A DNA stretch of 64,000 bases, from positions 18,493,538-18,557,537 of the forward strand of contig OX467091.1 of the NCBI GenBank assembly GCA_950106755.1. The letters run 5' to 3'. The translations under genes and the position numbers were made by a program. Of this stretch, positions 1 to 64,000 are shown piece by piece. How positions within the stretch are numbered: position 1 is the first letter of the stretch; each line of letters starts with the position of its first letter. This DNA comes from Climacium dendroides (lineage: Eukaryota > Streptophyta > Bryopsida > Hypnales > Climaciaceae). The notes beneath the pieces were generated by a model. The model saw only the letters and a program-made list of their open reading frames with translations, made no database searches and was not told the origin of the DNA.

Positions 1-1940
1 TTTTTTCACTATATCAACGATGTACACATAGTGTACTTTTTGAGGAGGTGGACAATTTCAGAGACATGTATCATTTCAACTTTATAATTCATGACTAATT
101 TTTCAAAGCTCCAAAAAATATGAAACAACTTGGGTTAGATGTCAATTCTCTTGTCTTTCAAAAAAACTTTACTGAAAACTATTTTAAAAAATTTTACCTC
201 TCCAAATTTATATTTTAGCTCTTACATGGGCAATTCCTAGACCACCTACCTTACTTTGACTCATTTCCAATAATTCCTAAGTGTACATGATTTCTCACAT
301 TCTAACTCCTAATACATGGCATGTACTTTGAGTCTACCTAAACTCAAATTCATTCACTTGTACCTATTTCTACTGTGCTCTTTCACTATATTTGAATCCA
401 CCAGCTTTACAATATGTAATATTACAAGTAGTGATCCCAAACTAGCTAAATTTCATTGGGTTGCTACTTAATTTTCTCATACCCTTTATGTAAATTAAAA
501 AAAAATCTTGCAAAATTGTGCATTTCGCTAAAATCCTTGAACGTGTTCTAAGATCAATTATCACACGGTATCCTACATGATTCATAATTAAATAACATCA
601 AAGAAAAAAATCCGCATGCTACTATTCATTACTCTCTTAGTCTCTCCCAATAGTGCTTCAAGGTAACTACACCTACAAATGCTTGGTTAAGCAATTTAGT
701 TGGGTTCCCATTATTAAATTGAAAAACTTGTTCTGGTCTTTTAATGGTAGTCCAAAGGGGATTCTTGACTGCTTTCCAATGCATTTTTTTAATATCATGT
801 CTTTCATATACAAATTCAAAAAGTATTAATAATTGACTTACGTCAACCCAAATACAAAGTCTTATAAATAATGCAAGAAAAATTAGGCAAGAGTCTACAC
901 TCTACATTTTAAAAAAATAGGTTACAAGTACAAATAGTTGCCTAGTACTATTATTTCAGTCTACCTATACAATAAATCCTAAAAACTTCTATATTTAATA
1001 GTGAAATTAGGTTGCCTTACCAATTAGGTTGCTTTTCCTTCCTAAAGATACTTTACAAGCCATCAAAGTCAACAAATATTTCTACAAAGTTTTCTATATA
1101 CATACATGGAGGTTCACAAGTCCCAATTACAAAAATACTTCATCTCAAAAATAATAAATTCTTGAAAAAAAATAGGAAATATTTATATATTGTAGACTAT
1201 TGAGAAATTAGTGTGGAGCACCTACTTTCAATATTCCTTGTACATTATTATAGAACCAATTACATATTTCATAACAATTAATACCTACCTCTTTTATATT
1301 CCACTTAGCTTCATAAGAAAAAATGAACATCATACATGTCCATGTTTTATTTGCAAAGCCATATTTACCACAATGAACCATGCATCCCCTTCTCATCAAT
1401 TTTAATGGATGAAAACTCATTTATTCCTATGCATATAGAATTTAACTTCTACACTTATAATTTCTTTTTTGGTACCTATAATTTGATTTATTTTTTACTC
1501 TTTAATTAATAAACCTCCATTTTTCATGAAGAAAATTGAATTGTATTTTCAAGAAAGGCTTTCCATTTCTACATCATACATTATGCTTTATACTCCATCA
1601 ACTTGACTAAATTGAAAATCAAACTGCTCTCATTTATATGTCAATACTTTTAACACTTTTGTTTCTATTTTTATTCATAATACTTACTTCAAAATTATAT
1701 ATCTACATGATTTTGTTCATGATTAAATAAAGAATTTCTAATTTTCCTCATATCATAAATTTCAACATTATCATTTCTTTAATATTCAATAATCATTTCC
1801 ATTTGTAAAGAACAAACCTAACAAAATCCATTTCAATGTGCAACTTCACTAAAATAAACGCCCTACAACAATTGCAATCCCCAAGGCTAGGAAACAAGGA
1901 CAGAAATAGATGCTTATAGTAGGAAACAGGAATGCTAGAG
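1..1940. other. AT-rich intergenic DNA, no gene seen
   Basis: No open frame here has recognisable protein motifs; the short frames are typical of AT-rich chance sequence. A segment near 994-1,016 resembles the terminal repeat of the miniature element at 27,600-27,838 (it contains AATAGTGAAATTAGGTTGC), so a scrap of that family may be present. Confidence 0.6.
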
Positions 1941-1975
1941 AATGATGAAACATACTTGTTATTCATTCAAAAGCT

Positions 1976-2851
1976 TTAGTCATCATCTTTTGATGATTCT
2001 CCTCTATTCCTATCAAATAGTACAGCATGCTTTTCTTCTAAGTCACCAAAAAATTCATTTACTTGAATATTTTGTCCCCCTAGAAGTGGATTTGGATAGG
2101 TCTCTGGTACTTCAATTGCCACTCTTAGTCCTTCAAAATCTACATCTCTACCAATGGCAAACATTTCTGGCTCTTCCTCATCCTCCAATTCAATATCAAT
2201 TCTTCGTCCTCGCACCTCTGTTTGTAATACTATTTTTCAACCTAGTTCATCTTCATTGTCTGAGAAAAACACTTGGTGACAATGAATTGGGAAAGCAAAT
2301 GCTTCATATCCAAAAGGCACAAGTGCTCTAAAATTTACCATAGTAAACCTCTATTCATCTTTTTTCACTGTTGCATTCCTACCTCTATAGTTGGCCTTTA
2401 TCCAGTCGCATACTAAAAACACCGTGCAATGTCTCCCATAGTCAAGCTCTACTATCTCCAAAATTTGACCTATATACTCCAAGTTTGCATTTACTACATT
2501 CTGATCTTGCCTCCCTGATCGACATGGTTGTTGAAATATTGCAGTGACACCAGAAGCACATGTGTTGTTTATGCTTTGCTTAGCACTCTTCACCCGAAAA
2601 TGATATCCATATGCATACATGCTTTTGAAGCTTTTGGCTTGAAGAGAAGGTAATTTTGAAGAATCTTGCACATCTTCAGCAATTACCTTTTCCTCCTACA
2701 TAGCACTTTGAACATCCTCTTCAATCCACTTAGCAAATGATGGAATCTCCTCCATCCCTACAGGATATGGCACTCCTCTCCTACCATTTCGGTGGGGGTA
2801 TCTCCTTCGAAACTGAGCTCTTACATTTGACCTCTTTTGGCAGATCTCTTC
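1976..2851 (-). pseudogene. CACTA transposase C-terminal relic (DUF4216 region)
   Basis: Minus-strand translation gives the C-terminal part of an En/Spm (CACTA) Tnp2-type transposase. Near 2,740 is EIPSFAKW. Near 2,450-2,400 is VELDYGRHCTVFLVCDW, and near 2,300-2,210 are HCHQVFFSDNEDELG and KIVLQTEVRGRR, the usual 'yGF ... QVFyv.D ... W.vV' layout of DUF4216. Stop codons interrupt it after CDWIKANYRGRNATVKKDE and at the conserved Trp before KIV. The same layout recurs at 3,900-4,650, so this is a second, older family member. It ends abruptly at 2,851, where a CACTA terminus begins, so the rest was probably separated by that insertion or lost. Confidence 0.75.
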
Positions 2852-3189
2852 CACTATAAGAAAACTGTGTCCGCTTGGACATCCAGCCAAAAACGACGTA
2901 TGTCCGCAACAACACGATACGTCGCAGAAGACATTGAGCTGTCCGGTCGAAAAAGTGAAGATTTTGCTTTGATGTTTGAGACAGCATTGCTAGATTTTAG
3001 TCACAGCATATTGATGCTACAAAAAACACTGATGCAATATAAGACATCTAGGTGGACACCAGATGTTTACAAGGATGTCTACAAAAACATGTTCGGCCAC
3101 GTCACCATCTTTGGTCAAACTTAGCTCAGAAGTTCATTCAGAATTTTGGTGCGATCAAAGGTAAAGTGACTACCCAAGGTTAAAAGAGG

Positions 3190-3560
3190 ACAACGGGTAG
3201 GTGGTGACTCCTAAAAGCTTATGTGTCATCTGACGTGGCGTGATGAGGTGGAAATTGTGTGACGTGTCACAATGACGTGGAAATTCGGTGACGTGAACAC
3301 GGGTGATGACGTGGCATGCCACGTCAGCATACTTGGCCTATCCATGTTCCGATATTGGATGTCTTCGTGAATGTCACAAGTGACGTAGTAACGTCCACAT
3401 TGACGTCACTTTTGGCGTCAACATTTCGTACTCACTGCGAATGTAACTTCAAACCACATGCTATCCACTATGCATTTCATTACGTCTGACTGGACGTGTG
3501 GGTGTTGTGACAGCAATTGTAGGCGTCTTTTTTGATGTCAAAATGACTGTAGATGCATGA
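3190..3560. repeat. GACGT-rich subterminal repeat array of the CACTA element
   Basis: About ten copies of GACGT or ACGTC occur within roughly 370 bp, often as TGACGTGG, GTGACGTG or TTGACGTCAC, in both orientations. CACTA elements such as Spm carry arrays of short subterminal motifs bound by the element's own DNA-binding protein. The position just inside the 2,852 terminus fits that role. Binding itself is inference. The motif also resembles plant bZIP (TGACG) sites. Confidence 0.6.
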
Positions 3561-3897
3561 CATGACTTTATACCCAAGGTTGAATTTGCACATGATGCAC
3601 GTTCTTTCTATGTAGTACAAATGACTTATGTATTTACTTGGTTTAGGGTCATTTTTGGGCTATTGAAGTCTTACAATTTGCGCACGTTCAACAAACTTCA
3701 TTAGGATAAAATTCCACCCTATTCATATGATGTCACGACCAGCACCAAGCAAGACAGACTCTGTCACAAAATGCACGTTCACGATGCATTCAGGCTACTT
3801 GTGAGACATGAACATGTTGATGGCTTTGTATTTCTCAGACATCTTACGTGATGTCAAAATGATGGTACAGCAAACACATGTCAGTGATGTGAACACC

Positions 3898-5214
3898 CTA
3901 TGTTTCCTCCTCAGATGCAATGTTATCGCTAACTACGGCAACATACTCTCTACCATTGTCTGTTGGTTGGCGCACCGGGTCCATGACTTGTTGCAGTGGT
4001 TGTAGGCCATTGAAGTCCCTATCATTCACCAACTGCACCATGTTCGGGGTTGTCATAAGAAGGTGCAATGACCCACGTCTACCCCTCACCTCTGTTCAAC
4101 AAACTATTTTTCAACCAGGCCGATGTGGATCGTCAAAGAAGAACACTTGTTGGCAATGCAATGGAAAGGCAAATGAATCAGCGTGGACCGTTCCATCCAA
4201 ATGGTTGAAGTTTGCCAACATGAAGCCGTACTTATCCTATTGCACACTGGGAGCTCGACTACCCTGCGTGCCGTTCACCCAATCACACAACAACACTGTG
4301 ACACAGTGATTTCGATAATCCAATACCAAAATCTCTTCGATGTATCCCACATACTCCTATATGGTTTCCACTGGCCTCCCATTCTGCATACCCCAACGAA
4401 GTTGGCGTGTGAAACTCGCTACCACTCCAGAGTCACGGGTAACAAGCCCATGTTCGGAGCTTTAGACACGGAGGTGCATGCCATGATAGTACATTTGACG
4501 GTGGGATGTTGCCTTCCGCTCTGGAAGCTGCACATAATGTCTGGTGTCTTCATCCACTGGATGTCCAAAATGATCAGCCTCCCTCACCGTTGACGTCAGC
4601 CACTGCGCGAAGGATGGAAACTCACTTAGTTCAACTGGATAATGGACCGCTCTTCCTGGATTTGAGCGCCGCCAAGCAACGCGAAAAGCTTCTCGATCCT
4701 CCCATCTTCGGGACTTTGCCGCAGTGTAGTCCTTGCATTATGCTCAGCAATAATGAAATTAGAACAATGGATTGAACATATGAACTATGTGGGCGGGGGA
4801 AACGCACAATGTGCATGGCATGTTTGAGAAGATGTTCAAGAATTCAAGTGCTCCTTAATAACTATCATGTGTTGAGGACATTCTCTTCTACTGAGGCGTG
4901 CATACTAGTGCCAACATGAACATCAATGTGTCTTCCCATATGACATCATTGAATGGGGCAGCGCTGGCTTCGACGTCTGCTAAGAGTGTATACAAGACAG
5001 TATGATGTCCGTAGTGGCACTAGAAAGCAGTGCATGTTACTTACTCTTGCCAAGATTCCAAGCACGGAGCATTGTCTATTACAAACGCATGTGCATATGA
5101 ACGCAAAGCGTTGGATAATGCCCTCTCTTTTGGTTTCTTGCTACGTATCACCTCGTCGTTCATGATGGGATCTTCGTCTACATCCCATACACGCTCACCT
5201 GTTCCCTGGAATTC
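3898..5214 (-). pseudogene. CACTA Tnp2 C-terminal segment (DUF4216), broken
   Basis: Minus-strand reading just inside the 5,215 insertion gives VDEDPIMNDEVIRSKKPKER and then AHAFVIDNAPCLESW, followed around 4,640 by LSEFPSFAQW, around 4,320 by LDYRNHCVTVLLCDW, and around 4,240-4,120 by DKYGFMLANFNHLDG and CQQVFFFDDPHRPG. This is the normal order for the C-terminal half of plant CACTA transposases. Several in-frame stops and frame changes show it is not functional. It continues the DUF4218 segment on the far side of the fold-back element. Confidence 0.75.
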
Positions 5215-5430
5215 GACTAGAAGAAACTCGCGTTTAAGGTGACGTTTTGTAATTTTTTCAGACGGATTTTAGGTGACGTCGGAAAAAACAACTTGTGTTT
5301 TTTTGTGTTTAATATAACATCCAGATGTTATATTAGACACAAAAAAACACAAGTTGTTTTTTCCGACGTCACCTAAAATCCGTCTGAAAAAATTACAAAA
5401 CGTCACTTAAAACGCGAGTTTCTTCTAGTG
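5215..5430. mobile_element. CACTA-derived fold-back MITE, near-perfect hairpin, TTC duplication
   Basis: A 216-bp element made almost entirely of two inverted arms of about 105 nt with only about four mismatches. The ends read GACTAGAAGAAACTCGCG (left) and the complement of CACTAGAAGAAACTCGCG (right); one base of the left end has changed. TTC is duplicated at 5,212-5,214 and 5,431-5,433, the 3-bp size expected for CACTA elements. It interrupts the Tnp2 frame directly after the DUF4218 segment. It carries no coding capacity. Transcribed, it would form a long double-stranded RNA. Confidence 0.85.
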
Positions 5431-6490
5431 TTCTCTCATGTATTCCGTGCAGAAGCCAAGCGTGTCTTCAATGCGATATCCCTTGGCTATACTTCCTTCT
5501 GGATGCACCAAAGTCCGCACATAATCCTTCAAAGTCTTCATGTATCGCTCAATGGGGTACATCCACCTACAATGAACTGGGCCACATACAAATAATTGTT
5601 CAACAAGGTGCATTAGCAAATGGGTCATTATGTTCAAAAATGTCGTAGGGAACTCTTTCTCTATGAGACAAGTTGCCATAATAACATCCTGCATGAGGAC
5701 ATCTTTGTCAGCCTCCTTGACCTCCTTCTCACAAAGTCTTTGGAAAACCCTGCTCATTTTTATAATAGCCAAGCGCACATTATCATCCAAGATGTTCCGG
5801 ACAGCCACCGGTAGAATCTACACACGAACAACATCTTCGTCAGTCATAGTGCCATTGCTAAATTTCTATCACAATTCTCTGTGACGTGCATGAGGGTCAC
5901 CCCGACATTGGTTTCGGACATCCATTGCAACGTTCCTGTGCTGAATATTGGTGACTACCAGAAAGCGCATCAATGCCACAGAAAACACTATCATGTTGAA
6001 GACGACATCTTCCCATGCACTGTCATACACAGATGACTGTTTTTGACGACGTCACTAAAGACATATGATGTCCACAATGGTCATGGAGCAGTGACAATCT
6101 TTGAACTCCCTCTCTTCCTTGGATAAGTTCTACAAACCTTTGTGTCACGTTCCATAACATGCTCACCTGTTGCATGAGAATGTGATAATCGTGAGTCTTC
6201 ATGTACTGTAACATTCCATTCTGTAGACGTTTATAAATTGCACCTACATAGTTTGTTGGGGTACGGATATTTGATACTATATCCACGAACTCCTTGCGCT
6301 CGTCTACTATCATTGCATACAGCGCATTTGGCATGTAGAAATCATCTTGGCATCTTTGTGGATCTTGAAGCCAAATTTCTTCACATATTCCAAGTTGTTG
6401 TGCATCAATGCGGCTGCCAGAGCTATCGTTCATAGCAAGAAGTGTCTTCACCATGTTCTCACATAAATTTTTCTCGCAATGCATGACATC
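5431..6490 (-). pseudogene. CACTA Tnp2 middle segment with DUF4218
   Basis: Minus-strand reading begins near 6,484 with MHCEKNLCENMVKTLL, the conserved 'MHCEKN' block that follows the Tnp2 core. It continues through KTHDYHILMQQV and then, between 5,808 and 5,434, gives the DUF4218 signature MTHLLMHLVEQLFVCGPV, RWMYPIERYMKTLKDYVR, PEGSIAKGY and FCTEYM. The frame changes between the two blocks (about 6,060-5,810). Together with the 7,976-9,700 segment it forms one Tnp2-type transposase split by the 6,787-7,972 insertion. Confidence 0.8.
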
Positions 6491-6786
6491 CAGAATGTGT
6501 CAGATCAACAAATACTGCAAAAAAGAACACACATATATCATGAGTAAGCGGCCCCATCCGGAACAATGTGTATCGTCACTTCTAGTGTTACGCAGCATGA
6601 GATGTCCATATTGCACAATTGAATAGACGGCCACTGTCTACAACTATTGCAATCCATGCTCTAAGATGTCTACTATGACATCTACTTGGACGTCAACGCT
6701 CCACTACTATGATAAAGAACGTCTGATGTATGTACCACGCAGACATTTGACACTAACAAAGTATCAAAGGCAGGTTAAATCACTTT

Positions 6787-7972
6787 CACTAGTAGAAAAT
6801 TAGTGACCAAATCAACAAATAGTCAACAATTTTTTGTTAACTTGGGTACTGTATTGTATATTTTCACAAATTTTTGTTGATTTTGTCCAAATTAACAAAA
6901 TGGTCACATTATTTTTGTTGATTTGGATAGTGCAACTAAAATCAACAAAATTTTGTTAAATCTTTTAGAATCTTTTTGGAATCTTTTGGAATCTTTTGGA
7001 ATCATTTGAAATCTCTTGGAATCTCTTGGAATCTTTAATTGTACAATGTAGATTTTTTTTAAAACAAAACATTAACAATTCGGTATTTCTTAAAGTCAGC
7101 ATACTTCAGGGCCGGTTTTGACTTAATAAATGACCTTTTTTCAAGAAACTTTGAACTAATAAAAGTTGGAAAATCAAGCCAACTTTCACCTCCAACAATC
7201 CGTTTGAGATTTCGATCCTCCAATCAAAAGTTATGGACAAAAATCAGAGAGGGGTTTTAAAAATGTAAAACAAATGATTCATTTTCACCCCTCTCTGATT
7301 TTTGTCCATAACTTTTGATTGGAGGATCGAAATCTCAAACGGATTGTTGGAGGTGAAAGTTGGCTTGATTTTCCAACTTTTATTAGTTCAAAGTTTCTTG
7401 AAAAAAGGTCATTTATTAAGTCAAAACCAGCCCTGAAGTACGCTGACTTTAAAAAAACAATGGGAAAAAAATGAAAAACTAAACAAATAAGATTTTATAT
7501 ACACTTTAAACATGTATATGTATAAGTGGTGCATTGGTTTGAGTCTTGGGCCTTAACCATGAGGTTCAAGGTTCAAACCTTGATGGCAATGTTTGCCATG
7601 TGAATTGTCCAAATGCCACGTGGCATTTGGTTGTCCATGTGACATTCAAGTAGCTTGTGTGGCATGCCACGTGGATAGTTGGGGGTGCCTATGTGGCATT
7701 GCCACATGTCACCTTTTATTCATTTAAAAAATTAATTAATTAAAAATAATAATGTGACCAAATTAACAAAAAAATTAACACTTTTTTGTTCTAAAACAAC
7801 ATTTTTTTGTTAGAAATTCAACACTTTTTTGTTCTTAAACAACACATTTTTGTTAAAAAATCAACACTTTTCTGTTCAAAAGTGCCCAAATCAACATGTC
7901 TAAATTAACAAAAAAAATCAACACTTTTCTGTTGATTTTTGTTAATTTGGTCACTGTATTTTTCTACTAGTG
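6787..7972. mobile_element. Non-autonomous CACTA-end element with internal fold-back, TTT duplication
   Basis: The element starts CACTAGTAGAAAA and ends with its complement TTTTTCTACTAGTG. TTT is duplicated at 6,784-6,786 and 7,973-7,975. Short repeats of the type 'aaatcaacaaa' lie near both ends. In the centre are long inverted arms at about 7,091-7,255 and 7,288-7,451, nearly complementary over some 160 nt. It has no open frame of note and separates the N-terminal and middle blocks of the host CACTA transposase. Its terminal sequence matches the smaller elements at 17,367 and 58,701. Confidence 0.8.
7525..7600 (+). other. Possible tRNA-derived (SINE-like) box A / box B pair
   Basis: Within the insertion at 6,787-7,972 the segment TGGTGCATTGGTTTGAGTC is followed about 30 nt later by GGTTCAAACC. 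This resembles the internal RNA polymerase III promoter boxes of tRNA-derived SINEs. The sequence downstream has no clear tail, and no cloverleaf can be folded with confidence by eye. It may be coincidence. Confidence 0.25.
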
Positions 7973-7975
7973 TTT

Positions 7976-9700
7976 GCACCTTCCAGTAGGGCAGCTCAAA
8001 CAAAGCACTCAACCGCTTCACCCTTGTGAAATGCACCGGGTCATCCTTTCCATCTTCTTTTCCACCAAGATCTAAAAATGCTTACCGCCACACAGCATAT
8101 CGGATGACATCTTCAGCGGTCATGGTATTCAGCCTGAAGCGACACTCTGCTTTGCCATTGAAGTGACGGTTTCGACGATAAGGATGGTGTTGGCTTAGGT
8201 ACCTTCATATGCCACCATATACAATCTTTGATCCTCTAGTACTTCGATCCGCCCTCACATTGCTAGTTCTCACAAGTCTAGAATCTGTCTCGGGACCACA
8301 ATCTGGGCATCCTTTATATCCCTTGCAAGACAAGCCAGAGATGAGAGCATATGCTGAAAAATCTAATATGGTCCACATCAGTAAGCCACGCATGATAAAG
8401 CGACAAGCACCTTCGGGCTGTGAAAAATCTTGAGCTACCACACCTTCCCACAATGCATGTAGCTCCTTCAACAATGGCGGCAAAAACACATCCATGTTCT
8501 TAGAAGTTGGGGAGTGCTTCCCAGAAATGAGAAGGCTGAGGGAGATGAAGAATTTCTTCGTCACAAACCATGGCTCAAAGTTGTAAATCAAAATGAGCAC
8601 CGGCCATGTTGACCAATTCGTATTGCTTAGCTTGAAGGGATTAACACCATCTAGTGCTAGTGCCAGACGCAGGTTCCTGTTGTCAGCACCGAAGTTGTCG
8701 AAGGCGACGTCCCCATTGACATGCTTCCAAGTAGGGCTGTCCACCACTGACCGCATGACGTCGTCGTTGCTGACATGCTTCGTCCAACTTGTCAACATCT
8801 GAGTGATCTCCAAAGACCTAAACATATGTTTCAGTCGCGGTATCAAGGGAAAGTGTCGAATGACCCTTGTTGGTACTAAGTTTGTGCCCTCCACCCACCT
8901 TGGTTTCGAGCACTTAGGGCATGTACTTAGATCTGCATGCGTATCTTCGAATAACACACATCCACTTGGACATGCATGGATGTTGTTGTACTCTAAGCCC
9001 AACTTCCTAATCATTTTCCTTGCCTCATAATGACTAGTAGAGAGCTTGTTGTTCTTTGGGAGCAAGTCTGATGACAAATATTGTAGGAGCTCACTAGTGA
9101 AATGGTTACTCACACGGAAGACCACGCACATATTCATAATGATGATTGTTGCTGACAGAATATTCGATGATGCCCCCTTGTATAGTGTTGTTGTTGCATA
9201 CTCATATAAACGCTGCATGTCTTCAACGGTGTCAACGTCAGCGTCTGCTTCAACGCCTGACGCTCCTTCGGAAGCCAAGGTGCTTGAATGCAATGCATTG
9301 CCACGATCAAAGGCCTCCATGACTTGCCTTTGGACATCGTGTTCGACATCTAGAGGAGCGTCGTCGTCATCTGCAGCGTCGTCGACCACACTGTCCCCAA
9401 ATTCTGGTACTCCGTTTACATCTTCAAACTTAATGTCATCATCTACAATGTCCGCGTCATTGTTGATGATGTCATCGTCATAAATAAGATCTTCCACCCA
9501 CATGCCACGAGGAGGGTATCCGTTGGGTGGGTCTCCCTCGATCATTGACTTCGTCAAAAAAGCATCCCGTCCCACCTCTACATGATGCTTTCGAATCACA
9601 TGAATAGCTCGACGTGTTCCTCCATGACAATTTTGGCATGGTCATGGAAACCTTGTCAAATTCAACTCCATCGCCACCCTCAACTCGGTTTGTAGAATGA
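7976..9700 (-). pseudogene. CACTA Tnp2 transposase, N-terminal half
   Basis: A continuous 464-codon frame at 8,205-9,599 carries the Tnp2 (Transposase_21) core: CPSGCVLFEDTHADLSTCPKC zinc-binding-like pattern (near 8,960), then LALALDGVNPFKLSNTNWS, FISLSLLISGKHSPTSKNMD and LSCKGYKGCPDC near 8,320. Farther upstream, near 9,660, is PCQNCHGGTRRAIHVIRKH, the N-terminal 'CPC..C ... HL' block. Below 8,205 a stop follows KIVYGGI, after which the frame continues with RYLSQHHPYRRNRHF and LPYWKVQ up to the insertion at 7,972. The long open core shows fairly recent activity, but the gene is broken in three places overall. Confidence 0.85.
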
Positions 9701-10049
9701 GGTCACCTATAGGAATGTAGCGAAGGACATGGCCGTCTGCATTGATGCGGATTCTTACAACACGACGTCTACGCCTACCCTCCATGTCCATCACAGACGT
9801 CAACACGTACTGTGATTGGCAAATTGGGGTTCAACAGCCTAATTCTCAAAATGCATTGCCAATTGCACCAATTTCATGCCTCCACCGACACGTACGTAGA
9901 GGTTGGACATGCACAAACAATTCGGTCTCATTGCTGTTAAGTATATTCAGCACATACTAACATATACCACAATGATCTTGTGAAAAATTACAGGTACAAA
10001 ATGTCTCAATCATAATCATGAAATTCTCAATGTTTGGATGTTTCTATGA

Positions 10050-10430
10050 ACATACGTTTGTCATTGTCTACGTCTAGAAAGACACCTTCATGTCCACTAG
10101 GAAGTACGGAAGTTCCAGTAGACGAAACCCAGAGTGCAGACAGAGGAACCGATATCACTGCAAGTCCAAGTTGGGGAACAAGAGTCCCTAATGATTTTCC
10201 TCCAGGGAGTAGCCAGAAGCAGATATACCTGGACTTGTTAAAAGACATTATTCCCCCTAAGGAAAAGGATGCAAAAGAATAGGAAGTAGTTTTGTACATA
10301 CTTGTAACAGTACCGGAGTCCGGTCGCTGAGCCGGAAAAGTAGGATCTAGCGGATTACCAAAAATCTAGCGGGCTAGTAGGAGTGTTTTGTGTGATTTTG
10401 AAATGAGGATCTGTTTAGTATAAGTTAGAT
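10050..10430 (+). repeat. Repeat copy A of CCGG-rich family (second copy at 61,650-62,010)
   Basis: The plus strand encodes GSTEVPVDETQSADRGTDIT followed by the IIPPKEKDA block and a stop. It then has a non-coding stretch beginning AAGTAGTTTTGTACATAC with TACCGGAGTCCGGTCG. The same order, with clear similarity, is seen at 61,670-62,010 (RTRSVDRGTNIT, IIPPKDKDA, TACCGGAGTTCGGCCG). The unit is therefore a dispersed element whose coding end and downstream region are both conserved. The full-length form seems to be the 59.4-62 kb copy. Confidence 0.65.
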
Positions 10431-12039
10431 TTTGATGGACCTTTGTGGTCACTCACTCATCACATAATTTTCAGTATGTACCTTTGAGCTTAATTCAAAG
10501 CATTTGGAGGCATTCCATTCTCTTTCTTTTTATACTTGGTGCATACTTTTGTGGGTGTAGGTCCATTCGTGCCTTTTTTGGATGCTGAGAACTTACCTTG
10601 ATTAGCAAGTGTCGATCTTGTGAGTGGTTCCGGATGTCATTGGATTGATGGGGAGATCGGCCGGATTGTTCCAAAGGAAGTGTTAGTGTACTACCTGCCT
10701 AGATGCCGATATAGCCTGAGGGGAAGATATTGCCTCATGTATGAGGGTGTTTGAGAGTCTGCGGGCAACTTCCGTGTACGGGAGTTGTAAGACGTGATCC
10801 GAATTCCGAATACCGGAATTCCCCCATAGACAAAGTCAAAGCCCTGGTGTAATGCCCAAAAAAGTGCAAGGATGTCCACCCGGTCAATGGGAGACTCAGT
10901 GTTGGGTTAATGCTAGAATGTCGTTGTAGTCCTTGACCGTCCCTACGTGACCTGGTCCGGTAAGCATTCCGGATTTGTGAGGTGACGGAACAGTAGGATA
11001 TTTCCGGTCCCTAAAGTTAAGTTAGCATTAGTAATAGAGGACAAGTGAGAGAGAGAGAGTCAGTGTTTCTGGACACAGTAAATATCCGGACGGTGGATCT
11101 GGCCACTTGTCATCTAAACCTAGGGATTCCGGAAGGGGCAACTGAACGATTTCTGGATTTTTCTGGAACCCATCCGGCACTAGTAGCCGGACCGGACCTT
11201 TGGTCCAGATTAGAAAGTAGAAGAGAAAGGAAAAGCGTAGATCGAGTTAGCCTAGATCCATAAGCCTCGAGTCCTCGTAGGAACGATTCCAGAGCGGTTT
11301 ACTCTAAGTTGGTCTTTAGTGGGAATTGAGGGCTAACTGGAGGAATATTGATCCGACTAATTACTACACTTGCTATGGTGTAGTTGATTCTACCCTTGCT
11401 CATCGATTTGTCCCCAAAGAAGGCTCGCCACACCTCTACAGAACGATGGACAAAATGAGGGTTAAGACAACTTGCAGGTTTAAAAGAAAACTACCAAGTG
11501 TAACCAGCATGTTATTCTTCAAGCCACAACTTCCCAATGTGATACATCTTCTTCTCCCACTCACGCTCCGCTAAAATGTTCTCATCCTTTAAAATGTCAA
11601 AACAGAGCTCGTGACGAGCTCCTTTTGTTTTGATCTCTTGTTGTTTTCACCTTCATTGCCACCTTTTTCTTCCATAGCTACTTGATGCCTTGAATGTAGT
11701 TTCTGACCGTGTGTAAATGACCGATTCAAAACCCCTCCGATGTAATCAAAGATGTATGACCCCAACTCTCTACCACATAGGAGCAACTGGCACGGTGAGG
11801 CAACAATAGCACATCCGATGTGGTGTTGTTTCCCAAAGAGGAGAGTTGAAGTGAGGAAAAATGCCTTAGCCGTCTGATATAGCCGTCCACTCCCAGACCT
11901 AAAATTGTCCTTCCCAAATATAACCCGGATGACGCGAACCTACCCCAAACCAATGGACCATGTTTGATTGAACGGTCCGTCCGCTGCCGAACCTAGTCAA
12001 GAAGACAAAAGTTGACCTTTGATGAGACGATATGTATTT
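10431..12039. other. CCGG-rich repeat remnants, no gene recognised
   Basis: The segment is dotted with TCCGGA, CCGGA and CCGG motifs (for example 10,920-11,200), like the 59.4-62 kb repeat, and probably derives from the same family. Frames at 11,045-11,263 and 11,326-11,574 show no motif I recognise. The end of the region passes into the truncated Mutator-like element without an identifiable target duplication. Confidence 0.4.
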
Positions 12040-12842
12040 GAATTATATCATGGAGGACACTATGTTGGTAAATGAGGCAACATCAATTCCGTGGTGAGGG
12101 GCTCAGGAAAAAGATGCAAGGTTTCTACAGTTCCTTATAGAAGGAGCAATGGAAGAAGGAGATTTGGTTTTGGACTACACTCCATCTACGGGTTAGTTTT
12201 TTTTGGATCGTCTTTTCAATTGTTTTTTAATGTAATGAATCCTTAAAATAATGAATCCCATATTTTTATATGACAAGTTCATGCATTACAGTATGTTATG
12301 GCATTGGGCACCACATTGTAGTGCTGGAGAAGCAAAAAGACATTTTTGATGTTGTGCTTCTATCCATGAGGAAGCCCTTTTTAGTTGTAGTGGTAGCTGA
12401 AGTTACAAAATTGTCTCCTCTTGTGGTAGCCTCACAAGATCTAGACACCATGAATGTAGTGTCTCGAAAGTTTGTTCGGAAGGATAGATCTCGTAAGTAA
12501 GTTTCAACAACTTTGAATTGTTTTTTTATATCATATTTTTCATATTGTATTAGCCTAATTTAATTTCACTTATCTTCGCAGACATGAGGGAGTGAAGCAT
12601 GGACTTGAATTCAAGAAGAAACAAAGTCTTCTCTTGAGTCTAGAAAAATCTTTCGATCTTCCAGTGTATGCCGAGTAAATAGCATCGGCATTTGCAAAGT
12701 TTGGTTGCTCTAAACCAAAATATAGAAATCCTACATATACTTTGAATGTTTTACATTTTATAGATGGTTCAGCATCCAAGGGTAGAAAAAATTCAAATTC
12801 TTCTAGTATCGCAAATTTTGCAACTGAGTTCACAACAACTTA
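12040..12842 (+). pseudogene. Truncated ParB/methyltransferase-like gene, last three exons
   Basis: Three exon remnants match the 3' end of the gene at 42,031-49,016. The first (about 12,040-12,190) reads EKDARFLQFLIEGAMEEGD then LVLDYTPSTG, aligning with EKDPRFFTILLEATSVPGD and LILDCTASTG; an in-frame TGA replaces the Arg of PWRG. The second (about 12,282-12,498) reads SCITVCYGIGHHIVVLE, aligned with ACITACRGTGHHIVALE. The third (about 12,583-12,842) reads SLLLSLEKSFDLPVYAE, a TAG, then IASAFAKFGCSKPKYR. The introns sit at the same places. Divergence from the full copy is considerable, so the two are old relatives rather than a recent duplication. Both stops are of the CGA-to-TGA or CAG/CAA-to-stop type. 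Confidence 0.8.
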
Positions 12843-13984
12843 GGCTCATAAGATTAACATATCTTGTGAGCAAAACTATTATGTGTTGAGCATTCTATGG
12901 TTTCTAAAGAATTAGAGTACAATTGGTTGCTAAGGCCCAAGGCCTATTCTCCATCCTTAACCACTATAAAATGCCATATCTATAACCTTAAACCCAAAAT
13001 TTTCAATTTGTTTTAGGATTTTTTACTCAAGATCTTGTAATAAAGTAGTATAAGAATTTGTGGAAGAAATTCCTCAAACTTTCACAATGTAGATTGAAAG
13101 ATATTTGCATTTAAAGTAAAGGAAATAAATCTTTTGGCATCTTCTTCAACTACAATATTTAGTTTTGAACCTTCACAATTTATAATTGTTGCTCTACTAA
13201 TTTTAAATCTATAATTTTATATGATAAAAATTAAATTGAGAGACTAGAAAAAAAATTAGGAAATATGCATGTAGTTTTCACTCATTTAAAAATTGTTGAG
13301 TACAAATAAATTGACGATTAAAAAATTATATAATATGTTAACAACTCAAAGATAGATTTGAAATACACAAATCTCAATGGTGGAATTATTTTAGTAAGAA
13401 ATCTTAACCTTTTGAAATTTGTTTTTCACACTGTCAAAATTGAGGTTAGAAACAAATCATACAAGTTATTTTTTTCAAGAAGATTGTTAAAGTGACTGAA
13501 TATACAAGATTGCCCTAAATCCTAAACCAATTCAAATAGAATATTTTTAAGCTTCCCATATACATAAAAAAGTTATCTATACAATTCTTTTAAAAAAAAT
13601 TCCTTATAGTTTGGTTGAAGTTTATTTTAAAAACCATCGTACTTAAAAAAGGATTTTTTCTGACATAACTTTTTCTTTTAGATTTTGACTGAAATAATGA
13701 CAAACACTAAAGCTTTAGGAGACTAAGTCGAAATCTGTTTTGTCCTACCATGGGACAATGGGACAATGGGACTATAGGAGTTTAAATTAAATGCACCTAC
13801 TTATTGCAATAAAAATTTGTTAAAAAAGTATATAAGTGACTTAAATCATTTTAAGAAGTACAAACATTTTTGAAAAACAAAAATAACATGCACCCATGGT
13901 CATACATCCTTCATCCATTTTTTGAAAAATAAAATTCTTGCTCACAAGCTCATGGGCTCACAGGCTTGCATGTTAGCAATCTTG
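12040..13984 (+). mobile_element. Truncated right end of a second large Mutator-like element
   Basis: After the gene remnant the sequence stays related to the 3' flank of the large element. It ends at about 13,930-13,984 with GCTCACAAGCTCATGGGCTC and then GTTAGCAATCTTG. This matches the right end of the 33,880-49,394 element (GCTCACAAGCTCGCAGGCTC, then ATAGCAACCCTG). So both copies share the same gene followed by the same terminal inverted repeat. The left part is missing and no target duplication can be paired. Confidence 0.7.
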
Positions 13985-16900
13985 ACACTCAACACTAATA
14001 TTGACTTAGGGCACACTTAGGGACCTAGAAAAACATGTCCAAAAATTTTATTACAAGAATACCAAGAAAGCATTCTTGACAAGGCATTTTAAGAGTAAAA
14101 CAAGCACTAAGAATAAGGAAAAACCTTCTAACCAGGACTTAATTTGATACCTTTTTAGACAACATATTAAACATTGCAAATAACAATAATTAATCCCAAT
14201 TTTGAATTTTTTCAAAACTAAAAAAAAGAAGTGCAAAGTACTAGAGAACATGCAAATGGTTTGTAGGTTAAGATTGTTATCTAAAGTCAATAGAGTATGG
14301 CAAATCAAAACCTTGAAATCAAGCTCCACTTTGTTGCTATGTGATTGCAATATCTTGATATGGATGTAGAAACAAGAATATGATTCAAGTTTGGTGATCT
14401 TTGCTAGTAGTTCTCTACAATTTAGTAAATTGCAAAAAACAATTGATTAATTAATAATATCTGTGAAACATCACAAAAAATTCATTGGTTAGAATTAGTC
14501 CCACAACTATTTCAAATTGAAAGTCATACTTTCATCAAAAACTCAATTACACTCTACCAAAACTCATCACAACACTAGTGATCAGGGATGAAGATAATTT
14601 GATTGAAGATCCTCTTTGCTAAAGAATATTTCTATAACAATATTTTTGATCACAATGATTGAGATGCATGGGTCACCATATATTTGTTAGAGCTAATTTT
14701 AATAATCATGCTATGCTTAAAGTACAAATTAGAGCAACTAAAATAACCTCAAATGTGTTGGAACACCAAATTAGTACTAAAAAGCAGCCACAAGTATTTC
14801 AAACTTACTAGCACCATTCCCAAGTTATAAATAACACAATGGAAGTTAAAGCAGAGTTGAATAGTAGTGTGAAACTAGACAATAGTTAGCCATTCCGCCC
14901 ATTTGGAACCTTGAGGTCAATAAAACTAGAAAATCCATGTCTCTCTCTCTATCTCTATATAGATTGATAGTTCAAGCTTTGAAAGGCACTAATAGAATAA
15001 TAGATCTTGCTTTTTTCTCCTTTCAATGCAACGATGGCTCCAAATACCTGCAATTTAACATACTATGTAAGAATAGCACATACAAGGAATATGATTCAGA
15101 ATTAAAATCATATCAAGAAATAAGGTAACTTCACCTAAAATTGATTGCTTTTTAAAATTGTCCAGTCTAGAATCTTGCCTAAAATATACTTCTACTATTC
15201 ATGAAAGTCTATGGTCAATTTTAGATGTACCTATTTTTAGCACTTTCAAAATTTATAATTTATTCACACAATGTCCAAAGAATGAATTCTAAGAGAATCT
15301 AAAATCCCCTCTTCACTACCAACAAGATCCTATAAAAAATCAATATAATAATGGAAACCATATTGAATTGTTTATTTGAGCAATTTTATCTCAGTTACCT
15401 TAGCTCCAAAAGATGAGCATCCTAAAGAACCATAAGGTAGAACCATCCATTCCCGATCAAGGTCCAATAACCAACCTATAGAATAACTTATTTCCAACCA
15501 TAGCTAGAATGTTTTTTTTTCTCCTTTTCAAAATTGGAACCAATAAGTTATTGATACATGCTTGAAATTAGTGAAAGAGAAAGTAGAAAGCTTTGAGTTT
15601 GAAGGTAGTTTTTGAGTGATTAGGATTGGAAGAGTCTATAGATTGGCAATGGGTCTGGAGCACTTTTTGCCTTTCAAAATTCATAGTAATTTAAATTCAA
15701 GTGATAAAATTACCAGAGTTTTTGCAATCTTCCTCATTTCTATCCCAGTATCCTTACACCTCTGAAAATATTTGCTTTGCCTTGCACTATCCAAAATCAT
15801 GTCTCAAATTGCTTATTTGGTTGACTATGGGGGTTCTACCTTATAGACTTAAAAAAACTAAAAAAATCCCAATAAAAGTGTCACCTGCAATGGAAGGCCC
15901 TAGTTACTTGACACCTGGTAAGCAAAATTGATATTAGTGATATTAGAAGTAGATAAATTGTTGCAATTTACAAATCATGTTCTTTATTATGGCCAGCTTC
16001 ATTTCAGTTCATTCATGACACTAGTAAATAAGGTAGAACTACCCATTACCATACATATTTGCTATCTAGATACTTTGGAGAAGCTATTTATGAGCTCTCA
16101 TATTTTTCAAAGATTGAATTGTTTGAGAGAAGTTAATTGCCAAAAAAATGAAGACATTCTGACAAGAATTATCCATATTTTTATATTTAAAAATATATTT
16201 TCCTAATTTTATAATACTTAAAAAAAAAACCTTGAGAATTGAATTTTTTGTGATTTTTCAAAGCTGAAATGTAAAACTGTGAGTAGACCCTTGATAAAGC
16301 ATGACCAGACCATTGTTGAAGCGTGGGCTGATGTGTCCGCTCCCCAGTGCATTGCCATCATGATCATGGATGAGTAAGATTATGGAAATAAGATGGGCCA
16401 GTGACGAAAATGAGAGGAACCTGTAAGTGGGGGAATTGGGTAAATGGTGGTAATGGGTAGTTCTACCTTAAAGCAAAATCCAGTTATAAAACACAGGCCT
16501 CAACAAGAATAACAATCTAAACAAATCTGAAACTCTTATTGATGAATATAGTCGAGCATGTATTAAAACAAGTACAATATCAACCTTTCCAGAGACATCC
16601 CTTCTTCACTGATGAGAAATCACTAGTAGCTTCCAATTACGAAACTCACAAGTATAATTTGTCAATCCATCTGACAACCACAACATAAGAAGAAAACTGT
16701 TGGTTAATAAAAATACAATCTCTCAACCTCTCAACCACCCACAACAATCACTACAAGGATCATTAAAAGAAAATGAGGGTTTTTGCAACTACACTATGTA
16801 ATTGTTTTTTCAGATGCATAGGGCACTTGCAACTATTTTGTAACTGGTGATAATTTGGAGACATGTAGTTGCAATGAACACCCTAAAATTTAGGAAAAAG

Positions 16901-17277
16901 GTGCAATAATTGCAAAAGTCACACCTCGTGTGTAACTTATTTGCAACTTGTTTGCGACTTGTAGATTTATAGATTTTAAAATATTAATCTCAATGATTTG
17001 TAGATTTCAAAATTTTTATATCCTCTAGATTTCAAAATTTCAAATCTACTTTCTTCTTATATTTCAAAAATTCAAATTTTAGTATTTAATAGATTTCATT
17101 GGTTTAGGATACCTTATAATTTTATAGATCTTAAACTTTCTTGAATTCTAAATATTTTTTGATTTCTATAGATTTCATTGTAGAAGATTACAACTTACAA
17201 GTCTTATATGTTCAATCTAATGATACTCTTTACAACTCATATGAGACAATTGATATAAGACAAATGGAAATGAACTT
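13985..17277. other. AT-rich intergenic DNA, no gene seen
   Basis: No protein motif or RNA gene was recognised on either strand. Short frames near 14,051-14,350 and 15,701-16,206 are low-complexity and lack supporting features. A CACTACAAG sequence near 16,751 may be a worn CACTA-type end but could not be paired with a partner. Confidence 0.6.
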
Positions 17278-17615
17278 TGGAAGCAACTAGAAAACAACTA
17301 AAAAGTAAAAACCAACTAAGAAACAATTAGTGTACGATTTAAGAGTGACTAGAAAACAATTAGCTTCACTACTAGAAAATTTAGTTTTTTTTTAATTTGG
17401 TCACATTCATTTAGTTCATTTTTCTATTAATTTCTATCCAAATCAATAAATTACTCTCCAAATCAATAGAAAAGTGAATCAAATCTATGTAGCCAAGTCA
17501 ATAAGAAAGCTAAATTTTTTAGTATTGTAGGAAACGACTAAAAAACAACTAGTATATGACTAGAAAGTGACTAGGAAACGACTAGAAAGCAACTAGAAAA
17601 CAACTATGGTCATTT
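17278..17615 (+). repeat. Short tandem array of (C)AACTAGAAA-type units
   Basis: Units such as CAACTAGAAAA, CGACTAGAAAG, TGACTAGGAAA and CAACTAAAAAG repeat at about 10-11 bp, in two blocks (about 17,278-17,362 and 17,530-17,612). They are separated by the miniature element at 17,367-17,527, which appears to have inserted into the array. Units are degenerate. Confidence 0.6.
17367..17527. mobile_element. CACTA-end miniature element, degenerate
   Basis: The left end CACTACTAGAAAATTTAG pairs with the right end, whose complement is CAATACTAAAAAATTTAG (two differences). The interior contains 'ccaaatcaata' repeats like the 6,787 element. A target duplication is no longer recognisable. It lies inside the AACTAGAAA array. 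Confidence 0.55.
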
Positions 17616-17699
17616 CATAGTCACAGTCTTTTCCTAGTTGTTTTTTGCAATTAGAGATTGATACAATGACGGCTAGGTTAGCAGGATTTTTTTGTAATG

Positions 17700-17945
17700 G
17701 AATGGCTACCATAATCTCCTGACCTAAATCCTATCAAACACTTGTGGAATGAAGTAGATACTAGATAGACACGTAAGGTTGTTTGGTGATTCACCTAGAA
17801 GTAGAGATGACTTGAGGTAGAAGATCCAAGTTGTTTGGCAGAGCATTAGAGCATTGAAGTAAAATTTGTATAGAAACTCATCCATACAATGCAAGCAAGG
17901 GGGGCTGATCTTCTTGCAGCTAAGGGTGGAGACACACATTGCTAG
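17700..17945 (+). pseudogene. Tc1/mariner transposase C-terminal relic
   Basis: The plus-strand frame from 17,700 reads EWLP, stop, SPDLNPIKHLWNEVDTR, matching the 'W.aqSPDLNPIEhlW' block that contains the last catalytic acidic region of Tc1/mariner transposases. About 60 codons later it reads MQARGADLLAAKGGDTHC, matching the usual C-terminal 'm..r..avi.akGg.t.Y' block. At least seven stops interrupt it. Only the C-terminal third is left; no terminal repeats were identified. Confidence 0.75.
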
Positions 17946-18470
17946 ACTTGTAGTTGTTGTACATATATAGCATTTGCTACTTTTGAGCTTTTTATTTTGA
18001 GTTTTCTTTGTGTTATCATGATTTCCTACTTAATCAACATTTTTTCTTAGCTATGTTTTTTGCATACTTCTTTCAATTTCTTTTTACCATTTCAACTTTT
18101 TTTTCACGAATTTTTCAAAACATGTTCTTGATAGCATGTATAATAGCTATGACGAATCTTGCTTACCATTTCTCACTAGTCCAAAAGCTTTTGTTCAATT
18201 TTCACGGTCGCATGTAGTGGCCAAGTATTTTTGTGAGTCATTGTAAGACTATAATATAAGAGAATCCTACATTGATGCCATCATTACAATGAAGATAGCA
18301 ATATATTTGAATGTAACTTAAATACAAAGGTACCTCCTAGAGGCCACATTGTAATCTTGTGACATGTATCAAAGAATTTATAAAACTTCATCATTCTTTT
18401 ATCAAAATCTTTGGCACCTCCTTCAATGGTAATTATAGCAATGTTGGGTGATTGCAAGAAAGGTTGGTCC

Positions 18471-18765
18471 TATTTTACGTCACATTGAAAGTGACAGAGT
18501 TGTTTTTCATTAGAACTTTTGAAAGTAGAACTCAATGAACTTGAAATTTTTATTAGAGATGGATAACTTAATTGTATTATTGTAATCATATTAAATTTTT
18601 TTAAATTAAAAAAACTCATTTTATATTTAAAAGTTAATTTTGCTAATTTGTCACACTTTAAGGTTTAGGATTTTTAGTATTGGGAAGTATCCAAAATTAA
18701 TGATTCAAAGTTGAAATTTTTGTGGTCTACTTCTAATATAAGGGGACATGTGCCTACCAAAAAAT
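18471..18765 (+). repeat. Dispersed repeat, second copy at 53,545-53,820
   Basis: The two segments share GTCACA(C/T)T...AGTGA(C/T)AGAGTTGT, CTAATTTGTCACACTTT, TTTAG(G/T)ATTTTTAGTA-type strings and the block GTTGAAATTTTT in the same order and spacing. At 53.5 kb the copy sits immediately beside the Mutator-like transposase relic, so the repeat may be part of that element family. No coding capacity. Confidence 0.5.
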
Positions 18766-21374
18766 ATCTAAAAAGAAATTATTTTATGGCCTCCATAGTT
18801 GTATAAATAGGGTTTCTTGGTAAGGACACTTCTAAACATTGAAGATGGTTTCGACTTCATTTTTTTGGTGAAATGTGATTACCATCAAATCTTCACAAAT
18901 GGACAATTATTATGATTTTTTTTCATGATTTTCTATTTATTATTAATTTGTATCTATTTTCTATAACAAACTATCTTTCTTTTCAAATAGTACTATTTTT
19001 GTACTTGCAAGTAGTCATAGAACTTGCAACGATACTTTTAGCCATTGATTTTTCATATCAACGGCTAAAATTGTTCTGTTTGATAGTACTCCTAGTTTTG
19101 AATATAGAAACTATAGTTTTGGCAAAACGCTACCAACAACACTCAGTCTTTCTTGCAACCACCCTACTTCACTCTCCATATGACAACAAAGTAAATAGGA
19201 TTCATTTGTAAAGTACAAAGATATAAGCTTGAAAACAAATTCCAATCTTGCCTTGGAGTAGTTGAGGGAGTAGTGGATATATACACAGAGTGAAGAATCA
19301 ATATCAAACAAAATTTTGGTGGGAGTACAAAGTGTGTTGTATTACCACTCCTTTGCTTACTTCCAGATTAGAAACATGTGCATGCCAAAGGCCATTTAAC
19401 ATTATCTAAACCTCCAAACAATTTACATTATTTGTCTTATTATATTTGTACTTGTTTGTTGAGCATGATTTGATGATATTGATAGTTGCAATTTACAATA
19501 CATTTTTTAAAACCTAGACTATCATCTTGAAGGTGTTGATAATAAGAACTAAGATGGGTTGCTGTAAAACCAACTATGACCAAATTTCATCAAAAATCTA
19601 GGAAAGCACGTTATTATAGAATGCCCATCTAACATTGTTCAAAATCTCTTAGTTTAGGGCATTCTAAATTTCTAACAATAAAATATCATCAATTGTCCTA
19701 TGCTAACTTTCTAAAATGAACACATCTAAGGTATATACATCCATAATCAACAGTATATAAAATGTGCCCCCTATATGCGGACCTAAAAGCATCATTGAAA
19801 TTTAGATGTTGAATCCACAAGATGTCTACCAAGATGCGCACAATCAAAATATAAGTCTAGTGTTGGTTCTAGGTACACCTAAATAAAATCTATTAGAGTT
19901 TCATAACTTACTCATATGATGTCCAAATATTATATGCTAAAGTGCATTGGAATTCTCTTAAACTTGCCAATAATATCCTATAAGATCATTTATAATTAAA
20001 AATAACAACTATGTTCAAACAATTACAATTAGTGATGATTATAATGATGTATATACCTCGGTACATTTTGATAGAATTGGATTTATGATTGGATTTACGG
20101 AAACCCACCTTAATACTCAAATGCTTATTGGAAAGATTTCAATTTCAATTACCTTATAGTTATATGAGCCCAACTACGTCTCCTTGAGACATAGTTTACA
20201 CTAAATAAAAAAATTAAGGTATTGCAAAAGCTCTTATTTATTTCAATATGGTGAATAAATATAAGAATTTGCCTTTAATTTTAAAATAGTCATTTAAAGC
20301 ATTTTGTAGCCTTAATGGCCCTATCAGCTATTTTGGATCCCTCATTCTAAGGTAAACCAACTCATGACGAGCAAACTGCCTAATGCAAACACTTAAGAAA
20401 CCACCCAATACAATCTTACATCAACCTATGGTAGACTTTTGCTATTAAATGAGATTAGGACTTCATTAGGTTGGTTAGTGGTCAAAATCAATGCCTTGAA
20501 TGATGGTGATGGAGTTGTTAGTGACTACTTTAGGAACTTCTACATTTTTAGTATAAATTCATTACAAGAACTAACTTTTTTAAACTTTTGTATTATGGCC
20601 ATATTAAGAAATATTATGACTACATTAGGTGTAAAGATGACCATTATGGGTACAAATTTTGGAGTAGTTTAAAGATTATTTTGAACAAATTAGGTAGCAC
20701 ACTTCAAAAATTCATAACAAATTTATACTTTATCCAAAAATAAAAATTTCAATCTCTTGTATTTGTCTTTACATGGAAAAAAATTTAAATTTTTTCAAAA
20801 ATGTCATCAGGACAAACCAACCATTCTGCTGGTTTACCCTCTCTATGAATTCATATTTTTCAAATTTTAGCATCTCATCATGGTAAATAAAGGTAATTTT
20901 ATCATCTTATCACTCACCTTAAAGGTAGCCCCTGCTTTGTAAAATTAGAAGACATTATGCAGCATAATAACTCCCCTCTCCAGAAAATGAAGATAAGGAA
21001 CTCCTGAACTCGAAATCGGTCTCCGCGTTCTGAGGCCGGCGGTGGGAATCAAGAATTATGATATTTCATGGACTTGAACATAGACAGACAAATGAATACA
21101 ATTGCAATTAATCACATTAAAAGTTATACATATATATTCTATCACTCATGCTGTACTTGTAGAATTCAAAGCTTTCTTCAGTTAGTAGAGTATGACTCAC
21201 ACACGACAAAAGAATTGTAACCCACAAGTTTCTGCTATGGCTGTACACCACTTTCCATCTCTACAGACGCGACTCTCTTTCGAAAGACCGGCTTGATCCA
21301 TACTTTGTCAAAGTTCGAAATTTGACCACTGAGATCACTAGGGGAAGCAAAGCATGTTTAGATACAAGTCTCGA
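18766..21374. other. AT-rich intergenic DNA downstream of the TNL gene
   Basis: No gene was recognised. Frames at 18,912-19,211 and 20,439-20,672 have no motifs. The last part (about 21,040-21,374) is expected to hold the 3' untranslated region and polyadenylation site of the minus-strand receptor gene ending at 21,375, but no clear signal stands out. Confidence 0.5.
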
Positions 21375-24300
21375 TCAACGAATCAAGTCAAACGTTTCAC
21401 TCCATCGCACAATTGGGTAATCGTACACCACATATCCCCAATTCGATTGATCTTCACCCTCGTCATACGCCATCATAATTGGTCTGTTAAGTTCATCTGG
21501 GTTGGGTGCTTCAAATACTGACATGGGATGGTCTGGCCGATGGGGTGGAGGCAGCTCGAGTGTCGAATTCGTGAAGCAAGATTGACACAGGTTGAAGTCG
21601 TTACATGTGTTGCAATGCCAACCACGCTGAGAACTGATGAGGGTTGTGCATAGATCACAAGTTCGTTGGAAACGGGACCTCACCTGCAGGTACGAAAGTA
21701 AAGTAATTAATACACGGAGGTCAGTACAGAACAGTAGAACGCACGCTGCTCACAAGATTCAGTAAATATAATAAGTTGGAAGTTGAACAGCACGTAATAG
21801 TTTTGTTGATTAGTAAGCAAAAGTTTGACAATGATACGGAGTACTACTATCTGCAGATGCTTCATTTAGGGGTCACTTTTTAGTGCAGATTGTAGAAAAT
21901 TAACTGTGTGACAAGCATTAATTAAGTAATTAATTAATTAACCAAGACAGAGAGAGTAGCGGCATAATTTGTACTTACTAGATTGATGGGGAAGGTTTGA
22001 TTAGATACTGGTCGGGCAACGAAACGTACGACCATTGGAGGATCATCAGGGCTTGCTTGGAAGACTCGGAAGGTAAATGCTTGTAGGACGCGTGGAAATG
22101 GTTCAGCTCGAAACTTGTTCCGGGTGTTGCTCACACCGTCTTTCAAAAATAAATCCTCGACAGCATCTGATCTGAATGATCCCAGGTCGTCGTCGGGCTT
22201 GTCATAAGCAACGCATATGCTGCCTTTCATAACTGTGATTCTCCATTCTATGTACCTGGATCGAGCAAATACACAAATTCCGTCTCCATCTTGCAGTCTT
22301 TCAACGAGAGGATGAGATTTTCGTAATGTGCAAATGTAGACTTGATCTCGATAATCTGCGTGTCGTAATGCAAGTAACTGACTGGAAAACACGGGCACGT
22401 CCCCATTGGATCGTAGAATTCCTGCTTCAATGCTGCAGTTACCGTTGTAGTGACCGTGTAAATGAGGGGAGTCGGACCACCCTTGGTCATGGGCAACCAC
22501 TGTGATGACAACGGCTTCAATGCTACTCCCATTGCTCGAAATTCTCGTCTCCAAGCAAAGTTCATTCGCATTTTGCACTGAACAAATCTTTCTCGTCATC
22601 GTGTTGTCAACGAACCCGATGGCGTGGTCATAGTAACTAACCACTTGTGAACTTGGTGCTCCAGCCTGACATAACCATACCATGTGCAGGGTTCAAGGAA
22701 CAATAATTTATAAGTGATCAATTCTTCATGCTATACCGTTGATAAAATTTTCAAAAACGGGAGAGTTGCATTGCACGGTGTCATGGACAGTATAATCACA
22801 AGCTTCTAAAGATTCAATTCTGCAAGAATCCTGAAAATAATCATTTCCATACCTGTAACCAATCGTTGTTGTACTTGAGGCACACACCACTTCCACTCAA
22901 GTAGCATTCTTTCACTGTCGGTTTGAAGAGAAGATTCTCGTAGATACGAGACAAACTGCTGCATCCACTGACGTTGATGTGGTTGAGAATTTCCGTGGAT
23001 CCCAGACCTTGCACGGTAGTCAAACCTGTGCAGTTGCATAGGATGAGTTTTCTTAGCTTCATTAGCTTCCCCACGAGGTTGACAGCAATCAACTCGGGGC
23101 AATCGTCCAACTCCAGTTCTTCAATGAACGCAGGCAATGCTTCGACATCAACCAAATCTGGACTGCCTCGCATCTTCAAGCGAGCCAAGGGAACTCTGAT
23201 AGGGACTGGCAATCAGAGAGCGAGAGCTCCTCCAAACAAGATAGCCTGGAGAAGGATTCTGGTAGACAAGTGAGACTGGAAGCGTTTTGAGCAGAGAATA
23301 TAACAAGATTTTTTCCCAGCTCTCCAAAGTCCGCTGGCAACTGCGTTATCTTGCTGCAAGAATTCATTGAGAATCTCTTGAGCTTTGACAAGTTGACCAT
23401 GCCATCGGGAAGATTCTCCAAACTCTCACATTCATTCAAGTTGAGATCCTGGAGTGTCTGCAGCTCGCCAAGAGAGCGTGGTAGAACTTTCAGACTTTTG
23501 CACCCTTGAAGGTTCAGTGCTCTTAGCATCGTCAGAAACTTGATAGACTCTGGGATCTCCTCCAACGCAGTGCAGTTCTGAAGGTGTAAAACGCTAAGCC
23601 GTTTGGGTACCTGAATCCGAGGCATTCATGGCACATCAAAATCAGGACAAAAGCACCGTGAATGCAAAAGTATTTTCCAGCAAATTTGATAGGATGACTT
23701 GCGTAAGCTTTAATAATTAATGATCCAGATAACCTGCTTGCACGCATCTTCAAATTTAATATCATTTAGCGCTCAACATGTTCGTTCCGCTTGTGTTTTA
23801 GGCCGCATTTAATTCCATGAAATGTCAAGTAGATGATTATGCTCTATATAATTACCGTTGCCTATGCGGCTACCCTCACTCAATTTTAATAGAGGATTGA
23901 ATCGGAATCAAACATGTGCAGCAGACTTTTGTTGTTTACCTGTGTATCAGCATCTGACCAAAGTCGAGTTAGGCTGCTACTATTTGAGAGATCCAGGATT
24001 GTCAAATCCTGCAACTGCAATTCCGAGGGCAGATTTGTGAGAAACGAGGATCTCCACTGCAGCCATCGAATCCTTTTGGACAGTTGTGAGAAGTTGCCCT
24101 CGACGCGAACTCCATCCAATTGCAGTAAGTGAAGCTCAGACATCGTTTGAAATGCCGATGTGTTGTAGCTGCTTTGCTGCCCAACCAGCGACAGCCCCCT
24201 CATTTCCTTTGTTCCCTGCCAAAGCCGACCACAGATCAGAAAATTTATTTGTGCCTCTGAGACATATATGTATACAAAACTCTTACAAATCTAAACATCT

Positions 24301-26516
24301 CACTGGACTCGCAGTAGAGATCACATGTTAGACTATTCAAGAACCCGATATAAATTAACTTGCATTAAATGGGCACAGATTCGAAGTCTATTCCTACAAA
24401 TTAAGTCACTAAACTTTTCATGATGTTAACCAGGTCAAAATGTTGAAAACGCACAAACCTCGGACTCGTTCAGGATGTCATTAGCGTCAACAGGATCCCA
24501 CACGTGGCACGGTTGTCCTTCTTCCTTTCTGCCTATCTTGTCAACAAGGTCCATCTTTCTGCCCATCTCCTGGAGGAGGTCATGCATGGTCAATCTGTTG
24601 TCTTTGTCCACTTCGACAAGAGACTTATCTTTCAGGATTTGCAAGGAATCATGGACCATTTTGGAGGTCACACAGTACCCGATTCTGCAAGATTTACAAG
24701 ATTTCCAGATGTCGATTGCATCCTCCTCTACTAAACCCACCATTTGACAAGCGACATCTAAGAACATCATCTTGTCAGAAGGGTTATCTAGACCTTTGTA
24801 ACTGATGCCAAGAACATCTATAATATCGGGTCTATCTCTCATAGATATGGTTGCGTCTGTCCACACATTCTCCGTCTTTCCAAATAAATGTTGTCCAATG
24901 ACTTTTAGCGCCAAGGGTAAACCCCCACACAAACCAACCACCTTGAGTGCAAGAGGGCGGAAGACGTCATCGTCTTTCTTGGGGAGTTCTTGGTTCTGGA
25001 ATGCGTGGAACCAGAAAAGCTCGAATGAATCAGCAGGGTTTAACTCCTTCATTTCATGCAAATAAGAAGCAAACTTCGGTGCTTCTCTCATAACTGCTCT
25101 CAGGGTGTCCCTTTGACGTGAAGTTACGATTATTCGGCTTCCTGCTCCCAACTTCATGTTTGGAACCAGGTCTTTGAAATGGGCCGCATCGGATATGTCG
25201 TCAATGACAACAAGCACTTTCTCGCCGGCTAGACTCTCGAAAAGATCCGCATATCTTTCCACTAAGTTTTTCTCTTTCTTGTTGAGAAGATCACGGAGTG
25301 CCTGTTTTCGCAAGTGGCTCATGTCCTTCAATTCACCAATTTTCAGAAAGGTTTGGTACAGGAAATCACGATTGTTCCAGTAATGATTGTAGATTTCCTG
25401 GGCAAGAGTCGTTTTCCCAACCCCACCCATGCCGCAAATGCCTAAAATCGCCACATTATCCCCCATTTCTTCCAGATGTCGAAGGGTTCCCTCAAGCAGC
25501 ACCTTGCGGCCAACATTAGGCCGTGGGACTGGCTGCCTCCTGTTCAGACCGTTTCGTGGTGCAATGATTTCCTGCACTCGACGGATGATCTCTTTTTTGA
25601 GCTTATTTGTATCCCTGCACACATCAGTATTCAATCCCATCCCACCGTTTAATGTTGTAGACTAGGATAAACCGATCAAGAGAAGTTGAGCTTTTCAGCC
25701 TTGAACAAGGATATATGTACGTAGCTAGAGCAATCAATTAAAGTAGCACGAGCCAGAATCAGAGTCCTACAATACAAAACAACTAGAGTTTTGTGCAATA
25801 TGTGAAAGATCGATTAGGGTTTCGCCGACATACCCAGCGAATGCGATAAGTTCGAATCCTTTCACATCCGCAGCATCATGAAGAGCTTTCTTCCATCGTG
25901 AGATTTGTGCATCAGAATAGTTGTCTTTCTTCTTTAGAAACGCTTTTCGGAAAGGATTTCCAGCTGAATCGGGCCTTCGAAGATCTTCAGGCTTCACGTC
26001 GTAGAAGACAGGTAGAAAGGTCACAGCAGCGCTGGGTTTCTTTTCGCTACGTTCTAGCATATCAACTAGCTCATCGAGGCAGTATTGAGATTCAGCGTAA
26101 CCAGGAGAAAATATTGCCAAATGAACCTGTGTATCTTGAATTGCTGACTTGATCTCCTCAAAGGCATGTCTCCCCTCCTCCATGGATTTATCGACGAAAG
26201 GAATGTACTGTTTCTCAGTGAGCGCTTCTTGAAGATGGGTAACAAACTTACGCTTTGTGTCAGGCCCCCGGTGATTTATGAAAATATCATATTTGATCCG
26301 ATGCTGGTGAAGAAATGGAGCTGCAGGGCTACCAACAGAGTGGTCACGACTGCTGTTCACAATCGCCGCACCTTGTGAATCCTCAGAGCTTGGGGGGTGA
26401 TGGCTGTGGTCGGTACTGAGACTTTCATGCGCAGGTAAGGGATGTCTTCGAGGTCTCCAAAATCCACCACAAAACCACTCTAAGGATCTCGAAATGGAAT
26501 CCAAAAAGGTATACAT
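21375..26516 (-). CDS. TIR-NB-ARC-LRR immune receptor with C-terminal ZZ-type zinc finger
   Basis: Six exons fit GT-AG rules: 26,516-25,834, 25,614-24,459, 24,215-23,940, 23,610-22,853, 22,675-21,979 and 21,683-21,375. Exon 1 holds a TIR domain (KYDIFINHRGPDTKRKF, then YAESQYCLDEL with the putative catalytic Glu). Exon 2 holds NB-ARC: P-loop GMGGVGKTTL, kinase-2 KVLVVIDDIS, GSRIIVTSRQ, GGLPLALK and LTMHDLLQEMG (MHD intact). Exons 3-4 give leucine-rich repeats. Exon 5 is a beta-rich domain without a family I recognise, containing GDGICVFARSRYIEW. Exon 6 is a ZZ finger: CDLC, WHCNTC, FNLCQSC, then HRPDH. TNLs sense pathogen effectors and signal through TIR NADase activity in oligomers. One problem: near 23,180 the LRR frame shifts (SLSEFPWLA then a stop, continuing in another frame as LARLKMRG), so this allele may be broken or read with error. 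Confidence 0.85.
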
Positions 26517-27599
26517 GCTGATAAGGCTTCAGTAAAGTAATTGTAAACTGTGAGGTGAAAGCTCGCAATTCTTGGATTCTTGACTGCTATTTCGGTTTCT
26601 GTGACTCTTGCAACGAAGGTTTTGGCCTGGATTCTGGAGTATCCCCTTCATAAACCGGTTGTTTGGCTGTGCACGTCATCCTGCCAGCTTCCCGTCGGTG
26701 ACGTTATTATTTCTCCTCCACCTCTCAAAACCATATGCACGTTGTAGAAATAACTGATTGACCCAAGAAGCGAAGGTTCCAAGAGTAGGTAGCCGAGTGT
26801 GCGCAGGCACTAAGAGAAGTGCTCAACCAAGTCAATTAGCTCTGTAACTCTATAAACTGCGACTAACTCCTGGAAGCCAAGACCACTACTAATTAGCACT
26901 GCCAGTTTAAGTCTAGTACTACAGTTTTACTTAGCCTCTTCACCACAACTGCACAGCATATCCCCTACCTTCAAGGTTTAATGTGAAACTGTGCAGATGA
27001 ATACTTTCGAAACGAAATAAGACGTCCTTCAGCAACTTTAATTTACAAAGCATGCATGTGCAAAAGCATGCCATGTGCCAAAGCACTAGCTAGCTATGTC
27101 TCCCTCACAATCGGCTCTAGCTTTTAGGGAGTTGCAGATTCTACAGTATAGCTGAAAGGAACACGTACAACTAGAATCAGTCTGAAGATTACGAGACCCA
27201 CGAGTGGAAACCTGGAAAATATGCAAGCGCGCAACGTGTCAATCACTGGCGCGACACGCTCAAATCGGCCTCAGCTTCGGTGCACCACGTACTATGAATT
27301 ACTGAGCAGCAATGATCGATACTAAAATATGCCAACAGTCATGGAGTCGAACAACTTTGTGAACAAATTTCTAGAAGCCAAAATTTCTGTAAACTAACGG
27401 ACACACGCGCGCAAAGGAATTTATAGACAGTGGTGGATTTTTTCCACCAGAAGTTGCCTCTATCTTTCCCTGGCCTTCTGCACGTCCAACTCCAAAGGGA
27501 AGTGCGGGGTGTTTCCTGGCCTCGTCGTGGAGGTACCTATTTCGGATAGCCTCCGTGATGTGTGGTGTTATCCATTGAAAAAGATTCTCTGTTTTCAAA
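26517..27599. other. Presumed promoter region of the TNL gene; no gene seen
   Basis: This stretch upstream of the receptor start codon (26,516) has no recognisable coding sequence; the frame at 27,371-27,634 has no motif support. Promoter elements cannot be assigned with confidence by eye. Confidence 0.4.
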
Positions 27600-27838
27600 G
27601 CTACACTAAATAGTGAAATTAGGTTGCCCCACACTAAATTCTCGACATTCTACACTACATAAATATGTATAGTTACTGTAGATGGATGCAATAATGTAGG
27701 AACCATGTGTGTTGCATGGGTTGGTACATTGGTTCATGACTCGGGTTTAGAGAATTGCTTGTGCCTCCATCTGGACGAGTGGTGAGTCATGAGGTAACTT
27801 TCTTGAGTAAGACAACCTAATTTTACTATTTAGTGTAG
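27600..27838. mobile_element. Miniature inverted-repeat element
   Basis: The left end CTACACTAAATAGTGAAATT is mirrored at the right end, whose complement is CTACACTAAATAGTAAAATT; both continue into AGGTTG. The arms of about 27 nt enclose about 185 bp without a gene. No target duplication is evident. A related end lies near 994-1,016. Confidence 0.6.
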
Positions 27839-27846
27839 TCTTTTTA

Positions 27847-27958
27847 TATGGTAGAACGGTCGAGACTATAGTAGTGTGACGAGCTTTTTCCGGGGTCAGG
27901 CTGGAAAATTGGACAACCTGGAGGAAGGTGGAAGGAAGCCCATCCGGTGCTGTTGCTT
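27847..27958 (+). repeat. Host repeat, first part (left of Copia insertion)
   Basis: This segment matches the complement of about 59,233-59,345, including CTGGAGGAAGGTGGAAGGAAG and CCGGTGCTGTTGCTT. In the inverted copy the sequence runs on without a break into what is here found at 33,482, so the Copia element split one repeat unit. The last five bases (27,954-27,958, TGCTT) are the left target duplication. Confidence 0.75.
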
Positions 27959-28304
27959 TGTTGAAGAAAATCGCTCTTGAAACCAATTCCTACATCCACT
28001 TTTGTACATTAGACTGCTGACTCTATAAACTGGTAGTTGTAAATTCATTAATACCATCATTGAGGTAGTGGGACTTAATGCCCTATACATTACTTATGAG
28101 CCTGGTTAATGGCACTGATTGCTAATTTACTCATGTAGGCTAGTGGGACTTGTTTTCAACCCAGTAACATTCACCTCCGCTTTTGGTCGTTTTGTATGAT
28201 AAAAGGGGACTCAGTCCTTGTTTTGTATCATTTGAAGCTGCTTACATAGATAGATTACATTCGATATCAACAAGCGTGTTTTGTTTCGTTCAATTAGTTT
28301 AATC
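27959..28304 (+). repeat. 5' LTR of Copia element
   Basis: The LTR begins TGTTGAAGAAAATCGCTC and runs to GTTCAATTAGTTTAATC. Its partner at 33,136 begins TGTTGAAGAAGACCGCTC and ends GTTTAACA. The equal lengths (346 bp) show no indels between them. Confidence 0.92.
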
Positions 28305-28318
28305 TGATATTAGAGCGA
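28305..28318 (+). other. Copia primer-binding site
   Basis: TGATATTAGAGC immediately follows the 5' LTR. The usual Copia site complementary to the initiator-Met tRNA is TGGTATCAGAGC, so two changes have occurred, both transitions. Confidence 0.75.
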
Positions 28319-28430
28319 GGTTGATTAGTGAGATAGTAGATTTGTGAATTACGAGAGAGAGAGAGAAGAAACGAGTAGCAATAAGAGACGAATGTGTAAC
28401 CCTACTCCGGACGTCAGTAAGCAAGAGAGA

Positions 28431-31400
28431 TGACAGAAAATTCAAGTTTAGCCTTCAGAGAGGGGGATAAGCTAAAAGGCTTGTCGAACTATTATGTATG
28501 GGCACTGAAGATGAGGACGGTACTCAAGGCCGAGGGTCAGTGGGCCATCACGGAGAATATCTAGATGCCAGAAAATTTTCCAGCACACATCGATGGGGAA
28601 GCCTTCACGGAGGGGTAGTTGAGAAGGAAGAAGATGCTTGCCTACCGGTTGCTTTTACTTTCAGTTGTTGATGAATTTGTTGATCTGATTGCAGAACACT
28701 CTGATCCAGCACTGATGTGGGGAACTCTGAGAGAGCAATTCAACTCAAGAGATAAGTCTCAAATCTTGATTCTAGTGGGACAGCTCCAAGCACTGAAGAT
28801 GACCGAAGGAAGCTCAATCGAAGACTACATTTGGAGGGCTCGTGAGATCAAGAACCGTCTAAGTAGCATGGGAGAGCGACTCTCTAATCGCAATATCAAT
28901 CAGATGGTCATGAACGGTTTGCCACGGACGTACGAGAGTACAATCCAAACGCTTACCCACCTTGATCCCAATATGACATTCGAACGTTTGAGTGCAAGTT
29001 TGTTGGCGGAGTTACATCGAAGAGAGTACAGAAATCAACTTCTCAAAGACGAGGAGGCTCTAGCCGCTATACATACAAGATACGAAGGAGGTTAGTACGC
29101 GAGTCGTGGACGTGGAGTACTCTGGCCGATAAAAGGGCGCGGATTCCCAGGAAGGATCCCATATGGAGTGCCGCGACCACCACCAAGCTTCTCCAAGCCA
29201 AACCGCACACCATCGGTATGTTACAACTGCAACTTATCCGATCATATCGCCAGAAATTGCTAGACACCACGAAATCAATCGATTCCTGAAAAAGCAAGTC
29301 AAACTGAATACGCAAACTCTACAAAATTCTTCAAGTTTCAGCTAGAACAGGGATATGATCAGTATTATTACAATTATGATCTCTATTACTGGGGTCATGG
29401 ACCCTGGTATTTAGATAGTGGAGACAGTGGATACATAACCATAGATTATCAGAAATTAGACTAGTACCCAAACTCCTCTGGAGTGCAGATCAATGAAATC
29501 AAAATAGGGGGAGGAAAGTCACACTCTGTAAAAGGGACAAGCTCAGCTACTGTATCTACTGAAGTTGGAAAAATAAAATTGAAATTTGTTAAGTACGTAT
29601 CTAGCATGAAAAAAAATCTAATATCAGTAGGAACTCTAGCAGACATAGGGCATTGGGTTGTGTTCACTAGCAAGAATTGTTGGGTTGTGGACAAGCACGA
29701 CAACCTAGTTGCCTGGGGACATCGAGATCCTTCAAACGGATTGTACTATTTCCGAAATCAAGCGATAGCCTTATCTGCCGAATACAATGATGTTACTCGA
29801 CTCTAGCACCGCCGGATGGGGCATCTAAGTTATGCATGACTTACACACTTATCGAGAACCTCGGGAGTAATTGGACTACCTAATATCCGTCCAATGAAAG
29901 GGACCTGCCACGATTGTCTTGCGGGAAACCAACATCGAAAACGCTTTTCCAAGAAAAGCGAGACTCATGCTCTAAAAGCAAGAGAACGGATTCACTCTGA
30001 TCTCATGGAACCCATGCCTGCAGTTTCCTTAGGAGGTTCCAGATACGTCTTAGTTTTCACAGATGATTATTCCAGGAAAAGTTAGACCTATTTTCTCAAA
30101 AAAAAGAACGAGACCTTCATCAAGTTTCTTATCTTTAGGAAACTGATTGAGACTCAAACATGGAACAACATAAAGATACTGAGAACTGACCACGGAAGAT
30201 AATATCTATCAAACAAATTCATAGACTTTTGCAACAAACAGGGAATCAAACGTGAGCTAACTCAAGCTAACACTTCGCAGCAAAACGGTGTGGCCGAACG
30301 GCGAAATCAAACACTTATGGAGAGGGCATGCAGCACGTCCAAGGAGTTTAGTCTTCCAACATATCTTTGGACAAAAGCAATCTCTCATGCGATTATGCAA
30401 ATTATCTCATTAACTACAGTCCAACTCAAGCAAACTCAAGAGAAACTCTTGAGACAAAATATCGAGGTAACAAACCAGACATCTCTAATTTGAAAATTTT
30501 CAGATGTATTACATATCTGCATATTCCAAAAGAGAAAAGAACCAATTTAGAGAGCAAAACTTTGCCCTGCCTTTTTTTAGGTTTTGATGATGAATCCAAA
30601 GCCTACAGACTATTTGACGTCATGACAAGGCAAGTCATTGTAAGCCGAGACGTGATATTTGACGAAACCAAGGTTGGAATTCATTACTTGAAGGCTTCCA
30701 AACTGGCTACAGGCAGCGTCAGTCACTTTAAATCACATACAGACAGCGACACGCAGACTGGAGACGATACAGAATTCTTAGAGATTGACACGCACATAGA
30801 TATTGAAGACAAGGGTGAGGGCAACGAATCGCCAGTCAACATCCCTAAGTCTCCTTGCAGTAGCAAACCAACTAGACGACCGCTTCCAATCGATCGATAG
30901 GCAGGACCGGCAGTGAGACGATATCCAACTAGAAATCGATCTCCTTCAAAGAAATTGAGAGATTATTGGACGCTATTCTCAGAGCTGATGGAAGAGCCAC
31001 TTGATTATCAAATTGCAACCAAACAACCAAAATGGAGAAATGCAATGCAAAGTGAGACAGACTCAATACTCAGAAACAGAACATGGGATGTTATTGATCA
31101 ACTTGGAAATGGGAAGCCAATCTCAGCGAAATGGATTTTTAAAATCAAGAAAAACTCAAAAAGAGAGATCAACAAATATAAAGCTCGCATTGTCGCCAGA
31201 GGATTCCAACAAAAGGAAGGAATAGATTACCACAATGTTTTTGCTCGAGTAGTAAGATGGTTGACAATTCGTTTAATTTTGGCCTTAGTAGCCAAACACC
31301 GCTGGCCACTTTCATAGATGGACATGATCACTGCGTTTCTCAATGACAACATTGAAGAAGAAATCTTGATGGAAATTCCCGATGGATTTCCAGGCTCTGA

Positions 31401-32531
31401 AGATCATATAAAAGTCTGCAGAATCAACAAGGCTCTCTACGGCCTCAAACAATCTCCCAAGGTATGGTACGAACACATTAGCTCTTGGTTGCAAACACGA
31501 GGACTAACCAGGAGCGAAAACGATCCAAATCTTTTCTACATGAAAAAAGACGGCAAACTACTGCTATTGCTCTTGTACGTAGATGATCTTCTTATTACTG
31601 GCAACGACCAAGAGGAGATTGCCAATTTAAAGGCAGACTTAAAACAAGCATTCGAGATGACAGATCTCGGTGAGGCTAGCAAGTATCTTGGCATGGAGAT
31701 TCACAGGCACAATAACGGTTTGTTTTTTAGCCAACGAGGGTACGTGACAAAGCTACTTGACAGATTTGACTTACAGGGTTGTAACCCCATGAAACTACCG
31801 ATGGATCCAAAGGAATCACTACAAGCTGATATCGAAACCAAAAAGGTTGATCCAATGATGTATAGGTCCTTAGTTGGAAGCTTGCTATATGCATGTATAA
31901 CCCGGCTTGACATTTCCTATGCAGTGGGATGCGTATCAAAATATATACAGGAACCGGAGTTGGCTCATTTTTTAGCAGCTAAGAAAATTCTCCGTTACCT
32001 GAGCGGGACTCTTGACCACGGAATTCTCATGTCATCTAATGATGATGCAACTCTACATACTTTCGTTGACGCTGACTGGGGCAGAGACATCGACACAAGG
32101 AGGTCAATATCGGGAATCATTCACAAGCTTGGAAATTATGCTATCAGCTGGAGTAGCAAGATGCAACCAACAGTATCTTTTTCCGCACAGAGGTAGAATA
32201 TAGGGTTCTTACAGATGCCTCGAAGGACATTATCTATCTCAGGAGACTACTTGAAGAACTTGGATGGAATACAGACGAACCAACCATATTGTTCACTGAC
32301 AACCAATCATGTATCAAATTGGTCAAAAACCCGATATTACACGCGCAGACAAAACATATCGAAATACAACATCATTTCGTACGTGAAGCTGCCAAGGCCG
32401 GTGCAATACAAGTGCACTACATTCCTATTCGGAACCAGCAAGCCGATTTTTTAACAAAACCATTTCCTCAGAAGAATTTTGTACACAATTGCTATCAAGC
32501 CGGAGTCATCTCTCAAGCTTCTGTTAGCTAA
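28431..32531 (+). pseudogene. Copia gag-pol polyprotein, decayed
   Basis: The frame starts at 28,431 (MTENSSLAFREGDKLKGL). GAG (UBN2-like) runs to about 29,090 with KSQILILVGQLQALKMTEG. A zinc knuckle VCYNCNLSDHIARNC lies near 29,220-29,260. Then come the protease-like WYLDSGDSGYIT near 29,407 (catalytic DSG kept), the integrase zinc region and core (IHSDLMEPMP, FTDDYS, QQNGVAERRNQT), reverse transcriptase (ARIVARGFQQKEG, LYGLKQSPKVWY, LLLLYVDDLLITG near 31,570) and RNase H (FVDADWGRDIDTRRSISG). The YVDD active site is intact. At least eight in-frame stops and frame changes near 30,390 and 32,196-32,290 rule out a product. Coding ends ISQASVS at 32,531. Confidence 0.92.
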
Positions 32532-32755
32532 ACAAATCTCTCGTGAACCCAATCACGGGTCCGTGCGTTAATCAACCACAAAGCTTTCCTCGACACCCTA
32601 TGTTTGAAGTCTGGAGTACAAGGGTTCTTCCTAGTCATGCGATTATCCCACCACTCTTCAGGATGCGCAACCAAATGTCTCCAATATTCATCCACCAAAA
32701 TCTCGGTTTCAATCGCAGGGTCACCGCCATCGCCCACACTTGAAACCCTACTCAT
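32528..32755 (-). pseudogene. Captured OSB-type (PDF-motif) gene fragment, antisense in Copia
   Basis: Read on the minus strand, an open 75-codon frame contains DEYWRHLVAHPEEWWDNR, then KNPCTPDFKHRVSRKALWL and DWVHERF. The pattern 'W....P.eWwDNR..K..p..PDFKhk..r.aLWl...p.Wv' is that of the PDF motif of plant organellar single-stranded-DNA-binding (OSB) proteins. Whole OSB proteins are several times longer, with an upstream OB-fold that is missing here. The fragment lies between the end of pol and the 3' LTR, opposite to the element's own genes, which is where plant LTR elements often carry captured host sequence. Its open frame and intact motif suggest a recent capture or some constraint; expression is unknown. 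Confidence 0.75.
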
Positions 32756-33125
32756 ATCTTGACGGTACGCAGTTGGTCTCTCTTCATTTACGAAGTTCCG
32801 TTGCTCTCTTCCTTTCTGAATCAAGTACCACAGACACATACACAACAATTGAAGACCGGAGCAAAGTCGATGAACAACTATCACCAGAATCCAGAGACCT
32901 AGCAGGCAAACTTGAGCCTGTATTGGAAAACCACAAGATTAGCACCAACATCTTGCTCATCCTTAATGGAGTACCTACACTCACAGCATCAAGAGAAACC
33001 AAACTTACCAAGGACATCTGCTCAACATATTCTTAAAAAAAGACCACGAAATCAAATGGGAAGAGTGTTTCAAATGGGAAGAGTGTTACACACGCCATGG
33101 CAAACTAAATTAGAGTATCTTCGAG

Positions 33126-33135
33126 CAAGGGAGGG
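33126..33135 (+). other. Copia polypurine tract
   Basis: AAGGGAGGG lies directly before the 3' LTR start at 33,136, the usual place for the plus-strand primer. Confidence 0.7.
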
Positions 33136-33481
33136 TGTTGAAGAAGACCGCTCTTGAAACCAGTTCCTACATCCACTTCTGTACATTAGACTGCTGACTC
33201 TGTAAGCTGGTAGTTGTAAATTCATTAATACTATCATTAAGGTAGTGGGACTTAATGCCCTGTACGTTACTTATGAGCCTGGTTAGTGGCACTGATTGTT
33301 AATTTACTCCTATAGGCTAGTGGGACCTATTTTCAACTCGGTAACGTTCACCTCCACTTTTGACTGTTCTGTATGATAAAAGGGGACTCAGTTCTTATTT
33401 TGCATCATTTGAAGTTGCTTATGCAGATAGATCACATTCAATATTAGCAAGCGTGTTTTGTTTCATTCAATTAGTTTAACA
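33136..33481 (+). repeat. 3' LTR of Copia element
   Basis: Partner of the 27,959-28,304 LTR, with canonical TG...CA ends, directly followed by the TGCTT duplication at 33,482-33,486. Confidence 0.92.
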
Positions 33482-33879
33482 TGCTTTTCCTTTCGAGTGC
33501 CTCTTGTTGGATTGACGCAAAGCTGCGGCACAACTTGCTTGACGCCACAGCCTGAGATCCGCCTTTCTCGGGCAATGCACACTTCATTGAGCTTCTGACT
33601 TTGGCACCACGTTTTATGAGCTTGGATGTACCAATCAAGTAGCTCTAATTAGCTAACTAGAATCTTAACCTTGAAATGCTCAAAGCAGCCTATGTTTAGT
33701 TTTTTGGTTGTTCAGGGTTTAGATAGTAACATTAATGTAGTTTCTGTACCATGGTTTGAATTGGCCAATTTTAAATGGATGGCTCATTTCTTCACTTACT
33801 CATTTGGACCTTCATTATATTTAATCAGCCTTGGGATGTGGGATAAAAGCATAGAATTGTAGAATCAATCAGTAGTCAA
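33482..33879 (+). repeat. Host repeat, second part (between Copia and Mutator-like insertions)
   Basis: This segment matches the complement of about 58,113-58,410 and 59,110-59,232. Shared strings include AAAGCTGCGGCACA, TTTTTGGTTGTTCAGGGTTT and GGATGTGGGATAAAAGCA. Relative to the inverted copy it lacks about 700 bp between GGCACCA and TTTTATGAGC. Its last nine bases (33,871-33,879, AGTAGTCAA) are the left target duplication of the 15.5-kb element. Confidence 0.8.
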
Positions 33880-33970
33880 CAACGATGCTAGCAGGCGAGC
33901 TTGGAGCGGGGAGCTTGCGAGCCGCGAGCGTGAAGTTTGTGAGCAGTGAGCACCAAAAGTATATTTTTGG
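33880..33970 (+). repeat. Left terminal inverted repeat and GAGC-rich subterminal region
   Basis: The terminal 21 nt pair with 49,374-49,394. Inward lie repeated GAGC words: GGCGAGCTTGGAGC, GGGGAGCTTGCGAGC, CGCGAGCGTG and TGAGCAGTGAGC. The right end has the complementary pattern. Such arrays could be binding sites for the element's transposase; this is inference. Confidence 0.75.
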
Positions 33971-34714
33971 AAATTTTTTTCATCCAAAAACTTACTATTT
34001 ATAGTAAGTTTTGTGACCTATGACCGTGGCTCCTATAACCGTGGTCTACATTTAATTTATAATTTCAAGCTTGGGTTTCTTATTTGCTGACTTCTCGAAC
34101 TTGTAAAATTATGTATATATTTGAAACTCTTATTCATCCTACTACACAAAAGTAGGGGTATAACACTTTTTATAAAATAGACCATCATGAGTTTCGGAGA
34201 ACACTATAGTGTTGTTTGAAGGGGATAAATTGAGCACGGAGAACTAGGGCTTCTAACTATCCCATAATGATTGCTATTTCTAACAAGTGCTAGTATAAGA
34301 GGATTCGTATACAAGGGGTAGCCAAGCTAAAGTTCAGGGTTTGTTGACTACTACAAACCAATGTGGTAGATTTCTAATTTTGACCATAAAGTGATTTACT
34401 TCATGTATTTTAAATTTCTAATTTTTTCCTTCTAACCTGACAGGAACTAAGATTGTAGAGAAGAGGTAGCAAAGCAAAAAATCTATATGAGTTTAGTCTT
34501 CGTATGTGTAGGGTAGCACGAGAGTATAGGATTAGGGTTCTAGCCATACATTGGTATTTCATTTCACACAATTTAGTAATGACACTTCTGAAACATACTC
34601 CCACACTTTGCAAATGGAGGAACATTTTGATTGGTATATGCTTGAAATCATTTCTATTGCCAGATACACTAACGAATACAATATGCATGAATTTATCAAA
34701 AATTGCAATTGTAC

Positions 34715-37700
34715 CTACTCAGGGATAGTGATGAGTCCCGCTTGAAATAGAAGTAGCTTCAACTCATTGAAGCTATAACTAGGTGCATGAATGAACTTGT
34801 CATCATGGATATCCATCTTGCAAAAATACCTATACAAATAATATAGATGTTTACAATTCACATACTGCTGCCTTCCTCCAATTGCCGAGACGGCCATATT
34901 CACAAAATCCGGGCAAGTGCACGAGGGGAACATACCCACCGTAATTCGATATACGTTTTTGGTAGGGTTAGATCCCGTCTCCAATTCCACTATTGCGCCA
35001 AGGCTTGGAAAAGGGAGTAGGGTCACTCCCAAAATTTGTCCTTTAATGTTCCCAGCACTCTCCCACTTGTTCCGTTGTTTCGTACTTGGAGCATTTGCAA
35101 TTCTTCTGATGGTTCGGTTGTTCCTGATTGTTGGATAAGCATTCGGATTCTTGGGCGATGGTTGGTCATACAAAATACTTTCAAAAATCTTGGACATGGT
35201 GAACAATCAACGAGGCGACAAGGTGGGTCGTTCTTGGAGGTGGAAGCCCGCATGCTGCAGCAATAAAGTTTCGTCTCGATTGAGATTTGTCCCAATCAAT
35301 ACGGGCCAAACCTCCGGCACCTCAGGCCAATCAATGACCCATTTCCGCTTTGAGCCTTTCACGCACCTTTCAATGTCGTCCCAACAGAACCAGAAGTCTG
35401 AGACCACCTCGCGCCTACTCCCATATTCTTCTTTCCGCCCACGATAAGTGGGAGCTGGGGTTCCCTTCCTCCCCTTTGCAATTTTTGCGTTACACTTGAT
35501 GTTTGATGTTCGTTGTTGAGCTTGACATCTGGCATTTGACTTGTGGCTAATCCTTGCAATGTGCCACTTCAATGTGTCATAGTCACTTTCAAATGCAACG
35601 GGCACATACTGCAAGGGGCAACCCTCGATTGTATTGCCCTTGCCATCCATCAATTCTTCTGAAGCCTTCGTTGACCTAGTCCGGACACGTGGTTGAGAGA
35701 AATTGATCTTATTTGGTCTATGGGAGTCTCCAGCATCACCAATATGTACGTCCAACTTCCTCTTTGTGCTTCCAAATACTTCCTCTCTTTCCAAATGTGG
35801 TACACGACTTCCCGCACCATGTGCTTCAGGTAATGTGTTCAAGGCCTTGGCAATTTTCTTTGGACAACCACTACGTCTTGCAGCTCTCAGCTTCAGTTCC
35901 CCCTTAGATGGGCCGGACCCACTTGCATGACCTCTGAGGTAGGTGCGATACTTTGTCATTTGCATCCAAGCACGAATACTGTCATCACAAGTGGCGTCAA
36001 ATAAATTGTTCCCTCTATTTCCGGACATTTGAAGCCACTTATTGTGCACTGTTTCAGACAAGTTACACGAAGGCAAGTCTGCCATCTCCTCCAAACTCAA
36101 GCCCTGCAAATGCACCCATTACAATACTTCAATCTCCAATTATGGATTTGTGCCTTTGACCAAAATTTACATATTCTCATGCAAGGTATCCAAAATAGTA
36201 GCATTTGAAGTGAGCACTCCAACTTCCGTTGGATCCGACGGATGTCCAAATGTTCTCTATTGGTACTCCCTTTTGTAGTCCCTGAACGTCACAGGGAAAA
36301 AAATGGAAGGACTACCTTCCACTAGTTCCAATGAATTTTGGAAATTGGAAATGAAAGATACATTCTGTGAGGTCAGCAGAGAGTTTCCTTGGAAGAAAGC
36401 ACTTATATGAGAAGGGTAAAGAAATTGACTTCCAACAAAATAGTAAATGGATAAAAAAAATGGAGTGTTTAGAAGACCAGTGAACTACCCAAGAAATACT
36501 CTGCTGAAAAAAGCTCTATATTCAAAAGAATATTACATTGACAAAAAATTAGGAGTGAACAAATGACTAGCACACTACCAAAAAATACTAGGCTAAGAAC
36601 ATTCGTCCAAAACAAAAAAACTAGACTACCAATAAAAGGAATAAAGGAAATCAAGCCAAAAAAAAACACTATCCTAAAAAGAAGTCTAGACTAACAAAAT
36701 ACTATTCAAATAAGATAAAAAATTAAAAAAAATCTAGGTTGGAACCAATAATTCACTACAAAAACAGTAGTGCACTAAAACAGAATTGTGCCCTAAGAAT
36801 ACGTGGATTTAAAAAAAATACTTGAATAAAAGAAATTCTACACTACCAAAAAAACCCATATACACGTATGTTCATATACATGTAGACGTTTAGGTGTTTG
36901 CATATGTGTATGTCATGAAGCCTCCCCATGCATATAGATAGAGAGATGACACGGTCACTTACCATTGTCATGAAGCCTCCCCACTGCAGGTATCGAAAGT
37001 GCTAGAATGCAAGCCAATGATCTAAATGATGAAGTGCTTCTTCATTCGCGGCTCCAGATGACAACCACCATGACCGGATTGCCAGGTATCGAAGCTCAGC
37101 TTCATCCATAGTCTTCGATTCCTTGTATTGCTTGCATAGCGTAATATGTTGGTGCTGAAAGTTCTATTTGATGTGTTTCTGTATGTGCTTATGAAGGGAA
37201 GTGCTCCAATGTAGCAAACACGTTCTCTCTTGGTTCTCCATGACCTTGTTCGCAGAACCACTCCCATATACTATACGGACCGCATTCCAATTAGCCATCG
37301 CACTATCTGCCATGAATCCTTTGAAGTTCGGGTCAAGCACGCCATGTCGTGCCATAATAGCATTCAAACTCCTCCAAAATTGTACTTGGACCTTGGTATC
37401 TTCGGACTGCATATCGCATACTGCGATGGTCATCACCTTCTTGTACTGAGAGTCGTACACGTGGCAAGCCATGGTGGTCCAATCTTTCACGCGTTTCACG
37501 TGGTCGAACATCATCCACGCGTTTTCAAGGTCCTTTCCTGGTTGCATACGCTTCACCATATCCACTCCGCTTCTTGGTCCTTCTGTTAGTATTTTAAAAA
37601 CATATACTTTCTCTTTGCCCTGTCCTGGGAAGATGCTATCGTGTATGAATTCGAACTTCGACTCTCTCTTCATAGTCATAATGTTGTCAATAACCCCTCC

Positions 37701-39110
37701 TCGATTATTTAAGCGGAAGGAGGAAATGACGTTGCGTATACTAGGGCTGCTTAGATATTGGAATCGATCCATCACCTCATCCACTTCCTCTCCCTTCAAC
37801 ATTCTCTTCTCTCCCTCTCTATGGTGAAATAAGTAGTTCGACAGGAAATCTTTGCTAACGGACAATGCTATAGCAGAGTTAGTGGCTGTCGGTGTTTTCG
37901 CCACCTGCTCCGCTAGGAGTTCACTAATTTCATTTTTAGAATCTCTATACATGTCTTTTCCTACTGGATGAGTACGGGCTCCAAAGTGAATAGACGCCCT
38001 TGTCATATTTGGATTGTCGCTATAACAATAGTAGATCCTAGCATCGCATGTGTGAAGGCAAGTGGGTGTCACTTTGCAGACTTTACACACTAGGGTACAG
38101 TCTTTGGGTGGACCATCCCCTACTGCAAACGGGAAGACTGTGGATCCACTCCACTCTGTCTCATTCCTTTTTCCAGCCCTCTTCAAGTACTCGCACTCAT
38201 GGTTCTTACAAGCAAGGTGACCGGCACAGAAAGACTTATGGAACTTTAGGTTGTCGACGTTGTGGATGTTTGTAGTCACGAGTTTGCACCATGGATGTCC
38301 ATCATAACGCTTGTCCATTCCCTCCAAGTTCTTCGCTGCGGATGATGAAGAGGACGAGCGACACGAAGGTAACTCAAATAGCACATCTCCATTGTAGGAA
38401 GGGGGAAGGTACTGCACCCGGTGGTGCTTTATAACATCAAAGTTTGTTGTGGACAGTTCACTTCTAGAGCGACGAATACTGGACAATCTCTTCAAGCAAT
38501 CCATAATACTCACTTGGGTACCAAGATTTGCTGTCAATGGAGGGCATGGAAGCACAGGGGACTGTAAACTATTGGATGGGGTGGTTGATGTGACTTTTGT
38601 ATCTGACATACTGTGGACCGCAAGCGTGGCGTTTTGAAGTGCAACTTGCGGGGACTCTCCCTCAGATTCACTAGACAACTCTACAATGGTATCCATTTTC
38701 TCCCTCTTCACCTTCGTAAGAATCGTATTGTTCGGGAGTATAGGAAAGCAGTCACTTGGTAGACTAGCTAGAAGTCTTGGAGACATGTAAGGCATGTCCA
38801 TTGTAGAATTGTCTGATTGCCGACTACCTAGCTCAGTGGCCGCCCCAAGAAGACTAAAAAGAAGCCCAAAAGCTCTATAGTTTCCTGCCCGCAGATACCA
38901 ACAGTGGCCTTCTTCTTCTACACTCTTCTCCATTGGAATGGACTGCTCTAATTCCCCTGATTCCAACTTTCTCTCTTCTTCGACATAGATTGAAGACTCT
39001 AGGAACTTGAATCTAACATGCAAAAGGTGATTGAGTACTCTAGCATGTCCTTCGTGATTCACTGGAAACACCAAAGGTATTTCATGACCGTCTACTCTAA
39101 TACAAGTCAT
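34715..39110 (-). pseudogene. Mutator-like DDE/SWIM transposase, full frame with three stops
   Basis: Two exons, 39,110-36,963 and 36,103-34,715, joined by GTAAGT...TTTGCAG, give 1,178 codons in one frame. The start is the ATG at 39,110 (MTCIRVDGHEIPLVFPVN). A Cys/His-rich zinc-binding block (HPWCKLV, CAGHLACKNHECEYL, CKVCKVTPTCLHTC) precedes the catalytic domain, where WMMFDHVKRVKDW and KGFMADSAMANWNAVR supply the first two catalytic Asp candidates; the third acid is probably in AANEEALHHLDHW. The C-terminus has a SWIM finger (CTCPDF ... VNCKH near 34,920-34,850). Only three codons are broken: TAG at 37,166-37,164, TAG at 37,004-37,002 and TGA at 35,209-35,207, all explainable by single transitions from CAG, TGG or CGA. 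There is no frameshift. This gene would encode the mobilising enzyme of the 15.5-kb element. Confidence 0.85.
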
Positions 39111-39882
39111 AATGTAAGTAGGATGACTGCAGGAATTTGAAATGAGAGAACTGGCTTTTAAGAAGGGTGTTGAGGATTTTATACTTTGTTGAGGAGTTCC
39201 TTGCAATCATTGTGATCATCACTTTTCACGCAGACAGCGAGGTCCAGGTTAGTACAAATTTCTATTGCCACTCAATTAAGTTACTTTCCGTATTGCCGCC
39301 AGTAAAGGTTAGAATTTTGAAATTAAGAGCAATTTAATAACCTTAGCCATCAAGCAATGATACCGAATTTTTGCAATTCATTTCCGCCAATAGTTAGTAC
39401 AAGATCATCTTGGCTAAATTTTGATAGAGATTTGAGAGTAATGGCGAGGAGCCCATCTAATAAAATGGAGTAATGATGAAAGCCTCATCCACTTGTTGGG
39501 AATTCCTTGGAAGTGACAAAATAGAAATTAATTTATTTCATGTAGGTTTATATTGGTTTGGAATGTGTAGTGGGTACGTATGTAGGCTAAGGGTAGATGT
39601 GAAATTTCTACTAGGAACTTTGAACATGTCCAGGAATTGAATGTACTAGTTCTCCTTTTCTTTACGCGTCTCTTCCTCATATGATTGCAATGATGTATTA
39701 GGTATCCAAACTCATTGCCAATACATGCACGCCTTGCAGGAGCTCTGTCATTGTTAGGAGTGCCCAACTCCGCCGTCATTTTCAAAAATAAATTGCTGGA
39801 GGCGGAGGAAATATTGTGCCGACATTGGAGGATTTGGAGCGTGGCAAACTCAACTGACAGCATAACAGTTTTGTCAAAACGA
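39111..39882. other. Intergenic segment of the large element, no gene seen
   Basis: Upstream of the transposase start there is no recognised coding sequence; the minus frame 39,528-39,863 lacks motifs. The segment should hold the transposase promoter. Confidence 0.4.
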
Positions 39883-40109
39883 CACTAGAAGAAACCAAAA
39901 TTTTCGATGTCTAAGGGAACGGATTTTAGGTGACGTTGAAGAAAACAACCTATGTTTTTCTGTCAACAATTATCTCCATTAATGTTCCATTGGACATCAT
40001 TATTGACATAAAAAATACAGGTTGTTTTTTTCAACGTCACCTAAAATTCGTTCCCTTTGACGTCGGCTGTTTTTTTAAATGTCACCTAAAACAAGGTTTT
40101 CTTATAGTG
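39883..40109. mobile_element. CACTA-derived fold-back MITE, CGA duplication
   Basis: The ends are CACTAGAAGAAACC (left) and the complement of CACTATAAGAAAACC (right), with CGA duplicated at 39,880-39,882 and 40,110-40,112. The arms share GGATTTTAGGTGACGT and AAAACAACCT-type sequence with the 5,215-5,430 element and the 2,852 CACTA terminus, so all three belong to one family. It is inserted in the Mutator-like element and is therefore younger than it. Confidence 0.82.
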
Positions 40110-40518
40110 CGAGACGGACTTCAAAGTCATTAGGACTGCCAGTACTTCAAGAGCATAGTATGCCGATTTCAAAGCAAAATAAATCTATGGCGCTTTCATA
40201 GAGCCACCAATACTCACGTGTCAGTTGATCTTAGGAGATTAATTACAGCTTGGCCAGTTAGGAAAATGCAGTAATTTTGAGCATGCGAACCTCATTCAAG
40301 AGCAACTATAAGTTAGACCTTGGACCTGCTCAAAGCCTTTTCATTTTGCAACTCCAATTGTGGTAGCAGCGTTGCATCTTAGTAATCACATAGTTTTTGC
40401 TGTCTCATGCTTGTAGGCAATCCAAACTCTGCCATCTTAGCTCCGTCACATTGTACAAAAAGGAAGAGACGTAGAGCTTTCTTCTTTTCGACAGCAAAGG
40501 CTTTGAGGGTATCCAGGA

Positions 40519-40764
40519 TGACGAGAGCGAAGAAAACAGTTTCAAGGACAAGGCAGGGTGTAGAGAGAGAGGTACCAAGAGCCATCCAGTTCCAAGAGGG
40601 TGATGCGCCTCCAGTAGATGAAGTGGGTCTACCGTTGCACACTGTGCATGACGGGATCAGAGAGAGTGCAGGACTTAGCAAATTTAGAGGAGACGCCACG
40701 GTGAATGTGAGTTTAGATTTGAATTCCTCTCATTTATTGCAGTCATGGCGTCAACCTAGATTAT
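40519..40764 (+). CDS. Small basic hypothetical ORF (possible alternative first exon)
   Basis: An 81-codon frame from the ATG at 40,519 begins MTRAKKTVSRTRQG, resembling in composition the short basic leader at 42,031 (MARSTRSRSR). I recognise no domain. It may be a stand-alone peptide, or, if spliced from near DATV (a GTGAAT follows at about 40,701), an alternative first exon of the ParB/methyltransferase-like gene. It may also be chance. Confidence 0.25.
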
Positions 40765-42030
40765 AGTGACAGAGGACCTTAGCTTGGTTATGATACCTAA
40801 TTGTAGTGGATTGTGCACTACATTGCTTAGAGACTGACCATTATCATACCGGAGACTTACCCTAAATGCACACCTTTGCATGGCACAGACGTGCTTTCAG
40901 TAGGCCATTTTAAGACTATGTCAAAGTGGAGCTGTACACTTTGAGTTCCAGACATTGAGTTGTAGACCTTCAGTTTTAGACTTTTAGTGAGTCATGGACA
41001 AGCATTGAGAGAACTTGCATTTAGTTTCATTTCTGAACACGCAAAGTTTGCATTCCTGTTGTTGTTGTACAATTTTTAGTACTGACAAACAAGATCAATT
41101 GAGAGTGATAAGTACTCTCATTTGGAGTAAAGGCCTTGAAGGCTCTGGTGCTACTCTAAAGAGACAAGTAGAACATCCCTTATTTTAGAAGGACTTTTCT
41201 GTAATTTGGAAAGGGTGTTTAAGGTCAAGGCCAGACATTTGTATTAACAAGAACAATTTGTCTACGGTGTTCACATGAAGCTTGCAAACATTCATAGGCC
41301 TTGAAGGCTTGTAGACATTCTAATGTCACTAAGAAAGAAAATGAATTTTTTTTTAAAGTTCTATAATGCCAAAGCAATTTAATTACCAGCAGGGTTGCTT
41401 CCGAGTTTTCAAAATGAAAGAGTGCTCAGAAGTTAGTCGTCCTCTGAACTAGCAATCCAAAAGCCAATCTTGGGAGTCCAAAGATGGAAACTGTGAGTCT
41501 GAAACTGGAAATTGGGGAAGATGAATAAGAGCTTCAAATCGATCGAACGCCCTGAGCCACAATTCGGTGTCTCCCGCACCGCTCGCTCTAGGAAGTTGGT
41601 TCCTGAATTTCCAAGCGTCCAAAATGCCTCCAAAAAGGTACTTCCGTTCCAAGTTTAGGAGTCCTGGATGCCGCCCAAGTGAGTCGATTTCGAAATAGAC
41701 TCGCGGATATCTTTCTGCGCCGATGAGCTTCCAGGGATTCCTCCTGTGGACGTAGGTGGGAAACATTCAAACTCTCTCATCGCTCACGATATGCGCTTGA
41801 CGGTGGAGGACCTTACATTGAGAAGCTGGTGCTCGATGATATCACATGCAATCAAACGGCCGCGTGTGCTGGAATGAGAACTTGTGGGATTTTCATTTTG
41901 TGAATCGATATTCAGGCCGAACTACTAAACTATCATACCTTGGAACATGGAAGTCGTTCACCATTAGTGCAGCAGTGTGTCCGAAGAATCTAACAGCTTG
42001 GCACTCCTTGATCTGCAGGACGAAGCTGCA

Positions 42031-45000
42031 ATGGCCCGTAGTACTCGCAGTCGTTCCAGAACGGCAGATGCCGAGCCGGACCCAGCGCTTCAAGTCAGTG
42101 TCTAGATTTTGGTATTCTTATGTGAGTCCTATGCGCTAAGGAGTACAAGCTTCAACAGCGCCACTCGCGCCACGTGCGGCGCGCGACAGTCGCGTCACGC
42201 GGGTGATGCTTGTTTTCTTGAGTGCCCGATTTAGTTAGATTGAAATTGCTCTATCGAGTGCTTTGGCTTCCACTGCTGAGTTTCCAATCTGGGCTAAAGG
42301 AAGGGGCGGCAACATCAGAAGTCTGAGACTGAAATCCTCAATCACGTGGTTTGGTTGCCAACCACCACATTAGTATTGACTGTAGCAGTTCACTCCTTTA
42401 GTGGTTCACTGGAGCAATACAAGTTAGAATCGATCGGTAACTGCCATATTTTGGGCTTATGGAAGCTCACACGGGGGGGTACACAACGGCAGATCCAACT
42501 AAAACTAATTCGGAAGTTGATTATGAGGGAGGTGTCACGTAGGCATGAAGAAAAAATGATCAGCCCGGGGGTGCTGCTTGAATACCGTCGGATCTCATTT
42601 TGAGAGAAATCTGATTTTGAGAGAGGACTAGGTGTGAAAAATTCCATCAGGTTGGGGTGTCACCGTGAACACCGTTGGACCCGACGGTGTTCATGGTAAC
42701 ACCCCAACCTGATGGAATTTTTCACATGCCCAAATCTCCCGCGTGGACTAGCGTGGAATGTGGCTGTGGGCTGGCCTTTATCTCCTAGGAATTTAATGTC
42801 GCCTTGGACTGGTCATATCTCATTAGAATGAGGCTGCAAGAATTAGAGATTTGGGCATGTGAAAAATTCCATCAGGTTGGGATGTCACCATGAACACCGT
42901 CAGATCCGATGGTGTTTACGGTGACACCCTAGTCTGATGGAATTTTTCACATACCCAAATCTCTTGCGTGGACTAGCGTGGGTGTCATTGGAATGTGGTT
43001 GTGGACTGTCCTTTACCTCCTAGAAATTTAATGTCGCTTTGGACTGGACATATCTCATTAGAATGTGGCTGCATGAAGTAGAGATTTGGGCATGTGAAAA
43101 AATCCATCAGGCTGGGGTGTCACCGTGAACACTATCGGATCCGACGGTGTTCACGGTGACACTCCAGTCTGATGGAATTTTTCACATGCCCAAGTTGTTT
43201 TTACTCGATTTGTGCTCCAAAACTACTGTATGGGTCCATCTTCAATCCTGACGTGTGCATTTGCTTTCTTCAGACATGTGATCGTCATGGGGAGTTGTTC
43301 AATGGCACACAATCAATCTCTGATGTGGTATTAGTATCTGTCTTTTTTTGTTTATATTTAAATAATGAAATAGAGGGAATTCGGATTTGGGATTTAGGCT
43401 TAGTGCTCTCAATGTCGTTAGGAACTCGTCCCCAAGCTCTGAATGTCTTAGGGAACTCGTTCTCAAGTTCCCAATTTTTTTTGCTTACATTATTCGTTAG
43501 GACTCGTCCTTCAGTTCTCTATGTCTTTGGAAAATCTTACTAATGTACTCATAGCCTTTGGCTTGGATTTTGAATTGCTATTGCATTGTGTTCTTTGCAA
43601 ATGCATCTTTTGTTGTTCTAAAAGAGTTATAACATATTGTTAGAGAGAATAACCTTGCTAAGACATATGCATCTTGATTTTACACTTCAATGTAGGTATA
43701 GAACTCATGTAGGGGAATGAATCCTACATGTACAGGAAGTTCGGTTACGGAGACCTTTGGTATTTATAGTACATGTTGAGATTTGTAAATTGAAGTTTCC
43801 TTGCTTACAGTTGCATTCAATGTCTCTTAGACATTGTCTTCAACCTCAACTCTAATTTCATTGTATTCATTCCTCCAGGCTGGCCAACGCAAAGGCAAGC
43901 ACCCAAAGGTGACATCTAAAGAGAAGCAGGCCCCAATTGACCAGACCTTGACGTCGTTGCACATAGGAGGGCCTTCTCAACCACAGAAGGGGCCTCAAGC
44001 ACGCCAAGTGCTTTCAAGTGACTCTAGTGATGATGAAGAGAACTTAGTGAATTTTGCAGACATCATGGACGCTGCAGAGCGTGCTGTAAATGACTTCGAG
44101 GGAGATAGGCTTAGTTGGAACCAAGGGCCTGGGCCATGGTTCTCCCCTAAGATCTCGGAGACGGAGTATTCCTCCGCCATTGAGCTCTCAAATGCTAGCT
44201 CTAGCCCCTCGTTTGAGGAAGTGAGTGAGAATATTGGGATTGGTAGAGTTTACACATATGAAGTCATCATCCTCAGCTCAGATGAGGATGAGGATGATGA
44301 CGTGGACATCATCCAATACGGTTTCATGACCCCAATTACATACCTTGTGCGGTTTTAGACATGCAAGCCATGTGCAGGCTGTTTTTCTTTCATATATTTA
44401 CCACTCTTCCATTCTATAAGTGTAATTTTTTTTATTGAAGTAAAGCATTTTCAACTACATCTCAACATAAATTCTTTGCATGGACTTGGCCTCTTTTTTA
44501 ATTTGCGAGTGCAATCTTCTCTGACTAGAATTGTACATGCAGATGGATGTTTCACCCACTGGAGTAACTCAAGAAGAGACCATCTTGGAGACTCCGGGAA
44601 CAGATGAAACAACACAGCCACATATTGGGGACGAAGAAGAAGAGGATGAAGAAGAGGACGAAGAAGGAGGAGGACAAGATCCCATGCAAATAGATGACCT
44701 AGAAGACGAAGATCAAGGACTCATGGAGGATGAATTGCGGCGCATACAAAAAGGCGACTCAGTAGATATCCTCTCCACTCTGCGAATGAAGCCCAAAGAA
44801 CTCTTCCGGCTACACATCCCGCTTTGCAGACTTGTCGTTATGCCCATGGTGAGGCTCACACTCGCTTGTGACATTACGAAGTTGGAGCAAGAATTCGCAG
44901 GTGGATACCGTGATGGTGCGACAGTGTTCTATGTCTCTACCACTAATGAGGAAGGAGAAAGCCAAGAGTTCGCAGAGGACGAGATGAACAAGTGGGATCC

Positions 45001-48000
45001 AATCTGGAGAGAGAAAAATGAAGTGTTCACACGCTACCTCGACTCCAGACCTGAACTTCAGTTCCTCAAGAACTTGAAGTTCTTCATTTGCGACGGCAAC
45101 CATCGCCGCATTGCATGGATGAACCTCATTGACAGGTGCTACACATTGCTCCCAAAATGGCACTGTGTCGTAGACTGCATTGTATTGGAAACCAAAGGGA
45201 AGACCGAGCTTGTCATGTAAGTGATGCATGACATCAACAAGTGAGTTCTTCCTTCTTGAGCTGCTTTTCCGGTCTTTGGTTTTTATGTGCCCTAGTTGTG
45301 AAATCATGGAGGCTTATTGGATTTCCTAAAATAGTGTTCTACTTCCAGGTCAGTGGAGGATTCACACGTGAAAACAAACTTGGTACACACTCTGTACCAG
45401 GTGCAGAAGTATGGTCTTCTTCCAATCAACCGATTTGCTGATCTCCTCAAGCCCAGGGAGAAGAAAAGGTGTTTGCAATTCAAGGTTTCAAGGAAATGGT
45501 ATAGCATACCTGTGGAGGTCTTCACATCGTTCATTTTCAGGGTAAGACACTATGTGTTATACAAATTTGGAATCCTTCAGTTTGCTGCAGCCTGCTCCCA
45601 AAATTCTTCACATGCCTAACTTCTAATTCAATGTTATCGTCTGAATGTGCAGCAAGAGGTTTCCCAAGCTACGGATGCTACAGTGAGAAAGTATATCGAT
45701 GCTACACCAGAAGAGGAGAGGACCCCTTAAGAAGTCGCTCTTGCCATGAGGGCGGGAGCAAAGGAGAAAACCAAAACTCTGATGGTGAAAATGGGGAAGT
45801 TGTTGGCAGTGGCTCAACCATCTAACGGGCCAGGCTTCTTATAGGAGGTCAGTCTAATTTTGAAACCTTGCACAACTACGAATTTACTTCTTCTATTTTC
45901 AAACACCAAGAGTTATTGAATGTGTTGCTGTCATAGGTGGAGAGGCACTGGAGCACTAATGAAGTGCCTAAAATTACATTGGAGAAGTCGCAAATGGTGG
46001 CCACGTACAACATGGCACTTGCACACAAGATCAAGATCTTAAAGTGTTGGAACTCCTCTGCTCCATCTCGCGAAGCAAGAAAGTTCCCACCAAAGCCCGT
46101 CTCCGAAAATCTCCTGCCCCATTTCCTTGCCAAATGCGTCTGGTATGCTGGGGTAAGGGAATTGTTTCCTGTAGTCAAGTAACTATACCAAGCGATACTT
46201 GGTTTTCAAATTGTAACTCACAAGTTCAGAATGGGACCATGAACGTCTTCAATTGTACATTTTTAACATGTATTGTACTCTGCAGATCGAAGATGCAGCA
46301 GTGGAGTACTTCGACTCGGTGGTGAAGCAGGACAACATCACTGTAAACTACAGCATTCCAACACAACCACAGTACTTGGTAGAGTACATAGAAGGGTGGA
46401 GGCGCACAATTTGGGAGCACGGGTTTCAGACATATTTCAAAGGGCACAATTACTTCAAAAAAAGGGACTCGTTCATGGCTCACGAAGCATCAGCCGCTGC
46501 TATGCGCAGAGTTTTGTACCGGTGAGTTCCACTATCTCAATACTGGAATATGTCTAATAACTTGGTGGACAGCAAGTTATTGTAAAAATCACTATACTAT
46601 TTGAAGTCCATTATAATGAGGTTTCAAATGTTCACATCAACTCTAATTCCTTATTTTAGAACCTTTCGGTATACAATTGTATGATAATTCTCTTCTGCAA
46701 CATCTCCATTAGGCCCTTATACTGGAAATGCATTCATTTTTCACAAGTTCGTTGGTCTTACCATCCGGAATTGCTCACAGATGTATGTTGTAGAGATTCC
46801 ATGATCATCATTTACATTCTCCTGAATGCAAAATCATGCTTGTGTTGTAGATATTTCAAATTCGAGCTCGAAGGAAAAGGAGCCATCGATCGCTCAGACC
46901 TTCCCCCCTTCCTATCATCATATCTAGATCGCACATCCAATTCTTGTATGTTCACCGCACACCAGCTCCGCACCTACACCACAGCTCATCTCAGCGGTGG
47001 AGGATGGTACCTGGATTGTCTCCTCAAGTTCACTCCTCCTTCCGAGGTTGAATTCAGGAGATCTTTGGACGGGAAAGGGGTCCTGGACTTAGAGATCAAT
47101 GAGTTTACAAGCCTGGATGACAAAGCGAGAAAGAAGGCCATTGCAAGGAGGGATTTTCTGGACCGGAAGAAAGAGGCGCGGGTCCAAATCCACCTTGAAG
47201 CGAAGGAGATGAAGGCGTCCGAGCTCGCTGACAAAAAGGTGGCAAAAGAAAAGGAAGAGAAGGGTAAAGGCAAGGAAAAGGGAAAGAAGAAGGAGGAAGC
47301 GGGAGGCGAGGTGGTACCATCTTCCACCGCAAATGAAGATTCACAAGCGCAAAGTGCAGTACAGAAGAAGGCTACTCTCCTACAACTCACCGAGGAAGTT
47401 ATCACTCGTATGACACAAGCCATGGTCATTACAAAAGGTGATGTTTCCAAGACGGAGGATTTGATCCTCAACATCTCCATCGAAGTCCTGGCAAAAGACA
47501 TGGTCGAGGAGAAGCCCACGTGGTACAACGAGGTGCTGCATTTCTTGAAAAAGGTATGCATATGCATCTTTGTACTCAAAAGCGCATTTTGTGCTTTCAT
47601 GTCTCATGAATGTTTTCTGTGCTTATTTTTAACTTCACCATGTTCTACATGTTTGCAGATGTCGGCCAGAAAGACTCGCATGTTCGAGGGAGTGCCAAAT
47701 GCTCGACCGGGGGTGGATGTCATATTCATTGACTGTCTGGAGAACTTACCCGTGCCTGGGCTCTCTACACCGGCCTATGAGGTGCCAATGTGGAATGCAG
47801 ATGCTGATGATGAGGCTCTCCAGTTGGCATATAGCTTCGCCATAGAGCATCTACAAGATGATGGGTGCATCATTCTATTTCACTCCTACAGCATCAAATC
47901 CAAAGAGAACATTGTTGGGGTATGTGAGGCGTATGACTTGCTGATGAAGAAGGACTGGATGGGGATGAACCGCATGCACATCACCTCGGCTATAGACAAC

Positions 48001-49016
48001 ACAAAGACGGTAATTTTCATAGAATTTTGTTGACTTTTATGAACAAGTTGCAATACACTTCATTCAATGCATTCTTACGTACATTTGCTATGGACGTTGC
48101 AGACAGAGAAGTTTGGAATCACCCTCCTCGTGAAGGACCTCGGCTCCAAAGAAAAATCCAAATTTTCCTTTAAAAAGACTAACACCACAATGAAGGCTGG
48201 TGTGGACTTGGCTATCGATGACATGCTGATCAATTACACCCATGCAGATGACATGGCTATGAATGAAAACAAACCTTGGCGAGGCGGACGCGAAAAAGAT
48301 CCAAGGTTCTTCACTATCCTCCTGGAGGCAACAAGCGTTCCAGGAGACTTGATTCTGGATTGTACCGCATCTACAGGTAATGATTCCATTCAGAAGTTTA
48401 CTCCTCCAAATGTGTTCTTCCAATTCTTTCATGGAACTAAGTCATTTTGATTTCACTGCCTCCAGGTGCATGTATTACGGCTTGTCGTGGCACCGGCCAC
48501 CACATTGTGGCTTTGGAAGGGAAAAAAGACATTTATGATGCCATTCTGAAACCCATGAGGAAGTCACCAACACTCGTAGTGGTGACACCAACTATGCCAC
48601 CGATAGTTCACATTTCACAAGATCCGGAGGATATGCCAGTGGTGCCTCACAAATTCGTTCGCAAGGGAAAATCCAGTAAGTAAGTTGGCATTTTCTTTCA
48701 TCTTTGCTTGGATGAAGACTTTCATGTTCTACAATATTGACAACATGTCATCTTCCGTTGCAGAGATGGGAGATTGATGGCAAGGAATGCCACCCTACTC
48801 CAACTAAGTCTTCTCATCAGTCCGGAGAAGTCTTTTGAGCTCCCAATCTATGCCGAGCAAATGGCGAGTGCCTTCGCGGAGTTTGGTTGCTCCAAACCCA
48901 AACGTCGTAAAGACACTTACGCTCTAAATGTCTTACAGTGTATAGATGTTTCAACATCTGAAGGTAGAGAGTCCTCGGAGTCATCTCCGAGTTCTGATTC
49001 TTTGATAGAGTCCTAA
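42031..49016 (+). CDS. ParB-like / beta-class DNA-methyltransferase-fold protein, element cargo
   Basis: Proposed exons, all GT-AG: 42,031-42,093, 43,879-44,346, 44,543-45,216, 45,349-45,541, 45,653-45,847, 45,937-46,152, 46,286-46,521, 46,851-47,553, 47,659-48,009, 48,103-48,376, 48,466-48,679 and 48,764-49,016. Phases agree throughout (about 1,280 codons). The first two exons are less certain. Order: basic leader; acidic tracts with VIILSSDEDEDDD, a SUMO-interaction-like motif; ParB-like domain ending FFICDGNHRRIAW (near 45,080-45,120); Lys/Glu-rich linker (47,100-47,330); then DVIFIDCLENLP at the motif IV position and GDLILDCTASTG with GTGHHIVALE at motif I, the permuted beta-class order. 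DPPY is missing and FxGxG is altered, so methylation activity is doubtful. Two stops (TAA 45,728, TAG 45,842) both lie in exon 5, 195 bp and phase 0, which could be skipped. The role is unknown; bacterial and phage proteins join ParB and methylase domains. Confidence 0.75.
42633..43190. repeat. Three tandem hairpins, unit about 234 bp
   Basis: Three palindromes (about 42,633-42,726, 42,845-42,963 and 43,081-43,190) share arms with TGAAAAATTCCATCAGG, GGGGTGTCACCGTGAACACC and a TCGGATCCGACGG-type centre. The spacers between them are also repeated (GCGTGGACTAGCGTGG, AATTTAATGTCGC, CATATCTCATTAGAATG). The array lies in the proposed first intron of the ParB/methyltransferase-like gene. Arms are nearly complementary, with differences between units that are partly compensated on the other arm. 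Confidence 0.8.
43194..43878. other. Rest of proposed intron 1, no separate gene seen
   Basis: Contains degenerate short repeats of the form ACTCGTCC(C/T)(C/T)AAG(C/T)TCT near 43,420-43,530 (three copies). It ends in CATTCCTCCAG, a good 3' splice site for the exon at 43,879. Confidence 0.4.
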
Positions 49017-49299
49017 ACAACTTAGATTCATGAGATTGACAAATCTCTTTAATGGGTCAAACTATTATGTGCTGATTTTCATTGTAGTTGGATTTGTGTG
49101 TTTTATAGATACTTCTTCCATGTGTTCAATTTTCTTGCATGTTTTCTACTTGCTTCATTTTCTTCAATTGATAGTATTTTGTCTTTGCCTATAAGAAAGA
49201 TTGAAAAATAAAAACAAGACACTAAACCGACTCTCAAAAACAGATCTCACATTAACCACTCTATACACGGCACAATACCCACGGTCATAGGTCAACTCT

Positions 49300-49394
49300 A
49301 CAAGATTCTAAATTTTTTCAATTCATTTTTTTCATGCTCACAAGCTCGCAGGCTCATAGGCTCAGGCTCATAGGCTCGCCAAATAGCAACCCTG
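49300..49394 (-). repeat. Right terminal inverted repeat and GAGC-rich subterminal region
   Basis: Contains GCTCACAAGCTCGCAGGCTC and further GGCTC words, then ends ATAGCAACCCTG before the AGTAGTCAA duplication. The complement mirrors the left end. The same sequence type closes the truncated element at 13,984. Confidence 0.78.
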
Positions 49395-49877
49395 AGTAGT
49401 CAATGGGTGGGAATTTGTGAATTGTTAGGCTGCTTTTTTTTCGGAACAAATGAAACAAAATTTCATTGCAAAAGGGCAAAGTTTAGACTACCAACTACAG
49501 GTAGCTTGGCAAAAGATACCACAAGGATAAACAAAACAAACAGAAAACAATCAAACCAAACTGCATTGTTAGGCTTTCAATTCATTCTCTTTATTGCTAG
49601 GCATATGGTATTGTACTTTGTAATTCGAAAACCGTATGCTAAATGCTAAGCGTTCTAGGAAGTTAACTGAAGTATATTTGCACTTGCAAGATAATTATGA
49701 GGATTTTTAATTGAGGAGGACTTTTACGATATTCCTGTAAGCTACAATGCTCTAGATCTCTGGCTCCCTCTCTTTCAGTGTTAGGGACAATTACCAAAAA
49801 ATAATATGGCTTAAAAATGACAATGAATTGTGAATTTTTTTTGCTAGAATATTTCAAATTAAATAAATAAATAAACC
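49395..49877 (+). repeat. Host repeat, third part (right of Mutator-like insertion)
   Basis: Nearly identical to the complement of 57,639-58,121, including GGAACAAATGAAACAAAATT and CAGTGTTAGGGACAATTACC. It starts with the right AGTAGTCAA duplication and loses similarity after ATAAATAAACCATG. The high identity here contrasts with the more diverged first part of the unit. Confidence 0.85.
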
Positions 49878-51319
49878 ATGTGTGGACCTTTGTTCCACCT
49901 CTCAAAGTTTCATCTCCTTCAATTGGGCAATACTCAAAGAGATGCCAAAAAAAAGCCAACAAAAATGGTGATTGAATCCTTTAGTCATTTCATTTGTTTT
50001 TCAATCAATGATTGCATAGGTCGCATGGGAACTACCATTCATTGTTTTTTTGGTCCCATATAGCAATTGAAAACCAAATTTAATTGAATTGCAATGTCAA
50101 AAAGTGCAACAACAAGATCGTTTTAGGACAAAAAATTTAGGCCAATAGGAAAATCATTTCGTGACAAAGACAATACCGTTTAGTAGAATTTTTTTTTAAT
50201 GGAATTGACATGAGGTTCTCTTTACATGATTTCTGAAATTTTCATAATCTTCAAATATTTCACCTCATTTTTGCTACTCCAATTTTGAACTTTATTCAAT
50301 GCAAAATTGGCTACAAGAGCCACTTAACATCCTTCCACATTTGTAGTACGTATTAGGAAAATAAATATATTCTAGTAATACCAAATCTAACTAATAAATA
50401 GGACAACAACTTCATAAAGTATTTTTACAAATTAGGATGACTTTCATCCAAGAAAGAATGAGAAATACAAAAGAATATGAATTTGTGCATCGTTCATAAA
50501 GGGGACATTGGAACACTTACAGATTATTTGTATGACATGAACCCTACATTTTTGTATTTAGTTGATGCAATCTACATTTCAAGCAAGGATTTTCCATGGA
50601 TTGCTTTTGTAGAAGGGTCGCATTGGGGTGTACTTAGCTTCATCAATAATTCATGGACACTTCCTTCACAATTATTCTCCCATATAAATTTAAATATCTA
50701 ATAGAGACTATAACTTATTTTATGCTAAAATTTCACATATGAGCCCTTCATTATGTGTTAAAAACTTTTTAAAAGAACACACTTCTAACAATTGCATTCT
50801 CTACAATATCCAAACAATAAGCCCTTGCCATTTCAAAGTTCATCAAACAAGAAATGTAGGGATTGCAATTGGTCTTAAAAGCAATGTTCACAATGCTATG
50901 CTTGCACAAATCTTATAGAAAATTGAAATTTTCCTTCAAGTTGGTCATTTGTGGTATCAACCTTAATGTTGTATCACAAATAACATTAAAGCTCAAGATT
51001 GAATATGGTCATCTAGTACATGTGAAGCTAATATTTGTGAAGCTAAAACCTTTTCTTCCTCCCCATGAAGTCCTTGGAATCTACAACATCATTGTAGTAA
51101 GGAAAATAAGCACAAATAAACCTTCTAAAAATTGTGTTATACATTATGAAATACTAGAGTTTAGGAAATATATGGTTTGAAAACAAAACCAAAGTATATG
51201 ACATGAAATCACTCTATTGCTTTTTCCTTGTTTCCACCAGTTCATGGCTTATACTCTAAGAAGCTCCTATGTCTCTTCAAATTTTTGCCAAGGAGGCAAG
51301 GACAAAGAAAGGTTGCGAC
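49878..51319. other. AT-rich intergenic DNA, no gene recognised
   Basis: The frames at 50,477-50,701 and 50,863-51,180 have no motif I recognise. Nothing else stands out. Confidence 0.5.
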
Positions 51320-51590
51320 AATGGATGAAGAATTCCGGCATTTGACTTTGCTTCGATTTCCAACAATTTTCCCTTTGCCACATTGAGGGAAGATAGTACA
51401 TGGGTTCATAAAAGTTCATTTTTAGTGGCAAATTCAGCAATATCTTTCAATAGGTCCATGATAGTTGATAGCTGCTTCTCGGGCATGTCTAAGGGTAATG
51501 CGTGGGTCTTGGCACCCTTTTTAGTAACCGCCCTTGGCTCTCCTTCTTCAACAAAACTTCCACAGCCGAAGGAGTCAATGTTATAAGGGG
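51320..51590 (-). pseudogene. Unidentified helical ORF fragment
   Basis: Minus-strand reading gives GCGSFVEEGEPRAVTKKGAK, then LPLDMPEKQLSTIMDLLKDI, one stop, and THVLSSLNVAKGKLLEIEAK. The composition looks like real protein with amphipathic helices, but no family is recognised. It lies just beyond the C-terminal end of the transposase relic at 51,874 and may be part of the same element. Confidence 0.3.
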
Positions 51591-51609
51591 ATTATAGTAT
51601 AGATTTGAG

Positions 51610-51655
51610 TTAAGAATCTAATAGTAGAGGTCAAGAGATTTCCAAAAATATAATA
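51610..51655 (+). repeat. Short dispersed repeat, second copy near 63,205-63,250
   Basis: The string GAATCTAATAGTAGAGGTCA and the following TTTCCAAAAA closely match 63,208-63,245. The shared part is short and its origin is unknown; it could be a transposon end. Confidence 0.4.
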
Positions 51656-51873
51656 GTAATAAAATAAAAGTATATGTTTCCAACCAAAGTGGTTTCTAGT
51701 GAAAATAGTAATAAAATAAAAGTATAATATGGTTATTGTTAAAATATTTAAAATTTGAGGTGCTAATTTTTCTATCATTTATTTAATTTTTGAAGAATCC
51801 CCCTACAATAGTGCCTCGAAGAGTTCCCGCATGACGGATTATCATAGTGTCACTCACTCCAGGGTTGATCATC

Positions 51874-53538
51874 TTAAAAAACCTTCACGGAGTGTTTGCA
51901 TATATTTCCACGTTGTCCCACAAGACAATCACAATGCGTCCAATGACTATTCGGTGCAGTGATTGTGTACATTATAGAAAAATTAGTGGAAGATGCACAC
52001 AAAGCTAAGTCTTGTCCCTTGGGATACAAAAGAACATAGCTATCAGGAATTTCAAGACTACGGAGGATAGCACCAGCAACAATACCTTCCGCCTTACCAT
52101 TCTTTACGAATCCATAAATGCGGCATTGCACGGTATACCAATAGTGCGTAGTCACATACTTCTTCAACATGTGGAGAAGCCAATTGAGACGCCAACCACT
52201 ATAACATTGCATGGAAGTGGACAATATTGATTTTAAGTTGCCATGATAATTTTCTATAGCAGCGTTTGTATTTTGGTTGGCGTGAGGAACATTGCGATAA
52301 CTTGTGACCCACATTTCAATCTTTTTCATCCATGTCTGTTCAAAGTAAATCATAAATGCTTCAACTTCCGGGTACATGGTCTTCCACTTCTCGAATGTTG
52401 CACGTGCATGACAAATAGCATCTTCCCCCATGAGTCCATCAGATGTGTACATAATGTTTCTAAGGGCTTCAAGGACAAGCACCTTGATGTAGTCCACTCG
52501 AATCTTCAAAACAACATTTTCCAACCAGGCCTTACAGACATGACATAAGCAAAGCATGATTTTTGAGTGTGGAAAAACTGACCTGAAAGAGACAAGGAAA
52601 ATAATCCATTCGGTTAAGCAATGAACAACCAAGTAATGCAAGGTGAAGTAGGAAAAGGAAGCCCTTGAAATTAGAGTTCATTCTTGTCCTTTTTCTTGAA
52701 ATTGTTCAATTTATTATAAATTTCTAAATTCATATATTATACAATGATTGGTAGTTGTGTACTGTATTCAATTAAAAATAAGACATTATTTTCATATATT
52801 CAATATGTAAAGGATAAGAAGAAGAACACACAAGCATATGACAAGTATTGCTAGAGTCATTTATTTGATAGCATTCAATTCCGCTTGTACATTATCAACA
52901 ATGATGGCATTTGGATTCCAATCAGGTTGAACATCAATACATTTTTTGCGCAATGTAGTTAACCACGGTACAATATCTGCTTCTCTAGATCGTCCAACAA
53001 TAATATAAGTCACTAGAATTCCGCTCTCCCAATCATCAAACACCATGATGGTGTAAAGAGGATACTATAACATAGATGTTGACAACAACTTCAATGAAAT
53101 GACAAAATGAAAACAAGTTTAAATCATAAAAAATTAAAAAATATAAAGAGTACAAATAGAAGACTAACCCAAGACAAACGTCAAATCCATTGACAAAGCC
53201 CTCTTGTGACCAAATTTTAACAACATTTGAAACTACCATTCACTTTGGATGGCAAGGCAAAATGGATGCTCCTCTCCCGGGAACTCATTCAAATCCAAGG
53301 TACCCCATTTATGGTAGTAGAACCACTCATTGGGCTCTTCTTGCGTCCACATGCGTACGTTGATTGCATCACCTAGATGTCTCTCCCACTTCTCCTTTGC
53401 TACCCCCTTGGCCAAATTGTTAACGTCCTTCGGCATGATGAAAGTGTCACGAGTGGGTGTCATGCCCTTCTTTGCCAATTGAAGCACTTTTTTCTTATAA
53501 TTTGTCATGATCTGACTTGGTGACAAGGGTGAGTGCAA
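51874..53538 (-). pseudogene. Second Mutator-like SWIM transposase, decayed
   Basis: Minus-strand exons: about 53,538-53,169 (KKKVLQLAKKGMTPTRDTF to FGHKRALSMDLTFVLG, interrupted by a TAG at 53,233-53,235), 53,064 to about 52,865 (YPLYTIMVFDDWESGILVTY, AIIVDNVQAELNAI) and about 52,594-51,874 (SVFPHSKIMLCLCHVCKAW to the end). Catalytic candidates are Asp in SMDLTF, Asp in IIVDN and Glu in NAAIENYH. The C-terminal SWIM finger is CDCLVGQRGNICKH. The donor of the second intron is not recognisable. It belongs to the FAR1/MURA-like superfamily but is clearly different from the 34.7-39.1 kb gene. No terminal repeats or target duplication were found. Confidence 0.8.
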
Positions 53539-53544
53539 AAAAGA

Positions 53545-53820
53545 CTAGTCCTTTTTTGTGTCACACTTCAAGTGATAGAGTTGTCATTGGCCACAACTTT
53601 TGGAGGTTCAAGAAAATGAAGTTGAAATTTTTTTGGAAGGTGGAGAACTCCATAGCCACGAGAGGCCATATTTTCTAAGAATTGAAAAAAATCAAATTCT
53701 AATTAATTTCTAATTTAGCTAATTTGTCACACTTTGTAGTTTAGGGGTTTTTAGTACTGGGGAGTATTCAATTTTGATCATTTTGAGCTGAAATTTTTAT
53801 GGGCTCTTCCTATAATGTAT
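53545..53820 (+). repeat. Dispersed repeat, partner of 18,471-18,765
   Basis: Shares GTGTCACACTTCAAGTGATA-type sequence, CTAATTTGTCACACTTTG and GAGCTGAAATTTTTATGGGC with the 18.5-kb copy in the same order. It lies directly upstream of the transposase relic. Confidence 0.5.
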
Positions 53821-54564
53821 TTGCATGATCCTACCAAAGGATTTTAAAGAAAACTCAATTTCAAGTGCATCACGAGCGCTCGAATAAAGGTCACTTGCGC
53901 ACGCCATTTTGAACAATATAGACGATTTTGGGGGGGGGGGGCGAGTGAAATGTAATGAGGACAAAGTCTATCAAAATGGCCATTTTTTATTTTTTAAAAT
54001 AATGGTTCTCTTTATTTTCTAAAAATTTAAAAGTGGACTTCACTATTTTCAGTGAGAAACTGAGACCCCAGGCTACAACAGTACTATAAAACAACATTTA
54101 ATATTTGGTAATACTCCTATAGCTACCCGCCTTCATCAAGTTCTGCCCAAGTGTACGATAGCTAGACACTTGTCAATTATAACCTCAATCTGCAGTTTTA
54201 TCAACGGTCCATGTAATGCTTTCCAATTTTGCAGTACAGTACTATAGTACTCATAGTACTGAGTCACTGAAACTAGGTACTAAGTAAAACGCTATGAAAA
54301 CTGGTGAATCTTTCTTGCACTCACCCACAAGTTCATCTGCAACATGGACAAAATCCACTGACGTGTCTTTGTAGACAAACGTCCTGCTCATGCAAACTTG
54401 ATTCCTGCAAAGGTCGCACCGTGGCATTCATTCCCCGAGAGATTGGTGTGTGTCATACAATGAAAACGGATCTTACATAGTGTGTTATCAAGGTAGAGTT
54501 GCTTGGTTGTAAAATTGCATTGGCAACCACATTTCATTGACATCCCAGAATGGATCTTGGTCAA

Positions 54565-54801
54565 TCAGAACTTCCTCTTTGGCCTCATAGTAACTTGAGC
54601 AAATGAAGCCAATGACGTATTCTCTATGATTGCTTGGATAGGACAAGCATCAAATTTGGAATGGGAATCCTCAACGACTAGGTTGGATTTCTGCTCAAGT
54701 GCTTTGGTTGCTTTTGACTTTGCCTTCTGCAATTTCTCTTGAACTTTTATTTGGCTTTGATGATTTTTTGTTCTCCAAGACATGCGTGAAAAGCTTTTCA
54801 A
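54565..54801 (-). CDS. Hypothetical ORF, Lys-rich, unidentified
   Basis: A 78-codon minus frame (VQEKLQKAKSKATKALEQKS in its middle) with a charged helical stretch. No homologous family recognised. It may be an exon of a transposon protein; it has no strong start or splice support. Confidence 0.2.
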   Translation of the reverse strand: MKSFSRMSWRTKNHQSQIKVQEKLQKAKSKATKALEQKSNLVVEDSHSKFDACPIQAIIENTSLASFAQVTMRPKRKF

Positions 54802-54891
54802 CTTCCCCTTTCACATCTCCAAAGTGATCTTTTGGTCCATATTCACACTAGTATCTATAGAATACATCACAAAGTTTAGACCCTACGATTT

Positions 54892-55195
54892 GGCAACAAT
54901 TATCGTGCGGTTATCATTGTTTCATAGGTTCGTACCATAATCGCATTGACTTAGTGTATTTTTACGCATTGAATTAGTGCAAAAACAATGAATATCAATA
55001 GCGTATGATTTATGTACTTTAACTATATGATTGTTGTGCAGTTTTGGCACAACAATTGTATAGTTAAAATACATAAACTGTACGCTATTGATATTCATTG
55101 TTTTCGCACTGATTTTGTGCATAAAAATACACTAAGTCAATGCGATTATGGTACGAACCCATGAAACAACAATAACTGCACGATAATTGTTAACA
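54892..55195. mobile_element. Fold-back miniature element, about 300 bp
   Basis: Two arms of about 145 nt are inverted copies. AACAATTATCGTGCGGTTAT near the left end is mirrored by the complement of the right end AACAATTATCGTGCAGTTAT, and both arms hold GGTTCGTACCATAATCGCAT and AATATCAATAGCGTA-type strings. The centre is near 55,042. The ends differ from the CACTA group and no target duplication is certain. Confidence 0.75.
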
Positions 55196-55622
55196 ATCCG
55201 TCTATCCTTAAGTTTGAGATGTAGACATGCATAGATCAATGGCAAAGCTAACTATGATGTTACAGAAATTATTTTAGCAAGTTCACTTATTGAAATTACT
55301 TGAGACCAAGCATCATGTAGACTGTATGATGAACAAAGGGTACTATAAAAGTTTCATTCAAGCAATTGAAAACATGAACCTACTAGAGTTGTAGAAGTTC
55401 TTACAAAATGCAAAGTAGGTTTCAGAGGTCAATGAATTTTTTCTTAAGAATCCAAGTGATGACTTTTTTTCTTAAGAATCCAAGTGATAACCTGATTTCA
55501 ATGGTGGATGTGCCTCCTCTAGCATATGACACACTTCTGTTGACCTTGTTTGGCTTTGGAACCTCCAAGAAAGTGCATGGCCAATCTCTTCTATTAGATT
55601 CTCCTTGAACAAAATCATCCAA

Positions 55623-56030
55623 TCAACTCCAAGGAATTGTAGCCTCCATTACATCTCTTTGAAACCCATTCCCACTTGTCTTCTTTGACTCCCATTGAAG
55701 GTCATCTCTATTGAATGGACCCTCTAGAGGAATTTGGAGCTTGCTCTGCACCCTTGTGATTGTCTTTTTTTTTGGTAGGGGTTGTTTCTTCTCTCCAATT
55801 GTGACATGCCCATGTAGGAGGCCTATCCCATTATCATTGGAATTTTGGTTTGGATCCAACAACTGAGGTGTTGCACGTGCATTGGTGGATTTGGTTGAAT
55901 CTCCATCCAAATTGAGATCTTCCAAGTCCAAATTGATTTTGAAGGAGGCTTCAATATGAAGTGGAGATGTGGGCAGTTCCATGGTAAAAGTTCCTTTCAC
56001 ATTTATGCAACATGCAACGACCCCCACCAC
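55623..56030 (-). CDS. Hypothetical ORF, unidentified
   Basis: A 135-codon minus frame with FKINLDLEDLNLDGDSTKST, PLPKKKTITRVQSKLQIPLE and a Trp-rich end. I recognise no domain. The composition is compatible with a disordered transposon or retroelement protein. It could be chance. Confidence 0.2.
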   Translation of the reverse strand: MVGVVACCINVKGTFTMELPTSPLHIEASFKINLDLEDLNLDGDSTKSTNARATPQLLDPNQNSNDNGIGLLHGHVTIGEKKQPLPKKKTITRVQSKLQIPLEGPFNRDDLQWESKKTSGNGFQRDVMEATIPWS

Positions 56031-56039
56031 AAGGAATCA

Positions 56040-57638
56040 CACTTAGAAGCTGTAAGTGAGAAGAAGGATTGAGGTTCTACATGAACAAAGATCATTGAAT
56101 CAAGTTAGAAATATCAACATGAAATATATCAAGAAATTGTTGTTTGAATGACCATATGATAAACCATTAGAAGCACACTAGAAGCACACAACCACTTTGA
56201 AACCTCTGGCTTATAAGGTAGGTGGCTCTGAAAGGGTCCCTTTAAGAGTTGATTGCATTTTGGGGGAAGCTAAACTACTTTCTACAATTTTCAATAAATT
56301 TTGGTGGGAAGAAAAATTGAATTGGCATCTAATTGAAATCATTTTATATTTTTTGGACCTTCATGAAATTAGTTACAAATTTTCAAAGTCAAAACACAAT
56401 GGTCACTGAAAGTGAACCCCTCTTGAATGTACACAGTTGGTACATTGAAGAAAGTAAAATGTACATCAGTGTTAGAGGTTACTTTGAGAGCCACGTACTT
56501 TAAGTCATCTTCTCCATAAAAATGACCATCTCTAGTGTCTAAAAACGTAATGCAGCAAAAAAGATTTTTGATATGCCTATGGAAATTTCTACTGCCATCC
56601 TCCCTTATGCAATGTATGAATATTCTTTCATCTCTTTGTTTTCATGAACTGTTCCATGTAGGATGCTTTAAGAGTCTAAGGATACACAAAAAGGCTATGG
56701 TCAATTTTCATGTGAGATTTGAGAAGGCCTTAAACCCTAAACCATCTTACAGGAGACTTGTTCAAGAACTTCTTCAATATGAAAGTCCTCCGTGCAGCTC
56801 AAGAATCTGTCCAACCAACAAAAATCATTGGTGATATTAAACAAGTCAATTATAGTGTAAACATAAATGTATAAAGACAGTGATTCATTCTTAAGAAAAT
56901 ATATTACACTTGATGTAAGGTAAAGCAGCCCATAATGGACATAATGAGGAATTTGCCCTCATGTCATTGCTGAATTTTTTTTTCAAACATGAAGACAAGT
57001 AATACAAATAGTGAGAGCAATTGAAACTATATTTTTTCGATTAAGTGTGAATTTCTCATGAGTTTTTTAAGTGTTCTACCCACCATAGTTTGTAGACTAC
57101 CCCAAAACCAACAGAAATTGTGTCCTTAATGCTCATATAACTCACCTAAAGCAATCAAAATATTTTCTAACATAGAAGATCTAAAAGACTCTTTTCTTCC
57201 AATGAATTAACACTGAAAAGCTAAAAGTTTCTATTGATTCACCAATCATCCCATTCCAATTAGCTAAGACATTGATTGTGACCCAAATCTCATTCATTAG
57301 AAAAAATCTATAATGGAGTCATTCCAAGGAGTCTACAAAGGGTTTTTTTGTCCATAATGGGTGTTTTGACCTTATTCATGAATGCACAATCAATCCTTTA
57401 AAAGAAATTACACTTAATGTATTCATGAATGCACAATGAATGCATACTAAAGAGCTCTGGAGATAGAGGTTCATAATGTGTTTTTTTTCTTTTTATAAAA
57501 TACCAAAGTGGCGATATAAAATGTACTAGTGCTGCTCTACTTTTTCACATTTATGTGCATATTGGAAATAAAGTATGACATTAGCACATATCACATATCC
57601 ATAACTAAATTGTCAACCACAGTGTGGCAATTTCATCA
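56040..57638. other. AT-rich intergenic DNA, no gene seen
   Basis: No motif-bearing frames, RNA genes or clear repeats were found here apart from short A/T tracts. Confidence 0.5.
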
Positions 57639-59345
57639 TGGTTTATTTATTTTTTAATTTGAAATATTCTAGCAAAAAAAATTCACAATTCATTGTCATT
57701 TTTAAGCCATATTATTTTTTGGTAATTGTCCCTAACACTGAAAGAGAGGGAGCCAGAGATCTAGAGCATTGTAGCTTACAGGAATATCGTAAAAATCCTC
57801 CTCAATTAAAAATCCTCATAATTATCTTGCAAGTGCAAATACACTTCAGTTAACTTCCTAGAACGCTTAGCATTTAGCATACGGTTTTCGAATTACAAAG
57901 TACAATACCATATGCCTAGCAATAAAGAGAATGAATTGAAAGCCTAACAATGCAGTTTGGTTTGATTGTTTTCTGTTTGTTTTGTTTGTCCCTGTGGTAT
58001 CTTTTGCCAGGCTACCTGTAGTTGGTAGCCTAAAGTTTGCCCTTTTGCAATGAAATTTTGTTTCATTTGTTCCAAAAAAAAAGAAGCCTAACAATTCACA
58101 AATTCCCACCCATTGACTACTAATTGATTCTACAATTCTGTGCTTTTATCCCACATCCCAAGGTTGATCAAATATAGTGAAGGTCCAAATGAATAAATGA
58201 AAAAATGAGCCATCCATTTAAAATTGGCCAATTCAAACCACGGTACAGAAACTACATTAATGTTACTACCTAAACCCTGAACAACCAAAAAGTTGAACAT
58301 ACTTTATGGTATTAGAAATTGTAGGCCATTTTGGGCTGCTCTGAGCATTTCAGGGTTAAGAGTCAAGTTAGCTAATTAGAGCTATTTGATTGGTACATCC
58401 AAGCTCATAAAATAGTGGTCATTATAAGATATATAGAACTTACTTTCTTCAAGGCTTTGTTGAGGATCTTATCCATTGACTGTTGTTATCTGGGCAAGAA
58501 GCTCAAACTCAGACGTGCGGTGGACAATTGTGAACTCATAGGTGCATGGATTAACAAGAGGCCTTCTTCCACACCAGCTCTAGATTTAGAGCTTGAAACG
58601 AACGCATGAATGGCTGTGAGGCCTAGTCCCACATCAACCCTTGTTTTAGAGTGTGACACAGAACCTGTGAGATTGATCAAAGCAACACTTTAGAACAAAA
58701 CACTACTAGAAAATTTCATTTTTCTGTTGTTTTGGTCGCGTTGATCCGGACAAAATGTGACAGAAATCTGTTGAAACCAACAGATTTCTGTCAGATTTTG
58801 ACCGGATCAACGCGACCAAAACAACAGAAATACGAAATTTTCTAGTAGTGAAACATTCTTAACTAGGCTTGAAGTGTGCCCTAAAACAACAAAGTGGTGA
58901 TCCAAACACTACCAAAAAGGGAAAGTAAAAGAAGGCAATGGCTCACCAGGTGAGTAACAACCTATTTGCAACTTGTAGTAATACAAAATGTGTACCAACC
59001 TAGAGATATTCCACAAACTTTAGTTACATCAAGATTGACAGTCTCACAAATAAAAACAGATCAAAATACAGTAATCACCGAAACAGCAAGGGTAGCAACA
59101 ACTGCGAGGGAGGGTGCCAAAGTACAAAGCTCAATGAAGTGTACGTGCCCGAGAAAAGTGGATATCAAGTTGCGGCGTCAAGTAGGCTGTGCCGCAGCTT
59201 TGTGTCAGTCCAGCAAGCGGCACCCGAAAGGAAAAGCAGCGGCACCGGACAGGCTTCCTTCCACCTTCCTCCAGGCTATCCAATTTTCTAGCCTGACCCT
59301 GAAAACGGCTCATCACACTATGTGGGAGTGTGATTCCACATGCTA
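57639..59345 (-). repeat. Inverted, uninterrupted copy of the host repeat
   Basis: Read on the minus strand, this unit contains in one piece the three parts found at 27,847-27,958, 33,482-33,879 and 49,395-49,877. The target TGCTT/TTCC junction lies near 59,232 and AGTAGTCAA at 58,121-58,113, each once. It also has about 700 bp (58,410-59,110) missing from the other copy, including the 58,701-58,850 miniature element. The minus strand has an open stretch near 59,290-59,130 (KLDSLEEGGRKPVRCRC) of unknown nature. Confidence 0.85.
58701..58850. mobile_element. CACTA-end hairpin MITE, AAA duplication
   Basis: A 150-bp near-perfect hairpin with ends CACTACTAGAAAATTTC and the complement of the same sequence with small changes. 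AAA flanks it at 58,698-58,700 and 58,851-58,853. Arms contain TTTTGGTCGCGTTGATCCGG. It is related by its ends to the elements at 6,787 and 17,367. Confidence 0.85.
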
Positions 59346-59828
59346 GACCCAAAACGCTAGCATTTGATGGGAAATTTCAAAATTTATTCCTTTAAAAGGA
59401 AAGTTTTGAGTCCTCATAGGAGATTAGAAAGATTTCAGGAATACCGAAACTCTGGATCCAGAGAAATTCCATTAGATGTAAAAAGCCTAATTCCGGAGCC
59501 CTAAAAAGTTCTGGAAATCGAATGACGGCGCCGGCCCTAAAACCGGAAACCGGATCCATACTAGGGTTAGGTTTTTGCCGCCAAAACCTATCCCGTATTC
59601 TCGTCCGACCGTCCATCCGTCTGGCCAGTATAAGAAGAAGACTATAGCCGGCGGAAGGTATAGTTGCCTTTTTATTTTCTTGCATCTACGTTTTCTGCCT
59701 TTCCAGCTCTTAGAAATTTTTGGTAGATTGAGGGACTTTGTGAGTTGCGATTGTGTAGGGTGTTCCGGAGTGATCTTTTGTAAGCAAGAGGGATAGGGAG
59801 AGATTGTGCGAGGTTCTTTGTAAGCGTG

Positions 59829-61320
59829 ATGTCTTCTAGGGCGAGCCGGCGTAGGCTGAGGGAGGAACCGGAGGACTCAGACGAGGCGATTCCAGCACCA
59901 CCGCCTCGGCTGAAGGCAATTCCGTTAATGCGGGTGGTGCCGGAAATTCCAACCGATGAGGCCCGGCTGGAGCTCCTACGACAGAACCTCACCAACATGG
60001 GGTGTGAAGGTTTGATGGATGTCCTCTAGGGCATTCGGAAGGAGAGTTTGGTGGCGGATTTGCTTCGACCGGAAAGTGGTATCTTGGATACCACCCTCCA
60101 GGCAAAGCCGGAACTATGAACAATCAGCGAGTGGAGAGCTGTCTATGGGTTCCGAATGGTGCTGGACAAGGTCATGGAAAAGAACCAGGAGTGCATAGAG
60201 GGCGACTTCCGAGCGGCGGCAAATCCGAAGGATGGTTTCCAAGTATCAGACCTGGTCAAACTGGAATATATGGATGTGGTAGCGTTTCTCAACCCTATCC
60301 TCCACTCGACCAAGCCGAGGCGAGTGGTGGCCAAGGTGGCTTCCACCATCTTAGGGAGCCTTTAGAGAAAGCTGATGATGGATTGGGCGTTCGTCATCTT
60401 CGAATTGGTAGGGGATCTTGTGCGTTCCCTCCGGTAGGGGAAGAAAGGTGGGAACCCTCTTCAAGCTTATATCTCCCACTTTTATTCCCACCACTCCTTA
60501 CTCAAGACGAATGAAGAGGACGCTTATCAGGAGTTGGTTCAGCTCTAGAAGTACGGAAGAGAAGAACCCTCTTCCCGGGAAGGACCGGATGATGAGGAGC
60601 CGCCCACTCCTCTAATGAAGAAGTCCCGGCGGTAGGTGACTCCACCGGTAATGCCAACGGAGGATCCTCCCGCGCCAGAACAAGTAGAGGAGGGAGCTCC
60701 GGACCGAAAAAAAGAAGCCGCACCTTCTCAGCCAGAAGTTGGTTCCGCTCAAACGGAGGCCGGACCCTCCCGGACCAGACTTACGGAGGCAAAGGAGGAA
60801 GAGAGGACTGAACTTCGACTAGGGGGGTCGCCCATGGACGACATTTCGAAACTAGCCCAGCACATCGTGTGGCAGACAAAAGACATCATAAAGATTCTCC
60901 AAAACTATGAGGAGACTTTTAAACGGGTGTATCGGAAGATGGCACTAACCGATCGGAACGCCATCTTCCGGAGGACAGACGCTTTGGTGGTGGCGGAGAA
61001 GCAAAACGCCATCCCGATTGAGGATCAAAAGAAATCGGTGACGGAGGCGGGCGTTCTACGTATGGAAAACCGAACCTTGTCGGAACGAGCCCAAGGTTTG
61101 GAGAAGGAGCTGCGAACGGCCCAAGAGAAGGCCAGAGTCATAGAGGAAGAACACCACCGGCAGATAGATGCACTATGCCGGAGTATGACCCAGCTCCAGA
61201 GTTCCCTAGAAGTGCCGGCGAACTGCATCAACAAGGCCCAATTCAAAGCCAACTTCGACGTAGCCGCCAGCTCGAGCCGGGTGCCCATTGTCAAGTGTTT
61301 ACTGGAGCAGGCAAGACAAT
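59829..61320 (+). pseudogene. Decayed ORF of a CCGG-rich repeat, unidentified
   Basis: The frame starts at the ATG at 59,829 (MSSRASRRRLREEPEDSDEA) and runs with stops near 60,027, 60,116, 60,363, 60,435, 60,546 and 60,631. In its middle is KLEYMDVVAFLNPILHSTKP and AYISHFYSHHSLL. From 60,636 a 228-codon open stretch ends in a coiled coil (LSERAQGLEKELRTAQEKAR). The layout of conserved globular part, acidic/Pro-rich linker and coiled coil resembles structural ORFs of plant repeat elements, but I cannot name the family. A related 3' end is at 10,050-10,430. Confidence 0.5.
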
Positions 61321-61649
61321 AGACGCATCGCGAGCCGAGATGCGGGACATGGTGGAGTATTTGGCTCAGCAGAGCCAAATCCGGTAAATCCTCTTCCTTC
61401 CTCTCCCGTACATGCCTTGACGGTTCTGAAAGGCAATATGCTGGAATCCGTTGTTACAGAAGTATCGCCAGTGGTACTACCTGTTTCAGAACTTTCACCA
61501 CCACCGGGGAGACCAGAAGGAGTGGATTGGGGTGTTGTGGTACCGAAAGGCAGTGAGGACCTCCTCCCGGAGAATCCGATCATTGACCTTATCGGTACTC
61601 CTCCAGAGACTAAGCGGACTCGGTCAGTTCAATCTTCTCCTCACTACAA

Positions 61650-62010
61650 ACAGACTTGGAAGGATTCCCGAGGAAGTTCGGAAGTTCCGATAGTCCGAAC
61701 TCGGAGTGTAGACAGAGGAACCAATATCACGGAAGGTCCAAGTTGAGGAGCAAGAGGCCCTGATGTGTTTTTTCCAAGGAGTAGCCGGAAGCATATATAC
61801 CTTAATTTGTTAAAGTGCATTATCCCTCCTAAAGACAAGGATGCAGGGGAATAGGAAGTAGCTTTGTATATACTTGTAAAATACCGGAGTTCGGCCGGAG
61901 AGCCGAAAAAATAGGATCTAAGTAGATTACTGAAAATCTAGTGGACCAGTAGGAATGTTTTGTGGGATTTTAAGGAAGATGTTAGGTTTAGTATAATATT
62001 GTGTTAATAA
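61650..62010 (+). repeat. Repeat copy B of CCGG-rich family (partner of 10,050-10,430)
   Basis: Carries SEVPIVRTRSVDRGTNIT and IIPPKDKDA, then TACCGGAGTTCGGCCGGAGA and AAAATCTAGTGGACCAGTAG, matching the 10.1-10.4 kb copy in order and spacing. The similarity fades after TTTAGTATAA. Confidence 0.65.
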
Positions 62011-64000
62011 CAAGCTCCAACAAGTTTTGTGGCATTTCGATAGTTAGAAGATGTAAAATTGGCAAGATCCTCCAAAATTGGCAAAATTGAAGATTAATCG
62101 TGGAGTTGACCGGCGTATCGGGAGCATATGACATTGGATTGAAGTCAAAGCGAGGTCTTTTTTTACTCCCTTGCACCTACTAAAGAGCCTAGGCTAGTTA
62201 CTTTTCCTAAAAAAGTTGATCTCCAAAAGTTGGATTTTTATCCACTTTGGATCATCTAGTTAGCACTAGAAATCTTTGTGATTTTGACGTAGGAAAAAGG
62301 GGATGGGGTCTCTTTAGACTAAAAATGGCCTTCTGAAGCCAATGGCGCAATCCGTTTGTGATTTGGAGCATTTCTCTAAAAGTTAGAAGTTTGGACCAGC
62401 GTAGAAAGTCAAAAACTGAAGATTAAGATGAAAATCTAAGTTGATAAGATTACGGCTTAGGAATTAAGAGGGGGTGAGACACCTTGGAAGATTATATAAG
62501 GGGGCTCATTCTTCTCTCAAATCACCCCTTAGGTTCATTTTGAACCGCCTCATTTCATTTGAATCCATTAAGTTGGATTTTGGCCAATTTCTGGCCACGT
62601 TGCCAAATTCTCGTGTTTTTCGGGCATTTTAAGCCCATTGTTGATACTTTTCAAGCTCTTTTGAAGGATATTGGGGTCCCTTCAAGTTTGATTTGAGTCA
62701 TTGTGTTTTTGTGAGTCATTATTGTTGGATTTTTGGCTTGTACTAATCCTAGAGAGAAACCCCACTCCGTACCTTGGCGATGCCGCTTTGTGGGGGTCTC
62801 TAGAGTTAATTTGTGTTGTATTAACAATCCTTGTTTCCAAAGATTTTGTTTTTTTGTTCAAATTTGTGTTGTACTAACCCATTGTCTTAAAAAGTTGTAC
62901 TAACACATGTATAGGAACTTGTACTAATTTCTAGTGGGAAGTGAAAGTTCTTTTGTTTTAAATTTCTTGTCCCATTGGGGACGGCAAAGCCTTGACTTTG
63001 CTTGTCTAGAAGTTATAGTAGTTGTTTTGGTAATTTGACAAAATCACGGCGAAGCTTTGAACCTCCCCCTTCCTTGATCTTTTCTATGTAGTTAGGCCCT
63101 TTGGCCTTAGTTTAGTCAAATTGTTATTTTTTACTAACCTTTCTTTTAGGCCGAGACCAAGGGTGTAGTCAGACCATTAAAAGGAGGGGTCAATACAAAT
63201 TGAAGTCCAGAATCTCATAGTAGAGGTCAAGATCTTTCCAAAAACATAAAACACAAAGAAATCCGAGCTAAAATGAGTAAGATATAAGCGAATGAAGTTT
63301 CAAACACTAATTAGTAATTAAAACTTCATCCATGCATATATTTTAGTAGGAAAGTCCAAAATACAAGTATTTTATAGTTTCGGAGAGCTAGAAACAGGCT
63401 CTATTCATCAAAAACAACAAACTTCTAAAAATAATAATTTGTCAAAAGTCAAACCGAGAGCAAGAGCATATAGAAGTAAAAATTAGAGGAAGAAGTATGA
63501 ATTAGCAAGCAAGAAGTAATATTTAGTTTCCTCCTATCTCACCACTCTTTCTCTCTTCTAGCTTAGACTAAGTGGAGTTCAAAAACTCAATAGAATTGGT
63601 AGTTGTGAGGATTTGCAAAAAATATTGAAATTATTATAGTTGAAGTTGAAGAAGGAAGAGAGATCAAAAATATCTAGAACAACCAATTAGATTTGAGATA
63701 AGGAAGGAGAGAAGATTGATCAAGTGAATATAGTCAAATTACGTATTTTTATCGAAATACGCAAAATAAATGAAGGAAGGAGGAGAAGAAGAAATAATTG
63801 AATAGGATAGAATAGAATATAGGAAAAGAGAAGGGAAGGAAGAAGTTGAGAGAATTAGAACTTAGATTTGTATTTAACACCCTCTTTTAAGCCGTAGGCA
63901 AAAATATCAAACGATTTTGGAAGATGGCAGATGATGGAGCATTCCAAGATGCCTACAATTACCTCAACAATAAACCCAACTTTGAGATAAAACATTAATT
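62011..64000. other. Repeat-flank and intergenic DNA, no gene seen
   Basis: Contains GGGACGGCAAAGCCTTGAC and CACGGCGAAGCTTTGAAC near 62,980-63,060, which look like parts of a transcribed element leader, and a short repeat shared with 51.6 kb. From 63,460 to 63,870 the plus strand is purine-rich (GAAGGAAG-type). No coding region recognised. Confidence 0.45.

What the first reader, a model, noticed from the sequence alone, without database searches (positions are those of the whole stretch)
33880..49394. A 15.5-kb Mutator-like transposon with a proven-looking footprint and unusual cargo
Seen: perfect 9-bp duplication AGTAGTCAA on both sides, inverted termini (15 of 21 matches), a SWIM-type DDE transposase frame on one strand, and an unrelated large spliced gene on the other. 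The uninterrupted host repeat with a single AGTAGTCAA is present at 58,113-58,121. Known: Mutator-superfamily elements make 8-11-bp duplications and usually span a few kb; some autonomous ones carry extra genes (for example VANC of VANDAL elements, an anti-silencing factor). Inferred: the ParB/methyltransferase-like gene is a functional partner of the element, perhaps acting on chromatin or DNA of the element itself.
Basis: partly seen in the sequence, partly recalled or inferred. Interest (0 to 1): 0.95.

Follow-up and report, generated by a model that had tools for sequence, protein, structure and literature searches.

The report
Giant plant transposon carrying ParB-methylase-like gene
This is a decayed copy of a large, multi-copy plant jumping gene that travels with a second gene resembling bacterial DNA-binding and DNA-methylating proteins; better-preserved sister copies in the same genome and signs of natural selection suggest that the second gene is a working part of the element rather than a passenger.

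Summary
Confirmed and extended. The 15,515-bp insert at 33,880-49,394 has an exact 9-bp target duplication and an empty site in the window. Of 10 further copies fetched from the same genome, 8 have both termini and both genes, at different targets with 9-10-bp duplications; in 2 the second gene is truncated and no right end was found. The transposase has a predicted IS256/Mutator-type fold. The partner gene (10 exons, 1,110 codons) has ParB/sulfiredoxin-like and N6/N4-methylase-like domains. This copy is dead: three stops per gene. Two copies of a second subfamily, 99.3% alike, show no in-frame stop in either gene. An older copy shows selection on the partner (dN/dS 0.18) as on the transposase (0.21). 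GAGC arrays at both ends persist between subfamilies. The methylase motif IV is non-canonical, so the domain may bind rather than methylate. ParB-methylase genes are known from algal transposons; my searches found none in a Mutator-type plant element. The mechanism is inferred, not shown.

The parts
33871..33879 (+). left target-site duplication AGTAGTCAA
49395..49403 (+). right target-site duplication AGTAGTCAA
33880..33951 (+). left terminus with 7 GAGC motifs (element positions 18,25,32,40,47,62,69)
   Evidence: the same positions plus 54 in subfamily D
49336..49394 (-). right terminus with 6 GAGC motifs (positions 18,26,32,40,48,56 counted from the end)
   Evidence: the first five in subfamily D
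34014..34029 (+). subterminal motif TGACCTATGACCGTGG
49279..49294 (-). same subterminal motif, inverted
36963..39110 (-). transposase exon 1 (zinc-type part and RNase H-type part); in-frame TAG at 37,166-37,164 and 37,004-37,002 in this copy
34715..36103 (-). transposase exon 2 (SWIM-like CxC..CxH near the end, by eye); in-frame TGA at 35,209-35,207
42031..42093 (+). exon 1 of a small upstream reading frame (167 codons together with its exon 2 in other copies)
   Evidence: model only, no transcript
43879..44346 (+). exon 2 of the small upstream frame; 9 of 9 other copies with this region stop at codon 168, this copy lacks that stop; the right edge given is that of my first model
44543..45240 (+). 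ParB-methylase-like gene, exon 1 of 10 (acidic leader; ParB/Srx-like domain modelled on 44,729-45,217; TAA at 45,218)
45349..45541 (+). exon 2 of 10
45653..45847 (+). exon 3 of 10; TAA at 45,728 and TAG at 45,842 in this copy
45937..46152 (+). exon 4 of 10
46286..46521 (+). exon 5 of 10
46851..47553 (+). exon 6 of 10
47659..48009 (+). exon 7 of 10: methylase-like motif IV region (IDCLEN here; DCPE, DIPE or DCPK in nine sister copies)
48103..48376 (+). exon 8 of 10: start of the methylase-like motif I (LDCTASTG)
48466..48679 (+). exon 9 of 10: rest of the motif I region
48764..49016 (+). exon 10 of 10, ends in TAA
57637..58412 (-). uninterrupted host repeat (empty site), single AGTAGTCAA at 58,113-58,121
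11990..13984 (+). relict of a related element: last exons of the ParB-methylase-like gene (11,990-12,804) and right terminus (13,940-13,984); left part not found

Best explanation
The insert is a dead copy of a giant, multi-copy Mutator-type (IS256-like) DNA transposon family of a plant genome. Its autonomous form has at least two genes on opposite strands: a ~1,180-aa transposase and a ~1,110-1,130-aa protein with an N-terminal ParB/sulfiredoxin-like domain and a C-terminal N6/N4-methylase-like domain. SHOWN: the family, its ends and target duplications, both genes kept and selected, copies without in-frame stops in a second subfamily, and decay of copies mostly in CG and CHG contexts. INFERRED: the partner protein recognises the GAGC arrays at the two ends (perhaps also the TATGACCGTGG motif) through its ParB part and acts on the element's own DNA or chromatin, most likely to keep the ends accessible against host silencing, as VANC does in VANDAL elements; the methylase-like part would read or occupy DNA rather than certainly methylate it. 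I put about 0.97 on the element and the partnership and about 0.4 on the anti-silencing role; the figure below is for the whole.
Confidence: 0.62

Rival explanations
1. The partner is an active self-marking methyltransferase that puts N6-methyladenine or N4-methylcytosine on the element's own DNA, as suggested for the Ectocarpus Sola1-1 protein.
For: Same domain pair, similar size and opposite-strand layout as described in PMC12477816; relationship to N6_N4 methylases.
Against: Motif IV is D-C/I-P-E in 8 of the 9 sister copies that keep it, D-C-P-K in c9, and D-C-Q-E in d1, not (D/N/S)PP(Y/F/W) (the canonical form is recalled, and one search shows DPPY in the aligned phage enzyme).
Confidence: 0.2
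2. The partner helps transposition itself (pairing the ends, choosing the target, or making a long element a workable substrate) rather than countering silencing.
For: The GAGC arrays sit at the very ends; a ParB-type domain could bridge or spread on DNA (recalled); the full-length elements measured are 15-19 kb long.
Against: No direct evidence; many Mutator-type transposases are thought to act without such a partner (recalled).
Confidence: 0.25
3. Passenger: a host gene captured once and carried along without function (Pack-MULE-like).
For: Mutator elements are known to capture genes (recalled).
Against: Present, whole or truncated, in all 10 further copies, in two copies of a second subfamily and a relict; dN/dS 0.18 and 0.19.
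Confidence: 0.03
4. Chance or assembly artefact: the 9-bp duplication and ends are coincidental.
For: AGTAGTCAA occurs 4 times in the window against 0.57 expected.
Against: Empty site and eight further duplications at the same ends.
Confidence: 0.01

Closest known systems
Sola1-1_Ec32 of Ectocarpus (PMC12477816) and the green and red algal ParB-methylase transposons it cites
   Same: giant DNA transposon; accessory gene on the strand opposite to the transposase; ParB-like plus N4/N6 methylase domains; 1,104 aa there, 1,110 and 1,127 aa here
   Different: transposase there is Sola, here IS256/Mutator-type with 9-10-bp duplications; host here is a plant; motif IV here is non-canonical; homology between the accessory proteins was not tested
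VANDAL elements with VANC anti-silencing proteins (Arabidopsis; PMC10398659, passages)
   Same: Mutator-type elements with degenerate terminal inverted repeats, an accessory gene, and short motifs repeated in non-coding parts
   Different: the accessory protein here is ParB-methylase-like; anti-silencing not shown; VANC itself was not compared
TET/JBP-bearing DNA transposons of fungi (PMC12730594, abstract)
   Same: several transposon lineages took up a DNA-modification enzyme, thought to help them escape silencing
   Different: dioxygenase there; methylase-like fold with ParB here
Mariner elements of giant viruses that encode a methyltransferase (PMC3627910, passages)
   Same: DNA transposons carrying a methyltransferase gene
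   Different: other superfamily and host, an endonuclease beside it, the word ParB does not occur in that paper's text
Pack-MULEs (recalled)
   Same: Mutator-type ends around non-transposase sequence
   Different: here the transposase is present and the second gene is a kept, selected component

Membership tests
Mutator superfamily (MULE / IS256-like) | 8-11-bp target duplication | tested here: met
   9 bp in the window copy and c5; 10 bp in c3, c4, c6, c8, c9, c10; 9 of 10 in c7; d1 9 bp, d2 10 bp
Mutator superfamily (MULE / IS256-like) | terminal inverted repeats | tested here: met
   15 of 21 in the window copy, 16 of 21 in d1 and d2; short and degenerate
Mutator superfamily (MULE / IS256-like) | RNase H-type transposase of IS256/Mutator kind | tested here: met
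   [not shown]
Mutator superfamily (MULE / IS256-like) | match to the Pfam MULE or SWIM models | tested here: inconclusive
   no MULE match for the window's 680-aa frame and 10 relatives, P0001 among them; SWIM 11.5 bits, E 0.22, cut-off 19.6
Mutator superfamily (MULE / IS256-like) | WRKY-GCM1-type zinc domain before the catalytic part | tested here: inconclusive
   [not shown]
ParB-methylase accessory genes of transposons | ParB-like domain | tested here: met
   [not shown]
ParB-methylase accessory genes of transposons | N4/N6 methylase domain | tested here: met
   copy d1: PF01555 E 2.5e-5 (24.8 bits, curated cut-off 26.7) and five PHROG methyltransferase families at E 2.2e-5 or less; the window copy only reaches E 0.0026
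ParB-methylase accessory genes of transposons | canonical catalytic motif IV (DPPY type) | tested here: not met
   DCPE, DIPE, DCPK, DCQE; so it is not claimed to be an active methyltransferase
ParB-methylase accessory genes of transposons | sequence homology to the algal proteins | not testable with these tools
   those sequences were not held
VANDAL / VANC | VANC-type accessory protein | tested here: inconclusive
   no Pfam family matched the first 433 aa of the d1 partner; the middle part was not scanned in d1 and VANC was not fetched
Pack-MULE | captured gene piece without transposase | tested here: not met
   transposase sequence present in 10 of 10 further copies

The most novel reading that the evidence does not exclude
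A plant transposon runs a bacterial-plasmid-like system: a ParB-type nucleotide-switch domain loads at GAGC arrays at both ends and spreads or bridges along the element, while a methylase fold that has lost its catalytic motif serves as a DNA reader, together shielding the element from CG/CHG silencing or pairing its ends.
Probability: 0.2. Interest if true: 0.92.

Novelty: new variant of a known kind. Interest (0 to 1): 0.74.

Why it matters
ParB-methylase genes in algal transposons have been described, but their role is only proposed (PMC12477816). Here the pair sits in a Mutator-type element of a plant, in many copies, some without in-frame stops, with selection measured and with candidate binding sites at both ends. 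That makes a standing question (do eukaryotic transposons write or shield their own epigenetic marks?) testable, and suggests that in this lineage the methylase fold may have become a reader rather than a writer. It also parallels VANC and TET/JBP transposons: unrelated elements arm themselves with chromatin- or DNA-acting partners.

Tried and rejected
Search with the whole spliced plus-strand gene: none of the 7,989 scored candidates reached E 0.001; the cause was probably low-complexity words and the length filter for a gene of many exons. The single ParB exon then gave 101 relatives at E up to 1 among 124 candidates.

Alternative genetic code: the in-frame TAG and TAA codons made me look at a TAR=Q reading. 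Rejected: at the six sites the commonest codons of the other copies are CAA, GAA, CAG, CAG, TGG and CGA.

My first splice model (12 exons) joined two upstream exons to the partner gene; 9 of 9 other copies with that region stop at codon 168, so those exons are now given as a separate small frame, unproven.

Relatives in viral contigs and prokaryote genome contigs: none. PDB sequence searches with the two domains: no relevant match at E up to 10. ParB part against phages: two weak rows, not relevant. Two contig lengths (583,271 and 185,737) appear both among transposase relatives (P0047, P0008) and partner relatives (P0061, P0074): suggestive of shared contigs only.

One search compared the 40 left ends with 60 of the 150 rows, so some of its 7 misses may be due to that; one of them (c3) carries the exon. 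The ten copies are rows 2-10 and 14 of the 40. The neutral simulation covered 7 of the 11 copies.

Literature: the listings showed no land-plant or Mutator-type ParB-methylase transposon. The two works that PMC12477816 cites for algae (Iyer 2011, Petroll 2025) I know only from its text and reference list.
Full report
Observation. The insert at 33,880-49,394 is bounded by AGTAGTCAA on both sides. Its flanks align to an uninterrupted repeat at 58,412-57,637 on the minus strand; the joined flanks match that empty site with 4 mismatches in 92 aligned columns, none in the 9 bp. The terminal 21-mers match at 15 of 21 positions. A 16-nt subterminal motif is shared in inverted orientation, and GAGC recurs, mostly 6-8 bp apart, in the last ~70 bp of each end.

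Genes. The minus-strand transposase has two exons (39,110-36,963 and 36,103-34,715; 1,178 codons); relative P0001 (1,278 aa) covers both. The plus-strand gene was first modelled as 12 exons with GT-AG introns. In 9 of 9 other copies with the region, a stop ends the frame of the first two exons at codon 168, so I now take the partner gene to be 10 exons, 44,543-49,016, 1,110 codons. In this copy each gene has three in-frame stops. The commonest codons of the other copies there are CAA, GAA and CAG (partner) and CAG, TGG and CGA (transposase): five C:G-to-T:A changes and one G-to-T. Two of the three transposase stops recur in one other copy each and the third (codon 649) in two.

Family. A left-end query gave 40 matches among 40 scored of 316 candidates in the 412.6-Mb genome. 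I fetched 10 of the 39 other copies (rows 2-10 and 14). Transposase and partner sequence is present in 10 of 10. Eight of 10 have both ends within 20 kb, are 14.9-18.8 kb long and lie at different targets: c3, c4, c6, c8, c9, c10 with perfect 10-bp duplications, c5 perfect 9 bp, c7 9 of 10. In c1 and c2 the partner gene is truncated and no right end was found within 26 and 25 kb. The long aligned stretches of copies other than c5 are about 95-97% like the window copy; the middle (element positions about 5.5-9 kb) varies more, and c5 is 75-92% alike. The ParB exon has 150 matches among 150 scored of 982 candidates: by my hand count 87 at 87% or more, one at 72%, 62 at 60-66%. Thirty-three of the 40 left ends have such an exon within 18 kb downstream on the same strand (with 60 of the 150 rows).

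Second subfamily. Two loci of the 64% group are elements of 17,032 and 17,037 bp, 99.3% alike, with duplications ACCTTGAAA and GTAAGACAAT (an 11-bp reading shifted by one base is also possible in d2). Both carry the transposase, exons 69% and 79% identical to the window's, without a stop in the aligned parts, and the partner gene in 10 exons of the same layout, 1,127 codons without a stop. A relict in the window (11,990-13,984) keeps the last partner exons (48-68% identity) and a right terminus of the same kind; its left part was not found.

Selection. Majority-rule frames over the 11 copies are open for both genes. Copy c5 differs from the majority with dN/dS 0.18 in the partner and 0.21 in the transposase; simulations that keep its mutation spectrum give neutral medians of 0.67 (0.51-0.92) and 0.73 (0.58-0.88). 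The relict gives 0.19 over 191 codons, with synonymous sites near saturation. The window copy itself is within the neutral range (partner 0.48 against 0.39-1.01, transposase 0.41 against 0.37-0.97; three stops in each against 3.2 and 3.1 expected). Of the five other young copies simulated, the partner lies below the range in c3, c8 and c9, at its edge in c4 and within it in c10; the transposase lies below it in c3, c4, c8 and c10 and within it in c9. So selection acted in the lineage, while the differences of this copy fit decay since insertion.

Decay. In copies other than c5, C-to-T change per site is about 6% in CG, 7-8% in CHG and under 2% in CHH, the pattern expected of plant CG and CHG methylation (recalled). 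I infer that settled copies were methylated.

Mechanism. GAGC positions 18, 25, 32, 40, 47, 62, 69 on the left and 18, 26, 32, 40, 48 on the right are the same in the window copy and in d1 and d2 although spacer bases differ; several sister copies have lost single motifs, and in c5 and c6 the right array is shorter or shifted. I infer a binding-site array for the partner or for the transposase. By analogy with VANC proteins, which bind short repeated motifs in non-coding parts of VANDAL elements and induce loss of silencing marks (PMC10398659, passages), the partner most likely protects or opens the element's ends. Active methylation, as suggested for Ectocarpus, and direct help in transposition remain open rivals.

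Known and new. The Ectocarpus paper (PMC12477816; [quoted passage not shown] The kind is therefore known. New here are the Mutator-type partner, a plant host, copies without in-frame stops, measured selection, conserved terminal arrays and a non-canonical motif IV. The listings showed no such report for land plants or Mutator-type elements in the held library. No tool named the host; TIR and NB-ARC frames in the window and the decay pattern point to a plant.

Noticed in passing
51,877-52,677 (and 52,795-53,583): Frames on the minus strand, just outside the element, that look like another decayed SWIM-type transposase (SWIM E 0.016, 15.2 bits, below the cut-off, for the first; the second by eye).
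   Followed up: partly
8,208-9,641 and 5,428-6,499: Pieces of a CACTA-type element on the minus strand: Transposase_21 E 9e-47 for the first, the second by eye.
   Followed up: partly
28,325-32,604: Decayed Copia-type retrotransposon with several TAG stops (RVT_2 E 4.5e-43 for 31,318-32,193).
   Followed up: no
24,438-26,528: Minus-strand NB-ARC (E 5e-32) and TIR (E 2.7e-26) reading frames of a disease-resistance-type gene.
   Followed up: no
39,886-40,109: About 224 bp, largely an inverted repeat, missing at this place in 8 of the 10 other copies (c1-c4, c7-c10), unclear in c5 and c6: a nested MITE-like insert, perhaps private to the window copy; its CACTA-like ends were read by eye.
   Followed up: partly
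42,633-43,193: Long internally repeated palindrome within the element; related sequence lies at the matching place in most of the sister copies aligned.
   Followed up: partly
minus strand, near 38,690-38,650 (transposase codons about 140-151): Acidic stretch IVELSSESEGES looks like a SUMO-interaction motif (recalled); a very loose pattern of it occurs in 48 of 52 relatives, no control made; the small upstream frame has VIILSSDSDEDDD in sister copies.
   Followed up: partly
[not shown]
   Followed up: no
G000:C2:50,847,780 (+) and 50,867,913 (-): Two left ends facing each other about 20 kb apart, perhaps nested or composite elements.
   Followed up: no
about 40,519-40,705: Open frame MTRAKKTVSRTRQG... 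upstream of the partner gene, maybe a further exon.
   Followed up: no
G000, ParB-exon matches at 64%: Eight listed places of the second subfamily share the same score (229.7 bits) and a 263-aa open frame, which suggests very recent spread; two of them were fetched.
   Followed up: partly
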